A stretch of DNA of 64,000 nucleotides from Deltaproteobacteria bacterium (lineage in GTDB: Bacteria > Myxococcota_A > UBA9160 > PR03): positions 62,001 through 126,000 of the forward strand of contig JAPSFT010000008.1 of NCBI GenBank assembly GCA_035063765.1. The letters run 5' to 3'. The notes under the pieces were generated by a model, which made no database searches, was not told the DNA's origin, and was given only the letters and a program-made list of their open reading frames with translations. Of the stretch, positions 1 through 64,000 are shown piece by piece (within the stretch, counting starts at the first letter, position 1; every line of letters starts with the position of its first letter). The translations under genes and the position numbers were made by a program.

Positions 1-959
1 CGCTGCGCGCCCCGGTCGTCACCACCGTCGACGCCAAGGGCGCGTTCCCGATGGACCACCCGCTGCACATGGGCATCCACATGGGGCCCTTCAGCCCGCC
101 GGCCACCCGGCGGCGCGTGCGCGAGGCCGACCTCGTGCTCGCGCTCGGCACCGTGCTCACCGACATGAACCTCGGCGCGAGCCGGCCCCAGGTGCGGCGC
201 GACCGCTCGGTGTGGGCGGTGGACGGACGCGTGAACGTGTCCTTCCACACCTACACCGAGGTGACGCTCCGGGACTTCGTGGCGGCGCTCGCCCGCGAAC
301 GGCTGCCGCGCTTCCGCGAGAAGATCGCCTATCACGACCGCCTGCGGCGGCCGGGCGCCCGCGAGTCCGCGCCGCTCTCGGTCAACGACATGCTGCTCGA
401 GCTGAACGGCTTCCTCGACGGGCACCCCGGCTACCACGTCTTCGCCGAGTCGGGCGACTCGCTCTTCGGCGGCCTCGAGCTGCGCCTGCGCGGCGACGGC
501 CTCTACTTCTCGCAGGGCTACTACGCGTCGATGGGCTTCGCGGTGCCGGCGGCCATGGGGGCCCAGATCGGCACCGGCCGGCGCCCGCTCGTGCTGACCG
601 GCGACGGCGCCTTCCAGATGACCGGCCCGGAGATCTCGCACGCCCCGCGGCTCGGGCTCTCGCCGGTCGTGGTGCTCGTGAACAACGGCGGCTGGCAGAT
701 CTTCCGCCCGGTGTCGCCGCGCAGGGACCTGCTCGCGATCCCGGGCTGGCCGTACGCGGAGCTGGCCCAGGCCTGGGGAGGCGTCGGCTTCCGGGCCGGC
801 ACCCGGGCCGAGCTGCGCGAGGCGCTGGCGGCCGCCCATCAGGTCCGGGAGTTCGTCCTGATCGAGTGCCGCGTGCCCCCCGACGACCTCTCGCCGATCA
901 CGAGGCGCTACATCCGGGCGAGCGCCGCGAAGGCGCGAAACCCGGCGCGCAAGGTGTAA
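1..959 (+). CDS. Thiamine-diphosphate-dependent enzyme, 5' end missing
   Basis: The reading frame is open from the window edge, so the N-terminal part lies outside; about 318 residues are visible. The product looks like the middle and C-terminal domains of the acetolactate synthase / 2-oxo-acid decarboxylase family. The clearest sign is the ThDP motif beginning GDGAFQMTG and ending in VNNGGW, which binds the diphosphate and Mg2+. Before it, the segment APVVTTVDAKGAFP is typical of the central domain. Substrate cannot be told from this part: synthase, decarboxylase and oxalyl-CoA decarboxylase-like enzymes share the motif. The next gene follows 25 bases later on the same strand. The family is clear, the exact reaction is not. 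Confidence 0.85.
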   Translation, partial: LRAPVVTTVDAKGAFPMDHPLHMGIHMGPFSPPATRRRVREADLVLALGTVLTDMNLGASRPQVRRDRSVWAVDGRVNVSFHTYTEVTLRDFVAALARERLPRFREKIAYHDRLRRPGARESAPLSVNDMLLELNGFLDGHPGYHVFAESGDSLFGGLELRLRGDGLYFSQGYYASMGFAVPAAMGAQIGTGRRPLVLTGDGAFQMTGPEISHAPRLGLSPVVVLVNNGGWQIFRPVSPRRDLLAIPGWPYAELAQAWGGVGFRAGTRAELREALAAAHQVREFVLIECRVPPDDLSPITRRYIRASAAKARNPARKV

Positions 960-984
960 GCTGGGCGCTCCACGGAGGCCGACC

Positions 985-1284
985 TTGCCCGAGCGCTCGA
1001 TCGACGCACCCCGCCGCGCCGAGTGGGAGCGGATCCGCCGCACCGGCGTGTGGCCCTACGCGATCCGGCGCGGCCTCGCGCGCGGGATCCCGATGGGGAT
1101 CGTGATCATCGTGCTGCTCGAGCTGGTCCAGGGCCGTTCGTTCGGGCCCGCGCTGTTCCGCGACCCCGCGGTGCTCGGCCGCTTCGCGCTCGCGATCGTG
1201 CTCTTCTCGCTGGGCGGGGTGGTCTCGACCTACGCGCGCTGGCGGGCGCTCGACCTGCGCTTCGGCGACGCCGGGAAGGAGTAG
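985..1284 (+). CDS. Small membrane protein of unknown function
   Basis: This 99-residue protein has two hydrophobic stretches, at about residues 35-52 and 65-82, separated by a short polar loop, with charged ends (MPERSIDAPRR and a C-terminal GDAGKE). I do not recognise a family. The start chosen is TTG, because GGAGG lies about eight bases upstream and no ATG or GTG fits better. It sits between the ThDP enzyme and a DUF4404-like gene, all on the plus strand with short gaps, so co-transcription is likely. Confidence 0.6.
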   Translation: MPERSIDAPRRAEWERIRRTGVWPYAIRRGLARGIPMGIVIIVLLELVQGRSFGPALFRDPAVLGRFALAIVLFSLGGVVSTYARWRALDLRFGDAGKE

Positions 1285-1289
1285 CCGCC

Positions 1290-1580
1290 TTGGAGAAGCA
1301 GCAGCTCCGGACCCAGCTCGCCTCGCTCCACCGCGCGCTCGCCGACGCCGAGTCCGACGTCTCGGAGGGCCGCGCGCAGGTCGGGCCCGACGCGCGCGAG
1401 CTCCTGGTGGCCGTGATGGAGGACATCCAGCGCCTGCTCGACGCCGCGGAGCGTACGGAGGAGCCGGAGGGCCTCGTCGACCGGCTGCGCGAGGCGAAGG
1501 AGGACTTCGAGGAGTCCCACCCGGCGCTCGCCGAGGCGGCCGGCCGCGTGATCGACGCGCTGGCGCGCCTGGGGATCTGA
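1290..1580 (+). CDS. DUF4404-family small helical protein
   Basis: The 96-residue product is almost wholly charged helix and resembles DUF4404 proteins: an N-terminal segment starting EKQQLRTQLASLHRAL, a middle VAVMEDIQRLLD, and a C-terminal helix running FEESHPALAEAAGRVIDALA. The family has no known function. TTG at 1290 is chosen as start because AAGGAG (1276-1281) lies eight bases upstream, overlapping the stop of the previous gene. The downstream gene begins two bases after this stop, so the genes are probably one transcription unit. Confidence 0.7.
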   Translation: MEKQQLRTQLASLHRALADAESDVSEGRAQVGPDARELLVAVMEDIQRLLDAAERTEEPEGLVDRLREAKEDFEESHPALAEAAGRVIDALARLGI

Positions 1581-1582
1581 GC

Positions 1583-2329
1583 ATGGCGGCCGATCCGGCG
1601 TCCTCGGCGCGGCGTGCGCGCGCGCTCCTGCGGCGGGCGCCGGCCGGGGTGCTCTCGACGACCTCGCAGTCGATGCCCGGCTACCCCTTCGGCTCGTTCG
1701 CGCCCTTCGTCCTGACCCGCGAGGGCCGCCCGCTCCTCTACCTGAGCCGGCTCGCCGAGCACGCCCGCAACCTGGCCGCGCAGCCCCACGCCTGCCTGAC
1801 GGTCGCCGAGGCCGTCCTCGGCGACCCGCAGGCCGTGGCCCGGGCCAGCGTGCTCGGCGAGGCCCACCAGGCGGCGGGGGCCGAGCACGCGGCGCTCGCC
1901 GAGCGCTTCTTCGCGCTCTTCCCCGAGCAGCGCGACTACGAGCCGCTCGGCGACTTCGGCTTCTGGTGGCTCGAGCCGGTGCGGGTGCGCTGGATCGGCG
2001 GCTTCGGCGAGATCGGCTGGATCGGCCGCGACGCGTGGCTGCTCGACACGCCCGAATGGCAGCTCCGGGAGGCCGGCATCGTCGGGCACATGAACGAGGA
2101 CCACCGGGACGCCATGGCGGCGATGCTGCGGGCGCGGGGCGAGGAGGCGGGCGACGTCACGATGCTCGCCTGCGACCCGGAGGGCTTCCACCTGCGCAGC
2201 GCCGGGAAGGTCCACTGGATCGCCTTCGCGCGCGCCTGCCCGGCGGCCGAGGACCTGCGGGCGGAGATGGTCCGGCTCGCGAAGGAGGCGCGGGCGGGGG
2301 CCGGGGCGGACCCCCCGGGCCCGGGCTAG
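1583..2329 (+). CDS. HugZ/pyridoxamine-phosphate-oxidase-like flavin split-barrel protein
   Basis: The protein (248 residues) has an N-terminal split-barrel domain with the segment GVLSTTSQSMPGYPFGS, usual for haem-utilisation HugZ-like and PPOX-class proteins, then LYLSRLAEHARN. The C-terminal part, from about residue 165, is a DUF2470 domain with IVGHMNEDHRDAM. Family members bind FMN or haem; some degrade haem and others reduce small molecules. Which applies here cannot be seen. It follows the DUF4404-like gene by two bases and precedes a VTT membrane protein. Confidence 0.85.
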   Translation: MAADPASSARRARALLRRAPAGVLSTTSQSMPGYPFGSFAPFVLTREGRPLLYLSRLAEHARNLAAQPHACLTVAEAVLGDPQAVARASVLGEAHQAAGAEHAALAERFFALFPEQRDYEPLGDFGFWWLEPVRVRWIGGFGEIGWIGRDAWLLDTPEWQLREAGIVGHMNEDHRDAMAAMLRARGEEAGDVTMLACDPEGFHLRSAGKVHWIAFARACPAAEDLRAEMVRLAKEARAGAGADPPGPG

Positions 2330-2338
2330 CTTCCCGGC

Positions 2339-3076
2339 GTGCGCCGGATCGCCCCCCTCCTGTTCCTCGCGCTGGTCGCCGCCCTCGTGCTCGGCGGCCG
2401 CGCCGTGCGCGCGAGCCTCGGCATCGAGCTCGAGCCGGGCTCGATCCAGGGTGCGGTCGCGGCGCTCGGCTGGAAGGGGCCGGCGCTCTTCGTCGGCCTC
2501 GTCACCTTCCGCCAGTTCCTCTTCCTGCCCTCGGCGATCGTGCTGCCGGCGGGCGGCGTGGTCTTCGGTGCGCTCGAGGGGACGCTCCTCGGCGCCTTCG
2601 GGATCCTGCTCTCGGCGGCGCTCAAGTACGGCCTTGCCCGCTCGCTCGGGCGCGAGTGGCTGCAGGCGCGCTTCGGCGCCGCGGTCGCGGCCTTCGAGCG
2701 CCACGCCGAGGCGGCGGGGCCCCTGATCGTGGGCGCGGCCACGGCCCACCCGCTCGGGCCGATGGCGCCCGTCTTCTGGGCCTCGGGCTTCGCGGCGGTG
2801 CCGGTCGTGGGCTTCCTGGTCGCCGTCGCGCTCGCCGCCCCCGTGCGCGCCTTCGCCTTCTCGTTCTTCGGCTCGACCCTGCTCGACCCCGGCACGCCGC
2901 GCTTCTGGGCCGCCACGCTCGTGCTGCTCGGCGTCTGCCTGCTGCCCCTCGCCCACCGCGGCTTCCGCGCGCGCCTCTCGCGCGTGGCTCGCGCGCAGCG
3001 AGCCGAAGGTACCCCTACGGCTCCACCCCCTTCGCCAGCAGCTCCCAGCGACCTTCGTAGACCGCGACGTCGCTGA
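2339..3076 (+). CDS. TVP38/TMEM64-type (VTT domain) membrane protein
   Basis: The 245-residue protein is strongly hydrophobic, with about five or six membrane segments. The VTT/SNARE-associated core is visible: FRQFLFLPSAIVLPAGGVVFGA followed by a GTLLGAFGILLSAALKYGLAR segment. Proteins of this type resemble DedA proteins and lipid scramblases. Translation probably begins at GTG 2339, nine bases after the previous stop. Its last 62 bases overlap the 3' end of the minus-strand phosphatase gene, and the C-terminal tail there is proline- and arginine-rich and unlike the family, so this end may have been extended by loss of an earlier stop. Confidence 0.8.
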   Translation: MRRIAPLLFLALVAALVLGGRAVRASLGIELEPGSIQGAVAALGWKGPALFVGLVTFRQFLFLPSAIVLPAGGVVFGALEGTLLGAFGILLSAALKYGLARSLGREWLQARFGAAVAAFERHAEAAGPLIVGAATAHPLGPMAPVFWASGFAAVPVVGFLVAVALAAPVRAFAFSFFGSTLLDPGTPRFWAATLVLLGVCLLPLAHRGFRARLSRVARAQRAEGTPTAPPPSPAAPSDLRRPRRR

Positions 3077-3733
3077 TCGTGCCCTCGCCGACGAAGTTGC
3101 GGTCGTAGCCGGCGAGCGGCGAGACGCCGGCGGCCTCGCTGAGCAGAGCGGCCGCGATCTCGCCGTGCGTGACGACGACGAGCGTCGCGCCCGGCGTCTC
3201 CTGCGCCGCCGCACCCAGGAAGCCGCTCGCGCGCGCGAGGCCGTCGGCGAGCGACTCGCCGCCCTCCGGGCGCGGGTCGAGGCCCGCGCGCCAGTTCTCG
3301 GTGCGCCAGCGGTAGTCGGCGGCGCGCCGGCTCGCGCCGTGCTGGAGCGGCTGGAAGGCGTCGCTCGGCTCGATCGCGCCGGTGCCGAGCACGCTGGCGA
3401 TCGCCTGGGCGGTCTGGCGGGCGCGCTGCGCCGGTGAGCAGACGACGCGCGACGCGCCGGCGCCGCGCAGGCGCAGGCCCACGGCGCGTGCGCGTGCCTG
3501 GCCAGCCCCGGTGAGCGCGTCGAGCCCGGCCGCGTCGAGGCCGGGCGGGCGCTGCGACGCCGGGACGTTCTTCCAGGCCTGGGCGTGGCGCACGACGTAG
3601 ACGCGCAGCACGGGCTCGCCGTCCGGTCGGGCACCGAGCGGCCGGAACGCCGCCGGCTCCTGCGCGCGCGCGGAGCCGGCGGCGATCGCGAGCAGGAGGA
3701 CGAACGCCGCGCGCGCGGCACGCCGGCCCGCGA

Positions 3734-3737
<4 letters not shown>
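3015..3737 (-). CDS. Exported histidine phosphatase (phosphoglycerate mutase/SixA-like)
   Basis: The 240-residue product starts with a signal peptide ([16 protein letters not shown], then QEP), so it should act in the periplasm. The phosphatase core shows the catalytic RHAQAW motif near residue 55, a [14 protein letters not shown] arginine segment, and the late histidine in [13 protein letters not shown]. The GTG start at 3737 overlaps the TGA of the quinohaemoprotein dehydrogenase upstream (GTGA), which decides the start and suggests coupled translation. The substrate is unknown. Its 3' end overlaps the convergent VTT gene by 62 bases. Confidence 0.85.
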
Positions 3738-5845
<2,108 letters not shown>

Positions 5846-5933
5846 GGGATCCCCTCCGGTCGCGCGGCAGCCGACCGCGCCGCATCCGGCCGCAGCGGCG
5901 CCAGGCGGAACGCAGCCGCATCATACCCCGCCC

Positions 5934-6335
5934 TCAGGCGCGATCGATGCGCTCCACGATCGCGTCGACGATCCCCTCGTGCGCGCCGAGCGGCTCCGTC
6001 ACGCGCACGCGGAGGCCGGGATGGCGTCGCGCCGCCTCGGCTGCCTGCGCCGGGACGTCGCGGCCGGCGTGCGTGCCGGGCGCCAGGAAGTAGGGGTGCA
6101 CCACGACCTCGCGCGCGCCGGCCGCGACGCAGCGCGCGATGGCGTCGGCGAGGCTCGGCGGCGCGAGCTCGAGGTGCGCCACCTCGACGATCCGCCCGGG
6201 CAGCCGGCGGCGCAGCCGCGCGGCCATCTCGTCGAGCACGGCGTGGGCCTCGGGCGCGCGGCTGCCGTGGTCCACCAGCACGACGGCGCGCTTCGTCGCG
6301 CCTCCGCTCGCGGCGTCCGCGCCGGGCCCGCCCAC
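5934..6335 (-). CDS. CbiX/sirohydrochlorin chelatase-like protein
   Basis: The 133-residue protein matches short single-domain CbiX chelatases. It has VVLVDHGSRAPEAHAVL, where the histidine is a metal-site residue, and REVVVHPYFLAPGTHAGRD with the second histidine. Family members insert cobalt, nickel or iron into tetrapyrroles; the metal cannot be inferred. It begins three bases after the ferredoxin stop, so the two form an operon that may run on into the quinohaemoprotein gene 88 bases further. A siroheme or haem-supply role is an inference from this context. Confidence 0.85.
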   Translation of the reverse strand: MGGPGADAASGGATKRAVVLVDHGSRAPEAHAVLDEMAARLRRRLPGRIVEVAHLELAPPSLADAIARCVAAGAREVVVHPYFLAPGTHAGRDVPAQAAEAARRHPGLRVRVTEPLGAHEGIVDAIVERIDRA

Positions 6336-6338
6336 GGC

Positions 6339-6623
6339 CTACCAGTAGGCCGCCGCCACCTCGACGTCGCCCCGCACGCGCGCAAGGCAGGCGAGGCGCA
6401 GGTCGGGGTCGAGGCGGTTGCGGCGGCGCGTGGCGGCCTCGGCGGCGCTCTCCCCGTCCAAGCCCGTCCCAGCCAGGACCCGGACCCCGCAGCGCCCGCA
6501 CAGGCCGTCGGCGCCGCAGGCACGCGCGATCGGCAGGCCGGCGGCGAGGGCTGCGTCGAGGAGCGTGCTCCCCGCGGGCACCTCGATCGAGCGGGCGGAG
6601 GGCTGGAAGGTCACGCGCGGCAC
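6339..6623 (-). CDS. 2Fe-2S ferredoxin (plant type)
   Basis: This 94-residue protein is a compact [2Fe-2S] ferredoxin. Three cluster cysteines lie in ARACGADGLCGRCGVRV and the fourth in LRLACLARV. An arginine-rich insert (AATRRRNRLD) precedes the last cysteine, as in ferredoxins of aromatic or adrenodoxin-like systems. Length is normal. It is the first gene of a minus-strand run and is divergent from the CinA-like gene, 52 bases away, so a promoter should lie between 6624 and 6675. Its redox partner is not shown. Confidence 0.88.
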   Translation of the reverse strand: MPRVTFQPSARSIEVPAGSTLLDAALAAGLPIARACGADGLCGRCGVRVLAGTGLDGESAAEAATRRRNRLDPDLRLACLARVRGDVEVAAAYW

Positions 6624-6675
6624 GCGCGGAGTCTACCTAGCGGCGCTCTTCGCTGCTTCCCTACCCTGCGATCCC

Positions 6676-7401
6676 GTGCCCCGCGCCGGCATCGTCGTCA
6701 TCGGCAACGAGATCCTCTCCGGCAAGGTCGTGGACGCGAACTCGCCCTACCTGTGCGGCGAGCTGCGCGCGCTCGGCGTCGACGTCGAGCGCATCGTCAC
6801 GATCCCCGACGACGTGGACGTGATCGCCCGCGAGGTGCGCGCGCAGAGCGAAGCCTACGACTTCGTCTTCACCTCGGGCGGCGTCGGGCCCACCCACGAC
6901 GACCTGACCATGGACGGCGTTGCGAAGGCCTTCGGGCTGCCGGTGCGGATCTACGAGTCGATCGTGGAGCGCCTCACGCGTGCCCAGGGCGCCGCCCCCA
7001 ACGAGAGCCTGCTCAAGATGGCCGCGCTGCCCCAGGACGCGGTGCTGATCGACGCCGGGGACCTCTGGTTCCCGGTCGTGGTGGTGCACAACGTCTACGT
7101 GTTCCCGGGCATCCCGGAGCTCCTGCGCCGCAAGTTCACGTCGATCCGCGCGCGCTTCCAGGGCATCCCCTTCGTGCTGCGGCGCGTCTACGTGCGCCGC
7201 CACGAGAGCGACATCGCGGCGGACCTGCACGCGCTGCTGGCCGAGTTCCCCGAGCTGCTGCTCGGCTCCTACCCCCGGATCGGCGAGCCCGAGTTCCGCG
7301 TCCTGCTGACCCTCGAGTCGCGGGACTCGCGCTACCTGCAGCACGCGCTCGACTCGCTCCTCGCGCGCCTGCCCCGGGACGCCGTCCACAAGGTCGAGTG
7401 A
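6676..7401 (+). CDS. CinA N-terminal / molybdopterin-binding (MoCF) domain protein
   Basis: The 241-residue product has the MoCF fold of the CinA N-terminal half. Near the start it has AGIVVIGNEILSGKVVDANS, and further in FVFTSGGVGPTHDDLTMDG, the signature loop that binds molybdopterin or nucleotide in MoaB/MogA relatives. The C-terminal amidohydrolase domain of full CinA is missing, which is common in short versions. GTG 6676 is chosen as start because the family motif begins four residues later. The stop overlaps the next gene's GTG (GTGA at 7398-7401). Confidence 0.88.
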   Translation: MPRAGIVVIGNEILSGKVVDANSPYLCGELRALGVDVERIVTIPDDVDVIAREVRAQSEAYDFVFTSGGVGPTHDDLTMDGVAKAFGLPVRIYESIVERLTRAQGAAPNESLLKMAALPQDAVLIDAGDLWFPVVVVHNVYVFPGIPELLRRKFTSIRARFQGIPFVLRRVYVRRHESDIAADLHALLAEFPELLLGSYPRIGEPEFRVLLTLESRDSRYLQHALDSLLARLPRDAVHKVE

Positions 7402-7841
7402 CGGACCCGGCGGCGCAGGGAGGGCTGGCGCGCTGGCTCGCCTACGCGCACCCCGCGTGGATGCTCGCCGCGCTCACCCTGGCCGCGCTCGCGCTGCGCA
7501 GCGGGCTCGCCCTGCGGCGCGCGCGGCGCCTGCGCGTGCGCCGCCGCCCCGAGGACCTGCGCCGCCACCTCGCGGTCGCCAAGCCCGCCCTCGTGATGGT
7601 GGCGGCCGGCTTCGCCGGCGGGCCGCTGTCGATGGCGTGGCTGCGGGGGCGCGAGCCCTTCGCCACCGCGCACGCGTGGATCGGTGTCGCCGCGCTGCTG
7701 CTCTTCGTGGCCGCGGGGATCCTCGGCCGCCGCCTCGAGCGCGGCCGCGGCCGCCCGCGCGACGCGCACGCCCTGCTCGCGACGCTCGCGCTGCTGGCCG
7801 CCGCGGGCGCGGCGCTGACCGGCTTCGTGCTGCTGCCCTGA
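7398..7841 (+). CDS. DUF4079-like four-helix membrane protein
   Basis: This 147-residue protein has about four membrane segments: residues 18-35, 55-75, 85-105 and 125-145. A conserved HAWIGVAALLLF segment resembles cytochrome b561-like DUF4079 proteins, whose histidines might bind haem. The resemblance is moderate. It is coupled to the CinA-like gene by a GTGA overlap. Downstream is a hairpin that may terminate it. Confidence 0.65.
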   Translation: MTDPAAQGGLARWLAYAHPAWMLAALTLAALALRSGLALRRARRLRVRRRPEDLRRHLAVAKPALVMVAAGFAGGPLSMAWLRGREPFATAHAWIGVAALLLFVAAGILGRRLERGRGRPRDAHALLATLALLAAAGAALTGFVLLP

Positions 7842-7858
7842 TCGGTCACCGCAGGCAG

Positions 7859-7894
7859 GAAGGGCGCCGGGCCGCGAACGCCCCGGCGCCCTTC
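7859..7894. terminator. Hairpin between convergent genes
   Basis: A perfect 13-base stem (GAAGGGCGCCGGG at 7859-7871, paired with 7882-7894) closes a ten-base loop. It lies 17 bases after the DUF4079-like gene and 23 bases from the stop of the minus-strand lipoprotein, so it could end transcription from both sides. There is no T-run after either arm, so classic intrinsic termination is uncertain. Confidence 0.55.
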
Positions 7895-7917
7895 GCACCC
7901 CTTCCCGCTTCCCGCTG

Positions 7918-9765
7918 CTACGGAGCCGGCTCCAGATCGGTGAACAGCGAGTAGAACGAGCCCGAGCGCGAGACCTCGACGCCGTGGAGCGACAGCCCCA
8001 TGAACCCCGGGATCGGGAAGGCGCCGAGGCTCTCGCCGAGCTCGGGCAGCACGTACGCGATCAGGTGCGGAAGCGCGAGCTGGACCGTGGTCTCGTTGGT
8101 GTTGATCGTGTTCTCGATCACGGCGACCGTGATGTCGGCCGGGGCCACGGAGCCGATTCCGATCACGAGCTGTCCCGACAGGTCGTCGAAGCTCATGGTC
8201 AGGCCGGCGCGGAAGTCGAGCGCGCCGCTCAGCACCAGCGACTGGTCCTGGTTGTCGACGACCAGGTCGATCCAGTACTGGCCGACCCGGATCTCGCCGA
8301 TCTGCCCGGCGCCGGGGCCGTCGTTGCCGGTCAGGAACGGCGCGAGCGTCGGCGTCAGCGTGACCCGCATCAGGGTTTCGGGCGGGAAGCCTCCCAGCTC
8401 GGGGATCAGGATCGCCATCGTGCCCGCGGTGAGCGGCACCGGGCCGTTGCCGAGGTCGATCTCGGTGATCTCCATGCGGAGGAGCCCGCACTCGATCTGG
8501 GACTTCAGGAGCTGATTGAAGGCCGAGGTCGAGATCGCGATCCCGAGGTGGTAGGGCACCCCTCCGACCGGCGTGGTCCCCGTAAAGGTCGGGAAGCTCT
8601 CGGCGACGTGGTACGAGGCGGCCAGGTCCGGCGTGCCCGCCGGCGGCTGGCACTGGCCGGGGCCGGTGCCAATCGAGGAGGTCACCCGCACGTTCGAGTC
8701 GAGCGTGATGCCGCTCGGGTCCTCGAGCACGTCGTGGAGCGGCGCCTCGAGGTTCACGCCCAGGGCCTGGCCGATCGGCCCGGTGATCGAGATGTCGGCG
8801 AGCGCCACTTCGAAGGCGTCGGCCAGCGGCGAGTCGGCCGGGCCCGACCCGTCGTCGTCGTCGAGGAACTCGAGCAGGCCGCCCTCGACCCGCGGGCGGA
8901 CGTCGCCGATCGCCGCCTGGATGATGTCGCCGATCAGGAACCAATCGCAGACGCCGCTCGTGAAGGTGTGGCTGAAGCCGGCCAGCGAGATGCCGGGCGC
9001 CCCGATCAGGTTCACGTCGACGTTCGAGGGGTCCGCCGCCGGCTGGAGCGCGTAGTTGCCCGTGATCTGCGCCGACGCCGAGTTGATGCGCAGGCCGCAG
9101 CTGATGCCGCCCGAGATCTGGAGCTGGACCTGGATGTCGTAGACGTCGATGTCGCCGAAGACCTGGTTGGTCCCGGAGTCGGCGTCGAAGGTGAAGCCCG
9201 AGATCGAGGGCGGCGGCGGGCTCGACACCGTCACGGAGGCCCGCACGATGCAGCCGAAGATGCTGTCCAGGAAGCACTCGTTGTTCACGATGACGGTGCC
9301 CACGGGCAGCAGGGCGGCCAGATCGAGGTCGATCTGGCTCTCGATGATCGGCTCGAGCTGGTCGAGGCCCGTGTCGTTGATGCGCAGCGCCACGCCCTGG
9401 TTCGAGAACGAGCCGTCGGCCACCGAGCTGGCGGCGTGCACCACGATGCGTTGCCGGCTCAGCACCTTGCCGTTGCTGACCTGGACCAGCGAGGCCACGA
9501 ACGGGTTGATGACGGCGTTCGCGTCCAGCGGCTGCGTCGTCGACCAGGTGTTGCCGGGGCCGAGGCTCACGGCGGTCCCGTTGACGCGCACCTCGAGCCC
9601 CGCCCTCGGGTGGAGGACCTGGCCGGAGAGGGTCACGGTCGGCGCCGTGCTGAAGGTGCCGTGCGCCGGCGAGAGGATCACGATCGCGGGCGGCTCGTTG
9701 CAGCTCGCACCGAGCAGGAGCATGGCCGCGACGAACGACAGCGTGATGTGTACGACTCGAGACAC
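7918..9765 (-). CDS. Large lipoprotein of unknown function, possibly TULIP-like
   Basis: The product (615 residues) starts with a signal and lipobox-like LLLGASCNE, so it is probably anchored to the outer membrane. It then has an Ig-like segment (IVILSPAHGTF, PTVTLSGQVLHP). The rest is long beta strands and amphipathic helices in two similar halves. The C-terminal segment ending LGAFPIPGFMGLSLHGVEV recalls the proline-rich turn of BPI/TULIP lipid-binding proteins, but this is only an impression. An acidic stretch (LEFLDDDDGSG) sits mid-way. GTG at 9765 is preceded by GGGGAG. It is a single-gene unit with convergent neighbours downstream and a divergent MFS gene upstream. Confidence 0.7.
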   Translation of the reverse strand: MSRVVHITLSFVAAMLLLGASCNEPPAIVILSPAHGTFSTAPTVTLSGQVLHPRAGLEVRVNGTAVSLGPGNTWSTTQPLDANAVINPFVASLVQVSNGKVLSRQRIVVHAASSVADGSFSNQGVALRINDTGLDQLEPIIESQIDLDLAALLPVGTVIVNNECFLDSIFGCIVRASVTVSSPPPPSISGFTFDADSGTNQVFGDIDVYDIQVQLQISGGISCGLRINSASAQITGNYALQPAADPSNVDVNLIGAPGISLAGFSHTFTSGVCDWFLIGDIIQAAIGDVRPRVEGGLLEFLDDDDGSGPADSPLADAFEVALADISITGPIGQALGVNLEAPLHDVLEDPSGITLDSNVRVTSSIGTGPGQCQPPAGTPDLAASYHVAESFPTFTGTTPVGGVPYHLGIAISTSAFNQLLKSQIECGLLRMEITEIDLGNGPVPLTAGTMAILIPELGGFPPETLMRVTLTPTLAPFLTGNDGPGAGQIGEIRVGQYWIDLVVDNQDQSLVLSGALDFRAGLTMSFDDLSGQLVIGIGSVAPADITVAVIENTINTNETTVQLALPHLIAYVLPELGESLGAFPIPGFMGLSLHGVEVSRSGSFYSLFTDLEPAP

Positions 9766-9839
9766 GAGATCTCCCCGGCCGGGCGCCGATCGCGCCCGGA
9801 GCAGCGCACCTGCGGGGCAGGCACACGTAGTGGTCTGGG

Positions 9840-9879
9840 CAGCGCGCCGGCCGCGAACCCAAGGAAGGCCGGCGCGCTG
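9840..9879. other. Perfect hairpin in divergent intergenic region
   Basis: A 13-base stem (CAGCGCGCCGGCC at 9840-9852, paired with 9867-9879) closes a 14-base loop. It lies 74 bases upstream of the lipoprotein start and 115 bases upstream of the MFS start, inside the 229-base divergent region that must hold both promoters. It could be in the lipoprotein leader RNA. No T-run follows either arm. Confidence 0.5.
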
Positions 9880-9994
9880 GGACCATCTACACCCATGGCC
9901 GTCACCGAGTCAATCACGACTCGCGCCCCCAAGGGGCTGACTCGAAGTCCTACCCTCGGTCGCCGTCGATCTGCCGCTACCGTCCGCCCCCATC

Positions 9995-11260
9995 GTGGCC
10001 GGACCGAGCGCTGAAGCGATCCCTGCGGCCGACCCGTTGCCGCCCGCGGAGCGGCGGCGCGGGCGGCGCCTCGCGGTGCTGAGCCACCCGGCCGGCATGA
10101 CCCACCGCACCATCTACACCGAGCAGCTTCCGACGCTCGCGCTCGTCGGGCTCGGGGCGAGCGAGGCGCTGGTCGGGCTCCAGCGCGCCTTCGAGCCGCT
10201 CTCGCAGCTCCTGCAGCTCGTTGCGCTGCGCGCGGTCGGGCGCGTGCGCAAGCGTTCGATCCTGCTCGCGGGCCAGGCCTTCGCCGTCCTGGCGGGGCTC
10301 CCGCTCGCCGCCTACGGCGTGCTCGCGAAGGCCGGCCCCGAGCTCGGGCCCGCCCTCGCGCTCGCGAGCCTCGCGCTGTGCGCGGTCGGGATCGTGGTCG
10401 GCAACGCGGTGTGGTTCCCGCTGCTGCGGGGCTACGTCGAGCCCGGCCGGACCGGGCAGTTCTTCGCTGTCCTGCGCAGCGGCTGGCACCTGACGCTGAT
10501 CGTCTACTTCGTGGCGGCCGAGCGCTGGCTCGCCGCGCATCCGGGCTCGTTCGGGCCGCTCTTCGCGGTCGCGTCGCTCGCGGGCCTCCTGCGCATCGCG
10601 CTCGTGGCGCGCCTGCCCGAAGCCCGCGGCTGCGGGCGCGAGCGCCTGCGCGCGCGTGACGCGCTCGGCCTGCTGCGCAGCGAGCCGCGCCTGCGCCGGT
10701 ACCTGGCGGGCATGATCCTCTACGGGGCGGCGCTCCGGGCGGCCACGCCCTTCGCGATCGTGATGATGCGCCGCATGCTCGGGCTCTCCGACGCCGACGT
10801 GGCGCTCGCGACCGCCGCCTTCTACGCGGGCGGCTTCGCGTCGCTCTACGTCTGGGGGCACGTCGTGGACCGCTTCGGCCCGCTCCCGGTGTTCCGGCTC
10901 ACCGCGCTGGGCGCCGCCGCGCTGCTCGCGGCCTTCGCCCTCCTGGGCGGCGCGGCGGGCGCTCCCGCGATGGTCGCCTTCTTCTTCCTGCTCGCGATCC
11001 TGAACGCGGGCTTCGGCGTCGCCGACACGCACGTGCTCTTCGGCATCGCGCCGGAGCACGAGCCCACGCCGACCCTGGTGATCGCCGGGCTCCTCACGAG
11101 CCTGGCCTACGGCGCGAGCCCCTTCGCCGCGGGGCTGCTGCTCAGCGCGGCGCTGGAGGCCGGCATTGCGCAGGGGCCGGCCTACCGCTGCCTCTTCCTC
11201 GCCACGGCGGCGCTCGGCGCCCTGGCGCCCCTGCCGCTGCGCCGCTTCGGCCGGCGCTGA
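9995..11260 (+). CDS. MFS transporter
   Basis: The 421-residue protein has roughly twelve membrane segments split by a central arginine-rich loop (EARGCGRERLRARDALGLL, around residue 210-230), the layout of major facilitator transporters. The N-terminal half has a RAVGRVRKRSILLAGQ loop. The second half has VWGHVVDRFGPLPVFRL, a motif-A-like loop. Substrate is unknown. The start is GTG 9995; the 34 residues before the first helix are polar and may be shorter in reality. Confidence 0.82.
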   Translation: MAGPSAEAIPAADPLPPAERRRGRRLAVLSHPAGMTHRTIYTEQLPTLALVGLGASEALVGLQRAFEPLSQLLQLVALRAVGRVRKRSILLAGQAFAVLAGLPLAAYGVLAKAGPELGPALALASLALCAVGIVVGNAVWFPLLRGYVEPGRTGQFFAVLRSGWHLTLIVYFVAAERWLAAHPGSFGPLFAVASLAGLLRIALVARLPEARGCGRERLRARDALGLLRSEPRLRRYLAGMILYGAALRAATPFAIVMMRRMLGLSDADVALATAAFYAGGFASLYVWGHVVDRFGPLPVFRLTALGAAALLAAFALLGGAAGAPAMVAFFFLLAILNAGFGVADTHVLFGIAPEHEPTPTLVIAGLLTSLAYGASPFAAGLLLSAALEAGIAQGPAYRCLFLATAALGALAPLPLRRFGRR

Positions 11261-11279
11261 GCGCCTGCCCTCACGCCGC

Positions 11280-12251
11280 TCAGGGCACGAGCACGACGCG
11301 GCCGAAGGCCGCGCGGCTCTCGCCGTAGGCGTGCGCCGCCGCGGCCTCCGCGAGCGGGAAGCGCCGGTCGACGAAGACCCGCAGGCGGCCGGCCGCGACG
11401 TCGTCCAGGTGGCGCGCGATCATCGCGAAGACCCGCTCGCGGGCGAAGAAGGCCTCGGCGCCGAGGAACACGCCGGTGAGCGAGCGGTTGCCCGCCGACA
11501 GGCTCGCGACGTCGAGCTGCCGGCCCGCGCGGCTCGCGTCGCCGACCGTGATGCAGCGGCCGCGGTAGCCCAGGCAGGCAAGGCTCTTCTGGAGCGTGGC
11601 GCCGCCCACCGGGTCCACCACCAGATCGCAGCCGCGCCCCCCGGTGATCTCCTGCACCGCGGCCACGAAGTCGCGCGCGCGGTAGTCGATCCCGTGGTCG
11701 AGGCCGAGCTCGCTGCGCAGGCGCGCGAGCTTTGCCTCGCTGCCGGCGGTGGCGATCACGCGGGCCCCGGCGCGCTTCGCGAGCTGGATCGCCGCCAGCC
11801 CGACGCCGCTCGCGCCCGCCTGGATCAGCACGGTCTCGCCGGCCGCGAGGCGCCCGAACTCGAAGAGACAGTCGTCGGCGGTGCCGAAGGGGATCGGCAC
11901 GCAGGCCGCCGCCTCGAGGTCGGCGCCGTCCGGGACCGGCCAGGTGAAGCCGGCCGGCACCGCCACGCGCTCGGCGTGCGAGCCGTGCAGCATCATCGCG
12001 ACCACGCGCTGGCCGGCACGCCGGTCGCGGACCTCGGGACCGACCTCGCGGACCCGGCCCGCGCACTGGTAGCCCACCACGTGCGGGAAGCTCGCGATCG
12101 CGCCGCGCGCGCGGTTGCCGAGGTCACCGCCCTCGATCGAGATCGCCTCGACCTCGACGACGACGCCGTCGGGCGCGCAGGGCGGATCGGGGAGCTCCTC
12201 GTAGCGGAGCACCTCGGGCGGTCCGGTGCGGTGGATCACGGCGGCCTTCAC
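11280..12251 (-). CDS. Quinone oxidoreductase-type zinc-free alcohol dehydrogenase family protein
   Basis: The 323-residue protein is a medium-chain reductase of the QOR type. It begins MKAAVIHRTGPPEVLRYEE, typical of NADPH:quinone reductases, and has the nucleotide loop GASGVGLAAIQLAKRAGARV. The structural-zinc cysteines of true alcohol dehydrogenases are absent. It should reduce quinones or enones with NADPH. It is the last of five minus-strand genes and lies 66 bases after aroC. Confidence 0.9.
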   Translation of the reverse strand: MKAAVIHRTGPPEVLRYEELPDPPCAPDGVVVEVEAISIEGGDLGNRARGAIASFPHVVGYQCAGRVREVGPEVRDRRAGQRVVAMMLHGSHAERVAVPAGFTWPVPDGADLEAAACVPIPFGTADDCLFEFGRLAAGETVLIQAGASGVGLAAIQLAKRAGARVIATAGSEAKLARLRSELGLDHGIDYRARDFVAAVQEITGGRGCDLVVDPVGGATLQKSLACLGYRGRCITVGDASRAGRQLDVASLSAGNRSLTGVFLGAEAFFARERVFAMIARHLDDVAAGRLRVFVDRRFPLAEAAAAHAYGESRAAFGRVVLVP

Positions 12252-12317
12252 GGCTTCCCTCCTCGAGCGCAGCGGAACCCTACCGCCCCGGGCGGTACCC
12301 TGCGCGCAGCGGCGCTC

Positions 12318-13409
12318 TCAGCGCGGGATCGCGTCGGTCGCGCGCTGGCGCAGCCAGTGATCGGCGAGGACCAGCAGGACGGCGGCCTCCACGATCGGCA
12401 CCGCGCGCGGGAGCACGCAGGGATCGTGGCGGCCCTCCGCCTCGAGCACGACCGCACGGCCGGCGCGGTCCACGGTGTCCTGGGCGAGGCGGATCGTCGC
12501 GGTCGGCTTGAAGGCGACGCGCAGCACGATGTCCTCGCCGTTCGTGATCCCCCCCTGCACGCCGCCCGAGCGGTTGCTGCGGGTGCGCGGGCGGCCGTCG
12601 GGGCCGGGCTCGAAGGGGTCGTTGTGCTCGATGCCCGTCTGGCGTGTGCCGGTGAAGCCGCTGCCGATCTCGAAGCCCTTCGAGGCGGGGAGCGAGAGCG
12701 CCGCCTTCGCGAGGTCGGCCTCGAGCTTGTCGAAGACCGGCTCGCCGAGCCCGGCCGGGACGCCGCGCGCCACGCACTCGACGACACCGCCCAGGGAGTC
12801 GCCGCGCCGGCGCGCCTCGTCGATCTGGCGCTCCATCCGGGCGGCGGCTTCGGCGTCCGGGCAGCGCACGGGATGCGCCTCCACCTGCGCCAGCGACACC
12901 GCCGAGGGGTCGATCTTCGCGTCGACCGCGTGCACCTGCCGGACCCACGCCAGGACCTCGATGCCGGCCTGGCTGGCGAGGAGCTTGCGCGCGATCGCGG
13001 CGGCGGCGACGCGCCCGATCGTCTCGCGCGCGCTCGCGCGCCCGCCGCCCTGCCAGTTGCGGATCCCGTACTTGGCCTCGGTGGTCCAGTCGGCGTGCGA
13101 GGGCCGGTAGACGTCGCGCAGGTGCTCGTAGGCCTGCGGGCGCGCGTCGGCGTTGCGCACGAGGATCGCGATCGGGCTGCCGATCGTCTTCCCCTCGAAG
13201 ACGCCCGACAGGAGCTCGGCGCGATCGGCCTCCTGGCGCGGGGTCGTCAGGTGGCTCTGGCCGGGCCGGCGGCGGTCGAGGTCGCGCTGGATCTCCTCGA
13301 CCGCGAGCGGCAGCCGCGGCGGGCAGCCGTCCACCACCACCCCGACGCCGCCGCCGTGCGACTCGCCGAAGGTGGTGGCGCGGAAGAGCCGGCCCGTCGT
13401 GCTGCCCAT
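12318..13409 (-). CDS. aroC: Chorismate synthase
   Basis: The 363-residue enzyme makes chorismate from 5-enolpyruvylshikimate 3-phosphate, the last shared step to aromatic amino acids, using reduced FMN. Signatures are visible: the start [20 protein letters not shown], the middle [20 protein letters not shown]-like segment (here [10 protein letters not shown]), and the late [14 protein letters not shown]. Length is normal. It follows the Smr gene by 39 bases in a minus-strand run and precedes a QOR-type gene. Confidence 0.97.
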
Positions 13410-13448
13410 GGACGCGCAGGATAGTCGCCCGCTCGGGCTTCGTCGCGC

Positions 13449-13847
13449 TCAGCGCCGCCGCCGCAGCAGCACGTAGCTGGCGCCGCCCGCGTGGCGCGAC
13501 GCACTGGCGAAGGCCAGCACCGCGGCGCCGTGCGGCTCTTCGGCGAGCCAGTCGGGGAGCGCGTCGCGCAGCACCGCCCCGGCTTCGCCCGAGCGCGCGC
13601 CGCGCCCGTGGATCACGAGGAGGCAGCGCTCGCCGGCGGCCAGCGCTTCGCGCAGCTCCGCTCGCAGCCGCCGGCGCGCCTCCTCGCGGCGCAGGTAGTG
13701 CAGGTCGAGCTCGCGATCCGCCGGCGGGTCGCCCTGGCGCAGCCGCGCCAGGCGCTTGCGGTCGAAGCCCGGCACGGCGCCGTCGAGGCGGCCGCCGCCG
13801 TGGTCGATCAGCACGAAGGGCCGTCGCTCGCTGGTGTCCGCGGCCAT
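13449..13847 (-). CDS. Smr-domain protein (small MutS-related)
   Basis: The 132-residue protein has a C-terminal Smr domain: the LDLHYLRREEARRRL helix and CLLVIHGRGARSG loop, followed by a hydrophobic end (GGASYVLLRRRR). In larger relatives (MutS2) this domain nicks or binds DNA; stand-alone Smr proteins may act on RNA. The start at 13847 overlaps the end of mutY by 40 bases, so the genes are coupled. The context of mutY suggests DNA repair, as an inference. Confidence 0.85.
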   Translation of the reverse strand: MAADTSERRPFVLIDHGGGRLDGAVPGFDRKRLARLRQGDPPADRELDLHYLRREEARRRLRAELREALAAGERCLLVIHGRGARSGEAGAVLRDALPDWLAEEPHGAAVLAFASASRHAGGASYVLLRRRR

Positions 13848-14992
13848 CGCCCGAGCTTGCCCGAGGCGCCCGGCACGCGCTCGCTGCGTGCCGTGGCGAG
13901 CGCCCGCCGGCCGACCGTCCCGAGCGGCAGGGCGTCGAGCTCCGCGTCCGACAGCCAGCGATGGGCGTCCCACCCGGAGCGGCGCACCCGGCCCGGCGCC
14001 GCCTCGCAGCGGAACAGGCGCAGGGAGAGCCGCCGGTGGGTGAAGGCGTAGTCGAGCCGGCCGGCCGGCTCGATCGCGGCGACGGCGAGCCCGAGGCGCT
14101 CGCGCAGGAGGGCGGCGAGCGCACCGGGCCCCCCCGCCCGGACGCTCGCGACCTCGCCGCCGGGCAGCTCCCAGAGCCCGCCGAGCAGGCCGCGGGCGGG
14201 TCGCCGCACGGCGAGCGCGCGGCCGCGGCGCCGCACGAGCGCCGCCACCGCGTGGACGGGCTCCGGCGCGCGCTTCGGCGCGCGCCGCGGGAGCGCCCCG
14301 GCGTCCCCCGCCGCGCGCGCGTCGCACGCGCGGGCGAGCGGACAGGCGTCGCAGCGCGGGGCGCGCGGCACGCAGACGAGCGCGCCGAGCTCCATCAGGG
14401 CCTGGTTCAGGTCGCCGGGCGCGTCGCCCGCGGCGAGCGCCTCGGCTTCCTCCCACAGCCGCGCGCGCGCGGCCGGGCTCCCGATCTCCTCGCGCAGGCC
14501 GAGCACGCGCGCGAGCACGCGCGCCACGTTGCCGTCGACGATCGGGGCCGGCCGGCCGTAGGCGATCGAGGCCACGGCGCCCGCCGTGTAGGGGCCGACG
14601 CCGGGCAGGCTGCGCAGCGCCTCGACCTGGTCGGGCACGCGGCCCGCGAAGCGCTCCACCACCTCCTCCGCCGCGCGCTTCAGGTTGCGCGCGCGCGAGT
14701 AGTAGCCGAGGCCCGACCACAGGCCGAGCACGTCGTCGAGGTCGGCGACCGCGAGCGTGCCGGGATCGGGAAAGCGCGCCAGGAAGCGCTCCCAGTAGGG
14801 GATCACCGCCTCGACGCGGGTCTGCTGGAGCATCGTCTCGGAGACCCAGATCGCCCACGGGTCGCGCGTGCGGCGCCAGGGCAGGTCGCGGCGCGCGGCG
14901 CGATACCAGGCGAGCAGCGCGCGGCGCCGGCGCGCCCGCGCGCCTACTGCCGGGCGGCGGCGATCTGCGGGTCGAGCCGGTCGCGCTGCCAC
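13808..14992 (-). CDS. mutY: A/G-specific adenine DNA glycosylase
   Basis: MutY removes adenine mispaired with 8-oxoguanine. The glycosylase domain has AIWVSETMLQQTRVEAV, the helix-hairpin-helix RSLPGVGPYTAGAVASIAYG and the catalytic aspartate in PIVDGNVARVLARV. The [4Fe-4S] cluster cysteines follow the rule C-x6-C-x2-C-x5-C (CVPRAPRCDACPLARAC). A C-terminal NUDIX-like domain (RGLLGGLWELPGGEV) recognises 8-oxoG. No ATG fits; GTG at 14992 is chosen, which overlaps the end of the peptidase gene by 49 bases and gives 394 residues. A start further in is possible. Confidence 0.93.
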   Translation of the reverse strand: MAARPARPADRRRPAVGARARRRRALLAWYRAARRDLPWRRTRDPWAIWVSETMLQQTRVEAVIPYWERFLARFPDPGTLAVADLDDVLGLWSGLGYYSRARNLKRAAEEVVERFAGRVPDQVEALRSLPGVGPYTAGAVASIAYGRPAPIVDGNVARVLARVLGLREEIGSPAARARLWEEAEALAAGDAPGDLNQALMELGALVCVPRAPRCDACPLARACDARAAGDAGALPRRAPKRAPEPVHAVAALVRRRGRALAVRRPARGLLGGLWELPGGEVASVRAGGPGALAALLRERLGLAVAAIEPAGRLDYAFTHRRLSLRLFRCEAAPGRVRRSGWDAHRWLSDAELDALPLGTVGRRALATARSERVPGASGKLGRWPRTPASDGPSC

Positions 14993-16308
14993 TTCGCGTC
15001 CCACCACTCCACCGGGTCGACGTAGTGGCCCGCGAGCAGCATGGCGAAGTGCAGGTGGTCGCCGCCAGCGAGCCCCGTCTGGCCGGAGTGCCCGAGCGTC
15101 TGGCCCTTCGCGACCGTGTCGCCCACCGCGACGTCGATGCTCGAGAGGTGCCCGTAGAGCGAGAAGAGCCCGAGCCCGTGATCCACGATCACGCACTGGC
15201 CGTAGATCCCGAGCTCGTCGGCGAAGACCACCCGCCCCGCGTTCGAGGCCGTCACCGGCGCGCCCGCCAGCGAGGCCAGGTCGTAGCCGTAGTGGGTCGA
15301 CTCGGAGACCTTCTCGGCGTCCACGATGTAGCTGCGCTTCTCGGCGAAGGGGCTCGTCACCTTCGAGTTCGCCATCTGCTCGAAGGCGCCGTCCCAGAGC
15401 GGTGTCGGGGAGCTCTCGGCCGTGACCTCGCGGATCCGCTTCTCGTTCTCCGCCCGGACCCGGGTGTTGATCTCCTGGAAGGCCCGGAGGCGGTCGCTCG
15501 CGTCGACGTCCACGGCTTCCGCCAGCTCGCCGATCTTGTTCTCGAGGAAGCTCGGCGGGAGGTTCAGCATGGCCTCCGGCACGCGGCGCTCCTCGATCTT
15601 CACCTGCGGGGTCGCCTGGCCGCGGTTGCCGGCCTCGTCCTCGGCGATCAGCACCGGCTTCGTGTCGGGCTGGTCGATCGGGAGCGGGAAGAGCGCGAGC
15701 CGCCAGCCCGCATCGTGCCGGGCGGCCGGGTCGTCGGCGCCGACCCGGATGGCGGGGAAGAAGCGCTCGCCGAGCTCGACCCCGTCGCGCACGGTCCGCT
15801 CGCCCACGCGATAGGCGAGCGCCACGGAGCCGCCGCGCCTCGCGTACACGATGCCAGGCTCGACCGAGACCGCGGGCGAGCGGAAGTCGAAGCGCAGCGG
15901 GATCTCGAGCTGCGTCTCGTTGCCCCCGCCCCAGCTCCGGAAGGCGTGGTCGCGGGCCGTGACGCGCAGCGTGGCGTCGCCGTCCTTCGCGCCGAGCGCC
16001 TTCGGGTCGATCACGAGCTCGACGGTGGCCGGTGCGCCCGGGCCGAAGGGCAGCCAGCGGCCGGGGCCCAGGGCCTGCTCGACGAGGGGTGTCTCGCCCG
16101 CCCCGTGGACCAGCACGGCGGCGAGCGACTTCGGGCCCGCGCCGGCGTCGGTCACGGTGAGCGCGACCGTGCGGCCGTCCTTGCCGATCGCGAGCGCGGC
16201 CGGCGCCTCGATCGCGGGCGGCGTGCCCTCGCAGCGCACCATGCCCACGGCGAGCAGGGCCGGCAGCGCCGCCAGGAGCACGAAGATCCCCAGTCCCGAA
16301 CGCGACAT
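14944..16308 (-). CDS. M23-family metallopeptidase, exported
   Basis: The 454-residue protein has a signal (FVLLAALPALLAVGMVRCEG), possibly leaving an anchored end. The C-terminal LytM domain shows STHYGYDLAS (metal histidine and aspartate) and GGDHLHFAMLL (HxH). It should cut peptidoglycan peptides in the periplasm or be an activator of amidases. The 250 residues between have beta-rich segments including a bacterial Ig-like stretch. It is the first gene of the minus-strand run leading to mutY. Confidence 0.92.
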   Translation of the reverse strand: MSRSGLGIFVLLAALPALLAVGMVRCEGTPPAIEAPAALAIGKDGRTVALTVTDAGAGPKSLAAVLVHGAGETPLVEQALGPGRWLPFGPGAPATVELVIDPKALGAKDGDATLRVTARDHAFRSWGGGNETQLEIPLRFDFRSPAVSVEPGIVYARRGGSVALAYRVGERTVRDGVELGERFFPAIRVGADDPAARHDAGWRLALFPLPIDQPDTKPVLIAEDEAGNRGQATPQVKIEERRVPEAMLNLPPSFLENKIGELAEAVDVDASDRLRAFQEINTRVRAENEKRIREVTAESSPTPLWDGAFEQMANSKVTSPFAEKRSYIVDAEKVSESTHYGYDLASLAGAPVTASNAGRVVFADELGIYGQCVIVDHGLGLFSLYGHLSSIDVAVGDTVAKGQTLGHSGQTGLAGGDHLHFAMLLAGHYVDPVEWWDAKWQRDRLDPQIAAARQ

Positions 16309-16448
16309 CGCACCCCCCCGAGCGCGGCAGTCTAACAGCTCGCTCCGGCGGCGTTGACGGCCCCGGCCGGCTCTTCCATCCTGCGCCGGCCCTCGATCGG
16401 GACGAAGCCGGGGGCCGGGCGCTGCGCGCCCTGCATCGGGAGGCCTCC

Positions 16449-17081
16449 ATGGCTCTGCGTCGGCTCGTGCTCGTGCGGCATGGGGAGAGCGAGGGCAACT
16501 CGCGCATCCGCCTGATCGGCAGCGGCGACCCGCCGCTCTCGAGCGAGGGCCGCGCCCAGATGCTGGCGGCGCGCGCCGCGCTCGCCGGCCAGGTGATCGA
16601 CGCCGTCGTCGCGAGCCCCGCGCGCCGCTCGTGGCAGTCCGCGCAGGTCCTGACCGGCGGTAGCACCCTGCGCCTCGAGGCCGACCTGCGCGAGGTCCAC
16701 TTCGGCCGCTGGGAGGGCCGCCGGGTCGACGAGATCCGCGCCGCCGACCCGGTGCTCTACGAGCAGTGGCGCGAGCTCGCGCCCGGCTTCGAGTACCCGG
16801 GCGGCGAGCTGCGCGCGGCCTTCCGCGCGCGCATCGAGCGCGGCTTCGCGCGCCTCGACGCCTCGGGTGCCACCTCGGCGCTTCTGGTCGCCCACAAGGG
16901 CGTGATCCGCCACCTCGTCCACAAGCTCACCGGCGCCTCGCTCGAGGAGCGCGACCGGCCCGCGCTCGGCGAGGTCCTGATCCTGACCCGTGTCGGCGAC
17001 CACTGGGAGATCGGCGCCCGCTCGAGCAACCCGCCGGGCGTCGAGACACCCGCACCGACGGCGCCGGCCGAGGCGGCGTAG
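16449..17081 (+). CDS. Histidine phosphatase family protein
   Basis: The 210-residue protein is a cytosolic phosphoglycerate-mutase-like phosphatase. The catalytic motif LVLVRHGESEGNSRI is at the start. The second histidine lies in LLVAHKGVIRHLVHKL, where lysine replaces the usual glycine. Family members act on phosphosugars or alpha-ribazole phosphate; the substrate is unknown here. It is monocistronic, with acs converging from the right, and divergent from the M23 gene. A TTGACG hexamer lies upstream near 16355. Confidence 0.85.
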   Translation: MALRRLVLVRHGESEGNSRIRLIGSGDPPLSSEGRAQMLAARAALAGQVIDAVVASPARRSWQSAQVLTGGSTLRLEADLREVHFGRWEGRRVDEIRAADPVLYEQWRELAPGFEYPGGELRAAFRARIERGFARLDASGATSALLVAHKGVIRHLVHKLTGASLEERDRPALGEVLILTRVGDHWEIGARSSNPPGVETPAPTAPAEAA

Positions 17082-17107
17082 CCGGCCAGGCGCCGCCGCC
17101 GCGTCGC

Positions 17108-19066
<1,959 letters not shown>

Positions 19067-19106
19067 GGGGAGCGGGCTCCTCGGTCGGTGGGGGAAGGGA
19101 GGGCGG

Positions 19107-20414
<1,308 letters not shown>

Positions 20415-20870
20415 GGCGCGCGAGCATACCGCGCTCGGGAGGGCATGCGGCCGGGAGGAACGGAAAGCGGCACTGCCGCCCGGAGCTGCATGCCGAGGAC
20501 ACAGCGGAAAAGACCGTAGAACCAGCTGTTGGAGCCGGATCTGCCGCCTGCCGCCCGGTTCTTCCACAGCTCCTGGTGCCTCCTGCGGCTGCGCCAGGCG
20601 AAGATCGTCTCTCGCGTCGATCCGGAGGAAACCCGCCCTGATTCCAGGCAGTTGGCTTCACGCGAGCCGCGCCGGGGCGAGCTGGCACGGATCGTGCTCC
20701 TCCGAGGAGCCGTGGAGACGTTCTGGATGTCTCCGGAGAACGGCAACGGGCGCGCTCGTTCTCCGGAGGACGCGTCTCGGGGACTCCGGGGATAGCACCC
20801 CAAAAGGCGCTTTCCCCCAAGAAATCGGCACCCCGCCTTTCCCGGAGTCCCCGGGGCACCGGAACGACAG
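20415..20870. other. Structured intergenic region, candidate non-coding RNA
   Basis: No credible protein lies here, but several long inverted repeats do. Hairpin one, GGCATGC at 20442-20448 pairs 20488-20494. Hairpin two, GGAGAC (20714-20719) pairs 20729-20734. Hairpin three has twelve bases (20731-20742 with 20757-20768) and shares four bases with hairpin two, so they exclude one another. Hairpin four has a 13-base outer stem (20778-20790 with 20841-20853) with a nested seven-base stem (20803-20809 with 20834-20840) directly against it. The terminator at 20871 follows. The strand is uncertain; it could be a plus-strand RNA or the leader of pepP. Confidence 0.5.
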
Positions 20871-20907
20871 AGCCCCCCGGCCGAGTGTGCCGGGGGGCTT
20901 CTTGTTT
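20871..20907 (+). terminator. Strong intrinsic terminator, best in plus direction
   Basis: An 11-base perfect stem (AGCCCCCCGGC at 20871-20881, paired with 20889-20899) has a seven-base loop and is followed on the plus strand by TCTTGTTT. On the minus strand it lies 36 bases after the rnd stop but has only a weak T stretch. It therefore either ends a plus-strand RNA from the region before or ends rnd transcription, or both. Confidence 0.8.
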
Positions 20908-20934
20908 CCGGGCCGTGCGCTCGGCGCGGCGGGC

Positions 20935-22092
20935 TCAGTCGCCCTCTTCCTCGTCCCCGCGCAGCGCGTCGGCGATCTCGCGCCCGAACTCGCGCACGAA
21001 CCAGCCCTTCAGCTCCGGGATCTCCGCCACCTCGGCGGCCCGGGCGGGATTCCTCCACGCGATCGCCTCGAGGCCGGTGTTCGGGCACAGGACCCCCGGG
21101 TCGAGGCCCAGCTCCCTGGCGCGCCCGGTGCGCCAGCGCTTGAGCCGCTCGACGCGCTTCTCGGTGCGGCGGTCCATGCGCCGCCGCCCGCTCCCCTCGA
21201 CGCGCCGCAAGGGACCGTGCGGCGAGCCGGCGCCCTTCGTCACCGCCGCCAGGATCTCCTTGCCGAGCCGGCGCAGGATCAGCTCGGTGATGCCCTTGAT
21301 CGAGCCGAGCTCCGCGGTGTCGCGCGGCTGGCGCTGCGCGATCTCGAGCAGCGTACGGTTGCCGAGCACCTTGAAGGGCGGGCGGTCGACCTCGCGCGCA
21401 CGCGCGTCGCGCAGCAGGTAGAGCTCGCGCAGGATCGAGAGCTGAACGGGCGGCAGGCCCTTGGCGCCCTTGATGCGCAGGTAGCCCGCGCCGTCGAACT
21501 CGCGCGGCGGCCAGGTACGGGCCACCAGCGTCTCGAACTCCTCCTTCGCCCAGGCGAGCCGGCCCTTCTCCTCGAGCTGTGCCTCGAGCTTGTCGGCGAG
21601 CTGGACCAGGTGCGCGACGTCGGAGGCGGCGTAGAGGAGCTGGCTCTCGCGCAGCGGGCGCGTCGACCAGTCGGAGCGCTGCTCGTCCTTCGGGAGCTTC
21701 ACGTTGAAGTGTCGCTCGGAGAGCGCGGCCAGGCCGACGGCGGGATAGCCGAGCAGCTGGGCCGACACCATCGTGTCGAAGAGGTGCGCGAACTCGAAGC
21801 CGCAGTCGCGCTTGAGCACGTAGAGGTCGTACTCGGCGGCGTGGAAGATCTTGCGCACCTTCCGGGCGGCGAAGACCGGCCCGAGCGGCGCCAGCTCCGA
21901 GGGGCCTCCGAGCGCCAGGGGATCGACCAGGAAGATCCCCTCGCTCGATGCGATCTGTACCAGGCAGGTCTTGTCGTAGTAGTGGTAGAAGCTGTCGGCC
22001 TCGGTATCGACCGCGATCACCTTCTCGCGAAGCAGGTCCTTGGCCAGGGCCCGCAGCTCGGCCTCGCGCTCGATGCGCACGTAGTCCGCCAA
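20935..22092 (-). CDS. rnd: Ribonuclease D
   Basis: The 385-residue enzyme is a 3'-5' exoribonuclease of the DEDDy class that trims tRNA and other RNA. The acidic residues are seen in VIAVDTEADSFYHYYDKT (DTEAD), HAAEYDLYVLKRDCG, and LLYAASDVAHLVQLAD (with Tyr before Asp). An HRDC domain follows, from about residue 220 (LGNRTLLEIAQRQP). The C-terminal part (basic) is somewhat unusual. It is divergent from the FIST gene, 152 bases away, where promoters must lie. Confidence 0.94.
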   Translation of the reverse strand: MADYVRIEREAELRALAKDLLREKVIAVDTEADSFYHYYDKTCLVQIASSEGIFLVDPLALGGPSELAPLGPVFAARKVRKIFHAAEYDLYVLKRDCGFEFAHLFDTMVSAQLLGYPAVGLAALSERHFNVKLPKDEQRSDWSTRPLRESQLLYAASDVAHLVQLADKLEAQLEEKGRLAWAKEEFETLVARTWPPREFDGAGYLRIKGAKGLPPVQLSILRELYLLRDARAREVDRPPFKVLGNRTLLEIAQRQPRDTAELGSIKGITELILRRLGKEILAAVTKGAGSPHGPLRRVEGSGRRRMDRRTEKRVERLKRWRTGRARELGLDPGVLCPNTGLEAIAWRNPARAAEVAEIPELKGWFVREFGREIADALRGDEEEGD

Positions 22093-22244
22093 TGTCTCTC
22101 GTCTTCCCAGAGGGGCCGGCGTCCCAGGAGTTCACGACCTAGGGGCTTTGCGGCGCCAGGAGGGGTGCAGCGGCGCAGCGGGGCCGATGCTAGCCGAGCC
22201 CCCCCTTCGAGGGAAGCCGAGCGCCGGGCGCGTATCCTCGGCCC

Positions 22245-23366
22245 GTGATCCGCGCCTTCGCCGCACTCGCCAGGGACGAGGAGCCGGGCCGGGCGGCCGC
22301 CGCGCTGGCCGGGGAGGCGCGCGCCGCGCTCGGGGCCGTGGACGCCGCCTTCGTCTTCGTGGCGGGTCCCGGGGCGAGCGCGCCACGAGCCGCGGCGGCT
22401 GCCCGGGCGGGCCTCGGGACGGGCGCCGTCGCGGGCCTGCTCGCGCACGGGGTCCTGGCCGGCGCCGACGAGGAGCAGGAGGGCCCGGCGGTCGCCGTCC
22501 TGGCCCTGGCCGGGCTCGAGGCCACCCCGTTCCGTCTCGCCGATCTCGCCGGCGCCGAGGAGGCGGCGGGCGCCGAGCTCGAGGCGGCCCTGGGCCGCTC
22601 GGCGGCCGAGGGCGACCTGGCCGTGCTCTTCACGGACCCGGTCGCGATCGACACGCGGCGGCTGCTCGCGGCCTGTGACGAGGTCCTGCCGCCCGGCTCG
22701 CTGGTGGGCGCGGCGGCGGCGATCGCCCCGGACGGAAGGCCCGGCGCGCCCTGGAGCGGGCGCGAGCTGGCCCCTGGCGGCGCCGCCGGCCTCGTGCTCC
22801 ACCTGCCGCGGCCGGCACGGATCGCCGTCGATCACGGCTGCCGGCCGATCACGGGCTGCCTGCCGGTCACGCGCAGCGACGGCCACTGGGTGCTCGAGCT
22901 CGCGGGGCGGCCCGCGCTCGACGTCTACTGCGAGGCGGCGGGCGCGCCGCTCGCCGCGGACCTGCGCCGCGCGGGCGAGCTCGTGGTCGCAGCCCTGCCG
23001 CGCGCCGGCGACCGCTTCGTCGTGCGCCCGGTGGCCGGCTTCGCACCCGAGCAGCGCGCCTTCGCGCTCGCCGAGGATCTGCGCCCGGGCGCCCGCCTGC
23101 GCTTTGCGCTGCGCGACGGCGACCTGGCACGCGAGGACCTGGCGCGCGTGCTCGCGACGGCGCCGTCGCCCGCTGCGGCGGCCCTCTACCTCAGCTGCTC
23201 GGGCCGCGGGCGGACGCTCTTCCGCCATGCCGGCCTCGAGGCTGCCGTGGTCGCGCGCGCGCTCGGCGCGACGCCGCTCGCGGGGCCCTTCGGGTCGTTC
23301 CAGTTCGGGCCCGTCGCCGGGAGCACGGAGCTCCACACCTATGCCGCGGTGCTCGCGCTCCTGTGA
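22245..23366 (+). CDS. FIST sensory domain protein (FIST_N and FIST_C)
   Basis: The 373-residue protein is built of FIST_N (about residues 30-210) and FIST_C (about 220-355). Marks are the SAAALYLSCSGRGRTL-like segment (AALYLSCSGRGRTLF) and the end GPFGSFQFGPVAGSTELHTY. FIST domains are thought to sense small molecules such as amino acids. No output domain is fused, so partners are elsewhere. The start is GTG 22245. It precedes proS by 50 bases on the same strand. Confidence 0.9.
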   Translation: MIRAFAALARDEEPGRAAAALAGEARAALGAVDAAFVFVAGPGASAPRAAAAARAGLGTGAVAGLLAHGVLAGADEEQEGPAVAVLALAGLEATPFRLADLAGAEEAAGAELEAALGRSAAEGDLAVLFTDPVAIDTRRLLAACDEVLPPGSLVGAAAAIAPDGRPGAPWSGRELAPGGAAGLVLHLPRPARIAVDHGCRPITGCLPVTRSDGHWVLELAGRPALDVYCEAAGAPLAADLRRAGELVVAALPRAGDRFVVRPVAGFAPEQRAFALAEDLRPGARLRFALRDGDLAREDLARVLATAPSPAAAALYLSCSGRGRTLFRHAGLEAAVVARALGATPLAGPFGSFQFGPVAGSTELHTYAAVLALL

Positions 23367-23416
23367 AGGCGATCCGCGGAGCCGTCGGTTAGGTTCGCGG
23401 CCGAGGAGGACGGCGG

Positions 23417-25129
23417 GTGCGCTGGTCCCACGCCTTCGTCCCGACCCTGCGCGACGACCCGGCCGACGCCGAAGCCGTCAGCCACAAGCTCCTCGTGCGC
23501 GCCGGGCTCGTACGCCAGCTCTCCGCCGGCATCTACTCGCTGCTGCCGCTCGGCTGGCGCGTGTGCCGCAAGATCGAGCGCATCGTGCGCGAGGAGATGG
23601 AGCGGATCGGCGGGCAGGAGTTCCGGCTGCCGGCGCTGCACCCGGCGGAGCTGTGGCAGCGCTCCGGCCGCTGGCAGGTGATGGGCGAGGAGATGTTCCG
23701 CCTCGAGGACCGGCGCGGCGCCGAGCTGTGCCTGGGCATGACCCACGAGGAGGTCTTCGCGTCGCTCGCCGTCGAGGTGCGCAGCTACCGCGCGCTGCCC
23801 CAGATCTGGTTCCAGGTGCAGACCAAGTTCCGCGACGAGCCGCGTCCCAAGTCGGGCCTGCTGCGGGTGCGCGAGTTCGTGATGAAGGACTCCTACTCGC
23901 TCGACCTCGACCGCGCCGGGCTCGACCGCGCCTTCCAGCTCCACTTCGACGCGTACCGCCGGATCTTCGAGCGCTGCGGGCTCCAGCCGCTCGCGGTCGA
24001 GGCCTCCTCGGGCGCGATGGGCGGCAGCGAGTCGATCGAGTTCATGGTGCCGAGCGACGCGGGCGAGGACTGGGTGGCCTCGTGCGGCGCCTGCGGCTAC
24101 GCGGCCAACGTCGAGAAGGCCACCTCGCAGCTCGCGGAGGTCGCGGACGAGGGTGCGGCGGCGGCCCCCGAGAAGTTCGCGACCCCCGGCGTGCGGACCA
24201 TCGAGGACCTCGTGTCCTTCCCGGGCGGCGCGCCCGCCGAGCGCCAGATCAAGACGCTGGTCTACGTGGTCGACGGCGAGACCGTGCTCGTCCTCCTGCG
24301 TGGCGACCACCTGCTCTCCGAGCAGAAGCTCGCCGACGGCGCCGGCGCGACGGCCGTGCGCGCGGCCCGCGACGAGGAGATCCGCGCCGCGCTCGGCGCC
24401 TCGGCGGGGAGCCTCGGGGCGGTGGGCGTGCGCGGTCTCCGGGTGCTCGCGGACCTCGCGCTCCAGGGCCGCCGCGGCATGACCACGGGCGCGAACGAGG
24501 ACGGCTTCCACCTGCGCGGCGTCGAGCCCGGCCGCGACGTCGCGGTCGCCGGCTGGCTCGACCTGCGCGCGGTCGCCGCGGGCGAGGCCTGCCCGCTCTG
24601 CGCGAGCCCGCTCGCGGTCGCGAAGACCATCGAGGTCGGCCACATCTTCAAGCTCGGCACCCGCTACAGCGAGGCGCTCGGGGCCACGGTGCTCGACGAG
24701 CAGGGCCAGTCCGTGCCGATCGTGATGGGCTCGTACGGGATCGGCGTCGGGCGCGTGGCGGCGGCGATCGTCGAGCGCTGCCACGACGCGGCCGGGATCG
24801 CCTGGCCGGTCGGGGTGGCGCCCTTCGAGGTGGTGGTGACGGTCCTGAACCCGAAGGAGGTCGAGACCGCCGAGGTCGGCGAGCGCCTCTACGAGGCCCT
24901 GCGCGGCGCCGGCGTCGACGTGCTGCTCGACGACCGCGACGAGCGGCCGGGCGTCAAGTTCAAGGACGCCGACCTGGTCGGGATCCCCTACCGGATCGTG
25001 GTCGGTGCCCGCGGGCTCGCGAAGAAGGTGGTCGAGCTGAAGCGCCGCCGCGACGGCAGCTCCCGCGAGCTGCCGGTCGACCGCGCCGCCGAGACCGTCG
25101 CCGAGACCGTCTTCGAAGAGCGGCGCTGA
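23417..25129 (+). CDS. proS: Prolyl-tRNA synthetase
   Basis: This 570-residue class II enzyme charges tRNA-Pro. It is the bacterial type, with a YbaK-like editing domain inserted at about residues 230-375. Motif 2 is seen in [18 protein letters not shown], followed by [11 protein letters not shown]; motif 3 is in [16 protein letters not shown]. The anticodon domain forms the last 110 residues. The start is GTG 23417, with GAGGAGG 5' of it. It follows FIST and precedes a membrane gene with its own -10 box. Confidence 0.97.
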
Positions 25130-25158
25130 GCCTCCTGCGCCCGCCCGCGAAGTGTGGC

Positions 25159-25164
25159 TAGAAT
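25159..25164 (+). promoter_or_regulatory. Candidate -10 box TAGAAT
   Basis: TAGAAT lies 36 bases upstream of the urate-oxidase-N-like gene, and a clear ribosome binding site AGGAGG is at 25185-25190, nine bases before its ATG. The -35 position (about 25136-25141) shows no good match. AT-rich boxes are rare in this DNA, which makes it stand out. Confidence 0.5.
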
Positions 25165-25199
25165 GGGCTTCCCGTTCGCCACACAGGAGGGACACCGAC

Positions 25200-25898
25200 A
25201 TGGAACTGTTCAGCATGGAGGGCGTGTACTTCCTCCTCCGCTGGCTCCACTTCCTGGCCGGCATCACCTGGATCGGGATGCTCTACTACTTCAACTTCGT
25301 CCAGACGCCCTTCTTCGCGACCGAGCTCGGAGGCAGCGCCCGCGGCGCGATGGTGCGCGGGCTCGTGCCGAACGCCCTCTGGTGGTTCCGCTGGGGCGCG
25401 ATGGTCACCTTCCTGAGCGGCTGGCTGATCGTGCTCGCCAAGTGGGGTCACGACCAGACCCCGCTCGATTCGGGCTACATGACCCGCATCCTGACCGGTG
25501 GGATCCTCGGCAGCCTGATGTGGTTCAACGTGTGGTTCGTGATCTGGCCGACCCAGAAGCTCGTGATCCGCTCCGCCGAGCAGGTCGCGGCCGGTGGCCA
25601 GGCGATCCCGGAGGCGGCCGCGCGCGCGCCGCGCGCCGGCACCGCCTCGCGCGCGAACGTGCTCTTCTCGATCCCGATGCTGTTCTTCATGGGCGCCGCG
25701 AGCCACTTCGCCTTCACGGGCACCGGCGGGGTCACCCTCTACTGGATCGTCGCGCTGGCGGTCATGCTGGCGCTCGAGCTGATCGTGCTGATGGGCCCCG
25801 GGCTCAAGCAGCTCGGCACCGTGAGCGGCACGATCCACATGGGGCTCGGCCTCACGCTGGTGCTGTTCCTGGCGCAGGAGATCCTGACGGCCTTCTGA
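25200..25898 (+). CDS. Urate-oxidase-N (PuuD-like) membrane protein, without cytochrome domain
   Basis: The 232-residue protein has about six to seven membrane segments and matches the membrane part of PuuD-type urate hydroxylase. Typical segments are WLHFLAGITWIGMLYYFNF and NALWWFRWGAMVTFLSGW. Full PuuD carries a cytochrome c domain at its C-terminus; here the frame ends after the last helix (LVLFLAQEILTAF). A cytochrome c gene lies 14 bases away, convergent. Whether this one acts on urate is not shown; many members of the family have no proven substrate. Confidence 0.8.
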   Translation: MELFSMEGVYFLLRWLHFLAGITWIGMLYYFNFVQTPFFATELGGSARGAMVRGLVPNALWWFRWGAMVTFLSGWLIVLAKWGHDQTPLDSGYMTRILTGGILGSLMWFNVWFVIWPTQKLVIRSAEQVAAGGQAIPEAAARAPRAGTASRANVLFSIPMLFFMGAASHFAFTGTGGVTLYWIVALAVMLALELIVLMGPGLKQLGTVSGTIHMGLGLTLVLFLAQEILTAF

Positions 25899-25911
25899 GC
25901 GGAGAGCGGGG

Positions 25912-26259
25912 CTACGGGGCGGCGCCCGCGGTCGTCTCGCGCACGAAGGCGTAGAGGTCGTCCACGTCCGCGGCCAGGTGCGGGAAGGCCGGCATCGCGT
26001 TGGTCGGCCGCTTCGGTGTGTATCCAGGCGGGTAGGTGCCGCGGACGACGCGCCACTCGATCAGCTCGCTGGTCGAGCCGGCCAGGTTCGGGCCGAGCGT
26101 GCCGTCCTTGGCCGGGTCGGCGTTGTGGCAGGCGATGCACACGTTCAGGTAGACCTTGCGCCCGCGCTGCGCAGCCTCGGAGAGCTCCACCGACGGCCCG
26201 CGATCGCACGCGATCGCGGCTGCCACGGCCACCATCGCCAGTCCGAGCCGCTTGCGCAC
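25912..26259 (-). CDS. Monohaem cytochrome c, probable lipoprotein
   Basis: The 115-residue protein has a short signal ending in a possible lipobox (AVAAAIACDRG), a CIACH haem site and an AMPAF methionine ligand. It should carry electrons at the periplasmic side. The start is GTG 26259; the previous gene is divergent, 42 bases away. It converges on the PuuD-like membrane protein and may supply the cytochrome function that is fused in other species. Confidence 0.88.
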   Translation of the reverse strand: MRKRLGLAMVAVAAAIACDRGPSVELSEAAQRGRKVYLNVCIACHNADPAKDGTLGPNLAGSTSELIEWRVVRGTYPPGYTPKRPTNAMPAFPHLAADVDDLYAFVRETTAGAAP

Positions 26260-26301
26260 GCCACCCCCCTTCGCGGAGCCGGAACGTAGCGTCCGTCTGG
26301 T

Positions 26302-26889
26302 ATGGTGCCGGCCATGCGGCAGGGTGGAGTCGTGGAGCCCCCGCGCGCGGCCCGTGGCCGCTGGGGCACCTGGGCCAACACGCTCTCGCTGGCGCGCCTG
26401 GCGCTCGTGCCGGCGCTCGGTACCGCGATCCTGCACGGCCAGCCGCTCGCCGCCGGCGGCCTCTTCGCGCTGGCCGCCGCGACCGATCTCGCCGACGGCC
26501 GCGTCGCGCGCCGGCGCGGCGAGGCCTCGCCGCTCGGCGGCCTCGTCGATCACGCGGCCGATGCCACCCTGTGCGTCGTGGGGCTCGCGGCCTGGGCGGG
26601 GCGCGGCGAGCTGCCGGTGCTGCTGGCACCGCTCGTCGCCGCCGCCTTCGTGCAGTACGTGCTCGACTCACGCGCGCTCGCCGGGCGCACCCTGCGCACG
26701 AGCGCGCTCGGGCGCTGGAACGGCATCGCCTACTACGTCCTCGTCGCCGTCCCGATCTACCGCGACGCGCTCGGGCTGGGCGGGCCCGGCCGGGGCTGGA
26801 TCCTCGCCGCCGGCTGGCTGCTGCTCGCCTCGACCGCCGTCTCGATGGCGGGCCGGCTGCTCGCCCTGCGCGCTCCGCCTCAGGCCTGA
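26302..26889 (+). CDS. CDP-alcohol phosphatidyltransferase
   Basis: This membrane enzyme of about 195 residues transfers a phosphatidyl group from a CDP-alcohol to another alcohol. The family motif is complete: D-x2-D-G-x2-A-R-x8-G-x3-D-x3-D, in ATDLADGRVARRRGEASP and GGLVDHAADA. It may make phosphatidylglycerol phosphate or a similar lipid. Start is uncertain: ATG 26302 or ATG 26314, with no clear ribosome site for either. The end overlaps the convergent flippase-like gene by ten bases. Confidence 0.88.
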   Translation: MVPAMRQGGVVEPPRAARGRWGTWANTLSLARLALVPALGTAILHGQPLAAGGLFALAAATDLADGRVARRRGEASPLGGLVDHAADATLCVVGLAAWAGRGELPVLLAPLVAAAFVQYVLDSRALAGRTLRTSALGRWNGIAYYVLVAVPIYRDALGLGGPGRGWILAAGWLLLASTAVSMAGRLLALRAPPQA

Positions 26890-27947
26890 GCCCCCGTCCC
26901 GAACAGCTCGCGCTGCGCCCGGCGCACGAAGAGCAGCCCGATCGCCGCGTTGAAGAACACGAAGAAGTTGTGCATCACGAGCCCGAAGGCGACCATCTCG
27001 GCGGGCTGCGCCGGGAACAGCAGCACCCACATCGAGACCGCCACCGCGCGCATCGGGCCCGGGATCGCAGCGCCGAAGAAGACCAGCGGCAGGACGCCGA
27101 GGATCTCCGCGAAGCCGGCCGCGACCCCGAACAGGCGGAGCCCGAGCGTGTAGACCACCGTCGCCACGAGCAGCGCCGGCGAGCGCAGGAGCACGACCGC
27201 GAGGTAGTGCCAGGGCCGGGCGCGCCGGAAGGCGTGCAGGATCTCGCGCTCGCGGAGCCGGGAGCCCCCTGCGATCACGCCGCGGAAGTAGAGGATCCAG
27301 AGCACCAGGAAGGCGGCCGCGCCGAGCCCGACGATCGGCAGCACGTGGAAGACCTCGGGCAGCGCCTGCCGGCGCAGCCCGGCTCCGATCAGCGCCCAGG
27401 TGAGCAGGTAGTAGAGCTCGCAGAACATGATGAAGAGCATGCTCGAGCCCACCTGCCAGCCGGGTACGCCGTCGCGCCGGTTCAGGTAGTAGGCCATCAC
27501 GCCCTTGCCGATCTGCTCGTTCAGGATCGAGAGGATGTAGGTGCTGGCGCGGACCGGCAGGATGTCGCGCAGCGGGACGGGCGCGTTGAACCAGTTCACG
27601 ACCCGCCAGACGACGACCGAGTCCACCGCGAAGTAGAGGAGGGAGTAGGGGATCATCAGCACGAGCCAGCTCCACCAGTCCACCCGCTCGAAGACCGCCA
27701 TCAGGAACGGCAGCGCCGACGAGCCCTGCCGGCGGGCGGCGCCGTCGATCCGGCTCCACAGGAAGGCGAAGCAGGCGAGCGTCACGAGCCAGGGCGCGAG
27801 CCGCAGGACGCGCGGCGCGCGGCGCCGGGCCGTTTCGGTGGTGGTGGCGGCGGCGGTGCGGGCCGGCTCGGGCACGGGAGCTCCGGGATCGGGCACGGGC
27901 AGGAGGGTGCCGCGGCGGGGGGCGCGCCGCCCGGCGAAGCGGCTCAC
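26880..27947 (-). CDS. Lysylphosphatidylglycerol-synthase TM-like (flippase-type) membrane protein
   Basis: The 355-residue protein has about eight to nine membrane helices after a 45-residue polar, proline- and threonine-rich start. It resembles the membrane part of MprF and the related UPF0104 family, with [20 protein letters not shown] and [18 protein letters not shown] segments. No synthase domain is present. It could move lipids. It starts four bases before the stop of the upstream SDR-like gene (ATGA), so they are translationally coupled. Confidence 0.7.
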
Positions 27948-28882
27948 GCGCCCCGAGCGCCCGCCAGGCAGCGGCGCAGCGTGGTGTCGAGGGCGGTGAG
28001 CTCGATGCCGAGCGCGCGGCAGGCCGGGGCGGGGTCGACGGAGTCGTCGTGCTCGAGGACGCCCAGCATGGCGGGCGTGAGCGGGGGGTTCGTGGCGAGG
28101 CGCTCGGCGAGCGCGGCGAAGAGGCGCGCGGCGGCGAGGGGGATCGGGAGGACGGTCGGAGCGGGTGCGCCCGCGAGCGCGGCGGTGCGCCGGACGAGGG
28201 CGTGGCGCGGCAGCGACTCGGGGCCGGCGAGCTCGAGCACGCGGCCGGCCAGCGCGGGCCGTGCCAGGGCCGCGACGATCGCCTCGACCACGTCGGCGGC
28301 GTCGATCGGCTGCTCGAGCGCGGCGCCGCCGCGTACCAGCGGCGCGAAGCGGGCGCGCGCGCGGGCGCGCAGCGCGGTGCTGGCGGGGTCGTCGCCGCCG
28401 AGCACCATCGGGACCCGGAGCACGGTGGTGCGCAGGGGCGGCGCCAGCAGGATCGCCTCGGCGCGCGCCTTCGAAGCGAGGCAGGCGTTGGCCGCTCCCA
28501 CGCTCGCGCCGAGGATGCTCAGGTAGACGGCGCGCTGGCAGCCGGCACCGATCGCGGCGGCCGCGAGCGCCCGGGCGCTGCCCTCGTGGGCGTCCTCGTA
28601 GCTCGTCCCGGGCGACTCCTTGAGGATGCCGACCAGGTGCACCACGGCAGAGCAGCCGGCGGCGGCCGCGCCGAGCGCCGCGGCGTCGCGGTAGTCGGCG
28701 GTCACGACCTCGGGCGCCGCGGGGAGCGCCCGCACGCCGGCGGCGGCGCGCTCCGAGCGCACCAGCGCGCGCGCGGCGGTGCGGCTGCCCGCGAGGCGCG
28801 CGAGCAGCGCGCGGCCGAGGCTCCCGTTGGCGCCGGTCACCAGCACGCGGCCGGGAGCGGCCGCGGGGGCGGCGCCGCTCAT
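27944..28882 (-). CDS. NAD(P)-binding atypical SDR (NmrA/NDUFA9-like)
   Basis: The 312-residue protein is an extended or atypical short-chain dehydrogenase with the nucleotide loop [18 protein letters not shown] and the segment [15 protein letters not shown]. Such proteins may be complex-I assembly-like, reductases or regulators. Which is not visible. It is coupled by ATGA to the flippase-type gene, so lipid work is a guess. The first 12 residues are alanine-rich and may be shorter. Confidence 0.82.
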
Positions 28883-29023
28883 GCCGCCGCCGGCGGGCGC
28901 GGCGATCGCGCAGCGAGGCGGAGCCGGGCGGAGCTCATCGGACGTCTCCCGGGGCGCCGGCGGAAGCTAGCAGGCGTTGACAGGCGGGACCGCGGCGGGC
29001 AAAGAGGGAGCGTGCGCGACGTG

Positions 29024-29542
29024 ATGGCTCGCATCGAGGTCGTGACGGCCGACATCACGACGCTGGCCGTGGACGCGATCGTGAACGCGGCGAACGCGTC
29101 GTTGCTGGGGGGCGGCGGGGTGGACGGCGCGATCCACCGCGCGGCCGGGCCCAAGCTCCTCGAGGAGTGCCGCACGATCGGCGGCTGCCCGCCGGGCGAG
29201 GCGCGCATGACCGGCGGCTACGGGCTGCCCGCGCGCTGGGTGATCCACGCGGTCGGCCCGATCTGGCGCGGCGGCGGCGAGGGCGAGGCGGCGGTGCTGG
29301 CCTCGGCCTACACCGAGTCCCTGCGCCTGGCCCGGCGCAGCGAGCTCGCGACGATCGCCTTCCCGGCGATCTCGACCGGCGCCTACGGCTTTCCGCTCGA
29401 GGCCGCGACGCGCATCGCCCTGCGCTCGGCCGGCGCCTGGCTGGTCGAGCACGAATGGCCGCGGCGCGTGACCTTCTGCTGCTTCCACGCCGGCGACGCG
29501 GCGCTCTACCTCGATCTGCTCGAGCGCACGGCCCGCGCGTAG
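29024..29542 (+). CDS. Macro-domain ADP-ribose deacetylase
   Basis: This 172-residue single-domain protein matches MacroD-type macro domains. [20 protein letters not shown] is the ligand-binding signature, with [16 protein letters not shown] and [15 protein letters not shown]. The enzyme should remove O-acetyl from ADP-ribose or ADP-ribose from proteins. ATG 29024 is chosen; an alternative GTG at 29012 is in frame. A TTGACA lies upstream near 28977. It is a single-gene unit. Confidence 0.93.
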
Positions 29543-29546
29543 CGGA

Positions 29547-30125
29547 TCAGGTGCGCGAGCCGAAGGCCCGTTCGAGCTCGCCGAGCACGCGCTCCTCCTC
29601 GGCCGAGACCTTCCGCCCGAGCCCGAGGAAGCCGCCGGCCGACTCGGCGACCGAGCGCGCGCGCCCCACGATCTTCTCCTCGAGGTGCCACCGCTGGTCG
29701 GCGGAGAGCTCGCCGGCCAGCGCGCCGATGTAGCCCTTCCAGGACGCCATCAGCTCCGGCGCCGGCCGGTCCCGGGTCCAGATCTCGAGCAGCACGTGGC
29801 TCGGCGAGCCGGGCTCGATCCCCGACGACTCGGCGCCGCGCAGGATCGCGTTGCGCTCGTTCGCATCCATCTTCCCGTCGGCCCAGGCCACCTCGACGAG
29901 CGGGATCAGGGTCAGCGCCGCCAGCGTCTCGGCGCGGATGCCGAGCGCGGCCAGGCGGTCGAGCAGCTCCGTGTCGTCGCTGATGCCGCTGGCGGCGGCC
30001 AGCGCCTCGCGCGCCTCGGCCTGCTCCTGCTTGCGGCGCAGCTTCTCGAGCTGCTCGGCGTGCTGCTTCTTGAAGAACGCCTCTTCGAGGCTCTTCCCGC
30101 GTTCCTGCATTCCCGGGGTCGGCAT
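29547..30125 (-). CDS. TerB-like tellurite-resistance family protein
   Basis: The 192-residue helical protein has a TerB-like domain from about residue 55: VEVAWADGKMDANERNAIL, the hallmark acidic loop, then GALAGELSADQRWHLEE. The N-terminal 45 residues are a charged coiled-coil (LEEAFFKKQHAEQLEKLRRK). TerB proteins can bind metal, and are linked to stress and defence. Tellurite resistance itself is not shown. It is 40 bases downstream of the DUF59 gene, on the same strand. Confidence 0.82.
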   Translation of the reverse strand: MPTPGMQERGKSLEEAFFKKQHAEQLEKLRRKQEQAEAREALAAASGISDDTELLDRLAALGIRAETLAALTLIPLVEVAWADGKMDANERNAILRGAESSGIEPGSPSHVLLEIWTRDRPAPELMASWKGYIGALAGELSADQRWHLEEKIVGRARSVAESAGGFLGLGRKVSAEEERVLGELERAFGSRT

Positions 30126-30165
30126 GGTCCCTCGCGATGGGCGCCTGGCGCGCGGGCAGTCTACC

Positions 30166-30549
30166 TCAGTCGAAGCCCAGTTCGAGGCGCGCCGCCTCCG
30201 ACATCATGCTCGGGTTCCAGGGCGGCTCCCACACCAGCTCGACCCGGGACGACTGCACCCCCGGCACCTGGGCCACCTTCGCCTCCACCTCGGGCGGCAG
30301 CGAGCCGGCGACCGGACACATCGGCGACGTCAGCGTCATGCGGATCTCGACGTGGCCCTCGTCGCTCACCTCGACCGCGTAGACGAGGCCGAGCTCGTAG
30401 ATGTCGACGGGGATCTCGGGGTCGTAGACGGTCTTGAGCTGGGCGATCACGGCGGCCTCGATCCCGCCGCGCTCGGGCGCCGGGGTGGGCTCGCTCGCGA
30501 TCGGGTCGTTCGGGTGGCGATCGCTCGCCGGCAGGGTCTCGTCGGTCAT
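30166..30549 (-). CDS. DUF59/MIP18-type Fe-S assembly factor
   Basis: The 127-residue protein has a DUF59 domain over residues 35-127, with VYDPEIPVDIYELGLVYAV and the cysteine loop MTLTSPMCPVAGSLPPEVE. Such proteins help mature iron-sulfur proteins (SufT-like). The 30-residue start is acidic and probably disordered. ATG 30549 has GGAG just 5'; an alternative GTG 30555 overlaps the sufU stop as GTGA. It is the last gene of the suf cluster. Confidence 0.9.
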   Translation of the reverse strand: MTDETLPASDRHPNDPIASEPTPAPERGGIEAAVIAQLKTVYDPEIPVDIYELGLVYAVEVSDEGHVEIRMTLTSPMCPVAGSLPPEVEAKVAQVPGVQSSRVELVWEPPWNPSMMSEAARLELGFD

Positions 30550-30551
30550 CT

Positions 30552-31001
30552 TCACTCCGTGCTCACCGGCTCGCCGGTGCCGTCCAGGGCGGCGCAGAGC
30601 GCGTGCCAGGCCAGCGTCGCGCACTTGACCCGCGCCGGGAACTCGCGGACGCCCGCCAGGACGGCGAGCTTGCCGAGCGACTCGGGGTCCACCTCGCCGC
30701 GGCCCGTCACGAGCTCGTGGAAGCGTTCGAAGAGCGCGCGCACCTCGCCGGTCGTGCGGCCCTTCACGGCCTGGGTCATCAGCGAGGCCGCCGCGGTCGA
30801 GATCGCGCAGCCGGAGCCCTCGAAGCCGAGCTCCGCGACGCGCTCGCCCTCGAGCTTCGCGTAGACGTGCACGTGGTCGCCGCACAGGGGGTTCACGCCC
30901 TCGGCCACCCGGTCGGCGCCCGGCGGGCGGCCGTAGTTGCGCGGCTTCTTGTAGTGGTCGAGGATCACCGACTGGTAGAGCTCGCGCAGCTCCGCGCTCA
31001 T
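30552..31001 (-). CDS. sufU: SufU zinc/Fe-S scaffold protein
   Basis: The 149-residue protein is a SufU/IscU-type protein, here serving as sulfur acceptor for SufS. It has VNPLCGDHVHVYAKL (first cysteine and aspartate), FEGSGCAISTAAASLM and the late KCATLAWHAL. SufU in other systems binds zinc and accepts sulfur from SufS. It begins with ATG at 31001, four bases before the end of sufS, so the genes overlap in ATGA. Confidence 0.94.
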   Translation of the reverse strand: MSAELRELYQSVILDHYKKPRNYGRPPGADRVAEGVNPLCGDHVHVYAKLEGERVAELGFEGSGCAISTAAASLMTQAVKGRTTGEVRALFERFHELVTGRGEVDPESLGKLAVLAGVREFPARVKCATLAWHALCAALDGTGEPVSTE

Positions 31002-32233
31002 CGGAACACCTCGACCACCGTCCGCAGCCCGCGCAGCAGCGCGTCGACGTCGGCGCGGGAGTTGTAGAGGCCGAAGGAGGCGCGCACGGTCGCCGGCACG
31101 CCGAAGCGCTGCATCACCGGCTGCGCGCAGTGGTGGCCTGCGCGCACCGCCACGCCCTCGCGGTCGAGGATCGTGCCGACGTCGTGGGCGTGGACGCCGT
31201 CGAGGACGAAGGCCAGCACGCCGGCCTTGTCCGGCGCGGTGCCGATCAGGCGCAGGCCCGGGACCTCCCGTACCGCCTCGGTCGCGTAGGCGAGGAGATC
31301 GTCCTCGTGCGCCTCGACCCGCTCGACGCCGGCCGCCTCCAGGTAGCCGATCGCGGCCGCGAGGCCCGCGCCGCCGGCGATGTGCGGGGTGCCGGCCTCG
31401 AACTTGTGCGGGAGCCGGGCCCAGGTCGTCTTCTCGAAGCTCACCGACTCGATCATCTCGCCGCCGCCCTGCCAGGGAGGCATCGCCTCGAGCAGCTCCG
31501 CGCGGCCCCAGAGCGCGCCGATCCCCGACGGCCCGTAGACCTTGTGCCCGGAGAAGGCGTAGAAGTCGCAGCCGATCGCGCGCACGTCGACGGGCAGCCG
31601 CGCCACCGCCTGCGCGCCGTCGACCAGCACGCGCGCACCCGCCGCGTGGGCGATCTCGACGATCTCGCGCAGCGGGTTGCGCGTGCCGAGCGCGTTCGAG
31701 ACGTGCACGGCCGCAACCAGCTTCGTGCGGGGCCCGACCCGCCGCTCGAGCTCCTCGAGGACCAGCGCTCCGCTGTCGTCGATCGGCGCCACCACGAGCT
31801 GTGCGCCGCGCTCGGCGCACAGGAGCTGCCACGGCACGATGTTCGAGTGGTGCTCCATCGCCGTGACCAGGATCTCGTCGCCCGGCCCGACGTTCGCGCG
31901 GCCCCAGCTCTGCGCCACCAGGTTGATCGCCTCGGTGGTGCCGCGCAGGAGGATCACCTCGCGGGCGTCGGGGGCGTGGAGCAGGCGGCGCGCCGCCTCG
32001 CGGCCGGCCTCGTAGGCGGCCGTCGCGCGCTCGGCGAGCTGATACACGCCGCGGTGGACGTTCGCGTAGTCCTCGGCGTAGAGCCGCGAGATCGCGTCGA
32101 TCACGACGCGCGGCTTCTGGGTGCTGGCGGCGCTGTCGAGGAAGACCAGGGGCTTGCCGTGCACCTTCTGGTCGAGGATCGGGAAGTCGGCGCGGATGCG
32201 CGCCAGCTCGGCGTCGCGGAAGGGCGTGCTCAC
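30998..32233 (-). CDS. sufS: SufS cysteine desulfurase
   Basis: The 411-residue PLP enzyme takes sulfur from cysteine. It has SFGHKVYGPSG-like FSGHKVYGPSGIGALW with the PLP lysine and the type II cysteine loop RAGHHCAQPVMQRFG. Aspartate in LVDGAQAVARLPVDVRA binds PLP. The start is GTG 32233, overlapping the sufD stop (GTGA). It should deliver sulfur to SufU. Confidence 0.96.
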   Translation of the reverse strand: MSTPFRDAELARIRADFPILDQKVHGKPLVFLDSAASTQKPRVVIDAISRLYAEDYANVHRGVYQLAERATAAYEAGREAARRLLHAPDAREVILLRGTTEAINLVAQSWGRANVGPGDEILVTAMEHHSNIVPWQLLCAERGAQLVVAPIDDSGALVLEELERRVGPRTKLVAAVHVSNALGTRNPLREIVEIAHAAGARVLVDGAQAVARLPVDVRAIGCDFYAFSGHKVYGPSGIGALWGRAELLEAMPPWQGGGEMIESVSFEKTTWARLPHKFEAGTPHIAGGAGLAAAIGYLEAAGVERVEAHEDDLLAYATEAVREVPGLRLIGTAPDKAGVLAFVLDGVHAHDVGTILDREGVAVRAGHHCAQPVMQRFGVPATVRASFGLYNSRADVDALLRGLRTVVEVFR

Positions 32234-33557
32234 GACGCCGCCTCCGCGGCGCCGGCCGCCGCGAGCTTCGCGAGCACGCCCGCGAGCAGCCGCTCGCGCA
32301 GCCCCTCGCCGGGCACCCCTGCCAGGATCTCGTCCGCGAAGGCGCGCACGAGCAGCGCGCGGGCCGCCGCGAGGTCGAGCCCGCGGGCGCGCAGGAAGAA
32401 GAGCGCCTCCTCGTCGAGCTGGCCGATCGTCGAGCCGTGGCTGCAGCGCACGTCGTCGGCCTCGATCTCGAGCTGGGGCTTGCTGTCCGCCTCGGCCTGG
32501 CCGCTCAGGAGCAGGTTCGCGTTGCGCTGCTCGGCGCTGGTCTTCTGCGCGCCCTTGCGCACCAGCACCTTGCCGCTGAAGACGCCCCGCGAGTGCCCCG
32601 CCAGCACGCCCTTGTAGAGCTCGCGGCTCGTGCCGTGCGGGCGCGCGTGGTCCACGGTGGTGCGGTTGTCGCTGTGCTGGCCGCCGGCCGTGACGTAGAG
32701 CCCGTCGAGCGTCGCCTCGGCGCCCTCGCCGTCGAGGCTCACCACCAGGTCGAGGCGCGCGACGGCGGCGCCGAGCGAGACCGTGCGGCTCGCGTAGCGG
32801 CCGCCGCGTGCGACGCGCGCGTGGACGTGGCCCAGGTGGGTCGCGCCGGCGCCGTCGAGCTGGATCCGGACGTGGTCGACGGCGGCGCGCGGGCCCACGA
32901 CGATCTCGCCGAGCGCGTTGCGGAGCTGGCGCTCGGCGCCGGCGGGGCCGGCGTGGACCTCGACGAGCGAGAGCCGCGCGCCGGCCTCCGCCTCGACCAC
33001 GAGGCGCGGCGTCGTGGCCGCGTCCGCGCCCGGCGCGCTCAGGAAGACGACGGTGAGCGGCGGCCCGAGCGCGACGTCGCGGCCGACCCGCACCACCGCC
33101 GCGTCGGGCGCGAGCGCCGCCGCGAGCGCGGCGAAGGCGCGATCGGCGAGCGCCGCGGGCAGGGCGAGGAGCGGCTCGAGCCACGCGCCCTCGGGCTCCC
33201 AGCGCGAGCGCGCGTCCGCGGCCAGGACGCCGGCCGGGAGCCCCTCGCGCCGGCTCCACCCGGGCGCGAAGCGGCCGTTCACGAAGACGAGGCGCGGGCC
33301 CTCGCCGAGCGCGAGCTCGAAGGCGTCGAGCCCGCCGGCCCCGAGCGCCGCCGCCGGCGCCGGCCGCCACGGGACGCGCCCGATCCGCTCGGCGCTCGTG
33401 TACCTCCACTCCTCGTGTCGTCGCGACGGCAGGCCGAGCTCGGCGAAGCGCGCGATCGCGGCCTTGCGCGCGGACTCGAGCCAGGCCGGCTCGCCGGCCC
33501 GCTCGGGGGCGGCCGCGGCGAAGGCCTCCGCCCAGTGCCGTTCCGGGGAGGCCTCGC

Positions 33558-33561
<4 letters not shown>
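32230..33561 (-). CDS. sufD: SufD Fe-S assembly scaffold subunit
   Basis: This 443-residue protein is part of the SufBCD scaffold, related to SufB in its C-terminal helix-beta half. Signature-like stretches are LYKGVLAGHSRGVFSGKVLV and LEIEADDVRCSHGSTIGQLD, where the histidine and cysteine are conserved. The N-terminal half is divergent, alanine-rich and GC-driven. Start ATG 33561 overlaps the sufC stop by four bases. Confidence 0.93.
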
Positions 33562-35794
<2,233 letters not shown>

Positions 35795-35809
35795 CGCGGC
35801 GGCTCTCTC

Positions 35810-36289
35810 CTATTCGGCCGGTGCGCCGGACGGCGGCGCCGGCGGCGGATCGGTGAGGGTCAGGAGGACGCGGTGCGGCGGCGCCGGGCCGCCCGGGGGC
35901 ACGAGGTCCGCGAGGCGCACGCGCGCGAGCGCCTTGCGCACCTCGCGGTTGATCTGCTGCCAGGGCTGGCGCACCGCGCAGCGCGACTCGCGCGCGCAGG
36001 CGCCGTGCGCCTCGGTCCCGCACTCGGTGAGCGCGATCGGCCCCTCGAGCGCGTCGATGATCGAGGCGACCGAGATCTCCCCGGGCCGGCGCGCCAGCGC
36101 GTAGCCGCCCTTGATCCCCCGGTGCGAGAGCAGGAAGCCCTCGCGGGTCAGGATCTTCAGGATCTTGCTCACGACCGGGAGCGGGAGGCCGGCGCGGCGG
36201 GCGAGCTCGCGGGCGTTGTGCACCTGGTCGCCGGCGCCGGCTGCCAGGTGGGTCAGCAGGACGATGCCGTAGTCGGTGATGCGGCTCAT
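35810..36289 (-). CDS. Rrf2-family transcriptional regulator (SUF regulator)
   Basis: The 159-residue protein has a winged-helix DNA-binding domain (MSRITDYGIVLLTHLA, then NARELARRAGLPLPVVSKIL and the wing GIKGGYALARRP). Three cysteines in ECGTEAHGACARESRCAV can hold an Fe-S cluster, as in IscR and SufR-type sensors. It likely represses or senses for the suf operon that it leads. Start ATG 36289 gives the family N-terminus; a longer frame exists but is not family-like. A 22-base palindrome lies 80 bases upstream. Confidence 0.92.
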   Translation of the reverse strand: MSRITDYGIVLLTHLAAGAGDQVHNARELARRAGLPLPVVSKILKILTREGFLLSHRGIKGGYALARRPGEISVASIIDALEGPIALTECGTEAHGACARESRCAVRQPWQQINREVRKALARVRLADLVPPGGPAPPHRVLLTLTDPPPAPPSGAPAE

Positions 36290-36368
36290 GCGGAGCAACG
36301 CGCGGGACCTCGGGACCGCGGGCGGCGACGAGCCGCCGGCGAACGGCTCCGAGATTAGGGGACCGCTC

Positions 36369-36390
36369 CAGTCCGGTAAATAGAGGACTG
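36369..36390. promoter_or_regulatory. Candidate Rrf2 operator (22-base palindrome)
   Basis: The arms CAGTCC (36369-36374) and GGACTG (36385-36390) flank a ten-base AT-rich spacer. It lies just downstream of the TATAAT -10 box of the suf transcript, so a bound regulator would block start of transcription. The spacing and length match those of Rrf2/IscR-type sites, but the sequence is not a known consensus. Binding is inferred. Confidence 0.55.
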
Positions 36391-36402
36391 AATCCATCCC
36401 TG

Positions 36403-36408
36403 ATTATA
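36403..36408 (-). promoter_or_regulatory. -10 box TATAAT of the suf operon
   Basis: On the minus strand the perfect -10 hexamer TATAAT reads from 36408 to 36403, in AT-rich DNA unlike the rest of the window. Transcription would start near 36396 and run into the Rrf2 gene. No good -35 hexamer stands at the right distance, which suggests activator-dependence or a different sigma factor. Confidence 0.65.
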
Positions 36409-36438
36409 GATGGGGTCGTCCCTCCGGGGAGGACGCGC

Positions 36439-37089
36439 TCAGTGGACTGGGGCGCCGCCCCAGAGCCGTTCGAGCCGCGCGTCGCGCCCGCAGCGGCTGC
36501 GGTAGAAGCGGTAGCGGAGGGGGTTCTTCCGCGCGTAGTCCTGGTGGTACTCCTCGGCCGGGTAGAAGGGCGCGGCGTCGCGGATCGTGGTCGCGACGGG
36601 CCCGCCGAGCCGCGCGGCGATCGCGCGCTTCGACGCCTCGGCCAGGCGCCGCTGTTCGGCGTCGCCCACGAAGATCGCGCTCCGGTACGACTCGCCGCGG
36701 TCGCAGAACTGCCCGCCGTCGTCGAGCGCGTCCACGTTGCGCCAGTAGACCTCGAGGAGCTTCGCGTAGCCGACGCGCTGCGGGTCGTAGCGCACCTGCA
36801 CCGCCTCGACGTGGCCGGTGCCGCCGGCCGAGACCTGCTCGTAGGTCGGGTTCGCGAGGCTCCCGCCGGTGTAGCCCGAGGTGGTGGAGAGCACGCCGTC
36901 GAGCGCGTCGAAGGGCGGCTCCATGCACCAGAAGCAGCCGCCCGCGAAGACGGCGCTGGCCGTCCCAGGCTCGCCCGGCTCGGGGGCAGCCGGCTCGGCG
37001 CGGCTGGCGGCGCCCGCGAGCAGCACGATCCCGATCACGCCGATCCGCCCGGCGGCCCCGATCCGCGCGCGGCCCGCAGCGCCCGTCAT
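36439..37089 (-). CDS. msrA: Peptide methionine sulfoxide reductase A, exported
   Basis: The 216-residue enzyme reduces the S form of methionine sulfoxide in proteins. The catalytic motif FAGGCFWCMEPPFD is present, with SGYTGG and a late DARLERLWGG end. A signal peptide (IGVIGIVLLAGAASRA) suggests export. It follows the CHAT-domain gene by three bases and belongs to a msrB-CHAT-msrA unit. A promoter for the suf operon lies downstream. Confidence 0.94.
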   Translation of the reverse strand: MTGAAGRARIGAAGRIGVIGIVLLAGAASRAEPAAPEPGEPGTASAVFAGGCFWCMEPPFDALDGVLSTTSGYTGGSLANPTYEQVSAGGTGHVEAVQVRYDPQRVGYAKLLEVYWRNVDALDDGGQFCDRGESYRSAIFVGDAEQRRLAEASKRAIAARLGGPVATTIRDAAPFYPAEEYHQDYARKNPLRYRFYRSRCGRDARLERLWGGAPVH

Positions 37090-37092
37090 GGC

Positions 37093-40000
37093 TCAGCCCT
37101 CGCGCTTCAAGGCGAAGTCACAGGTCCCGTAGTGGACGTAGTCCGCCCAGTCCACCGAGGCGAGCTCGCGCACCGCGCGGCGGCCGGCCTGGAGGGCCGT
37201 GCCGATCGGGGCGCCGGTGGCGAGCTCGCCGTAGAAGGTCGTGGCGAAGGCCTCGGCCCCGTCGTCGCCGACGGGCCAGTAGGTCCCCACGTAGTTCGCG
37301 ACGCCGCCGCGCAGGAAGGCCTCGGCGAAGCCGATCGTGCGGTCGACCCGGCGCCGGACGTCGAGCTCGCGGCGCCGGCGCAGCGCCGGCGAGCGGATCC
37401 GGCCCGCCTCGCAGGCGTTGAAGAACACCAGTGCGGGCAGGTGCGCGAGCCCGGCGAGGTGCGCGCCCGAGAGCACCTCGTCGCCGTGGCAGAGGATCCC
37501 GGAGCGGGCCGGCGCCTCGGGGTCGAAGAAGGCGTGGCCCGCGTAGTGCACCACGTCGTAGCGGCCCGAGCGCAGCCGGGCGAGCAGCTCGGCGCGGGTC
37601 GCCTGCTCGCGTGCGACCTCCTCGAGGCGCACCGCGCTCCCGCTCGGGAAGAGCGCCTTCAGGCGCCGGGCCTCGCGCTCGGCGCCGTCGAGGTCCGCGG
37701 TCGGGTTCGTGACGAGCAGGAGCTCCAGGGTCTCGCCGAGCCGGCGCTCCTCGAGCCACTTCGCGACCGAGAGGTTCTGCGCGGCGTAGCGGCGCGAGAG
37801 GCCCTGCTCGGCCGCGGGGAACCAGCCGTCGATGCACAGGGTCTCCCAGGGGATCCGCGACGACACCGCGTCGTGGACCACCACCAGGTGGCACTCGCGC
37901 TGCCCGGCCAGCACCTCCGAGACCGTCGGGTCGAGCACCAGCGCTCCGAGCTCGCTGCCGAAGGCCGCGAGCCGCGCCGCGGTGAAGCTGCGCGACTCGA
38001 TCCGCGCGAGGAGCCGGTCGAGATCGCGGTCCGCCACCGTGCGGGCCCCGGCCACGACCGCGGCCCGGCCGGTCGCGGTCAGCACCGCCGAGCGGAACAC
38101 CTGGGTCGCGTCGCTGCGCTCCTCGCGGTGGACGACGAGGTAGGCCTGGCTGCGCGGCGCAGGCGCGCGCCGCACGGCCTCGCCGAGCAGCGGCGGCTCG
38201 GGCAGCCGGGCCTCGTCGAAGGTCACGACCAGCTCACCGAAGAGCTCCGTGCTCGCCAGCCGGTAGAGCTCCTCCTTCAGCTCCTGGTAGCGCTCGGGGT
38301 GGGTCTCGCAGATCGTGATGCGGCGCATGCGATGCTCGCGGTCGGCGTCGAGGAGCCCGCGCACGAAGCCCCGGAGCTGGTTGTAGAGCAGCCCCTCCAC
38401 GCTCCAGCCCGAGCCGGCACCGAAGAGGACCGTCGCGAAGTCCTCGACGTGCGTGCGCACGAAGGTACGCACGATGTTCTCGGCGACGAACTGCTGCACC
38501 TCGTCGCGGAAGCCGTCGAAGGACCCGAGGCCGACGAAGAGCACGCTGTCGGCGTGCAGCAGGTGGCGCCCGGTCGGGAGGACCGAGACGGCGCCGACCT
38601 CGGCCGAGAGCATCCGGCGGGTGATGAACTCGCGCACCACGCCGGCCATCCGCTCGTCGATCGCGCGGGCGGCGCCGGCCGGGTCGACGCCCTGGAAGAT
38701 GCCGAGCGTGAGCGAGCGCGCGGGCGCCTCGGTGATGCTGCCGTGCGCGAGGCACAGCTCGATGCCGTGGGCGCGGCGGCGCGTCACCTCGACGTCGCGC
38801 AGCGAGTGCCGGAGGCCGGGCGGCGGCGCGCCGGCCCCGTCGAGCCGTGCACCGGGCACCGCCAGCGGCGGCCCGGCCGCGCGGGCGCGCGCGGAGACCC
38901 ACTCGTCGGCGAGCTGGCGCGTGTCGCGGGTGCTCCAGGAGCCGGGCTCGCGCAGCGCGATCGGGTCCTGCGGCAGCTCTGCCTCCCGCACGCGGCGCGC
39001 GCGCGCGCGCCCCGGCGGCGCCCAGCTCGTGGGGAGCCGGCTCGTGTCCCCGCCGCGGAGCAGGTCGACGACGGCCTCCGCGACCGCGCCGTTGTTGGGC
39101 AGGCTGCCGTGCGCCTCCTCGACGTACCAGGTGCGCGTGCCGCGCAGCAGCGCGAGCTCGAGCGGGACGGTGCCGTCGCCCTCCCGGCCGAGGTCGTAGG
39201 AGACCTCGCCGTCCTCGAAGCTCACGCCGACGACCGTCTCCTGGTCGACGCCGGCGATCAGCGCGATGCGCTCGTCGCCGGCCGGCTCGGGGAGCGCGCG
39301 CTGCACGGAGCGCGCGGCGTCGAGCATCGCCTGGCGGGGCGCGGGAGCGCCGCCGGGCCAGGCGGCCGCGTCGTAGAGATCGACGCCGTTCCAGCGCTCG
39401 GGCCGGGGCAGCAGCTCGTGCAGGCCCGGGAAGGTCGCGAAGAGCCGGCTCGCGAGCTCCTCGGGCCCGTGGGCGAGGTCGAGCGCCGCGAGCTTGCGCG
39501 CGAGCGAGTAGCTGCCGCGCAGCGCCTGCACCGGGCCGAAGGAGCCGTGGTTCGGCGTGCCGAGCATCACCAGGCGCGCGATCCGGCGCGCCGCCTGCGG
39601 GCGCGCGAGGGCGGCGCGCGCCACGAGCCCGCCCATGCTGTGGGCGACGAGGTGCACCCTGGCGGGCGCCGCCTCGAGCCGGTCGGCCAGCTCGCTGCCC
39701 GCGTCGCGGACGCTCTGGCGCCAGTCGAAGGGCACGAACGCGGCGTCGAAGCCGGCCAGGCGCAGGCGCAGCGCGAGCTTCAGGTAGGCGAAGAGCACGA
39801 CGCCGCACGGCACGATCCTGCCGGCGTCGGGCAGCGCCAGCGCGAGCAGCCGGCCGCGGGCGATCTCGAAGGGGTCGATCCAGATCACGTCGGCCGCGCC
39901 CTTCCGGCGCCGCCCGAGCTGCGAGCCCATGATCCCGGGCAGGATCCAGACCGGCGGCCCGCCGCGCCGGGGCTCGCGGCGCGCCTCGCGCGCGAGCTCC

Positions 40001-40206
40001 TCGAGCTCGCGCGTGAGCTCGGGCCCGAAGGCGTCCTCGAGCACGCCCCGGTGCTCGCCGGTGGCGAGCAGGCGCTCGACGTCTGCGTCGCCGAGCTCCG
40101 GGAGCGCTCGCAGGGCCGGCGCGGGCGGAGCGGAGGCGCGGGCGCGCGGGCGGCGCGCGGCTGCGCCACGGGGCTTGGCGCGGGAACTCCGCCTCTTCCT
40201 GGCCAC
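37093..40206 (-). CDS. Three-domain protein: alpha/beta hydrolase, M17-N-like and CHAT protease
   Basis: This 1,037-residue protein has no signal peptide; its first 30 residues are basic. A lipase/LCAT-like hydrolase (about residues 85-385) shows ILPGIMGSQL, the nucleophile Ser190 in VAHSMGGLV, a likely Asp344 in GDGTVP and His366 in EEAHGSLP. A middle domain (about 475-620) looks like the N-terminal domain of M17 aminopeptidases (LGIFQGVDPAGAARAID, VLFVGLGSF). The C-terminus (about 775-1035) is a CHAT caspase-like protease with His891 in HYAGHAFFD and Cys932 in FFNACEAG. The end GTYWPVGDDGAEAFATTFY is typical of CHAT. It lies three bases before msrA and 33 bases after msrB. Substrates are unknown. 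Confidence 0.88.
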   Translation of the reverse strand: MARKRRSSRAKPRGAAARRPRARASAPPAPALRALPELGDADVERLLATGEHRGVLEDAFGPELTRELEELAREARREPRRGGPPVWILPGIMGSQLGRRRKGAADVIWIDPFEIARGRLLALALPDAGRIVPCGVVLFAYLKLALRLRLAGFDAAFVPFDWRQSVRDAGSELADRLEAAPARVHLVAHSMGGLVARAALARPQAARRIARLVMLGTPNHGSFGPVQALRGSYSLARKLAALDLAHGPEELASRLFATFPGLHELLPRPERWNGVDLYDAAAWPGGAPAPRQAMLDAARSVQRALPEPAGDERIALIAGVDQETVVGVSFEDGEVSYDLGREGDGTVPLELALLRGTRTWYVEEAHGSLPNNGAVAEAVVDLLRGGDTSRLPTSWAPPGRARARRVREAELPQDPIALREPGSWSTRDTRQLADEWVSARARAAGPPLAVPGARLDGAGAPPPGLRHSLRDVEVTRRRAHGIELCLAHGSITEAPARSLTLGIFQGVDPAGAARAIDERMAGVVREFITRRMLSAEVGAVSVLPTGRHLLHADSVLFVGLGSFDGFRDEVQQFVAENIVRTFVRTHVEDFATVLFGAGSGWSVEGLLYNQLRGFVRGLLDADREHRMRRITICETHPERYQELKEELYRLASTELFGELVVTFDEARLPEPPLLGEAVRRAPAPRSQAYLVVHREERSDATQVFRSAVLTATGRAAVVAGARTVADRDLDRLLARIESRSFTAARLAAFGSELGALVLDPTVSEVLAGQRECHLVVVHDAVSSRIPWETLCIDGWFPAAEQGLSRRYAAQNLSVAKWLEERRLGETLELLLVTNPTADLDGAEREARRLKALFPSGSAVRLEEVAREQATRAELLARLRSGRYDVVHYAGHAFFDPEAPARSGILCHGDEVLSGAHLAGLAHLPALVFFNACEAGRIRSPALRRRRELDVRRRVDRTIGFAEAFLRGGVANYVGTYWPVGDDGAEAFATTFYGELATGAPIGTALQAGRRAVRELASVDWADYVHYGTCDFALKREG

Positions 40207-40239
40207 GGAGCCTCCTCCCTCCCGGGCTCGGGCGGCGCC

Positions 40240-40773
40240 TCAGGCGCCCGTCCGCAGCGCCGGCAGCGGCTCGCTCTCGGGAACGAAACGCAGCGCGACG
40301 CCGTTGTTGCAGTAGCGCAGGCCCGTCGGCGCGGGGCCGTCGGAGAAGACGTGGCCCTGGTGGCCGCCGCAGCGGGCGCAGTGGTACTCGGTGCGCGGCC
40401 ACAGCAGCGAGAAGTCGCGCCTCGTGCCGATCGCGCCCGGCAGGTGGTCGGAGAAGCTCGGCCAGCCCGTGCCGCTCTCGAACTTCGCCTGCGAGGCGAA
40501 CAGGGGCAGGAAGCACGCGGCGCACAGGTAGGTGCCCGCGCGCTTCTCGCGGTCGAGCGGGCTCGTGCGGGCGGGCTCGGTCGCCTCCTCGAAGAGCACC
40601 GCGTAGGCGTCGGCGGGGAGGAGCTCCTTCCAGCGCGCCTTCGGCAGCTCGAAGGGCTCGACGGTGGGGACGCCGGGCGCGCGCGCCGGGGGCTCCTCCT
40701 CGGCGCGCGCGCGCAGGCCGGCGGCGGCGCCGCTGGCGAGGAGCAGCAGGCGCAGGAAGCCGCGGCGGTTCAC
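40240..40773 (-). CDS. msrB: Methionine sulfoxide reductase B, Tat-exported
   Basis: The 177-residue protein reduces the R form of methionine sulfoxide. The zinc motifs CAACFLPLF and CARCGGHQGHVFSDG flank the core; FESGTGWPSF and the catalytic RYCNNGVALRF are present. The start VNRRGFLRLLLLASGAAAG is a twin-arginine signal, so MsrB works outside the cytoplasm. GTG 40773 is chosen because the Tat motif follows at once, with AGGGGA upstream. It leads the msrB-CHAT-msrA unit. Confidence 0.95.
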   Translation of the reverse strand: MNRRGFLRLLLLASGAAAGLRARAEEEPPARAPGVPTVEPFELPKARWKELLPADAYAVLFEEATEPARTSPLDREKRAGTYLCAACFLPLFASQAKFESGTGWPSFSDHLPGAIGTRRDFSLLWPRTEYHCARCGGHQGHVFSDGPAPTGLRYCNNGVALRFVPESEPLPALRTGA

Positions 40774-40914
40774 GAGCTGTCCCCTGCCTCGCGCGCCGTC
40801 ACCTGCATGGCCTCGACCTCGCGCAGTGCCGCTTCGGCGAAGGGCGGCCCGCATGGGGGTCTGGCGCATTTGGTAGCGTGTCGGCGGCGTCGCTGCGTCA
40901 GGGAGAGCCGGAAC

Positions 40915-41400
40915 GTGCGTGGCCGTACCCTCGTCTTCGCGACCGTGCTCCTGCTGGCGGTGGGCTGCGACCAGGCGACCAAGCAGCTCGCCGTCGAGCG
41001 GCTGGAGGGCGCTCCGCCGATCTCGCTCGCCGGCGACGCGGTCCGCTTCCAGCTCGCCGCGAACACGGGAGGGTTCCTGAGCCTCGGCGACGGCCTCCCG
41101 CCCGTCTGGCGGCGGGTCGTCTTCGTCGGCCTGGTGCCGGCCTGCCTGCTCGTGGTCTGTGCGCTCGTGCTGCGCTCGCGCGAGGTGTCGGCGGCCGCGA
41201 TGGTGGGCCTCGGCCTCGTGGTCGGGGGCGGGCTCGGCAACTGGCTCGACCGGGTCGGTGCGGGCGCGGTGACGGACTTCGTGAGCCTCGGGATCGGTCC
41301 CCTGCGCACGGGCGTCTTCAACCTCGCGGACGTGGCGATCGTTGCCGGCGTGCTCCTGCTCGCGCTCGTGCGCTCCGAGGGCGAGCGGCCGGAGCCCTGA
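40915..41400 (+). CDS. lspA: Lipoprotein signal peptidase
   Basis: The 161-residue membrane protein has four helices and the aspartate-peptidase motifs: CDQATKQLAVERL near the start, the conserved NTGGFLSLG, GGGLGNWLDRV, and FNLADVAIVAG with the second catalytic aspartate. It cuts signal peptides of lipoproteins such as those at 7918 and 42211. The start is GTG 40915, with GGGAG upstream. It is divergent from msrB, 141 bases away. Confidence 0.94.
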   Translation: MRGRTLVFATVLLLAVGCDQATKQLAVERLEGAPPISLAGDAVRFQLAANTGGFLSLGDGLPPVWRRVVFVGLVPACLLVVCALVLRSREVSAAAMVGLGLVVGGGLGNWLDRVGAGAVTDFVSLGIGPLRTGVFNLADVAIVAGVLLLALVRSEGERPEP

Positions 41401-41493
41401 GGGACCCCGCGCGCGAATTGCCGCTTGACTCCGCCCCCCCCTCGGGCGAGGCTCGGACCGGGGCGAGGTCGGGCGCACGCGGTGGAGGGAGTC

Positions 41494-42192
41494 ATGGGTC
41501 TCCTCGACGAGCTCGTCGGATCGCTGACCGCCAGCGACCGCAACGTGTCGAACGACCAGGCGGGTGCGCTCGTGCGGGGCGTCCTCGCGTCGCTCGCCGG
41601 GGGCGGCCAGGAGGCGGGCATCGAAGGCCTCTCCCGGCGCCTCCAGGGCGCCGGTCTCGGCGACGTGATCTCCTCCTGGATCGGCGCCGGCGCGAACCAG
41701 CCGGTGGAGCCGAGCGCGCTCGACCGCGCGCTGCGCGGCAGCCCGCTCGACGGCGTGGCCTCGCGGGCGGGGCTCGGCGGGATCGCCGGCGCAGCGGCGC
41801 TCGCGGTGCTGCTGCCCAAGCTGATCGACAAGCTCACGCCCGGCGGGCAGGTGCCGCCGGCCGAGCGGCTGCGCGACGTCGCGGCCCAGGCCCAGTCCTC
41901 CGACCCGTTGCGGGGCCCCGCACCCTTCGCGCAGGCTGCCGAGAGCGGCGGCGGCGCGAAGCCGAAGGCGGACTTCTCGAAGGTGCGCAGCGGCGCCTCG
42001 TCGAGCGCGCCGGCTCCTGGCCCCGTGCCGGAGAAGACCTACACGGTGGCCCAGGGCGACAGCCTCTCGAAGATCGCCCGGAAGGCCTACGGTGACGCCA
42101 ATCAGTGGAAGCGCATCTTCGAGGCGAATCGCGACCAGATCGAGAACCCCGACCTGATCCACCCGGGCCAGGTGCTGCGCATCCCGGACTGA
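41494..42192 (+). CDS. YidB/DUF937-like protein with C-terminal LysM
   Basis: The 232-residue protein has a DUF937/YidB-like N-terminus (MGLLDELVGSL and RLQGAGLGDVISSWIGAGAN), an alanine- and glutamine-rich linker, and a C-terminal LysM domain (YTVAQGDSLSKIARKAYGDA, then ENPDLIHPGQVLRIPD). LysM binds peptidoglycan. No signal peptide is evident. ATG 41494 has GGAGGGAG upstream; a longer frame from 41425 has no ribosome site. Confidence 0.87.
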   Translation: MGLLDELVGSLTASDRNVSNDQAGALVRGVLASLAGGGQEAGIEGLSRRLQGAGLGDVISSWIGAGANQPVEPSALDRALRGSPLDGVASRAGLGGIAGAAALAVLLPKLIDKLTPGGQVPPAERLRDVAAQAQSSDPLRGPAPFAQAAESGGGAKPKADFSKVRSGASSSAPAPGPVPEKTYTVAQGDSLSKIARKAYGDANQWKRIFEANRDQIENPDLIHPGQVLRIPD

Positions 42193-42210
42193 GTCGCTCG
42201 AGGAGGTCCC

Positions 42211-42702
42211 ATGCATCGCCACGTCCTGCGTCTGGCGGCCGTCGCCGCCCTCGCCGCGCCGCTGGCGCTCGGCGCCTGCAAACGCTCCGAGACGGCCCCC
42301 GCGGCCCCGGCGCCCGCGCCGGCACCGGTGCCCAAGGTCGAGAGCCCGCCGCCCACGGCGGCCCCGGCGCCCGCCCCGTTCCGGGTCACCAGCATCGAGG
42401 TCGGCAACGCCGTCAACGCCGACCGGCGCGTGACCGCACCGACCGCGACGCTCGCACCCGGCGACACGATCTATACGTCGGTCGCGAGCGACGGCAGCGC
42501 GCCGAGCGTGACCCTCACCGCGCGCTGGACCTTCGAGGACGGGCAGGTGGTCGACGAGACGACCCAGACGATCGCGCCCCGGGGCCCCGCCGCCTCGGAG
42601 TTCCACATCTCGAACGCCGGCGGGCTTCCGCCCGGCCGCTACCAGGTCGAGATCCTGGCCGACGGCAAGTCCGTCGGCACCCAGCAGTTCGAGGTGCGCT
42701 GA
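42211..42702 (+). CDS. Small lipoprotein of unknown function
   Basis: The 163-residue protein has a lipoprotein signal (AALAAPLALGACKRSE, with LGAC lipobox), then a proline-alanine linker (APAAPAPAPAPVPKVE), then a beta-rich domain of about 110 residues (VTLTARWTFEDGQVVDETTQ, ISNAGGLPPGRYQVEIL). The end resembles bacterial Ig or FN3-like folds. Function is unknown. It follows the LysM gene by 18 bases. Confidence 0.82.
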   Translation: MHRHVLRLAAVAALAAPLALGACKRSETAPAAPAPAPAPVPKVESPPPTAAPAPAPFRVTSIEVGNAVNADRRVTAPTATLAPGDTIYTSVASDGSAPSVTLTARWTFEDGQVVDETTQTIAPRGPAASEFHISNAGGLPPGRYQVEILADGKSVGTQQFEVR

Positions 42703-42735
42703 CCGCTCACCTGCTTCCGGACCGCGGACGTCGCG

Positions 42736-43989
42736 CTAGGCGTCGCTCTCGATCGTGGCGCGGCGCGCGAGCGAGGTCAGGACGCCGAGGCCCCCGCGCG
42801 GCCAGGCGAGGGGTGGGGTCTGGAGCCGGCCCGGCGCGCACCGGCGCGAGGCCTCGCCGTCGAGGAGCAGGCCGTGCGGGACGGCGCAGGTCGCGAGCCC
42901 GGCGAGCGGCGCGCCGCGCAGGACGCCGCCGAGCTCCGGCGGCGTCACCGCCTGGACGCGCACGAAGCGGTGGAGCGGCGCCGGACGCAGCCGCGCGCCG
43001 GCCTCGCAGACGACGGTCCAGGCGGTGCCGCTCCCGGTGCGGAGCGCGACGGGCTCGCCCGCCGCGGCGCGCAGCTCGGCCTCGGCTCGTTCGCGCGTGA
43101 TCGCTGCCGCCGCGGCGGGCTCGATGCGGCCGCGCGGCATGCGGTGCTCGAGCGCCGTGAGCGCGCCGGCCAGCGCCTCGGCGAAGCGCTCCGCCGCGCG
43201 CAGGTCGCCGAGCACGAAGACCGCGATCGGCGAGAGGCAGCCGAGCTGGTCCCAGAGCGCCGTGTCGAGCGCGACGCCGCGCGCGGCGCGCAGCAGCGCG
43301 GCCCCGCGCGTGGCCGCCTCGCCGATCACCGCCAGCGAGACGCGGTGGCCGTGCCCGACGAAGCGCCGGGCCGGCGCGACGCGCGCGGCGAGCGCCGCGA
43401 TCGCCGCGTCGCTGCCGGTCGCGACGACGCACTCGGCCCGGCACAGGGCGTCGAGCGCGGCCGGGTCGTCGCGGCGGAAGTCGGCGATCGCGATGCACGC
43501 GCCGAGCTCCGGCATCCGCTCGGCGAGCGCGCGGGCCAGGAGCGGAGCCGTGACGGGGTCGTGCGCCGGAAGCTTGACCAGCACCGGCGAGCGCAGGACG
43601 AGCGGGGCGATCATTGCCGTCACCGTGGGGAGCGGGATCGCTCCGGCCAGCACGACGGCGGTGGTCGCGAAGCCCTGCCACGACGCCGCGGCACGCGGGT
43701 CGAGCGCCTCCGTGCCGCCGAGCTCGCTGCGCACGAGCGCGTGGAGCGCCTCGCCGCCGAGCGGCGCGAGCCCGAGCGCGAGGCCCCGGCGCACGGTCTC
43801 CGGCGAGAAGCCGGTACAGGCCGGCAGGCGCTCCACGAGCTCCGCCTGCCAGGGCGACCCGGGCGCGCGCCAGGCGTCGAGCACGTCGGCGAGCGCCGCG
43901 TGGACCTGGGCGGGCGCGCGCGCGCGCAGCTCCGCGCCGGCCTCGCGCAGGCGCGCGAGCGCGCCCGCGACCTCGGCGCCGGCGCTCAC
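42736..43989 (-). CDS. LuxC-like acyl-CoA/acyl-protein reductase
   Basis: The 417-residue protein belongs to the acyl-CoA reductase family of LuxC. The catalytic cysteine is in LWDQLGCLSPIAVFVLG; conserved stretches include FVGHGHRVSLAVIGEAA and LVLRSPVLVKLPAHDP. The enzyme reduces an acyl group to an aldehyde with NADPH. The start is GTG 43989, overlapping the LuxE-like stop (GTGA). No LuxA or LuxB is present in the window, so bioluminescence is not suggested. Confidence 0.88.
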   Translation of the reverse strand: MSAGAEVAGALARLREAGAELRARAPAQVHAALADVLDAWRAPGSPWQAELVERLPACTGFSPETVRRGLALGLAPLGGEALHALVRSELGGTEALDPRAAASWQGFATTAVVLAGAIPLPTVTAMIAPLVLRSPVLVKLPAHDPVTAPLLARALAERMPELGACIAIADFRRDDPAALDALCRAECVVATGSDAAIAALAARVAPARRFVGHGHRVSLAVIGEAATRGAALLRAARGVALDTALWDQLGCLSPIAVFVLGDLRAAERFAEALAGALTALEHRMPRGRIEPAAAAAITRERAEAELRAAAGEPVALRTGSGTAWTVVCEAGARLRPAPLHRFVRVQAVTPPELGGVLRGAPLAGLATCAVPHGLLLDGEASRRCAPGRLQTPPLAWPRGGLGVLTSLARRATIESDA

Positions 43990-45125
43990 GGCGCCAGCAT
44001 CTCGTCGGCTGCGATCGAGCAGCCGCGCGCCTCGGCGCCTGGCTCGCGGCCCCGCACCTCGAAGCCGCCCGCGACCGTGCGGCCCAGGTCCGCGGTCTCG
44101 ATCGCGGCGACGCTGCCGGTGTTGGCGAGGTCGTGGATGCGGATCACGCCGATGGCGCCGGGCGCCGCGTCCTCGCCGGTCTCGGGGTCGATCACGCGCA
44201 CCCGCGCCCAGGGAGGGGCGAGCTTGCGGCGCGGCTCGCCTGGGGAACACAGGACCGAGTCGTAGAACTGCGAGCCCAGCTCCGTCATCCCGTACTGGTT
44301 CACGATCCGGGTGGCCGGGACGCCGAGCGCGCTCGCGATGCCTTCGTAGAGCGCCTCGCGCGGCAGCTCGCGCGAGCGGCCCTTGAAGCCGCCCGTCTCC
44401 ATGACGCGCGAGCCGGCGGGCAGCGCGAGCCGCGCGCCGCGTGCGGCCAGCGCGTCGAGCAGGTGCACGAAGCCGAAGGCGGTGCCGCACAGGGCGACCG
44501 GCACGCCCTCGGCGCCGGCGCACTCGAGGGCCGCGAGCAGGCCCGCGGCGTCGAGCGCTCCGCCGCGCACGTCGAAGCCGCTCCCGGCGTCGCCGAGCGC
44601 CGCCAGGACCACGCCGAACATGTGGGAGAGCGAGGAGTCGGGCGCCTCGGCCGGCGCGGGCGCCAGGATCCGCAGCCGCGCCCGCGCGCCGGGCGCGAGG
44701 TCCGGCACTACGCCGCGCCGGAAGCTCGGCAGGAGCGAGGCCTCGTAGAGCGCGAGCGTGTCGAGGTGCAGGACGCCGCGCCGCTCCGCGGCGGTGCCGC
44801 TGGTGCGAAAGGCGTGGGCCTCGCAGGGCTCGGGGAAGCTGCGCAGCGCGAGCTCCTTGAAGGCCCCCGCCGGCACCGCCGGGATCGCGCGCCAATGGGC
44901 GACCGTCTCCGGGGTCCGCCCGCGCCCCGCGCAGAAGCGCCGGTAGGGCGCGCAGTGCGCGAACTGGAACGCGAACAGGGCGCGCGCGAGCGCGTCGAAG
45001 CGGGGCTCGTCGCCGGCGTCCGCCGGCCCGGACAGCGGCTCGCGCATCCAGGCGAGGACGCGCGCGTCGAGCTCCGCGCGCGCGGGGTCGGGCCCGCGCG
45101 CGCCCGGCGGCGCGCCGGCCTTCAC
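43986..45125 (-). CDS. LuxE-like acyl-protein synthetase
   Basis: The 379-residue protein is an ANL-related acyl-protein synthetase of the LuxE type. It has the AMP-forming loop HAFRTSGTAAERRGVLHLDT and the late NQYGMTELGSQFYDSVL. Family members activate a fatty acid as acyl-AMP and pass it to a LuxC cysteine. The short N-terminal 20 residues may be shorter. The stop overlaps the LuxC start, so the pair are coupled. Confidence 0.87.
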   Translation of the reverse strand: MKAGAPPGARGPDPARAELDARVLAWMREPLSGPADAGDEPRFDALARALFAFQFAHCAPYRRFCAGRGRTPETVAHWRAIPAVPAGAFKELALRSFPEPCEAHAFRTSGTAAERRGVLHLDTLALYEASLLPSFRRGVVPDLAPGARARLRILAPAPAEAPDSSLSHMFGVVLAALGDAGSGFDVRGGALDAAGLLAALECAGAEGVPVALCGTAFGFVHLLDALAARGARLALPAGSRVMETGGFKGRSRELPREALYEGIASALGVPATRIVNQYGMTELGSQFYDSVLCSPGEPRRKLAPPWARVRVIDPETGEDAAPGAIGVIRIHDLANTGSVAAIETADLGRTVAGGFEVRGREPGAEARGCSIAADEMLAP

Positions 45126-46411
45126 GCCGCGAGCGCCTCCGCGAGGAGGTCGAGGGCGCCGAGCAGCAGGTCCTCCTCGATCGTGAGCGGCGGCGTCACC
45201 GAGACGACCTCCCCCGCGTCACCGGAGGGGATCACGATGACGCCGCGCCGGAGCGCCTCGGCGCAGGCGCGCAGCGCGCGCGCGCCCTCGTCGCACTCGA
45301 TCCCGAGGAGGAGCCCGCGCCCGCGCACGGCGCGCACGTGCCCGGCGGCGAGCGCCGGCGCGAGCCGCGCGCGCAGGTGGGCGAGCACCCGCGCGCCCAG
45401 CGTGGCCGCGCGGGCGGCGAGCTTCTCCTCCTCGAGCACGGCGAGCGCCGCCAGCGCGGCCGCGCAGCCCGGCGGGTGGCCGAGGAAGGTCTGGGTGTGG
45501 AGCGATTCGCCGGTCGAGGCGGGCCAGGCGTCCATCACCGCCGCGCGGCCCAGGCAGGCCGAGACGGGCATGCCTCCGGCGAGCCCCTTGCCCGCGCACA
45601 GCAGGTCCGGGACCACGCCCTCGTGGTCGACCGCCCAGGTCCGCCCGGTCCGTCCCAGTCCGGTGTAGACCTCGTCGGCGATCAGCAGCCAGCCTTCGCG
45701 GTCGCAGAGCGCGCGCAGGCCCGCGAGGAAGCCGTCGGGGGGGATCCGCTCGCCCCCGCGGCCCTGGATCGGCTCGACCAGCACGGCGCCGACCGGCGGG
45801 CGCGCCCCGGCTGTCGCCCGCGACACGCTGGAGACGTCGCCGAAGCGGGCGAAGACGGTGGCGCCGGGCAGGCGCGCCGCGAAGGGCGCCCGGAACTCCG
45901 GACGCCAGGTGGCGTCGAGCGCGCCGAGCGAGAGGCCGTGGTAGGCGCCCTCGAAGGCGACCACCCCGGCGCGGCCGGTCGCGAGCGCGGCGGTCTCGAG
46001 CGCCGCCTCGACGGCGTCCGAGCCCGACGAGCCGAGCACCGCGCGCGCCGGGCCGCCGCCCGGGAAGAGCGCCGCCAGGCGCTCCAGCAGCTCCACCTTG
46101 ACCGCCGCCGGATGGACGTCGCCCATCGCGTGCAGGAGCGTCGCGCCCTGCGCGCCGAGCGCCGCCACCACGCGCGGGTGGGCGTGCCCCGCGCTCGCGA
46201 CGCCGAAGCCGGCGCCGAGGTCGACGAAGCGGTTGCCGTCGGCGTCCCAGACGTTGGCGCCGGCGGCGCGCTCCCAGAAGATCGGCGGCTCGGGCGCGAG
46301 GCAGGTGACGTTGCGTGACTCGACGCGCGCGAGGCGCGCCGCCAGGGCGCGCGAGCGCGGGCCGGGGACCTCGCTCACGAGGGCAGGCGGCAGGTTGCGC
46401 GGCGGCGTCAC
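45122..46411 (-). CDS. Class III PLP-dependent aminotransferase
   Basis: The 429-residue enzyme is an omega-type transaminase. The PLP lysine is in LLCAGKGLAGGMPVSACLG, with LLIADEVYTGLGRTG and FEGAYHGLSLGAL. It should swap an amine for a carbonyl. It is first in a unit with LuxE and LuxC, overlapping in ATGA with the next gene (45122-45125), which suggests the LuxC aldehyde is its substrate. Alternatively it acts as a GSA-aminomutase-like or ornithine-type enzyme. Confidence 0.92.
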   Translation of the reverse strand: MTPPRNLPPALVSEVPGPRSRALAARLARVESRNVTCLAPEPPIFWERAAGANVWDADGNRFVDLGAGFGVASAGHAHPRVVAALGAQGATLLHAMGDVHPAAVKVELLERLAALFPGGGPARAVLGSSGSDAVEAALETAALATGRAGVVAFEGAYHGLSLGALDATWRPEFRAPFAARLPGATVFARFGDVSSVSRATAGARPPVGAVLVEPIQGRGGERIPPDGFLAGLRALCDREGWLLIADEVYTGLGRTGRTWAVDHEGVVPDLLCAGKGLAGGMPVSACLGRAAVMDAWPASTGESLHTQTFLGHPPGCAAALAALAVLEEEKLAARAATLGARVLAHLRARLAPALAAGHVRAVRGRGLLLGIECDEGARALRACAEALRRGVIVIPSGDAGEVVSVTPPLTIEEDLLLGALDLLAEALAA

Positions 46412-46497
46412 GGCCGCAATGTAGCGGCCGGCCCGACCCGGGAGCTGCGCGCGGCGCTTGCGGGGCTCCGCGCGCCGTCGCGCCCTATCCTGCGGCG

Positions 46498-47514
46498 ATG
46501 GCTGCGCCGAGCGCTGCGTCCCTCACCGACGGGCTTGCCGCCCGCGCGCGCCTGCGCGCCGGCTGGCTGGCGCTCGGGACCGGCGCCGCCGTCTTCGCCG
46601 TGAAGCTCGCCGCCTGGCGGCTCACCGGCTCGGCGGCGGTGCTCTCGGACGCCCTCGAGTCGATCGTGAACGTGGTGGCGGCCGCGCTGCTGCTCTTCAG
46701 CCTCTACGTCTCCGTCCGGCCCGCCGACCGCGACCACCCCTATGGCCACGGCAAGGTCGAGTTCTTCTCCGCCGGCGTGGAGGGAACCCTGATCGGCGTC
46801 GCCGCGCTCTGGATCGCGGCCGAAGCGCTGCGCGCGTTGTGGCGGGGCCCCGCGCTCCGCCAGCTCGAGCTCGGGCTCGGCCTCGTGGCGGCGGGCACGG
46901 CGGCCAACGCGCTGGTGGGCTGGCACCTGGTCCGGGTGGGCCGCCGCGTGCGCTCGCTGGCGCTCGTCGCCGACGGCCGGCACCTGCTCACCGACGTCCT
47001 CACCAGCGCCGGGGTGCTGGTCGGGCTCGCGGCCGTGCGCGTCACCGGCTGGGTGGTGCTCGACCCGCTGGTCGCGCTGGCGGTCGCGCTCCAGATCCTG
47101 CGCACCGGCTGGCGGCTCGCGCGCCAGGCGGTCGGCGGGCTCATGGACGAGGCCGATCCCGAGACGCTGCAGAACATCGTCGCCGCGCTCGAGGGCGCGC
47201 GCGAGCCCTGGTGGATCGACGCCCACAGCCTGCGCGCGTGGCGCTCGGGCGCCGCCGAGCACGTCGACCTGCACCTGGTGGTGCCACGCTACTTCGACGC
47301 CGACCGCCTGCACGGGATCAGCGAGCAGGTCGAGAAGGTGGCGCTCCGCGGCGCGGGCCTGCCTGGCGAGGTGATCGTCCACTTCGACCCCTGCCGTCCC
47401 CGCTACTGCGCGGGCTGTCCCGTCGAGGCCTGCCCGGTGCGCTCGGCGCCCTTCGCGACGCGCCGCCCGCTCACGCTCGAGCGCGCCACCCGCGAGGACG
47501 AGGCGCTCGGGTGA
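46498..47514 (+). CDS. Cation diffusion facilitator (CDF) transporter
   Basis: The 338-residue protein has six membrane segments; metal-site motifs are VLSDALESIVNVVAAALLLF and LVADGRHLLTDVLTSAGVLVG, each with aspartates or histidines in pairs. The cytosolic C-terminal domain has HVDLHLVVPRYFDADRLH. A cysteine-rich end (CRPRYCAGCPVEACPV) is unusual and may bind metal. It exports divalent cations such as zinc. The stop overlaps the folK start (GTGA). Confidence 0.92.
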   Translation: MAAPSAASLTDGLAARARLRAGWLALGTGAAVFAVKLAAWRLTGSAAVLSDALESIVNVVAAALLLFSLYVSVRPADRDHPYGHGKVEFFSAGVEGTLIGVAALWIAAEALRALWRGPALRQLELGLGLVAAGTAANALVGWHLVRVGRRVRSLALVADGRHLLTDVLTSAGVLVGLAAVRVTGWVVLDPLVALAVALQILRTGWRLARQAVGGLMDEADPETLQNIVAALEGAREPWWIDAHSLRAWRSGAAEHVDLHLVVPRYFDADRLHGISEQVEKVALRGAGLPGEVIVHFDPCRPRYCAGCPVEACPVRSAPFATRRPLTLERATREDEALG

Positions 47515-48041
47515 GCGAGGACGCCTACGTCTCGATCGGCACGAATCTCGGCGATCGCGACGCGCACCTGGCGCTGGCGCTGCGCCGCCTCGCCGAGCTG
47601 CCGGAGACCGCCCTCACAGCGGTGTCGCCGGTCTTCGAGACGGATCCGGTGGGGCCACCGCCCCAGGGCCCCTTCCTCAACGCGGTGGCGAAGCTGCGCA
47701 CGGAGCTCGGGCCGCGCGCGCTCCTCGACGCGCTGCTCGCGATCGAGCGGGAGGCCGGCCGCGTGCGGAGCGTGCCCAACGCGGCCCGCAGCCTCGACCT
47801 CGACCTGCTCCTCCACGGCGAGCGCGTGCTCGACGAGCCCGGCCTGACGCTCCCGCACCCGCGCCTCGCCGAGCGGCCCTTCGTGCTGGAGCCCCTGACG
47901 GCGCTGGCGCCGAGGCTCGTGCACCCGACCCTCGGCGAGCCGATCGCGGCGCTCGCCGCGCGCGTGCGGGACCCGCGCGCCGTCCGTCCGCTCGGAGCCT
48001 GTGAAGGAATCGGCGACCGAGCAGCGCGCCGTCGCCGGTGA
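47511..48041 (+). CDS. folK: Dihydropterin pyrophosphokinase
   Basis: The 176-residue enzyme makes the pyrophosphate ester of hydroxymethyl-dihydropterin for folate. SIGTNLGDRDAHLALALRRL and the FolK signature RSLDLDLLLHGERV are seen, with LPHPRLAERPFVLEPL. The start is GTG 47511, inside the CDF stop. The C-terminal codons run into a long inverted repeat (47995-48014). Confidence 0.95.
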   Translation: MSEDAYVSIGTNLGDRDAHLALALRRLAELPETALTAVSPVFETDPVGPPPQGPFLNAVAKLRTELGPRALLDALLAIEREAGRVRSVPNAARSLDLDLLLHGERVLDEPGLTLPHPRLAERPFVLEPLTALAPRLVHPTLGEPIAALAARVRDPRAVRPLGACEGIGDRAARRRR

Positions 48042-48065
48042 CCGAGCCGATTCCTTCACAGGCTC
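47995..48065. repeat. 20-base perfect inverted repeat spanning the folK stop
   Basis: The left arm is 47995-48014, in the folK coding end, and the right arm is 48046-48065, just before the stop of the convergent gene. The arms are perfect complements and are separated by 31 bases. It could terminate both genes, but no T-run follows; a REP-like or transposed origin is possible. Confidence 0.7.
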
Positions 48066-48746
48066 TCAGGCGCAGGTGAAGCGCACCGTCGCGTGACCCG
48101 CGGCGGCGTCCACGCGCCAGTCTGCGTCCGACCTTGCTGCCAGCATCCGGGCCGCCTCCTCGACGAGCGCCAGCCACGGGCCGCCCGGGCTCGGCGCGGC
48201 GGCCTCGGGCGAGCGCCGCTCCATCGACACCTCGAGATGTCGGCCGCAGGGCTTGCCGACCGCGACGTGCAGCTCGCTCCCGCCCGGCGCCTCACGCAGC
48301 AGCGCCTGCGCGGCGAGCAGCAGCAGGAGCTCGGCATCGGCGCGCCGCCCGCGCACCCAGGGCGTCTCGGCCGGCACGTCCCAGGAGAGCTCGACGCTCG
48401 CGCTCACCGTCTCGCGCAGCACCGGCGCGAGGCCGCGGGCCAGCGCCCCGAGGTCCACCTCGCCCGGCTCGCCGGGCCGCCAGGCGCCGCGCGTCTGGAG
48501 CGCGCGGCCGAGCCGCACGCAGCGCTGCGCCTCGCGCTCGATGCCGGCGCAGGCGCGTGCCACCACCGGGTCGCCGGGGCGCTCCTCCGCGAGCCAGCGG
48601 AGCTCGCCGAGGATGGCGGTGAGCGCGTTGTTCCAGGCGTGCGCGGCCCCGAGCGCCATCCGGCGCAGCGCCTCGAGCTGCGCGAGCTCGCCGGCGACGG
48701 CAGGGTCGAGGCACACCGGCGGGCCCGTCTCCATGGGGGTCTCCAT
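48066..48746 (-). CDS. Degenerate histidine-kinase-like protein
   Basis: The 226-residue protein has a HisKA-like helix (LRRMALGAAHAWNNALTAIL) with a conserved histidine, but the ATP domain lacks the G boxes (no DxGxG). The area LLLLLAAQALLREAPGG replaces the N box. It probably serves as a pseudo-kinase or histidine phosphotransfer protein. No sensor domain or signal peptide is seen. It converges on folK. Confidence 0.7.
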   Translation of the reverse strand: METPMETGPPVCLDPAVAGELAQLEALRRMALGAAHAWNNALTAILGELRWLAEERPGDPVVARACAGIEREAQRCVRLGRALQTRGAWRPGEPGEVDLGALARGLAPVLRETVSASVELSWDVPAETPWVRGRRADAELLLLLAAQALLREAPGGSELHVAVGKPCGRHLEVSMERRSPEAAAPSPGGPWLALVEEAARMLAARSDADWRVDAAAGHATVRFTCA

Positions 48747-48888
48747 CGAATCGGCATCGGCCCCGATTGAGGGATCATTTCAACGCTGATCGACTCGGAA
48801 ATACGGGAGTTGCATTATCGGCAGCGAAGTCGGAAATTGCCGCACCGGCTTCGCCGGTCCGGATGCGCGCCGGAGGGGTCGCTCCGAG

Positions 48889-49695
48889 ATGAGAGGCGTC
48901 GAGATGGCAGCCGCCGAGACCATCGCCAACCCCAGCGCCGGCGCGCCGCGCTCCGAGCCGGCGGCGCTCGCCGAGATCGCGAGCGGGCGGCTCGAAGCCC
49001 TGGGCGCCGAGGCGCTGCTGCGCTGGGGTCTCGCGCGCTTCCATCCGCGCCTTGCGCTCTCGTGCTCGTTCGGCGCGCCCGAAGGGCTCGTGATCCTCGA
49101 CATGATGCAGCGCATCGAGCCCGCGGCGCGCGTCTTCATGCTCGACACGGGCCGGCTCCCGCAGGCGACCCACGACCTCGTCGACCGCGTGCGCGATCGC
49201 TACGGGGTCCGGGTCGAGGTGGTGTTCCCGGACGCCCAGGCGGTGCAGGACATGGTCCGCCGGCACGGCCAGAACCTCTTCTACGAGTCGGTGGCCAGCC
49301 GCCAGCTCTGCTGCCGGCTGCGCAAGGTGGAGCCGATGCGGCGCTACTTCGCCGAGGCCGGCGTCGACGCCTGGGTGGCCGGCCTGCGCCGGGAGCAGGG
49401 CGTCACGCGCCAGGACGCCCCGAAGGTCGAGATCGACGCCGCCCACGGAGGCCTGGTCAAGATCAACCCGCTGGCGGACTGGAGCCACGACCAGGTCTGG
49501 GCCTACGTCCGCGAGCACCAGGTGCCGGTGAACCGCCTGCACCGCGAAGGCTATCCCTCCGTCGGCTGCGAGCCCTGCTCGCGCGCCATCCAGCCCGGCG
49601 ACGACGTCCGCGCCGGCCGCTGGTGGTGGGAGAGCGCCGACACCCGGGAGTGTGGAATCCACGTCGGAGAGGAGAGCGGTGGCTCGGGCATCTGA
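48889..49695 (+). CDS. cysH: Phosphoadenylyl/adenylyl sulfate reductase, assimilatory
   Basis: The 268-residue enzyme reduces APS or PAPS to sulfite with thioredoxin. SRQLCCRLRKVEP and SVGCEPCSRA hold the [4Fe-4S] cysteines, so APS is the likely substrate. The C-terminal ECGIHVGEE carries the catalytic cysteine. Start ATG 48889 or 48904 (MAAAET) both have a ribosome site; the second has GAGAGG seven bases upstream. A 17-base overlap with the next gene suggests co-translation. Confidence 0.94.
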   Translation: MRGVEMAAAETIANPSAGAPRSEPAALAEIASGRLEALGAEALLRWGLARFHPRLALSCSFGAPEGLVILDMMQRIEPAARVFMLDTGRLPQATHDLVDRVRDRYGVRVEVVFPDAQAVQDMVRRHGQNLFYESVASRQLCCRLRKVEPMRRYFAEAGVDAWVAGLRREQGVTRQDAPKVEIDAAHGGLVKINPLADWSHDQVWAYVREHQVPVNRLHREGYPSVGCEPCSRAIQPGDDVRAGRWWWESADTRECGIHVGEESGGSGI

Positions 49696-50215
49696 TCTCG
49701 ATCGGCGCGGGTTCCTGGCGGCCGCCGCCGGCGCAGCCGCCTGGCTCGCGCGGCCGGGGCGGGCACCTGCGGAGGGAGCGCCGCCCGCGGCGCTCCCGCT
49801 GCTCGAGACGAGCCGCTTCGTGTACGTCTCGCCGCTGCTCGCGAGCGGGGAGGAGAGCGCCTGCCACGGCGAGGTCTGGTTCGGCTGGCTCGACGGCGCG
49901 GTCCTGGTCAACACCCGGCGCGGCACCTGGAAGGTGCGCGCGCTGCGCGACCGCCAGCTCGATCGCGCGCGGATCTGGGTGGGGGATCACGGAGCCTGGA
50001 AGACCGGGCTCACCGGCAGCGGCCGCAACGAGGCCTTCCGCGCGGCGCCCTGCTTCGACGCGAAGGCGCGCTTCGAGACCGACCGCGCCGTCCTCGACCG
50101 GCTGCTGGCCCTCTACGAGACCAAGTACGGCAGCGAGTTCGAGCGCTGGAGCGAGGACATGCGCACCGGCTTCTACGCGGGCGAGCGGATGTTGATCCAC
50201 TACCAGCCGGTCTGA
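49679..50215 (+). CDS. Tat-exported PPOX-like flavin-fold protein
   Basis: The 178-residue protein has a twin-arginine signal (LDRRGFLAAAAGAAAWLARPG) and a beta-barrel region (FVYVSPLLASGEESACHGEV, then LVNTRRGTWKVRALRDRQ). It resembles PPOX-class proteins, though I am not certain of the family. Cofactor could be FMN, perhaps bound before export. The start GTG 49679 lies inside cysH with GGAGAGGAG upstream. Whether it takes part in sulfur metabolism is unknown. Confidence 0.65.
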   Translation: MARASDLDRRGFLAAAAGAAAWLARPGRAPAEGAPPAALPLLETSRFVYVSPLLASGEESACHGEVWFGWLDGAVLVNTRRGTWKVRALRDRQLDRARIWVGDHGAWKTGLTGSGRNEAFRAAPCFDAKARFETDRAVLDRLLALYETKYGSEFERWSEDMRTGFYAGERMLIHYQPV

Positions 50216-50233
50216 GCGGGGGAGGGCGGGGCG

Positions 50234-51142
50234 ATGGGCGTTCTCGAGGGCAGGATCGCGGTGGTGACCGGCGCGGGGCGCGGCATCGGGCGCGAGATCG
50301 CGCTCGACTTCGCACGCCAGGGCGCGCGCGTCGTGGTGAACGACCTCGGCGCCGCCGCCGACGGCACCGGCGCGGCGCGCGTCGCCGACGAGGTGGTGGC
50401 GGAGATCCGCGCCGCCGGCGGTGAGGCGGTGGCGAACTACGAGAGCGTGGCGACCGTGGCCGGCGGCGAGGCGATCTTCCGCACCGCGCTGGACTCCTTC
50501 GGCGCCCTCGACGTGCTGGTCAACAACGCCGGCATCCTGCGCGACCGTACCATCTTCAAGATGGACGAGGAGGACTGGGACCTGGTGATCGCGGTGCACC
50601 TGAAGGGGCACTACGCCTGCACGGCGCCCTTCGCGCGCTACATCCGCGAGACCGGGAGGCGCGGCTGCCGGATCCTCGACTTCTCGTCGGTGTCGGGCCT
50701 GTTCGGGAACTTCGGGCAGTCGAACTACGGTGCCGCCAAGGCCGGCATCGCCGGCTTCTCGCGGGTGCTGGCGCTCGAGCTCGCCAAGTACGAGTGCACC
50801 GTCAACACGATCTCGCCGGGCGCCGCGACGCGCCTCACGATCCCGCTCATGCAGGGCCGCGGCGACCCGGCCGCCGCCGACGACTGGACGCGCGGCCCGG
50901 CCCAGATCGCGCCGGTCTGCACCTGGCTCGCCTCGGAGGCCGGCCGCGGCGTCACCGGCCAGATCTTCAACGTGATGCGCGGCACCCTCGGGATCCTGCA
51001 GCAGCCGGCGGTGATCCGGTCCTTCCAGGGCGAGCAGCTCTGGACCCAGGCGGCGCTCGACCGCCTGATGCCGGAGCTCGTCGAGGCCCGGCGCGCCCAC
51101 GACGAGCGCGCGAAGCGGGAAGGGGCGCCGGAGAAGCGCTGA
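50234..51142 (+). CDS. Short-chain dehydrogenase/reductase
   Basis: The 302-residue SDR enzyme has VVTGAGRGIGREIALDFARQ, NNAGILRDRTIFKM and the catalytic SGLFGNFGQSNYGAAKAG (Ser, Tyr, Lys). It is like the dehydrogenase part of peroxisomal multifunctional enzymes acting on hydroxyacyl-CoA. The extra C-terminal 50 residues (SFQGEQLWTQAALDRLMPE) support this. It follows the Tat gene by 18 bases. Confidence 0.9.
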   Translation: MGVLEGRIAVVTGAGRGIGREIALDFARQGARVVVNDLGAAADGTGAARVADEVVAEIRAAGGEAVANYESVATVAGGEAIFRTALDSFGALDVLVNNAGILRDRTIFKMDEEDWDLVIAVHLKGHYACTAPFARYIRETGRRGCRILDFSSVSGLFGNFGQSNYGAAKAGIAGFSRVLALELAKYECTVNTISPGAATRLTIPLMQGRGDPAAADDWTRGPAQIAPVCTWLASEAGRGVTGQIFNVMRGTLGILQQPAVIRSFQGEQLWTQAALDRLMPELVEARRAHDERAKREGAPEKR

Positions 51143-51224
51143 CCGCGTGCGGCCCCGGGCGCCCGGTTCGCGCCGCGGGCCGAGGGCTTGGCGGCGGCCG
51201 GGGCCTGGCGGACACTCGCCGGCC

Positions 51225-53513
51225 ATGGATCCCACCCGCCCGACCCCCCTCGCCGCCCTCGTCCTCCTCCTGGCCCTGCCCGCCCCGGGCGCCTTCGCAG
51301 ACGGCCTCATCTCCGAGACCCTGCTCCGCGCGCGCCAGCAGGAGTACATCGAGCACGCCACCGAGGTGTTCAGCCCCGCGAGCTTCCTCAACGTGATCAA
51401 CCACCTCGAGCGCGAGGAGCGCGAGCCGGGCTACACGGTGGCGGCCGGCTCGATCCCCGACGACGCCTGGGATGCGCAGTTCCAGAAGATCCACGAGCTG
51501 CGCGACACCAGCGACTTCGACGTGATGTACCTGCTGAACCTGCTCTACGCGCATCGCGGTCACCCGGCTGCCAGCGAGGCGCTCTGGGCGAAGGCCGAGC
51601 AGGCGGTCCTCACCTTCAAGTTCTGGTTCAGCGACCCGACGCCGGCCCGCAGCTACGCGGACAGCGGCGAGCCCGTGATCGACCGGATGTGGTACTGGAG
51701 CGAGAACCACCTCCTGATCTTCCGCACCGACGAGCTGCTCGCGGGCAAGATGTTCCCCGGTGCGGTCTTCCCGGTGAGCGGGCTCACCGGCGCGCAGCAC
51801 GCGGCGCGCGCGCGCACCGAGATCCTGCGCTGGCTCGGGGAGCGCTCGCGCTGGGGCTTCACCGAGTGGCACTCGAACGTCTACTACAACCTCGACATGC
51901 TGCCGCTCCTGACCTTGATCGAGTGGAGCGGCGACGCCGAGATCGTGGCGGCCGCCACCAAGGTGCTCGACCTCCTCTGGCTCGACGTGGCGCTGCACCT
52001 GCACCGGGGCACCTTCGGCGCCACCCACGGGCGCTCCTACATCAAGGACAAGGCCTCGGCCGACACCGAGGACACTTTTCCCGCCTCGAAGATGCTCTTC
52101 GACGACACCGTCCTGCCCTACGGGAGCCGCGGCTCGAGCAGCGCCACCCTGTTCGCGCGCGCCGATCACTACCGCATCCCCGAGGTGATCCGCCGGGTCG
52201 CGCGCAGCGACGACGTGCTCTGGGGTCGTGAGCGCATGAGCCTGCCGCTGCCCGAAGCGCCGCCGCCCGCCTACGACACCCCGCTTCCGCCGCCACCCTA
52301 CGGGCTCGGCTACGGCGAGGAGGACCTGACCCTGTGGTGGTCGCTGGCGGCACAGCCCGTGTGGCCGATCCTGCCGCTCACGCTCACCGTCGGCGAGGAG
52401 TACGACCTGTGGGCGGGGCAGTTCGCCGACTTCAAGGTGCTGCGCGACCTCGTGTGGGTGCCGGGCGACCTCGACGCCACGATGTCCTATGCCTGGATCC
52501 TCTACAAGGATCTGTGGAAGGCGATCACCCAGTCGGTGCTGAGCGAGGTGAACACCGTCGTCTACCGCACGCCGGACTACATGCTCTCGACGGCGCAGGA
52601 CTGGCGCAAGGGGCTGCGCGGGCAGCAGACCCACACCTGGCAGGCGACGCTCTCCGAGCGGGCGATGGTCTTCACGACCCAGCCCGGCTACCTGCCGATC
52701 CCGCTCGGGGGCCCGCTCCCGCCGAGCTGGGACTGGCAGGCAGAGGACGAGCCCGGTCCCGGCTACTGGACCGGCGAGGGCTCGCAGCCGCGCGCCGCGC
52801 AGTACCAGAACGTGGCGATCGCGATCTACGCGCCGCAGTTCCAGTCGGGCACGCTCCTCGGCCTCGCCCCCTTCCGCTATCGCAACGAGACCCACGCCTA
52901 CTTCCCGCACGCGCACTTCGACGAGGTCGTGCAGGAGGGCTCCTGGACCTTCGGCCGCAAGGACGACGGCTACGTGGCGCTCTTCTCGCACCAGCCGACC
53001 GCGTGGCGCACTGGCCAGCCCGAGGTGTTCCAGAACGCGGGCCTGCCCTTCGACCTGGTCGCCGACGGCGCACAGAACCTCTGGATCGTCGAGTGCGGGA
53101 GCGCTGCCGAGTGGGGCAGCTTCCAGGCCTTCCGTACCGCGATCACCGAGGCCTCGGTGACGATCACGCCGGTCGCGGACCAGGACGCCGACTCGTTCCC
53201 GGACGGCTTCGACCTGAGCTACGTCTCGCCGAGCCGGGGGCTCGTGACCTTCGGCTGGCACCTCCCGCTCACGGTCGAAGGCGTGGGCGTCGTGCCGTTC
53301 AGCGGCTACCCGCGCTTCGACAACCGCTACCTCGAGACCGACTTCGACAGCCGGCGCTACGAAGTGGTGGATGGCGAGTGGTCGCTGCTGCTCGACTTCG
53401 AGACGGGCGAGCGGATCGCAGCGCCCGAGGCCGCGGCCACGGCGCAGGCGCTCGTGGCCCTGGCCGCACTCGCGGGCCTCGCGCGCCGCTGGCGGAAGGT
53501 GTCCCGGACCTGA
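51225..53513 (+). CDS. Large secreted protein of unknown function with PEP-CTERM-like tail
   Basis: The 762-residue protein has a signal peptide (LAALVLLLALPAPGAFA) and a C-terminal sorting-like tail: APEAAATAQALVALAALAG, hydrophobic, then RRWRK. The middle is rich in tryptophan and tyrosine (DRMWYWSENHLLIFRTDELL, GFTEWHSNVYYNLDMLPLL), like alpha/alpha-toroid carbohydrate enzymes, but I recognise no family. A tail variant with A for the last P of PEP is seen. Its last 157 bases are antisense to the next gene's end. Confidence 0.78.
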   Translation: MDPTRPTPLAALVLLLALPAPGAFADGLISETLLRARQQEYIEHATEVFSPASFLNVINHLEREEREPGYTVAAGSIPDDAWDAQFQKIHELRDTSDFDVMYLLNLLYAHRGHPAASEALWAKAEQAVLTFKFWFSDPTPARSYADSGEPVIDRMWYWSENHLLIFRTDELLAGKMFPGAVFPVSGLTGAQHAARARTEILRWLGERSRWGFTEWHSNVYYNLDMLPLLTLIEWSGDAEIVAAATKVLDLLWLDVALHLHRGTFGATHGRSYIKDKASADTEDTFPASKMLFDDTVLPYGSRGSSSATLFARADHYRIPEVIRRVARSDDVLWGRERMSLPLPEAPPPAYDTPLPPPPYGLGYGEEDLTLWWSLAAQPVWPILPLTLTVGEEYDLWAGQFADFKVLRDLVWVPGDLDATMSYAWILYKDLWKAITQSVLSEVNTVVYRTPDYMLSTAQDWRKGLRGQQTHTWQATLSERAMVFTTQPGYLPIPLGGPLPPSWDWQAEDEPGPGYWTGEGSQPRAAQYQNVAIAIYAPQFQSGTLLGLAPFRYRNETHAYFPHAHFDEVVQEGSWTFGRKDDGYVALFSHQPTAWRTGQPEVFQNAGLPFDLVADGAQNLWIVECGSAAEWGSFQAFRTAITEASVTITPVADQDADSFPDGFDLSYVSPSRGLVTFGWHLPLTVEGVGVVPFSGYPRFDNRYLETDFDSRRYEVVDGEWSLLLDFETGERIAAPEAAATAQALVALAALAGLARRWRKVSRT

Positions 53514-55978
53514 GGCGGGCCCGGGCGGGCCGAGCCCGGAGGCGCGGCGGGCGGCCTCGGCCAGGAGCCCGCGGAACGAACCCTCCCGCGCCTTGCGCGC
53601 AGGCTCCCGATCGTGGCGAGCGCTGCGGCGGCGGCCCCGGCGAGCGCCGCCGCGCCGGGCTCGGGCGCGAGGATCGCGACCGTGTCGGCGAAGAAGCCGG
53701 CGACGTAGACGCCGCTGCCGTCCGGGCTCGCGGCGAGCCGGAAGGCGCCGTCGAGCCCCGAGGCCCCGCACTCCTCGGCGATCGCGTCGCGGAAGGCGAG
53801 GGCACCGCTCGCCGGGTCGCGCTCGAAGACGGCCACTTCGTCCTCGAGGCTCCCCGTTGCGAGGACGCGCCGGCCGTGCGCGGCCACCGTGACCGAGCTG
53901 ATGCCGTCGAGCCCGTCGACGCCGTCCACGCCGTCGGTCCAGGCTTCGGCGAAGCCGAGCGCCCCGCTCGCGGGGTCGCGGTCGAACTGCACCAGGGCGT
54001 CGTCCGAGCCGCCGCCCGCGAAGACGGCGAGGCCGTCGGGCGAGACCGCCACGGCCTGCGCGAAGGCGAGCCCGTCGACGCCGCCCGCGCCGTCGACCTC
54101 CGCCTCGACGAAGCCGAGGAGCCCCGTCGCGGCGTCGCGCGCGAAGGCCGCGATCGAGCTGCTCGTCTGGGAGGCCGCGTAGAGGTGGCGGCCGCCCGGA
54201 GCGAGGGCCAGGACGCGGGGCCCGTCGAGCCCGGTGACGCCGCCCTCGCCGTTGCGCACGAGGCCGAGAGGGGTGAGCGCGCTGGTCACGGCGTCGCGCG
54301 CGAAGATCGCGATCGCGTCGTCGATCCGGCCCGCGGCGTAGACGTGGCGGCCGTCCGGGCTCACGACCACCGAGGTCGCGGCGTCGAGGCCGTCGGCGCC
54401 GCCGACACCGTCGCGCTCCGCCTCGACGAAGCCGAGCGCGCCCGTGTCCCGATCGCGCGCGAAGGCCGTGACCGCGTCCGCGTCGGGCGCCGCGCCGTAC
54501 AGGCTCCTGCCATCCGGGCTCACGGCGAGCGCCTCGACGCCGTCGAGCCCGTCGACGCCGCCGACGCCGTCGCGCAGGACCTCGACCTCGGCCAGCGTGT
54601 GGGAGGCGGGGTGGCGCGTGAAGACCTGGATCGCGTCCTCGAGCGAGCCCGCCGCGTAGAGATGCTTGCCATCGGGGCTCAGCGCGATCCCCCGCACGCC
54701 CTCGAGCCCTTCCACGCCGGCCTGGCCGTCCACCTCCGCGCCGGCGAAGCGCAGCGGCGGCACGGCGAGGACCGCGAGGGCGTTCTCGGCGCTGCCGGCG
54801 ACGTAGAGGCGGTCGCCCTCCGGGCTCGCCGCGAGCGCCAGGGGGCCGCGCAGCCCGTTGGCGCCGTTCACGCCGTCGAGCACGGCCTCGCGGAAGCCGA
54901 GCGCCACCCCGAGCACGTTGCGCGCGAAGACCGCGACGGCGTCGTCGAGGAAGCCCGCCGCGTGGACCCAGAGCCCGTCCGGACTCGCGAGCACGGCGCT
55001 CGCGGAGTCGAGGCCGTCGACACCGCCGGCGCCGTCGCTCCACGAGTCGACGAAGGTGAGCGAGCCGGTGGCGGCGTCGCGATCGAAGACCGCGACGGCG
55101 TCGTCGTCGGAGCCGGCTGCGTACAGGCGCGCGCCGTCGGGCGCGAGCGAGACGGCGGCCGCTCCGGCCAGGCCGTCGGCTGCGCCCACACCGTCGCGCT
55201 GGATCTCCACGAAGCCGAGCGCACCGCTCGCCCGGTCGCGATCGAAGACCGCGACGGCGTCGTCTTCGCTGCCCGTCGCGTAGACGTGGCGCCCGTCCCG
55301 GCTCACGGCGACCGAGGTGGCGCCGTCGAGGCCGTCGACACCGCCCACGCCGTCGCGCGGGCCGCCCTGGAAGGCGAGGCTCCCGCTCGCGGCGTCGCGG
55401 GAGAAGACGGCGATCGCGTCGTCGCCGTTGCTCGCGACGTAGACGTGCGCTCCGTCGGGGCTCACCGCGACGGCGGCCGCGCCGTCGAGGTGGTCGATGC
55501 CGACCGGGGGCCACTCCTGCACCTCGACGAAGGTGAGCACGCCCGTCGCGGCGTCCCGCGAGAAGACCGCCACCTGGCCGTCCGTCATCGCCGCCACGTA
55601 CAGGTGGCGGCCGTCGGGCGAGAGCGCAATGCCGTGGGCACCATCGAGCCCGTCGATGCCGCCCACGCCGTCGACGAGGACGTCGATCCACTCGAGGGTG
55701 TCGGTCAGCGGGTCGCGCTCGAAGCTGGCGAGCGAGTCGCCGATGAAGCCCGCCACGTAGACGTGCCGGCCGTCCGGGCTCGCGGCGGCCGCCACCGGGT
55801 TCGAGAGGCCGCTGACGCCGCCCTGACCCTCGAAGAGGGCCTGGCGGAAGTCGTGGCACTGGGCGCGGGCCACGTGCGGGGCGAGCGCCACCCCTGCGGC
55901 GAGGCCGAGGAGCGCAAGCCCGAGGCGGCGCAGCGGCGGCCGTGCAGAGCGATCCGGTGCGAGTCCCCGAGGCTCCAT
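53357..55978 (-). CDS. Double beta-propeller surface protein with PEP-CTERM tail and extended end
   Basis: The 873-residue protein has a signal peptide (LALLGLAAGVALAPHVARA) and fourteen lactonase-like repeats of about 50-55 residues, each like VSPDGRHVYVAGS followed by DAIAVFSRDAASGSL. Two seven-bladed propellers fit. The PEP-CTERM-like tail is APEPGAAALAGAAAAALATI then SLRARRGR. Instead of stopping there, the frame runs on for about 70 residues into the 3' end of the opposite gene. A lost stop codon or frameshift is likely. ATG 55978 has GGGGGAG upstream. Confidence 0.85.
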   Translation of the reverse strand: MEPRGLAPDRSARPPLRRLGLALLGLAAGVALAPHVARAQCHDFRQALFEGQGGVSGLSNPVAAAASPDGRHVYVAGFIGDSLASFERDPLTDTLEWIDVLVDGVGGIDGLDGAHGIALSPDGRHLYVAAMTDGQVAVFSRDAATGVLTFVEVQEWPPVGIDHLDGAAAVAVSPDGAHVYVASNGDDAIAVFSRDAASGSLAFQGGPRDGVGGVDGLDGATSVAVSRDGRHVYATGSEDDAVAVFDRDRASGALGFVEIQRDGVGAADGLAGAAAVSLAPDGARLYAAGSDDDAVAVFDRDAATGSLTFVDSWSDGAGGVDGLDSASAVLASPDGLWVHAAGFLDDAVAVFARNVLGVALGFREAVLDGVNGANGLRGPLALAASPEGDRLYVAGSAENALAVLAVPPLRFAGAEVDGQAGVEGLEGVRGIALSPDGKHLYAAGSLEDAIQVFTRHPASHTLAEVEVLRDGVGGVDGLDGVEALAVSPDGRSLYGAAPDADAVTAFARDRDTGALGFVEAERDGVGGADGLDAATSVVVSPDGRHVYAAGRIDDAIAIFARDAVTSALTPLGLVRNGEGGVTGLDGPRVLALAPGGRHLYAASQTSSSIAAFARDAATGLLGFVEAEVDGAGGVDGLAFAQAVAVSPDGLAVFAGGGSDDALVQFDRDPASGALGFAEAWTDGVDGVDGLDGISSVTVAAHGRRVLATGSLEDEVAVFERDPASGALAFRDAIAEECGASGLDGAFRLAASPDGSGVYVAGFFADTVAILAPEPGAAALAGAAAAALATIGSLRARRGRVRSAGSWPRPPAAPPGSARPGPPQVRDTFRQRRARPASAARATSACAVAAASGAAIRSPVSKSSSSDHSPSTTS
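53690..55860 (-). repeat. Tandem protein-coding repeat block (14 units)
   Basis: Fourteen imperfect units of about 150-165 bases encode the propeller blades. Recurrent codon strings give DGVGGVDGLDG and SPDGRHVY. Blades differ most in residues after the SPDG motif and in the seventh unit (ASPEGDRLYVAG). The units are too diverged for recent slippage. Confidence 0.8.
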
Positions 55979-56177
55979 GGAGTCTCCCCCTTCTCGACTT
56001 CGTGAGCCGACGCGGTGGAGTGGAGGGACGGCGACATTCCACACCATCGGGGCCCCCGAGGGCAAGGGATTCCTTCACCGGTGTGTGTCCGCCAGCTCCC
56101 TTTCCGTCCGAAAGCTGCCGCGCGCAGCCCCGGACCCGCGCCCCGGAGCTCCGGGTGCGGCTTCCTCGACGAGCCGC

Positions 56178-56414
56178 GTCGAGGGCGTCTCGCCCGATGG
56201 CGCTACGGTCTTCGGCAACCCGAGCACCACGGCGCAGAAGAGCCAGGCCTTCCGCTGGCCGAGGAGCGGGATCGAAGGGCTCGGTGTGGATCCCGAGGGA
56301 GGCTCTGCGCTCGCCGCCACGCCCGACAGCCAGTACGGCGCAGTCGCGTCACGGACCGATCCCTGGGAGGGGTTCCTCTGGACGGGGCCACGCTGGCGTA
56401 TTCTCGGTGTCGCT
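56178..56414 (+). pseudogene. HAF-repeat protein remnant
   Basis: In a 521-base intergenic stretch (55979-56499), one frame reads VEGVSPDGATVFGNPS, then SQAFRWPRSGIEGLGVDPEG, then ASRTDPWEGFLWTGPRWRIL. This is the pattern of extracellular HAF repeats (SADG...VVG...AFRWT...GLG). No start codon, ribosome site or in-frame end fits, so I call it the remains of a repeat-protein gene. The rest of this stretch shows nothing else that I can recognise. Confidence 0.55.
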
Positions 56415-56499
56415 CCGGGCGGCGTGGACGGGGCGCGAAGGCCGCGTGGATCCGACCACGCCCGGGCGCGAGACGAGCGGGGTGTCGCCGATTCCGCTC

Positions 56500-57990
56500 A
56501 TGTCCGAGGCCGGATCCGCGCGACGATCGGTGTCCCGCTGGGTCGTGCTCTGCTCCCTGCTGACCCTGGCGTGCGCGACGCCAGGCCAGCCGATGCTTCG
56601 CGTGCCGGCGCCCGCCGCTCCGGGGCAGCCGGAGCCGGAGGACCTGCGCGAGAGCCTTACCGAGCGCGAGGATCGGCGCCGGCCGCCCGAGCCCTGGAGC
56701 GTGCCGCTCGCCGGCCGGCCGCTCACGGTGAGCGGCGAGTACGAGCTGGTCTCCGGCGCGCTCTGGCAGGGGCTCGAGCTGGACGGCGGTGACGACGACG
56801 ACACGTTCCTGCTCGAGCAGGAGCTGGAGACGGAGCTCTTCTACAGCTTCGGCCCGCGGCTCTCGCTGTTCGCGCAGGCGCGCCTTGCGATGGAGATGCT
56901 GGACGGCGACACCGAGGTCTTCGCCGAGCGCGGGGAGATGTGGCTGCACAGCGAGGACCTCGCGGGCAGTGGGATCTCGGTCGAGTGCGGGCGGCTGAAC
57001 TTCGAGGACGAGCGGCGCTGGTGGTGGGACCAGGAGCTCGACGGGCTGCGGCTCGACTACGAGGCCGGCGAGGTCTCGATCTCCTTCGCGGCAGCCTACG
57101 AGCTGGGGCCGAGCCGCTCGGACGCAAGCGCCATCGAGCCGAGCTTCGAGGACGTGCTGCGGCTGTTCGGCGAGGCCTCCTGGGACTGGCGCCAGGGTCA
57201 CGTGCTCGAGGTCTTCCTGCTCTACCAGGACGACTTCTCGCCCCAGGAGATCGCGGGGAAGCTCGTCGACGAGGACCGCCAGGACGAGAGCGATGCCCGG
57301 CTCGGCTGGCTGGGCCTGCGGGGGATGGGCGTCGTCGCTCTCGGGCGGCCGGGTCGCCTCGGCTACTGGCTCGATGCGGCCCTCGTGGCCGGCGAGGAGC
57401 GCCTCCTGCCGTTCGAGACGGACGAGCTCGGCCGGAGCGTCGCGGGCGAGATGCAGCGGATCGACCTGCGCGGCTGGGCCGTGGACGCTGGGCTCTCGTG
57501 GATCCTGCCGCTCGCCGGCGAGCCGCGGCTCTTCGTGGGCCATGCCCACGGCTCGGGCGACTCGTCGCCCGGGCCGGACCGCGACCGGAGCTTCCGGCAG
57601 AGCGGCCTCGAGACCAACGAGGCCGGGTTCGGCGGTGTACAGCGCTTCTCCCACTACGGGGTCCTGCTCGAGCCCGAGCTCTCCAACCTCGACATCGCGA
57701 CCGCCGGCGCCGGCCTCTCGTTCCTCCGCTCGAGCTCCCTCGACCTCGTCTACCACCACTATCGGCAGGCCGAGCCCGCGGAGACGCTGCGCAGCATCCG
57801 CTTCGACAGCGAGCTCGGCGGCACGAGCCGCGATGTCGGGCACGAGCTGGACCTGGTCCTGGCGCTCGAGGAGTGGACACACTTCGAGCTGGAGCTGGTC
57901 GGGTCCGCATTCCGGGCCGGGCGGGCCTTCGAAGCCGACCGGGGGGAGTGGACCTTCGGGGGCTTCGTGTCGCTGCGCTATGCGTTCTGA
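56500..57990 (+). CDS. Outer-membrane beta-barrel, alginate-export (AlgE)-like
   Basis: The 496-residue protein is an outer-membrane barrel ending in a phenylalanine (SLRYAF). It has an N-terminal signal (VVLCSLLTLACATPG), a 40-residue proline-rich linker, then long alternating strands: ELETELFYSFGPRLSLFAQA, EMWLHSEDLAGSGISVECGR, LDGLRLDYEAGEVSISFAAA. This fits the alginate export family. Start ATG 56500 is not well supported; GTG 56482 is possible. It is followed by a LuxR regulator gene with 19 bases between. Confidence 0.82.
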   Translation: MSEAGSARRSVSRWVVLCSLLTLACATPGQPMLRVPAPAAPGQPEPEDLRESLTEREDRRRPPEPWSVPLAGRPLTVSGEYELVSGALWQGLELDGGDDDDTFLLEQELETELFYSFGPRLSLFAQARLAMEMLDGDTEVFAERGEMWLHSEDLAGSGISVECGRLNFEDERRWWWDQELDGLRLDYEAGEVSISFAAAYELGPSRSDASAIEPSFEDVLRLFGEASWDWRQGHVLEVFLLYQDDFSPQEIAGKLVDEDRQDESDARLGWLGLRGMGVVALGRPGRLGYWLDAALVAGEERLLPFETDELGRSVAGEMQRIDLRGWAVDAGLSWILPLAGEPRLFVGHAHGSGDSSPGPDRDRSFRQSGLETNEAGFGGVQRFSHYGVLLEPELSNLDIATAGAGLSFLRSSSLDLVYHHYRQAEPAETLRSIRFDSELGGTSRDVGHELDLVLALEEWTHFELELVGSAFRAGRAFEADRGEWTFGGFVSLRYAF

Positions 57991-58009
57991 GGGGTCCGTG
58001 AGGAGCGTC

Positions 58010-58558
58010 ATGGCGAGCGAGAGATCGCTGCGGATCTGGTGGAGCCTGCTCGGCGTGGGGGCCTTCGTGCTCCTGATGACGGTCGACTTCGTGACCGAGG
58101 AGGAGCGCGTCTCGCTCGGCGAGCGCCTCGGCGACGCCCTGGAGATCGCGCTGATCGTGGCGTCCGCCACTGGCGTCGCGCTCTTGTCGGGAAGCTTCCA
58201 GCGCGAGCGCCGGGAGAAGGACGCGCTTGCGCAGGACCTCCAGATGGCACGCGCCGAGGGCGCGGTCTGGCGCGAGCGGGCCCAGGGCTACCTGCTCGGG
58301 CTCGGCCAGGAGATCGAGAAGCAGTTCGAGGAGTGGCAGCTCACGCCCTCCGAGCGCGAGGTGGGCCTGCTGATGCTCAAGGGCTTCTCCCACGGCGAGA
58401 TCGCGAGCCTGCGCGGCACCACCGAGGCGACCGTCCGCCACCAGGCGCGCGCCGCGTACCAGAAGTCGGGCATGCCCGGTCGCAGCGCCTTCTGCGCGTA
58501 CTTCCTGGAGGACCTGCTGCCCGCACAGGATCCCGCTGTGCCCCGAGGCGGCGCCTGA
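58010..58558 (+). CDS. Membrane-anchored LuxR-type regulator
   Basis: The 182-residue protein has two N-terminal membrane helices (residues 8-25 and 45-62), a coiled-coil (REKDALAQDLQMARAEGAVW) and a C-terminal GerE/LuxR helix-turn-helix (LTPSEREVGLLMLKGFSHGE, then ASLRGTTEATVRHQARAA). The membrane site suggests it senses envelope state. ATG 58010 has AGGAG upstream. It lies right after the barrel gene and may regulate it. Confidence 0.88.
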   Translation: MASERSLRIWWSLLGVGAFVLLMTVDFVTEEERVSLGERLGDALEIALIVASATGVALLSGSFQRERREKDALAQDLQMARAEGAVWRERAQGYLLGLGQEIEKQFEEWQLTPSEREVGLLMLKGFSHGEIASLRGTTEATVRHQARAAYQKSGMPGRSAFCAYFLEDLLPAQDPAVPRGGA

Positions 58559-58564
58559 AGGAAG

Positions 58565-58593
58565 GCCCGCCCGGCGCTCCACACCGGGCGGGC
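58565..58593. terminator. Bidirectional hairpin between LuxR and the convergent gene
   Basis: A ten-base stem (GCCCGCCCGG at 58565-58574 paired with 58584-58593) has a nine-base loop. It lies six bases after the LuxR stop and six bases from the next stop. There is no long T-run. Confidence 0.6.
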
Positions 58594-58599
58594 GCCTGG

Positions 58600-59352
58600 C
58601 TACTGGAGCACGAAGCAGCTCTCGATGGCCGTGTTGTTGCGCTCCGTGGTGCGGGCGATGATCTCGAACTTGAAGACGCCACGGGTGGCCAGGATCTCCG
58701 CGGGCACCTCGAACTCCGTCCGCGAGGGCGGCAGGTCCACCGCGAACTTCACGTCGCCCTGCTCGACGAAGAGCTGGTAGCGCTCGATCTCGACCGGCCC
58801 GGAGCGGCCGATCTCGGGGTGTGGCCCCGTGACCGGCTCCCACCCGATCACGACGGGCTCCCGCACCCGCGGCAGCGGCACGGCGTCGCAGTCCTCCGCG
58901 GCCGGGAGCCCCGACACGGTGACGGCCGAGGGCGGCGCGGCCAGCACGTGGCTGAGCTCGGCCGTCGCCTCGAGCTCGCGCCGGCCCCGGATCACCTCGA
59001 TCTCGTAGGGGCCCTCGGGGAAGCGACGGAAGAACCGCCCGGGGGAGAGCTCGTCGAAGCTCGGCTCCGCGCTCTCCAGGAAGAGCTGCGTGAGTCCCTG
59101 CCGCAGGAGCCCCCCGTCCCCGCGGAGGGCCAGGATCAGGCGTTCCTTCGGATCCTCGATCCGCAGCCGCGTGTAGGGCGCCCCGTCGATTGCCACGTGG
59201 AGCCCCAGGTCGCCGTCCGTGTCGTTGAGCTCGAGGAAGATCTCGGCTTCGGTGAGCTGGGCGATCGCCGGCGATGGCACGGCTGCCCCCATCGCAAACA
59301 GGCTCACCGTCGAGAATGCCAACCGGAGAGCGATCCGTCGTCGCGAGTCCAT
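58600..59352 (-). CDS. Secreted FN3-like protein of unknown function
   Basis: The 250-residue protein has a signal (LAFSTVSLFAMGAAVPSPAIA) and a C-terminal fibronectin-type III-like segment (PVVIGWEPVTGPHP, ERYQLFVEQGDVKFAVD, GVFKFEIIARTTERNN). The N-terminal part (FLELNDTDGDLGLHVAIDG) resembles domains found beside calcium-dependent or adhesion modules. Function is unknown. Start 59352 is set by the signal peptide; the longer frame is unlike protein. Confidence 0.8.
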   Translation of the reverse strand: MDSRRRIALRLAFSTVSLFAMGAAVPSPAIAQLTEAEIFLELNDTDGDLGLHVAIDGAPYTRLRIEDPKERLILALRGDGGLLRQGLTQLFLESAEPSFDELSPGRFFRRFPEGPYEIEVIRGRRELEATAELSHVLAAPPSAVTVSGLPAAEDCDAVPLPRVREPVVIGWEPVTGPHPEIGRSGPVEIERYQLFVEQGDVKFAVDLPPSRTEFEVPAEILATRGVFKFEIIARTTERNNTAIESCFVLQ

Positions 59353-59651
59353 CCCGTTCTCCCATCCGCGCACTGCGGCCCGGCGGCGCCCGGTCACCAC
59401 GACCTCGCAGCGGGGGCGGCCGCTCCAGCCACGCTTGTGCCGGGAGTCCGGGCGCGGGTCCATCGACGGCCCGGCCTAGACGGTGGAAAGCAGGGGTTTC
59501 GCGAGCGATCGCGCCGGGTTGGCGGAATGGCGTAGGCGCCTGGGAGCGGATCGAGCTCTCGGTCAGCGGCGCCAGGGCCCGGAGCGGCGAACCGAACCAC
59601 GGCGACGACTGCGTTCGCGAGGAATCTGCTGGAGAGGACCCCTCCGCCGAG

Positions 59652-60605
59652 CTACCGATCGCCCCCGTCGCCGCCGTCACGGGCGAGGGCCATCATGCCG
59701 CGGAAGCGCTCGCCGACGTCGATCGGCGCGTCCCAGGCCGCCCCCTCGAGCTCGCGGTAGGCACGCGCCACGTTGAAGTACAGGCGCTCGGGCTCGGTCC
59801 AGCCGGCGTAGGGGCCGAGCTCGATCTTGCGCGCAGCCTCGAGGGCGGGGAGCCCCGCCGCGAAATGGCGCCGGCTCTCGGCCAGCACGTACTCGAGGTA
59901 GGCCTTGAGCTCGCGTGCCCCCTCGACGCCGCAGAGCGGTCCGTGGCCCGGTACGATCGTCTCGGGTGCGAGCGCGACGATCCGGTCGAGCGCCTCACAC
60001 CACTGGGCGTAGCTTCCCTCCCAGCCGATGGGCGTGCACAGGCGGAAGAGTACGTCGCCCGCGAAGAGCACGCCGCGCTCCGGCAGGTGCACGATCAGGT
60101 CGCCGGCCGTGTGGGCCGGCCCCACGTAGAGCAGGTGGGCGGCCAGCCCGTCGAGGTCGAGCTCGAGCCGCTCGTCGAGCACGGTGGTGGGGGGGGTGAG
60201 CTCGATGCCGCGGAAGTCCCAGCCGGCGAGGCGCCGTCCGAGCTCGGCGAGCGCCTCGTCCACGCCGGGCTTGCCCGCGAGGCCCTTCACCGCCTCGAGG
60301 CCCTCGGGCGAGCCGTCGGCCGCGAAGCGCTCGCGGCAGCGCCGGTGGCCGATGATCTCGGCGCCGGCGAAGAGCTGGTTGCCCCAGCAGTGGTCGCCGT
60401 TGTGGTGCGTGTTCACGACCCGGCGCGCCGGCTCCGTCCAGACCTCCGCGTAGGTCTCGATCAGCCGGCGCGTATGCGGCAGGTCCCAGAACGTGTCCAC
60501 CACGAGGCCGCCACCGCGAGCCACCAGCCCGGAGTTGCTGCAACCCAGGCCACGATCTTCCTGGAGACAGGCATAGACGTCCCGGGCGAGCGCGCGAAGC
60601 TCCAT
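59652..60605 (-). CDS. MBL-fold metallo-hydrolase
   Basis: The 317-residue enzyme has the metal motif THHNGDHCWGNQL (a variant of HxHxDH), then PAHTAGDLIVHLPERGVLFAGD, and VPGHGPLCGVEGAREL. These supply histidines and an aspartate for two zinc ions. It resembles quinoprotein relay-type MBL proteins. It might act on lactones, thioesters or glyoxal esters. It is monocistronic. Confidence 0.9.
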   Translation of the reverse strand: MELRALARDVYACLQEDRGLGCSNSGLVARGGGLVVDTFWDLPHTRRLIETYAEVWTEPARRVVNTHHNGDHCWGNQLFAGAEIIGHRRCRERFAADGSPEGLEAVKGLAGKPGVDEALAELGRRLAGWDFRGIELTPPTTVLDERLELDLDGLAAHLLYVGPAHTAGDLIVHLPERGVLFAGDVLFRLCTPIGWEGSYAQWCEALDRIVALAPETIVPGHGPLCGVEGARELKAYLEYVLAESRRHFAAGLPALEAARKIELGPYAGWTEPERLYFNVARAYRELEGAAWDAPIDVGERFRGMMALARDGGDGGDR

Positions 60606-60772
60606 GGCGCGCCCATCCTAGTGCAGCACCGCCGAGAGCGGGAACACCACCTGGACGTCCGTCCTGCCGCCTGCCGGCAGCGCGCCTGCAACGAGGACGC
60701 AGGGGCGCGCCGTCAAGGCGCCGGCGCGGCCGGCCGAAACGAGGGGGCCGGGAAGCGATCACGGAGGCCCCC

Positions 60773-61129
60773 ATGACGAGCCGGATCCTCGCCGCCCTCA
60801 TCCTTGGCGCCGCGCTCATGCTCGCGCCGATGCCCGCGGCGCGCGCCGGCGAGCCGGCGCACCCGCTCTCGACCGACTGGCTCTCGGCGCCGCTGCTGCC
60901 CGGCCCGAGCGAGGCCTCGACCTGTCGCGCCGACGATCCCGCGCGGCGTTCGGCGCGGGCGCAGACCGCGGAGAGGATCGCCCAGGTCCGCGCCATGCTC
61001 GCGGCCGAGGCGGCGGCGTCGGGCGGGGGCGACGCCGTCGTGCTCAACAACCGCGGCTACAACTACGGCTCGAACGCCGTTGCCGACCCCGTCCTGGTGG
61101 AGTTCGAGGCGCAGCAGCGAGCCCGCTGA
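60773..61129 (+). CDS. Small secreted protein of unknown function
   Basis: The 118-residue protein has a signal peptide (LAALILGAALMLAPMPAARA) and a short mature part with one cysteine (STCRADDPARRSAR) and GYNYGSNAVADPVLVEFEAQ. The family is not recognised. The start has GGAGG upstream. It precedes the sensor kinase, with its own promoter between. Confidence 0.75.
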   Translation: MTSRILAALILGAALMLAPMPAARAGEPAHPLSTDWLSAPLLPGPSEASTCRADDPARRSARAQTAERIAQVRAMLAAEAAASGGGDAVVLNNRGYNYGSNAVADPVLVEFEAQQRAR

Positions 61130-61151
61130 AAAGCAGCGCTCCGGCGCCGGT

Positions 61152-61181
61152 TTGACGGGCGGCCGAGCGGCTCCGTACCAT
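61152..61181 (+). promoter_or_regulatory. Promoter of first sensor kinase
   Basis: TTGACG (61152-61157), 18 bases, then TACCAT (61176-61181). The -35 flank GGTTTGACGGGCG also stands before the next kinase at 63790, which strengthens both. The start codon is 38 bases downstream. Confidence 0.6.
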
Positions 61182-61219
61182 CCCGCCCGGGCGCCCCTCT
61201 GGTCAGGCTCGGGAGCGAG

Positions 61220-63793
61220 ATGAACCGCAACGCGACCCTGCGCTTCCGGCGGGTCACGGCGCTGCTGGCCTTGGGCTGGGCGCTGCTGGCGCTGGGCTTC
61301 GCCGTCGCGGAGCGGGTCGTCGGCCGCGAGGACCTGGTCCCGCCGCTCCTCGTGGGGGGCGCCGCGAGCGAGCCGTGGCGCATCTCGGCGGTGAGCGCGG
61401 AGGCGGCGGCCGCCGGCGTGCGCCCCGGCGACCGGCTGCTCGCGATCGACGGCCTTCCCGTCGAGCGCGCGCTCCTCGAGCCCGGGCGCCTGCGCCCCGG
61501 AGCCACCAACCGCTATCGCATCCGCCGGGCGCGCGACGAGGGGATCCTCGAGGTGGCGCTCCCGCCGGTCGCCCCCGACCGGCTCGTGCCGGCCGCGCTC
61601 GCGGTGGTCCAGGTCGCGCTACCCCTGATCGGTCTCGTCTACCTGCTGGTCGGGGCGGTCGTCTGGCGCCTGCGGCCGGATCGCGGCGAGACCTGGGCGC
61701 TGTTCCTGTTCTGCTGCGCGATGGGCGCCCAGCTCCTGCTGCCCCCGCGGCCGCGGGGATCCCCCTGGCTCCTCTACTGGCTGAACCTGCCCGTCGTCGG
61801 GGCCGCCACCTTCCAGCTCTTCACGTCGTATCCCTCCGAGCCACCGTGGGTGGTGCGCCAGCCCTGGGTGCGGTCGCTGCCCTTCGTGCTGGCCCTCCCG
61901 ATCGGTCTGCTCGCCGCCAGCGAGGGCGCGCTCGGCCTGCGCTGGCAGGTCGGCAAGCCGGCGGCGCTCTGGTTCACGATCGCGCTCTCGCTCGCCTCGC
62001 TGCTCGTCGCGATGAGCGAGCGGCGCCGGCTGCGCGAGACGAAGGCCGCCGACCGTGCCGACGTGATGCTGCTCGGCGCGCTGGTGAGCTTCCTGCCGGC
62101 GACGCTCGCGCTGCTGGCGGAGGAGCTCCTGGCCGCGCCCTTCCCCTGGTACCTGGGCCTGCTCTCCTTCTTCGTGTTCCCGGTGGCGGTGGGCTACGGG
62201 ATCGTGCGGCGGCAGCTCTTCGAGATCCGGGTGGTGGCGAAGTCGAGCGCCGCCTACGGCGCCGTGACGCTCGCGATCACGGGCATCTACGCCTTCCTGA
62301 TCATCTTCGCGGACGCGGTGGTGAGCCGCTTCAGCCTGGACGCGCGCTCGCCGGGGTTCTCGGTGGCGTTCCTCTTCGGGGCGATCCTCGCCTTCAACCC
62401 GCTGCGCGACCGCATGCAGCGGCTCGTGAACCGCCTCTTCGACCGCGACTACGCGCTCTACCGGCGCGCCGTCCGCGAGATCTCGGAGGCGATGGTCTCC
62501 ATGCTCTCGACCAAGGAGGTGGTGGACCGCATCCTGGTGGCGCTCACCGAGACGATGGGCGTCACGCGCGCCGTGGTCCTGCTCCAGGACGAGGGGCGCC
62601 GCCGGCTGGTCCCGGTGGCCTCGCGCGGCGAGTGGGAGGAGGAGGCGCTCGGGCTCTCGCTCCCGCTCGGCCACCCGCTCTGCGCGCGCCTGCTCGCGCG
62701 GCGCGACGCGCTCGCGCGCAGCGACTTCGACGACGAGCCGGACCTCGAGCTGCGCGAGCACTGCCGCGACGTCTTCGACCAGCTCGAGGTCGAGCTGGTC
62801 GTACCGATCCCCTACGGGGCGGACCTGCTCGGTGCGATCGGGGTCGGCCACAAGTTCTCGGGCGAGCGGCTCGGCGCCGAGGATCGCCAGCTCCTGATGA
62901 CGCTGGCCAACCAGAGCTCGATCGCGATCCAGAACGCGCGCGCCTTCGGCGAGATCGCCGACCTGAACGCCACGCTCGAGGCGCGCGTGGAGGAGCGCAC
63001 GCGCGAGCTGCACGACGCGCAATCCCAGCTCATGCAAAGCGAGAAGATGCGTTCGCTGGGCCAGCTCGTGGCGGGCGTCGCCCACGAGCTCAACAACCCG
63101 ATCGGCTTCGTGCACGCGAACCTCCAGCTCCTCCAGGAGTACAGCCGGCGGCTGGTGTCGGCGCAGCGCGCGGGCGAGGACACCTCGAAGATCGAGGCTG
63201 CGATCGAGAAGCTCCTGGCGCGCAGCCGCGAGGGCACCGAGCGGGTCACCAAGATCGTGCAGGACCTGCGCACCTTCTCGCGCATGGACCACGCCGCGCT
63301 CGCCGACGTGGACCTGAACGAGGAGCTCGACCGCACGATCGCGCTGATGGAGGCGCGCCTGCGCGACGGCATCGAGCTGGTGCGCGACTACGCGCCGCTG
63401 CCGCGCGTGCGCTGCTACGCCGGGCAGCTCAACCAGGTGTTCATGAACCTGCTCATGAACGCCTGCGACGAGCTCGACGGCAAGGGCCGGATCCGGGTCC
63501 GGACGCGGGTGCGCACCGGCGCGCGCAAGGAGCCCGTGGGCGTGCGCCTCGAGTTCCACGACGACGGCCCGGGCATCCCGCCCGACGTGCAGGCGCGGCT
63601 GTTCGAGCCCTTCTTCACCACCAAGCCGGTCGGCAAGGGGACGGGCCTCGGCCTGTCGATCTCCTACGGCATCGTCGAGCGCCATGGGGGGCGCATGCTG
63701 GTCGGCTCGGCGCCGGGGGAAGGGACGACCTTCGTGATCGAGCTGCCGCTGGTGGCCAGGCCGCTCGCCGACGGCGCGGGCGAAGCGGTTTGA
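61220..63793 (+). CDS. Membrane sensor histidine kinase with PDZ-like, GAF, HisKA and HATPase domains
   Basis: The 857-residue protein has a first helix, a PDZ-like region (about 40-120, VRPGDRLLAIDGLPVERALL), about seven further helices (120-400), a GAF domain (about 420-580), a coiled-coil (NATLEARVEERTRELHDA), HisKA (GQLVAGVAHELNNPIGFVHA, phospho-His near 622) and HATPase (NACDELDGKGRI, DDGPGIPPDVQARLF, GKGTGLGLSISYGIVERHGG). It should phosphorylate a response regulator, none of which is beside it. A second copy-like gene follows. Confidence 0.94.
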   Translation: MNRNATLRFRRVTALLALGWALLALGFAVAERVVGREDLVPPLLVGGAASEPWRISAVSAEAAAAGVRPGDRLLAIDGLPVERALLEPGRLRPGATNRYRIRRARDEGILEVALPPVAPDRLVPAALAVVQVALPLIGLVYLLVGAVVWRLRPDRGETWALFLFCCAMGAQLLLPPRPRGSPWLLYWLNLPVVGAATFQLFTSYPSEPPWVVRQPWVRSLPFVLALPIGLLAASEGALGLRWQVGKPAALWFTIALSLASLLVAMSERRRLRETKAADRADVMLLGALVSFLPATLALLAEELLAAPFPWYLGLLSFFVFPVAVGYGIVRRQLFEIRVVAKSSAAYGAVTLAITGIYAFLIIFADAVVSRFSLDARSPGFSVAFLFGAILAFNPLRDRMQRLVNRLFDRDYALYRRAVREISEAMVSMLSTKEVVDRILVALTETMGVTRAVVLLQDEGRRRLVPVASRGEWEEEALGLSLPLGHPLCARLLARRDALARSDFDDEPDLELREHCRDVFDQLEVELVVPIPYGADLLGAIGVGHKFSGERLGAEDRQLLMTLANQSSIAIQNARAFGEIADLNATLEARVEERTRELHDAQSQLMQSEKMRSLGQLVAGVAHELNNPIGFVHANLQLLQEYSRRLVSAQRAGEDTSKIEAAIEKLLARSREGTERVTKIVQDLRTFSRMDHAALADVDLNEELDRTIALMEARLRDGIELVRDYAPLPRVRCYAGQLNQVFMNLLMNACDELDGKGRIRVRTRVRTGARKEPVGVRLEFHDDGPGIPPDVQARLFEPFFTTKPVGKGTGLGLSISYGIVERHGGRMLVGSAPGEGTTFVIELPLVARPLADGAGEAV

Positions 63794-63819
63794 CGGGCGT
63801 GGAACGCGGCGCGTACCCT
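63790..63819 (+). promoter_or_regulatory. Promoter of second sensor kinase
   Basis: TTGACG (63790-63795), 18 bases, TACCCT (63814-63819). The -35 hexamer overlaps the stop codon of the first kinase. It is nearly identical to the promoter at 61152-61181. Confidence 0.6.
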
Positions 63820-63842
63820 CGCCGGTGGGGAGCCCGACCACG

Positions 63843-64000
63843 ATGAGCCTTCCCCGGCCCGGACTGCGCTTCCGGCGCGCCACCGTGTGGCTCGCCTTCG
63901 CCTGGGCGGCGCTGGCGCTCTTCGCCTTCCTGCGCGCCACGCTCTTCCACACCGGCTACACGATCCCCTTCCAGACCAGCACCTCGGCGCGCGTCACCAT
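63843..64000 (+). CDS. Second sensor kinase paralogue, 3' part outside window
   Basis: Only about 52 residues are visible: MSLPRPGLRFRRATVWLAFA then ALALFAFLRATLFHTGYTIP. The first lines match the start of the first kinase (LRFRRVTALLALGWALLALG). It appears to be a tandem duplicate that kept its promoter. The rest is beyond the edge. Confidence 0.7.
   Translation, partial: MSLPRPGLRFRRATVWLAFAWAALALFAFLRATLFHTGYTIPFQTSTSARVT

Follow-up and report, generated by a model that had tools for sequence, protein, structure and literature searches.

The 517 bases without a conserved gene between pepP and rnd (20418–20934) in the 64-kb window, by which we mean the whole stretch of DNA analyzed here, are best read as one transcription unit; we put the probability at roughly 0.88 that it yields a σ54-controlled, Hfq-independent, trans-acting sRNA, here predicted, whose synthesis depends on an activator. 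Comparison of homologous loci shows the gene itself and its strand, the linkage to rnd, the promoter with its enhancers, and, within the RNA, helices P1 and P2. The family is real and apparently undescribed, although the kind of sRNA it belongs to is known. The Rfam scan proposed in the initial annotation returned no matches anywhere in the 64-kb window with Rfam 15, the highest sub-threshold score reaching 17.4 bits where 112 is the cut-off, and no sRNA of this order was found described in the open-access literature, which omits most subscription journals.

The initial annotation had described a gene-free, strongly structured stretch with long perfect stems, a pair of competing hairpins and a plus-strand intrinsic terminator with a T stretch, set between two minus-strand genes, and each of these features is recovered here (Table 1). 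The perfect stems comprise one of 12 bp (20731–20742/20757–20768), one of 13 bp (20778–20790/20841–20853) and that of the terminator, and a hairpin formed by GGAGAC (20714–20719) and GTCTCC (20729–20734) overlaps the bases of 20731–20742. The fold of 20709–20907 reaches −114.8 kcal/mol, whereas dinucleotide-shuffled versions come to −88.3 ± 5.0 (z −5.29; 0 of 200 as low), and that of 20690–20915 gives a z of −5.80. Taken alone, the terminator scan of the window is not significant (one found, 0.5 expected); the terminator is credible because it is conserved, a strong one being present in 46 of 61 loci, with a simple terminator scan failing in 15. The predicted RNA measures 174–213 nt in 42 of the 46 loci with a strong terminator. 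No plus-strand gene follows the terminator. Among the homologous loci, rnd is convergent and the first conserved gene past the RNA 3′ end in 61/62, and in the remaining locus no conserved gene was found between the RNA 3′ end and the contig end. The distance from the model end to rnd is 29–325 nt in 59 of 61 loci, and 723 and 1861 nt in the other two. Short tandem repeats, of GGCTTGGCGG type or GTAAGACT type, lie between the RNA 3′ end and rnd in L134 and L145.

Table 1. Coordinates of the predicted sRNA gene, its control region and its neighbors within the window
Feature	Position	Strand	Evidence or remark
pepP-like Xaa-Pro aminopeptidase	19107–20417	−	AMP_N/Peptidase_M24 (Pfam); divergent neighbor
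Putative distal enhancer (UAS) dyad ACTGCCGCCCGGAGCTGCATG	20472–20492		15.5 bits, family PWM
Putative proximal enhancer (UAS) dyad GGTGCCTCCTGCGGCTGCGCC	20575–20595		18.6 bits; 103 bp from distal site
Predicted σ54 −24/−12 promoter TGGCACGGATCGTGCT	20683–20698	+	Equivalent element in 62/62 homologous loci
Predicted sRNA transcript, ~199 nt	20709–20907	+	Inferred to begin 12 nt past the −12 GC and to stop at the T tract
P1 5′ strand CGTTCTGG	20719–20726	+	Pairs with 20859–20866; 6/6 modeled pairs change on both sides
P2 hairpin, 12-bp core, loop GGGCGCGC at 20748–20755	20731–20768	+	11/11 modeled pairs change on both sides
P3 helix 20778–20790/20841–20853 around C-rich core	20778–20853	+	Enclosing helix of at least 6 bp in 41/41 loci tested
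Conserved core AAGGCG-CTTTCCCCC...GGCACCC-CGCCTT (P4 stem, C-rich loop)	20804–20839	+	Nearly invariant
P1 3′ strand CCGGAACG	20859–20866	+	Pairs with 20719–20726; covariation
Intrinsic terminator	20870–20907	+	Stem 20870–20900, then CTTGTTT; scan and conservation
rnd, RNase D	20935–22092	−	DNA_pol_A_exo1 and HRDC (Pfam); convergent neighbor; next conserved gene in 61/62 loci

The predicted σ54 element stands 15–45 nt before the start of the covariance model in all 62 loci, and so lies outside the model. Its strict form, TGGCAYN6TGC, occurs in 49 of 61 loci, and a loose form was met in 30 of 12026 random 30-nt windows of the same loci (0.25%). The loci also share an upstream palindrome close to GGTGCCGCCTNAGGCGGCACC with half-sites TGC-N11-GCA, a half-site spacing that is that of NtrC. 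Scored with the family PWM, the two dyads are the only sites of at least 13 bits in the 64-kb window. Under two-fold cross-validation, a UAS of at least 11 bits was recovered in 60/61 loci and two such sites in 47/61, compared with 3.45/61 and 0.05/61 for shuffled upstream regions taken through the same training and testing. Both sites reach at least 9 bits in 52/61 loci, at spacings of 90–140 bp that group near 91, 100, 110, 120 and 131 bp, in steps of one helical turn (period 10.0, resultant 0.58); this phasing is given without a p-value because the loci are related. Elsewhere in the order, matches to the enhancer-plus-promoter pattern were no commoner than those to a reversed control, and no wider regulon was found.

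Within the RNA, helices P1 and P2 are backed by compensatory change. The covariance model, comprising P1, P2 and P4, was built from a 27-sequence alignment in which 88.9% of cells are paired and 15 of the 22 pairs change on both sides. In 61 distinct rows these values rise to 91.4% and 19/22, with a covariation score of 0.499 vs 0.194 when shuffled and at most 0.131 when slid, although these rows were aligned by the covariance model and hence lean towards it. The initial annotation had named a lack of base-pair covariation in relatives as one result that would refute its reading; covariation is present, and its support is carried by P1 and P2 (17/17 pairs). P4 hardly varies, two-sided changes being confined to two of its five pairs and to a single cell in each, and is mostly too invariant for a covariation test; in the window sequence, the minimum-energy fold gives 20804–20839 other partners and P4 is not formed. 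As MAFFT could not align P3, support for this helix was sought by folding against shuffled flanks, using 41 of the 61 loci (in the other 20 a motif was unmatched or a flank was short), which gave a mean of 11.5 enclosing pairs vs 4.4 with the flanks shuffled.

Near-invariance marks two elements, the C-rich core AAGGCGCUUUCCCCC and the P2 loop GGGCGCG. The loop is found in 59/61 loci, in all 59 enclosed by a hairpin of 7 bp or more, and is absent in L132 and L038. Divergent members (e.g. L191, L187 and L136) retain P2 and have the C-rich core missing or replaced, which makes P2 the most persistent part of the RNA; the C-rich domain, missing in some members, cannot be essential everywhere. In six loci of genus g33 (L177, L178, L180, L181, L187 and L188) and in L191, the RNA is rebuilt, with the P2 loop ACGGGCGCGUUC kept, the C-rich core often lost, and the promoter up to ~730 nt from rnd. 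L191 resembles a minimal version consisting of promoter, P2 and terminator.

The family is confined to one order in our samples. In a DNA search of 97 relatives, many genomes belonging to the order matched the 3′ half, and 20 named stretches with the core pattern come mostly from MAGs labeled Myxococcota, Deltaproteobacteria or Proteobacteria, isolate UBA9160 included; in GTDB the order carries the name of this MAG. The core pattern had no matches in viral contigs. At E 0.01 the covariance model matches 60 of the order's 79 genomes, and in a phylum sample of 377 genomes at E 0.1 it again matched 60, all inside the order and none among the 298 outside it; both scans used Infernal's stricter filters, at the cost of some weak matches. 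There is one match per genome except in G065, where an equal-scoring locus stands on two contigs (L140, L141), reflecting either a recent duplication or a redundant assembly. The model missed 19 genomes of the order, and an rnd locus was recovered from 17 of them (G050 and G012 had no rnd match). Seven of these 17, six from genus g33 and one from g26 and none ever in the training set, carry the σ54 element and enhancer sites beyond the 3′ end of rnd and on the other strand, the sequence of L187 being too short for a second site. The other ten, mainly of genera g19 and g20, have no promoter or enhancers beside rnd. Adding the 60 model matches to the seven promoter/UAS loci places the system in ~67/79 genomes of the order; some genera seem either to have lost it or never to have acquired it. 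In the neighboring family f12, none of 10 outgroup genomes (G088 left out) has the element at rnd, one of them offering only 458 bases of flank.

The locus combines several hallmarks of a σ54-dependent sRNA gene: a predicted −24/−12 element upstream of the RNA, putative enhancer sites, and the presence of RpoN, which was detected in 73/79 order genomes, the RNA's own genome included. Hfq was detected in 0/79 order genomes by a search that was positive in 5/14 control genomes. A candidate activator of the sRNA is suggested by a histidine kinase and NtrC-type response regulator (bEBP) pair encoded in the same genome (L149, G000:C1 ~49.5–52.5 kb). The σ54 consensus TGGCACGTAACGTGCT stands just before the regulator, and a single weak copy of the dyad (9.3 bits) lies 194 bp upstream of the regulator; this similar promoter and dyad are the sole link between the pair and the sRNA, and the regulator is possibly an autoregulated activator. 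Further σ54 consensus sites were noted along the way. One (L150, G000:C4:44519–44534, minus strand) has a dyad of 12.6 bits at 155 bp upstream and is preceded by an ORF resembling a response regulator, and the start of its downstream gene resembles, as we judge from the first residues, a FliA/WhiG-type sigma factor. Two others (L154, L155) precede genes whose first residues we take to resemble flagellar rod or hook proteins.

Of the two identities offered by the initial annotation, a small RNA or a switch-like leader, the former is borne out by the homologs, the covariation, the σ54 promoter with its enhancers, and the terminator. If the plus strand carried an attenuator or riboswitch-like leader that alternates between two folds, this would account for the terminator and for the competition between hairpins 20714–20734 and 20731–20768, but the former hairpin is not kept within the family: in L010–L012 its 3′ half reads GATCGGCACC or GATCGGCGCC, with no pairing to GGAGAC. 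Moreover, with rnd convergent in 61/62 loci there is nothing for a leader to lead into, so that synteny largely refutes this reading, to which we give next to no weight. The same tail-to-tail arrangement, with its short distance to rnd (29–325 nt from the model end in 59 loci), is what a bidirectional terminator or an antisense RNA mainly controlling rnd would produce; such a role leaves the σ54 promoter, the enhancers, the covarying P1 and P2 and the invariant loops unexplained, and we consider it improbable. A housekeeping RNA missed by Rfam would most plausibly be 6S RNA, which is of similar length and likewise single-copy: the RNA described here occurs once per genome, at ~190 nt and order-wide, and 6S is rarely recognized in the order (1/79 above the cut-off). 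Yet the structure is different, 6S RNA (RF00013) gives no match to the window RNA, and G002 holds both in separate places, 6S above the cut-off on contig C39 and the sRNA on C191. No Rfam family fits, and the architecture and the σ54 promoter differ from those of housekeeping RNAs, making such an identity extremely improbable. A REP/BIME repeat, which the inverted repeats might suggest, was rejected on copy number: the RNA occurs once in its own genome, where the second-best match covers only 22 nt at E 0.02.

The sRNA reading has close precedents. Qrr, NrsZ, CrcZ and GlmY are σ54-dependent trans-acting sRNAs of Proteobacteria. Like them, the RNA is specified by an intergenic gene with a σ54 promoter under bEBP control, both predicted here; unlike them, it has no Rfam match, lacks Hfq in its setting, and is preceded by two dyads ~100 bp apart. 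A nearer comparison is Pxr, an sRNA of Myxococcus xanthus (PMC5684412, PMC5568312, PMC10217877, PMC11928866). Pxr blocks fruiting-body development, has a predicted σ54 promoter, requires the NtrC-like PxrR for its synthesis, is ~108 nt long with three hairpins, lies beside pxrR/pxrK, and is reported from Cystobacterineae only (PMC5684412, PMC5568312); hfq is reported absent from M. xanthus (PMC5684412), and Pxr-XL is processed by RNase D, described there as the first such evidence for an sRNA (PMC10217877).

A distant relationship to Pxr would fit several of these features, and we regard it as conceivable though doubtful. Both RNAs have a predicted σ54 promoter and an upstream enhancer region, a C-rich stretch recurs in the first hairpin of Pxr, Hfq was not found in the order just as hfq is reported missing from M. 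xanthus (PMC5684412), and the processing of Pxr-XL by RNase D (PMC10217877) has a counterpart here in the adjacency of rnd, which is suggestive only. Ancestral Pxr positions 13–33 (SL1) share 12 of 15 letters with the core, the Pxr parts being taken from printed primers only. That similarity is equaled by 132/2000 shuffles of the window RNA and 81/2000 of a rough typed consensus (4–7%), and is not significant; in the Pxr parts compared, the 3′ part shows no similarity to the window RNA. The RNA is also ~199 nt long with P1 closing P2 and P3/P4, and sits beside rnd in 61/62 loci, whereas Pxr differs in length, hairpin number, locus and its reported Cystobacterineae-only range (PMC5684412, PMC5568312). 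In the phylum sample the covariance model finds nothing outside the order, but that sample also yielded no genuine pxr locus for comparison: primer-derived patterns gave only scattered two-mismatch matches in 12 and 3 of the 377 genomes. Several features are therefore shared, but because size, fold and locus differ and the similarity is not significant, the RNA is not filed as Pxr.

From this arrangement we infer transcription, an activator, trans-acting pairing with targets and any role of RNase D. In the proposed mechanism of the σ54-controlled sRNA, an NtrC-type activator (bEBP) would bind the two phased dyads ~100 bp apart and, through looping, contact σ54 RNA polymerase at 20683–20698, with transcription beginning near 20709. 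The ~199-nt transcript would adopt a multibranched fold in which P1 closes off P2 and P3/P4, and end at its own terminator (20870–20907). The loop segments GGGCGCG (P2) and CUUUCCCCC (P4) would in all likelihood base-pair to target mRNAs independently of Hfq, such that the signal read by the activator becomes post-transcriptional control. A more speculative extension, which we rate as unlikely but worth stating, is that the RNA is an order-wide, Hfq-independent counterpart, in uncultured Myxococcota, of the Pxr life-cycle switch, with a dedicated NtrC-type activator and RNase D maturation, its GGGCGCG and C-rich loops gating starvation or a lifestyle transition; if so, Pxr would be one branch of an older σ54/RNase D sRNA circuit.

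Overall, these data add a well-supported predicted sRNA family, complete with its promoter and enhancers, its structure and a constant neighbor in the genome, to an order that lacks a recognizable Hfq and is known here only from metagenome assemblies. Its interest lies in the combination of a complete σ54 control region, a fixed partnership with rnd, and an Hfq-less setting. The constant pairing with rnd makes the one-off report of RNase D sRNA processing in M. xanthus testable, and should this RNA, too, be matured by RNase D, the enzyme would have a general role in processing sRNAs across the phylum.

What the first reader, a model, noticed from the sequence alone, without database searches (positions are those of the whole stretch)
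42736..46411. Aminotransferase-LuxE-LuxC cassette: a possible acid-to-amine pathway
Three coupled genes (ATGA and GTGA overlaps) encode, in order, a class III aminotransferase, a LuxE-like acyl-protein synthetase and a LuxC-like reductase. In luminous bacteria LuxE and LuxC turn fatty acid to aldehyde for luciferase; no luxA/B is here. The aminotransferase could turn that aldehyde to a primary amine. That would give alkylamine or an amino-lipid head. The pathway is inference; residues for LuxC cysteine and PLP lysine are present.
Basis: partly seen in the sequence, partly recalled or inferred. Interest (0 to 1): 0.68.

Follow-up and report, generated by a model that had tools for sequence, protein, structure and literature searches.

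The report
Conserved acid-to-amine gene trio
Three neighbouring genes look like a small assembly line that activates an acid, reduces it to an aldehyde and turns that into an amine; the set is kept as a unit across most Myxococcota and some Gemmatimonadota, has no assigned function that I could find, and its actual substrate is still unknown.

Summary
Window 42736-46411 (minus strand) encodes a class III aminotransferase (AT), a LuxE-family ligase and a LuxC-family reductase, with catalytic Lys and Cys residues in place. Both overlaps are GTGA, not ATGA and GTGA.

The trio is far from local. LuxE occurs in 57 of 61 sampled genomes (window genome plus relatives, nearly all of its order) and 228 of 284 Myxococcota genomes. 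The trio-type AT is almost always present with it (221 both, 7 LuxE only, 2 AT only, 54 neither). In one Myxococcota family and in Gemmatimonadota the AT lies elsewhere on the chromosome, yet co-occurrence persists: of 150 Gemmatimonadota genomes, all 44 with the AT also have LuxE and LuxC. This supports a shared function rather than mere proximity.

The AT forms its own clade. The paired residues that GABA and putrescine aminotransferases keep (Glu in EPxQGEGG and a C-terminal Arg) are replaced by Arg and by non-Arg residues.

Best reading: acid to acyl-enzyme to aldehyde to primary amine, like TamA/TamH with a different reductase. Chain length and product are unknown; "fatty" is only inferred. 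Arginine decarboxylase is also present, so the trio is not this genome's only putrescine route. No description was found in open-access papers.

The parts
45122..46411 (-). Class III PLP aminotransferase (AT), 429 aa, GTG start; K275 codon 45587-45589, R218 codon 45758-45760, S404 codon 45200-45202
   Evidence: PF00202 E 1.1e-93; distinct clade with EPxxGRxG and no Arg at the GabT R398 position
43986..45125 (-). LuxE-family acyl-adenylating / acyl-protein synthetase, 379 aa, GTG start; C369 codon 44019-44021
   Evidence: PF04443 E 6.4e-12 over the gathering score; profile of relatives matches LuxE of 7xc6 at 3.9e-31 with the GCS motif aligned
42736..43989 (-). LuxC-family acyl-thioester reductase, 417 aa with GTG start; catalytic Cys codon 43237-43239
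   Evidence: PF05893 E 1e-40; profile of relatives matches LuxC of 7xc6 at 2.6e-38 with the catalytic Cys aligned
45122..45125 (-). GTGA overlap, AT stop / LuxE start (translational coupling inferred)
   Evidence: sequence
43986..43989 (-). GTGA overlap, LuxE stop / LuxC start
   Evidence: sequence

Best explanation
The three proteins form one anabolic pathway that converts a carboxylic acid into a primary amine. LuxE uses ATP to make an acyl-adenylate and loads the acyl group on its Cys369. LuxC takes the acyl group on its own cysteine and reduces it with NAD(P)H to the aldehyde. The aminotransferase, of a clade specialised for this, transfers an amino group from an amino donor to the aldehyde. 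Shown here: the families, the catalytic residues, the conserved gene order, the co-occurrence of all three even when unlinked, and the special active-site signature of the AT. Inferred: the reaction sequence, the direction, the donor (glutamate or alanine, with Arg218 as a possible new carboxylate anchor) and the product class. Unknown: the acid itself. A medium- or long-chain fatty acid is about as likely as a small polar acid.
For: AT-LuxE-LuxC order is kept: AT lies directly upstream of LuxE in 62 of 63 Myxococcota-type loci from GTDB species genomes (the exception begins at a contig edge), and all three genes are adjacent in 12 of 19 loci from other parts of the phylum. Co-occurrence of trio-type AT and LuxE in 284 Myxococcota genomes: 221 / 7 / 2 / 54, Fisher p about 1e-47. 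In family f18 AT is unlinked, for example G066 LuxE at C1:4528722 and AT at C1:3891311, and still retained. In 150 Gemmatimonadota genomes AT 44, LuxE 46, LuxC 45; all 44 AT genomes have LuxE and LuxC; AT and LuxE are far apart in assemblies where both lie on one contig, e.g. about 650 kb in G308 (p about 6e-36). The Fisher p values ignore shared ancestry. Genomes whose LuxE-LuxC is followed by an SDR (Pantoea group) or by an ABC transporter (NC10 loci L104, L114) lack the trio-type AT, so AT marks a separate branch of LuxE-LuxC use. The AT signature Arg218 / non-Arg404 / Leu160 is complete in the trio ATs checked, linked or not, except one Val at 160, and absent from GabT, PuuE and YgjG. Distances of AT, LuxE and LuxC trees correlate at 0.78-0.81 over 55 loci. 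Chemistry precedent: TamA plus TamH convert a C12 acid to the amine, with an L-Glu-using transaminase that takes C7-C14 aldehydes (PMC9594044).
Against: No enzyme activity, metabolite or lipid evidence. LuxE and LuxC fall far below the NCBIfam equivalog cut-offs for the luminous long-chain enzymes (42.3 vs 550 and 55.6 vs 750 bits), so long-chain specificity cannot be transferred. Neighbours outside the trio vary among housekeeping genes and name no product. The AT lacks the C-terminal Arg that related class III aminotransferases use for the donor carboxylate, so donor and even direction are uncertain.
Confidence: 0.6

Rival explanations
1. Acid-to-amine holds, and specifically the acid is a long- or medium-chain fatty acid and the product is an alkylamine or the amine of a membrane lipid.
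For: Founding LuxE/LuxC members act on long-chain acids; TamA/TamH show that fatty amines are made this way in nature; near-universal presence in a phylum fits a membrane component.
Against: Equivalog cut-offs not met; LuxE/LuxC relatives act in polar-acid contexts such as RfbN and flagellar glycan islands; no lipid genes found beside the trio; no LuxD thioesterase was recognised among the neighbours, though it was not searched for.
Confidence: 0.3
2. Acid-to-amine holds, but the acid is small and polar (an amino, hydroxy or dicarboxylic acid) and the product is a diamine, amino alcohol or omega-amino acid used in a cofactor, cell wall or glycan (the other sub-case).
For: AT is nearest to GabT and putrescine aminotransferase by sequence; it shares the HT motif with YgjG; LuxE-family enzymes exist in sugar-acid pathways.
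Against: The Arg residues that bind substrate carboxylates in GabT are absent; nothing in the neighbourhood points to one small acid.
Confidence: 0.27
3. The trio replaces the normal putrescine route (4-aminobutyrate to 4-aminobutanal to putrescine).
For: AT similarity to putrescine aminotransferase; in Gemmatimonadota arginine decarboxylase is rarer in trio genomes (15 of 44) than in the rest (72 of 106).
Against: The window's own genome has arginine decarboxylase (E 3e-234) as do many trio-bearing Myxococcota; 15 Gemmatimonadota genomes have both; the bias may be a clade effect.
Confidence: 0.05
4. The AT works upstream or in the opposite direction: it makes the keto or amino acid that LuxE activates, or removes an amine to give an aldehyde.
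For: Class III aminotransferases are reversible and many are catabolic; AT is the first gene of the operon; the GabT donor switch is lost.
Against: An ATP-consuming LuxE would not be needed to oxidise an aldehyde; LuxC chemistry runs towards aldehyde in its known members (family knowledge).
Confidence: 0.12
5. Only gene-order inertia: unrelated housekeeping genes that happen to sit together.
For: Within the class the trio sits in a conserved block between CysH/FolK and the SUF operon.
Against: Other parts of the phylum keep the trio in different surroundings; unlinked AT still co-occurs almost perfectly.
Confidence: 0.02

Closest known systems
LuxC-LuxE fatty acid reductase of luminous bacteria (solved complex 7xc6)
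   Same: Same two families, catalytic cysteines aligned, presumed acyl-AMP to acyl-Cys to aldehyde chemistry
   Different: No luciferase genes beside it; 42.3 and 55.6 bits against equivalog cut-offs of 550 and 750; an aminotransferase instead of a luciferase as partner
TamA / TamH of tambjamine biosynthesis (PMC9594044)
   Same: Acid activation, thioester reduction to aldehyde, PLP transamination to a primary amine
   Different: TamA is an adenylation-ACP fusion and TamH a transaminase-thioester reductase fusion; here LuxE and LuxC families do the first steps on protein cysteines, and the genes are separate and near-universal in a phylum instead of sitting in one natural-product cluster
PigE (prodigiosin), and MxcL (myxochelin B, from memory)
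   Same: Class III aminotransferase acting on an aldehyde released by thioester reduction; PigE is among the sequence matches of the AT
   Different: PigE cut-off 850 not met (245.7 bits); other reductases
GabT / PuuE / YgjG class III aminotransferases
   Same: Fold family, PLP lysine, overall similarity
   Different: Glu of EPxQGEGG replaced by Arg and the conserved C-terminal Arg lost in the trio ATs examined
LuxE-LuxC-SDR modules of Pantoea, Erwinia and Azospirillum
   Same: LuxE about 43-47% identical with adjacent LuxC
   Different: SDR instead of AT, which suggests aldehyde to alcohol or an unrelated SDR step; the Pantoea-group genomes tested lack a trio-type AT

Membership tests
Class III aminotransferase (PF00202) | Family profile and PLP lysine | tested here: met
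   E 1.1e-93; K275 invariant in 67 of 67
GabT / putrescine aminotransferase | Glu in EPxQGEGG paired with a conserved C-terminal Arg | tested here: not met
   Arg218 and Ser404 in the window protein; curated cut-offs not reached
LuxE (PF04443) | Family profile and acyl-accepting Cys in a GCS motif | tested here: met
   45.5 bits over the 24.9 cut-off; C369 invariant and aligned to 7xc6_E
LuxE (PF04443) | Long-chain fatty acid specificity (NCBIfam equivalog NF052244) | tested here: not met
   42.3 bits against 550
LuxC (PF05893) | Family profile and catalytic Cys | tested here: met
   140.4 bits over 21; C250 invariant and aligned to 7xc6_A
LuxC (PF05893) | Long-chain equivalog NF052251 | tested here: not met
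   55.6 bits against 750
Bioluminescence lux operon | luxA/luxB beside luxC/luxE | tested here: not met
   No PF00296 match inside the window
Acid-to-amine cascade (TamA/TamH type) | Acid is converted to the amine through an aldehyde | not testable with these tools
   needs assays; inferred from families and co-occurrence
Acid-to-amine cascade (TamA/TamH type) | Transaminase fused to a thioester reductase domain | tested here: not met
   AT is a 429 aa single-domain protein

The most novel reading that the evidence does not exclude
Most Myxococcota and a subset of Gemmatimonadota share an undescribed core pathway in which LuxE, LuxC and a dedicated aminotransferase clade make a primary amine that is a standard cell constituent, such as an alkylamine-based membrane lipid.
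Probability: 0.3. Interest if true: 0.85.

Novelty: new variant of a known kind. Interest (0 to 1): 0.68.

Why it matters
A near-universal three-gene pathway in much of a phylum, with an aminotransferase clade carrying a charge swap in its active site, points to a common metabolite that nobody seems to have named. If it makes a fatty amine it would reveal a new core lipid and an enzyme set for bio-based amines from acids; if it makes a small amine it would reveal an unknown branch of core metabolism. The co-occurrence also gives a clean way to predict which organisms make the product.

Tried and rejected
Putrescine replacement was tested with arginine decarboxylase (TIGR01273) in two phyla and weakened, because the window genome and many trio genomes have it. 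The spermidine synthase family search in the own genome gave only weak hits and was uninformative. Gene neighbourhoods in many loci were read for a product hint; they were housekeeping genes (SUF operon, ribosomal protein operon, dnaN-recF, def-fmt) and gave none. The Nitrospirota locus L102 first looked like a trio member but its AT has the ordinary GEGG/Arg signature and falls outside the clade. Literature searches for LuxE/LuxC with an aminotransferase, with Myxococcota, or with myxobacterial alkylamines found no description; only open-access papers were searchable. No structure prediction was run, since no coordinates would be returned for pocket analysis.

Full report
The finding. The window lies in a draft genome of 4.4 Mb (G000, contig 8). 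Relatives of its LuxE come from metagenome-assembled genomes titled Myxococcota, Myxococcales or Deltaproteobacteria, one of them isolate UBA9160, so I place it in Myxococcota; the exact order name is inference. On the minus strand three genes follow each other with 4-base GTGA overlaps: AT 45122-46411, LuxE 43986-45125, LuxC 42736-43989.

Identity. AT matches PF00202 at 1.1e-93, LuxE PF04443 at 6.4e-12 and LuxC PF05893 at 1e-40. Profiles built from relatives match the solved LuxC-LuxE complex 7xc6 at 3.9e-31 (LuxE) and 2.6e-38 (LuxC), with the acyl-accepting cysteines aligned (LuxE C369, LuxC C250 of P0001). The luminous long-chain equivalog models are missed by a wide margin, so I file the proteins in the families but not as long-chain enzymes.

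Conservation. LuxE is found in 57 of 61 genomes, the window genome included, nearly all of its order. In the species-level genome collection AT lies directly upstream of LuxE in 62 of 63 Myxococcota-type loci, the exception starting at a contig edge, and LuxC directly downstream in 60. Across the phylum LuxE is in 228 of 284 genomes. Of 19 loci sampled from other parts of the phylum, 12 have all three genes together, 3 show AT and LuxE, 3 LuxE and LuxC and 1 LuxE alone by my profiles. Trios also occur in two Verrucomicrobia loci and one UBP4 locus.

Function link without physical link. A profile of the AT gives a clear gap between trio-type proteins (E below 1e-104) and ordinary class III aminotransferases (1e-90 to 1e-98) in Myxococcota. 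Tallying the two lists gives 221 genomes with AT and LuxE, 7 with LuxE only, 2 with AT only and 54 with neither. In family f18 the AT sits elsewhere on the chromosome (G066, G185, G130 are single contigs) and is still kept. In Gemmatimonadota the AT is also unlinked, and of 150 genomes 44 have the AT (E below 1e-120), all 44 with LuxE and LuxC; LuxE occurs without AT in G367 and the weak hit G449, LuxC without AT in G367, and no genome has AT alone. Fisher p values are about 1e-47 and 6e-36; they ignore shared ancestry, so they overstate independence, but the pattern repeats in two phyla.

A dedicated aminotransferase. In the trio ATs compared the Glu of the EPxQGEGG motif is Arg (R218) and the C-terminal Arg of GabT (R398 in E. 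coli numbering, from memory) is Ser, Ala, Gly, Gln, Glu or another residue. GabT, PuuE, YgjG and the Nitrospirota aminotransferase next to LuxE-LuxC in L102 keep Glu and Arg. A quick tree puts the trio ATs in one clade of 44 sequences (support 0.74) apart from these references. Loss of the usual carboxylate-binding Arg with a new Arg nearby suggests a changed donor or acceptor site; how it works is inference.

Mechanism. The simplest reading is acid, acyl-AMP, acyl-LuxE, acyl-LuxC, aldehyde, amine. The TamA/TamH cascade shows that nature and the test tube can run the same logic with other families (PMC9594044). The comparison with LuxE-LuxC-SDR modules, whose Pantoea-group genomes lack the trio-type AT, fits a shared aldehyde-making core with exchangeable last steps, but this is interpretation. 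The acid is not known: relatives of LuxE/LuxC occur in polar-acid and glycan contexts too. I give 0.6 to acid-to-amine overall, with fatty and small polar acids about equally likely; the two sub-cases listed among the rivals divide that 0.6 and do not add to it.

Limits. Assemblies are mostly drafts; thresholds for AT were chosen at the visible gap; no sequence method used here can name the substrate; only open-access papers were searchable, and none described this trio.

Noticed in passing
window 37093-40206 (-): 1037 aa protein that combines a lipase/PGAP1/LCAT-like alpha-beta hydrolase region, an M17 aminopeptidase N-terminal domain and a C-terminal caspase-like CHAT domain.
   Followed up: partly
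window 51147-53513 (+): 788 aa predicted protein with no Pfam match.
   Followed up: no
relatives of the class, e.g. L058, L062, L071, L073; window 33558-49695: In the class the trio sits in a conserved block: CysH, FolK or a CDF transporter upstream and an Rrf2 regulator plus SUF operon downstream; in the window the same genes flank it with extra genes in between.
   Followed up: partly
L073:5706-6746 and 12 other loci; G000 C8:131580-132509: A luciferase-like (PF00296) monooxygenase gene lies a few kb from the trio in 13 loci, and the own genome holds 18 such genes, one about 5.6 kb beyond the window. Probably F420/FMN oxidoreductases; link to the trio's aldehyde not tested.
   Followed up: partly
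L032 (Azospirillum), L104 and L114 (NC10): LuxE-LuxC followed by an ABC importer whose substrate-binding protein is NMT1/THI5-like in L032, and in Azospirillum an SDR: a different LuxE-LuxC module without the trio-type AT in the NC10 genomes tested.
   Followed up: partly
L102:9891-13710 (Nitrospirota): LuxE-LuxC followed by an ordinary class III aminotransferase with GEGG/Arg signature: a possibly independent recruitment of an aminotransferase.
   Followed up: partly
L152:100-2487 (-) (G183): LuxE and LuxC hits in one open frame of about 795 aa: a natural fusion or an assembly artefact.
   Followed up: no
L163, L164, L165, L166, L168: Where the AT is unlinked from LuxE-LuxC in family f18 it lies next to a NUDIX-hydrolase-like gene (recognised by eye), while LuxE-LuxC sits beside dnaN-recF in several genomes.
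   Followed up: no
L149:3436-8791: AT and LuxE lie directly after a ribosomal protein / RNA polymerase alpha gene block (identified by eye).
   Followed up: no
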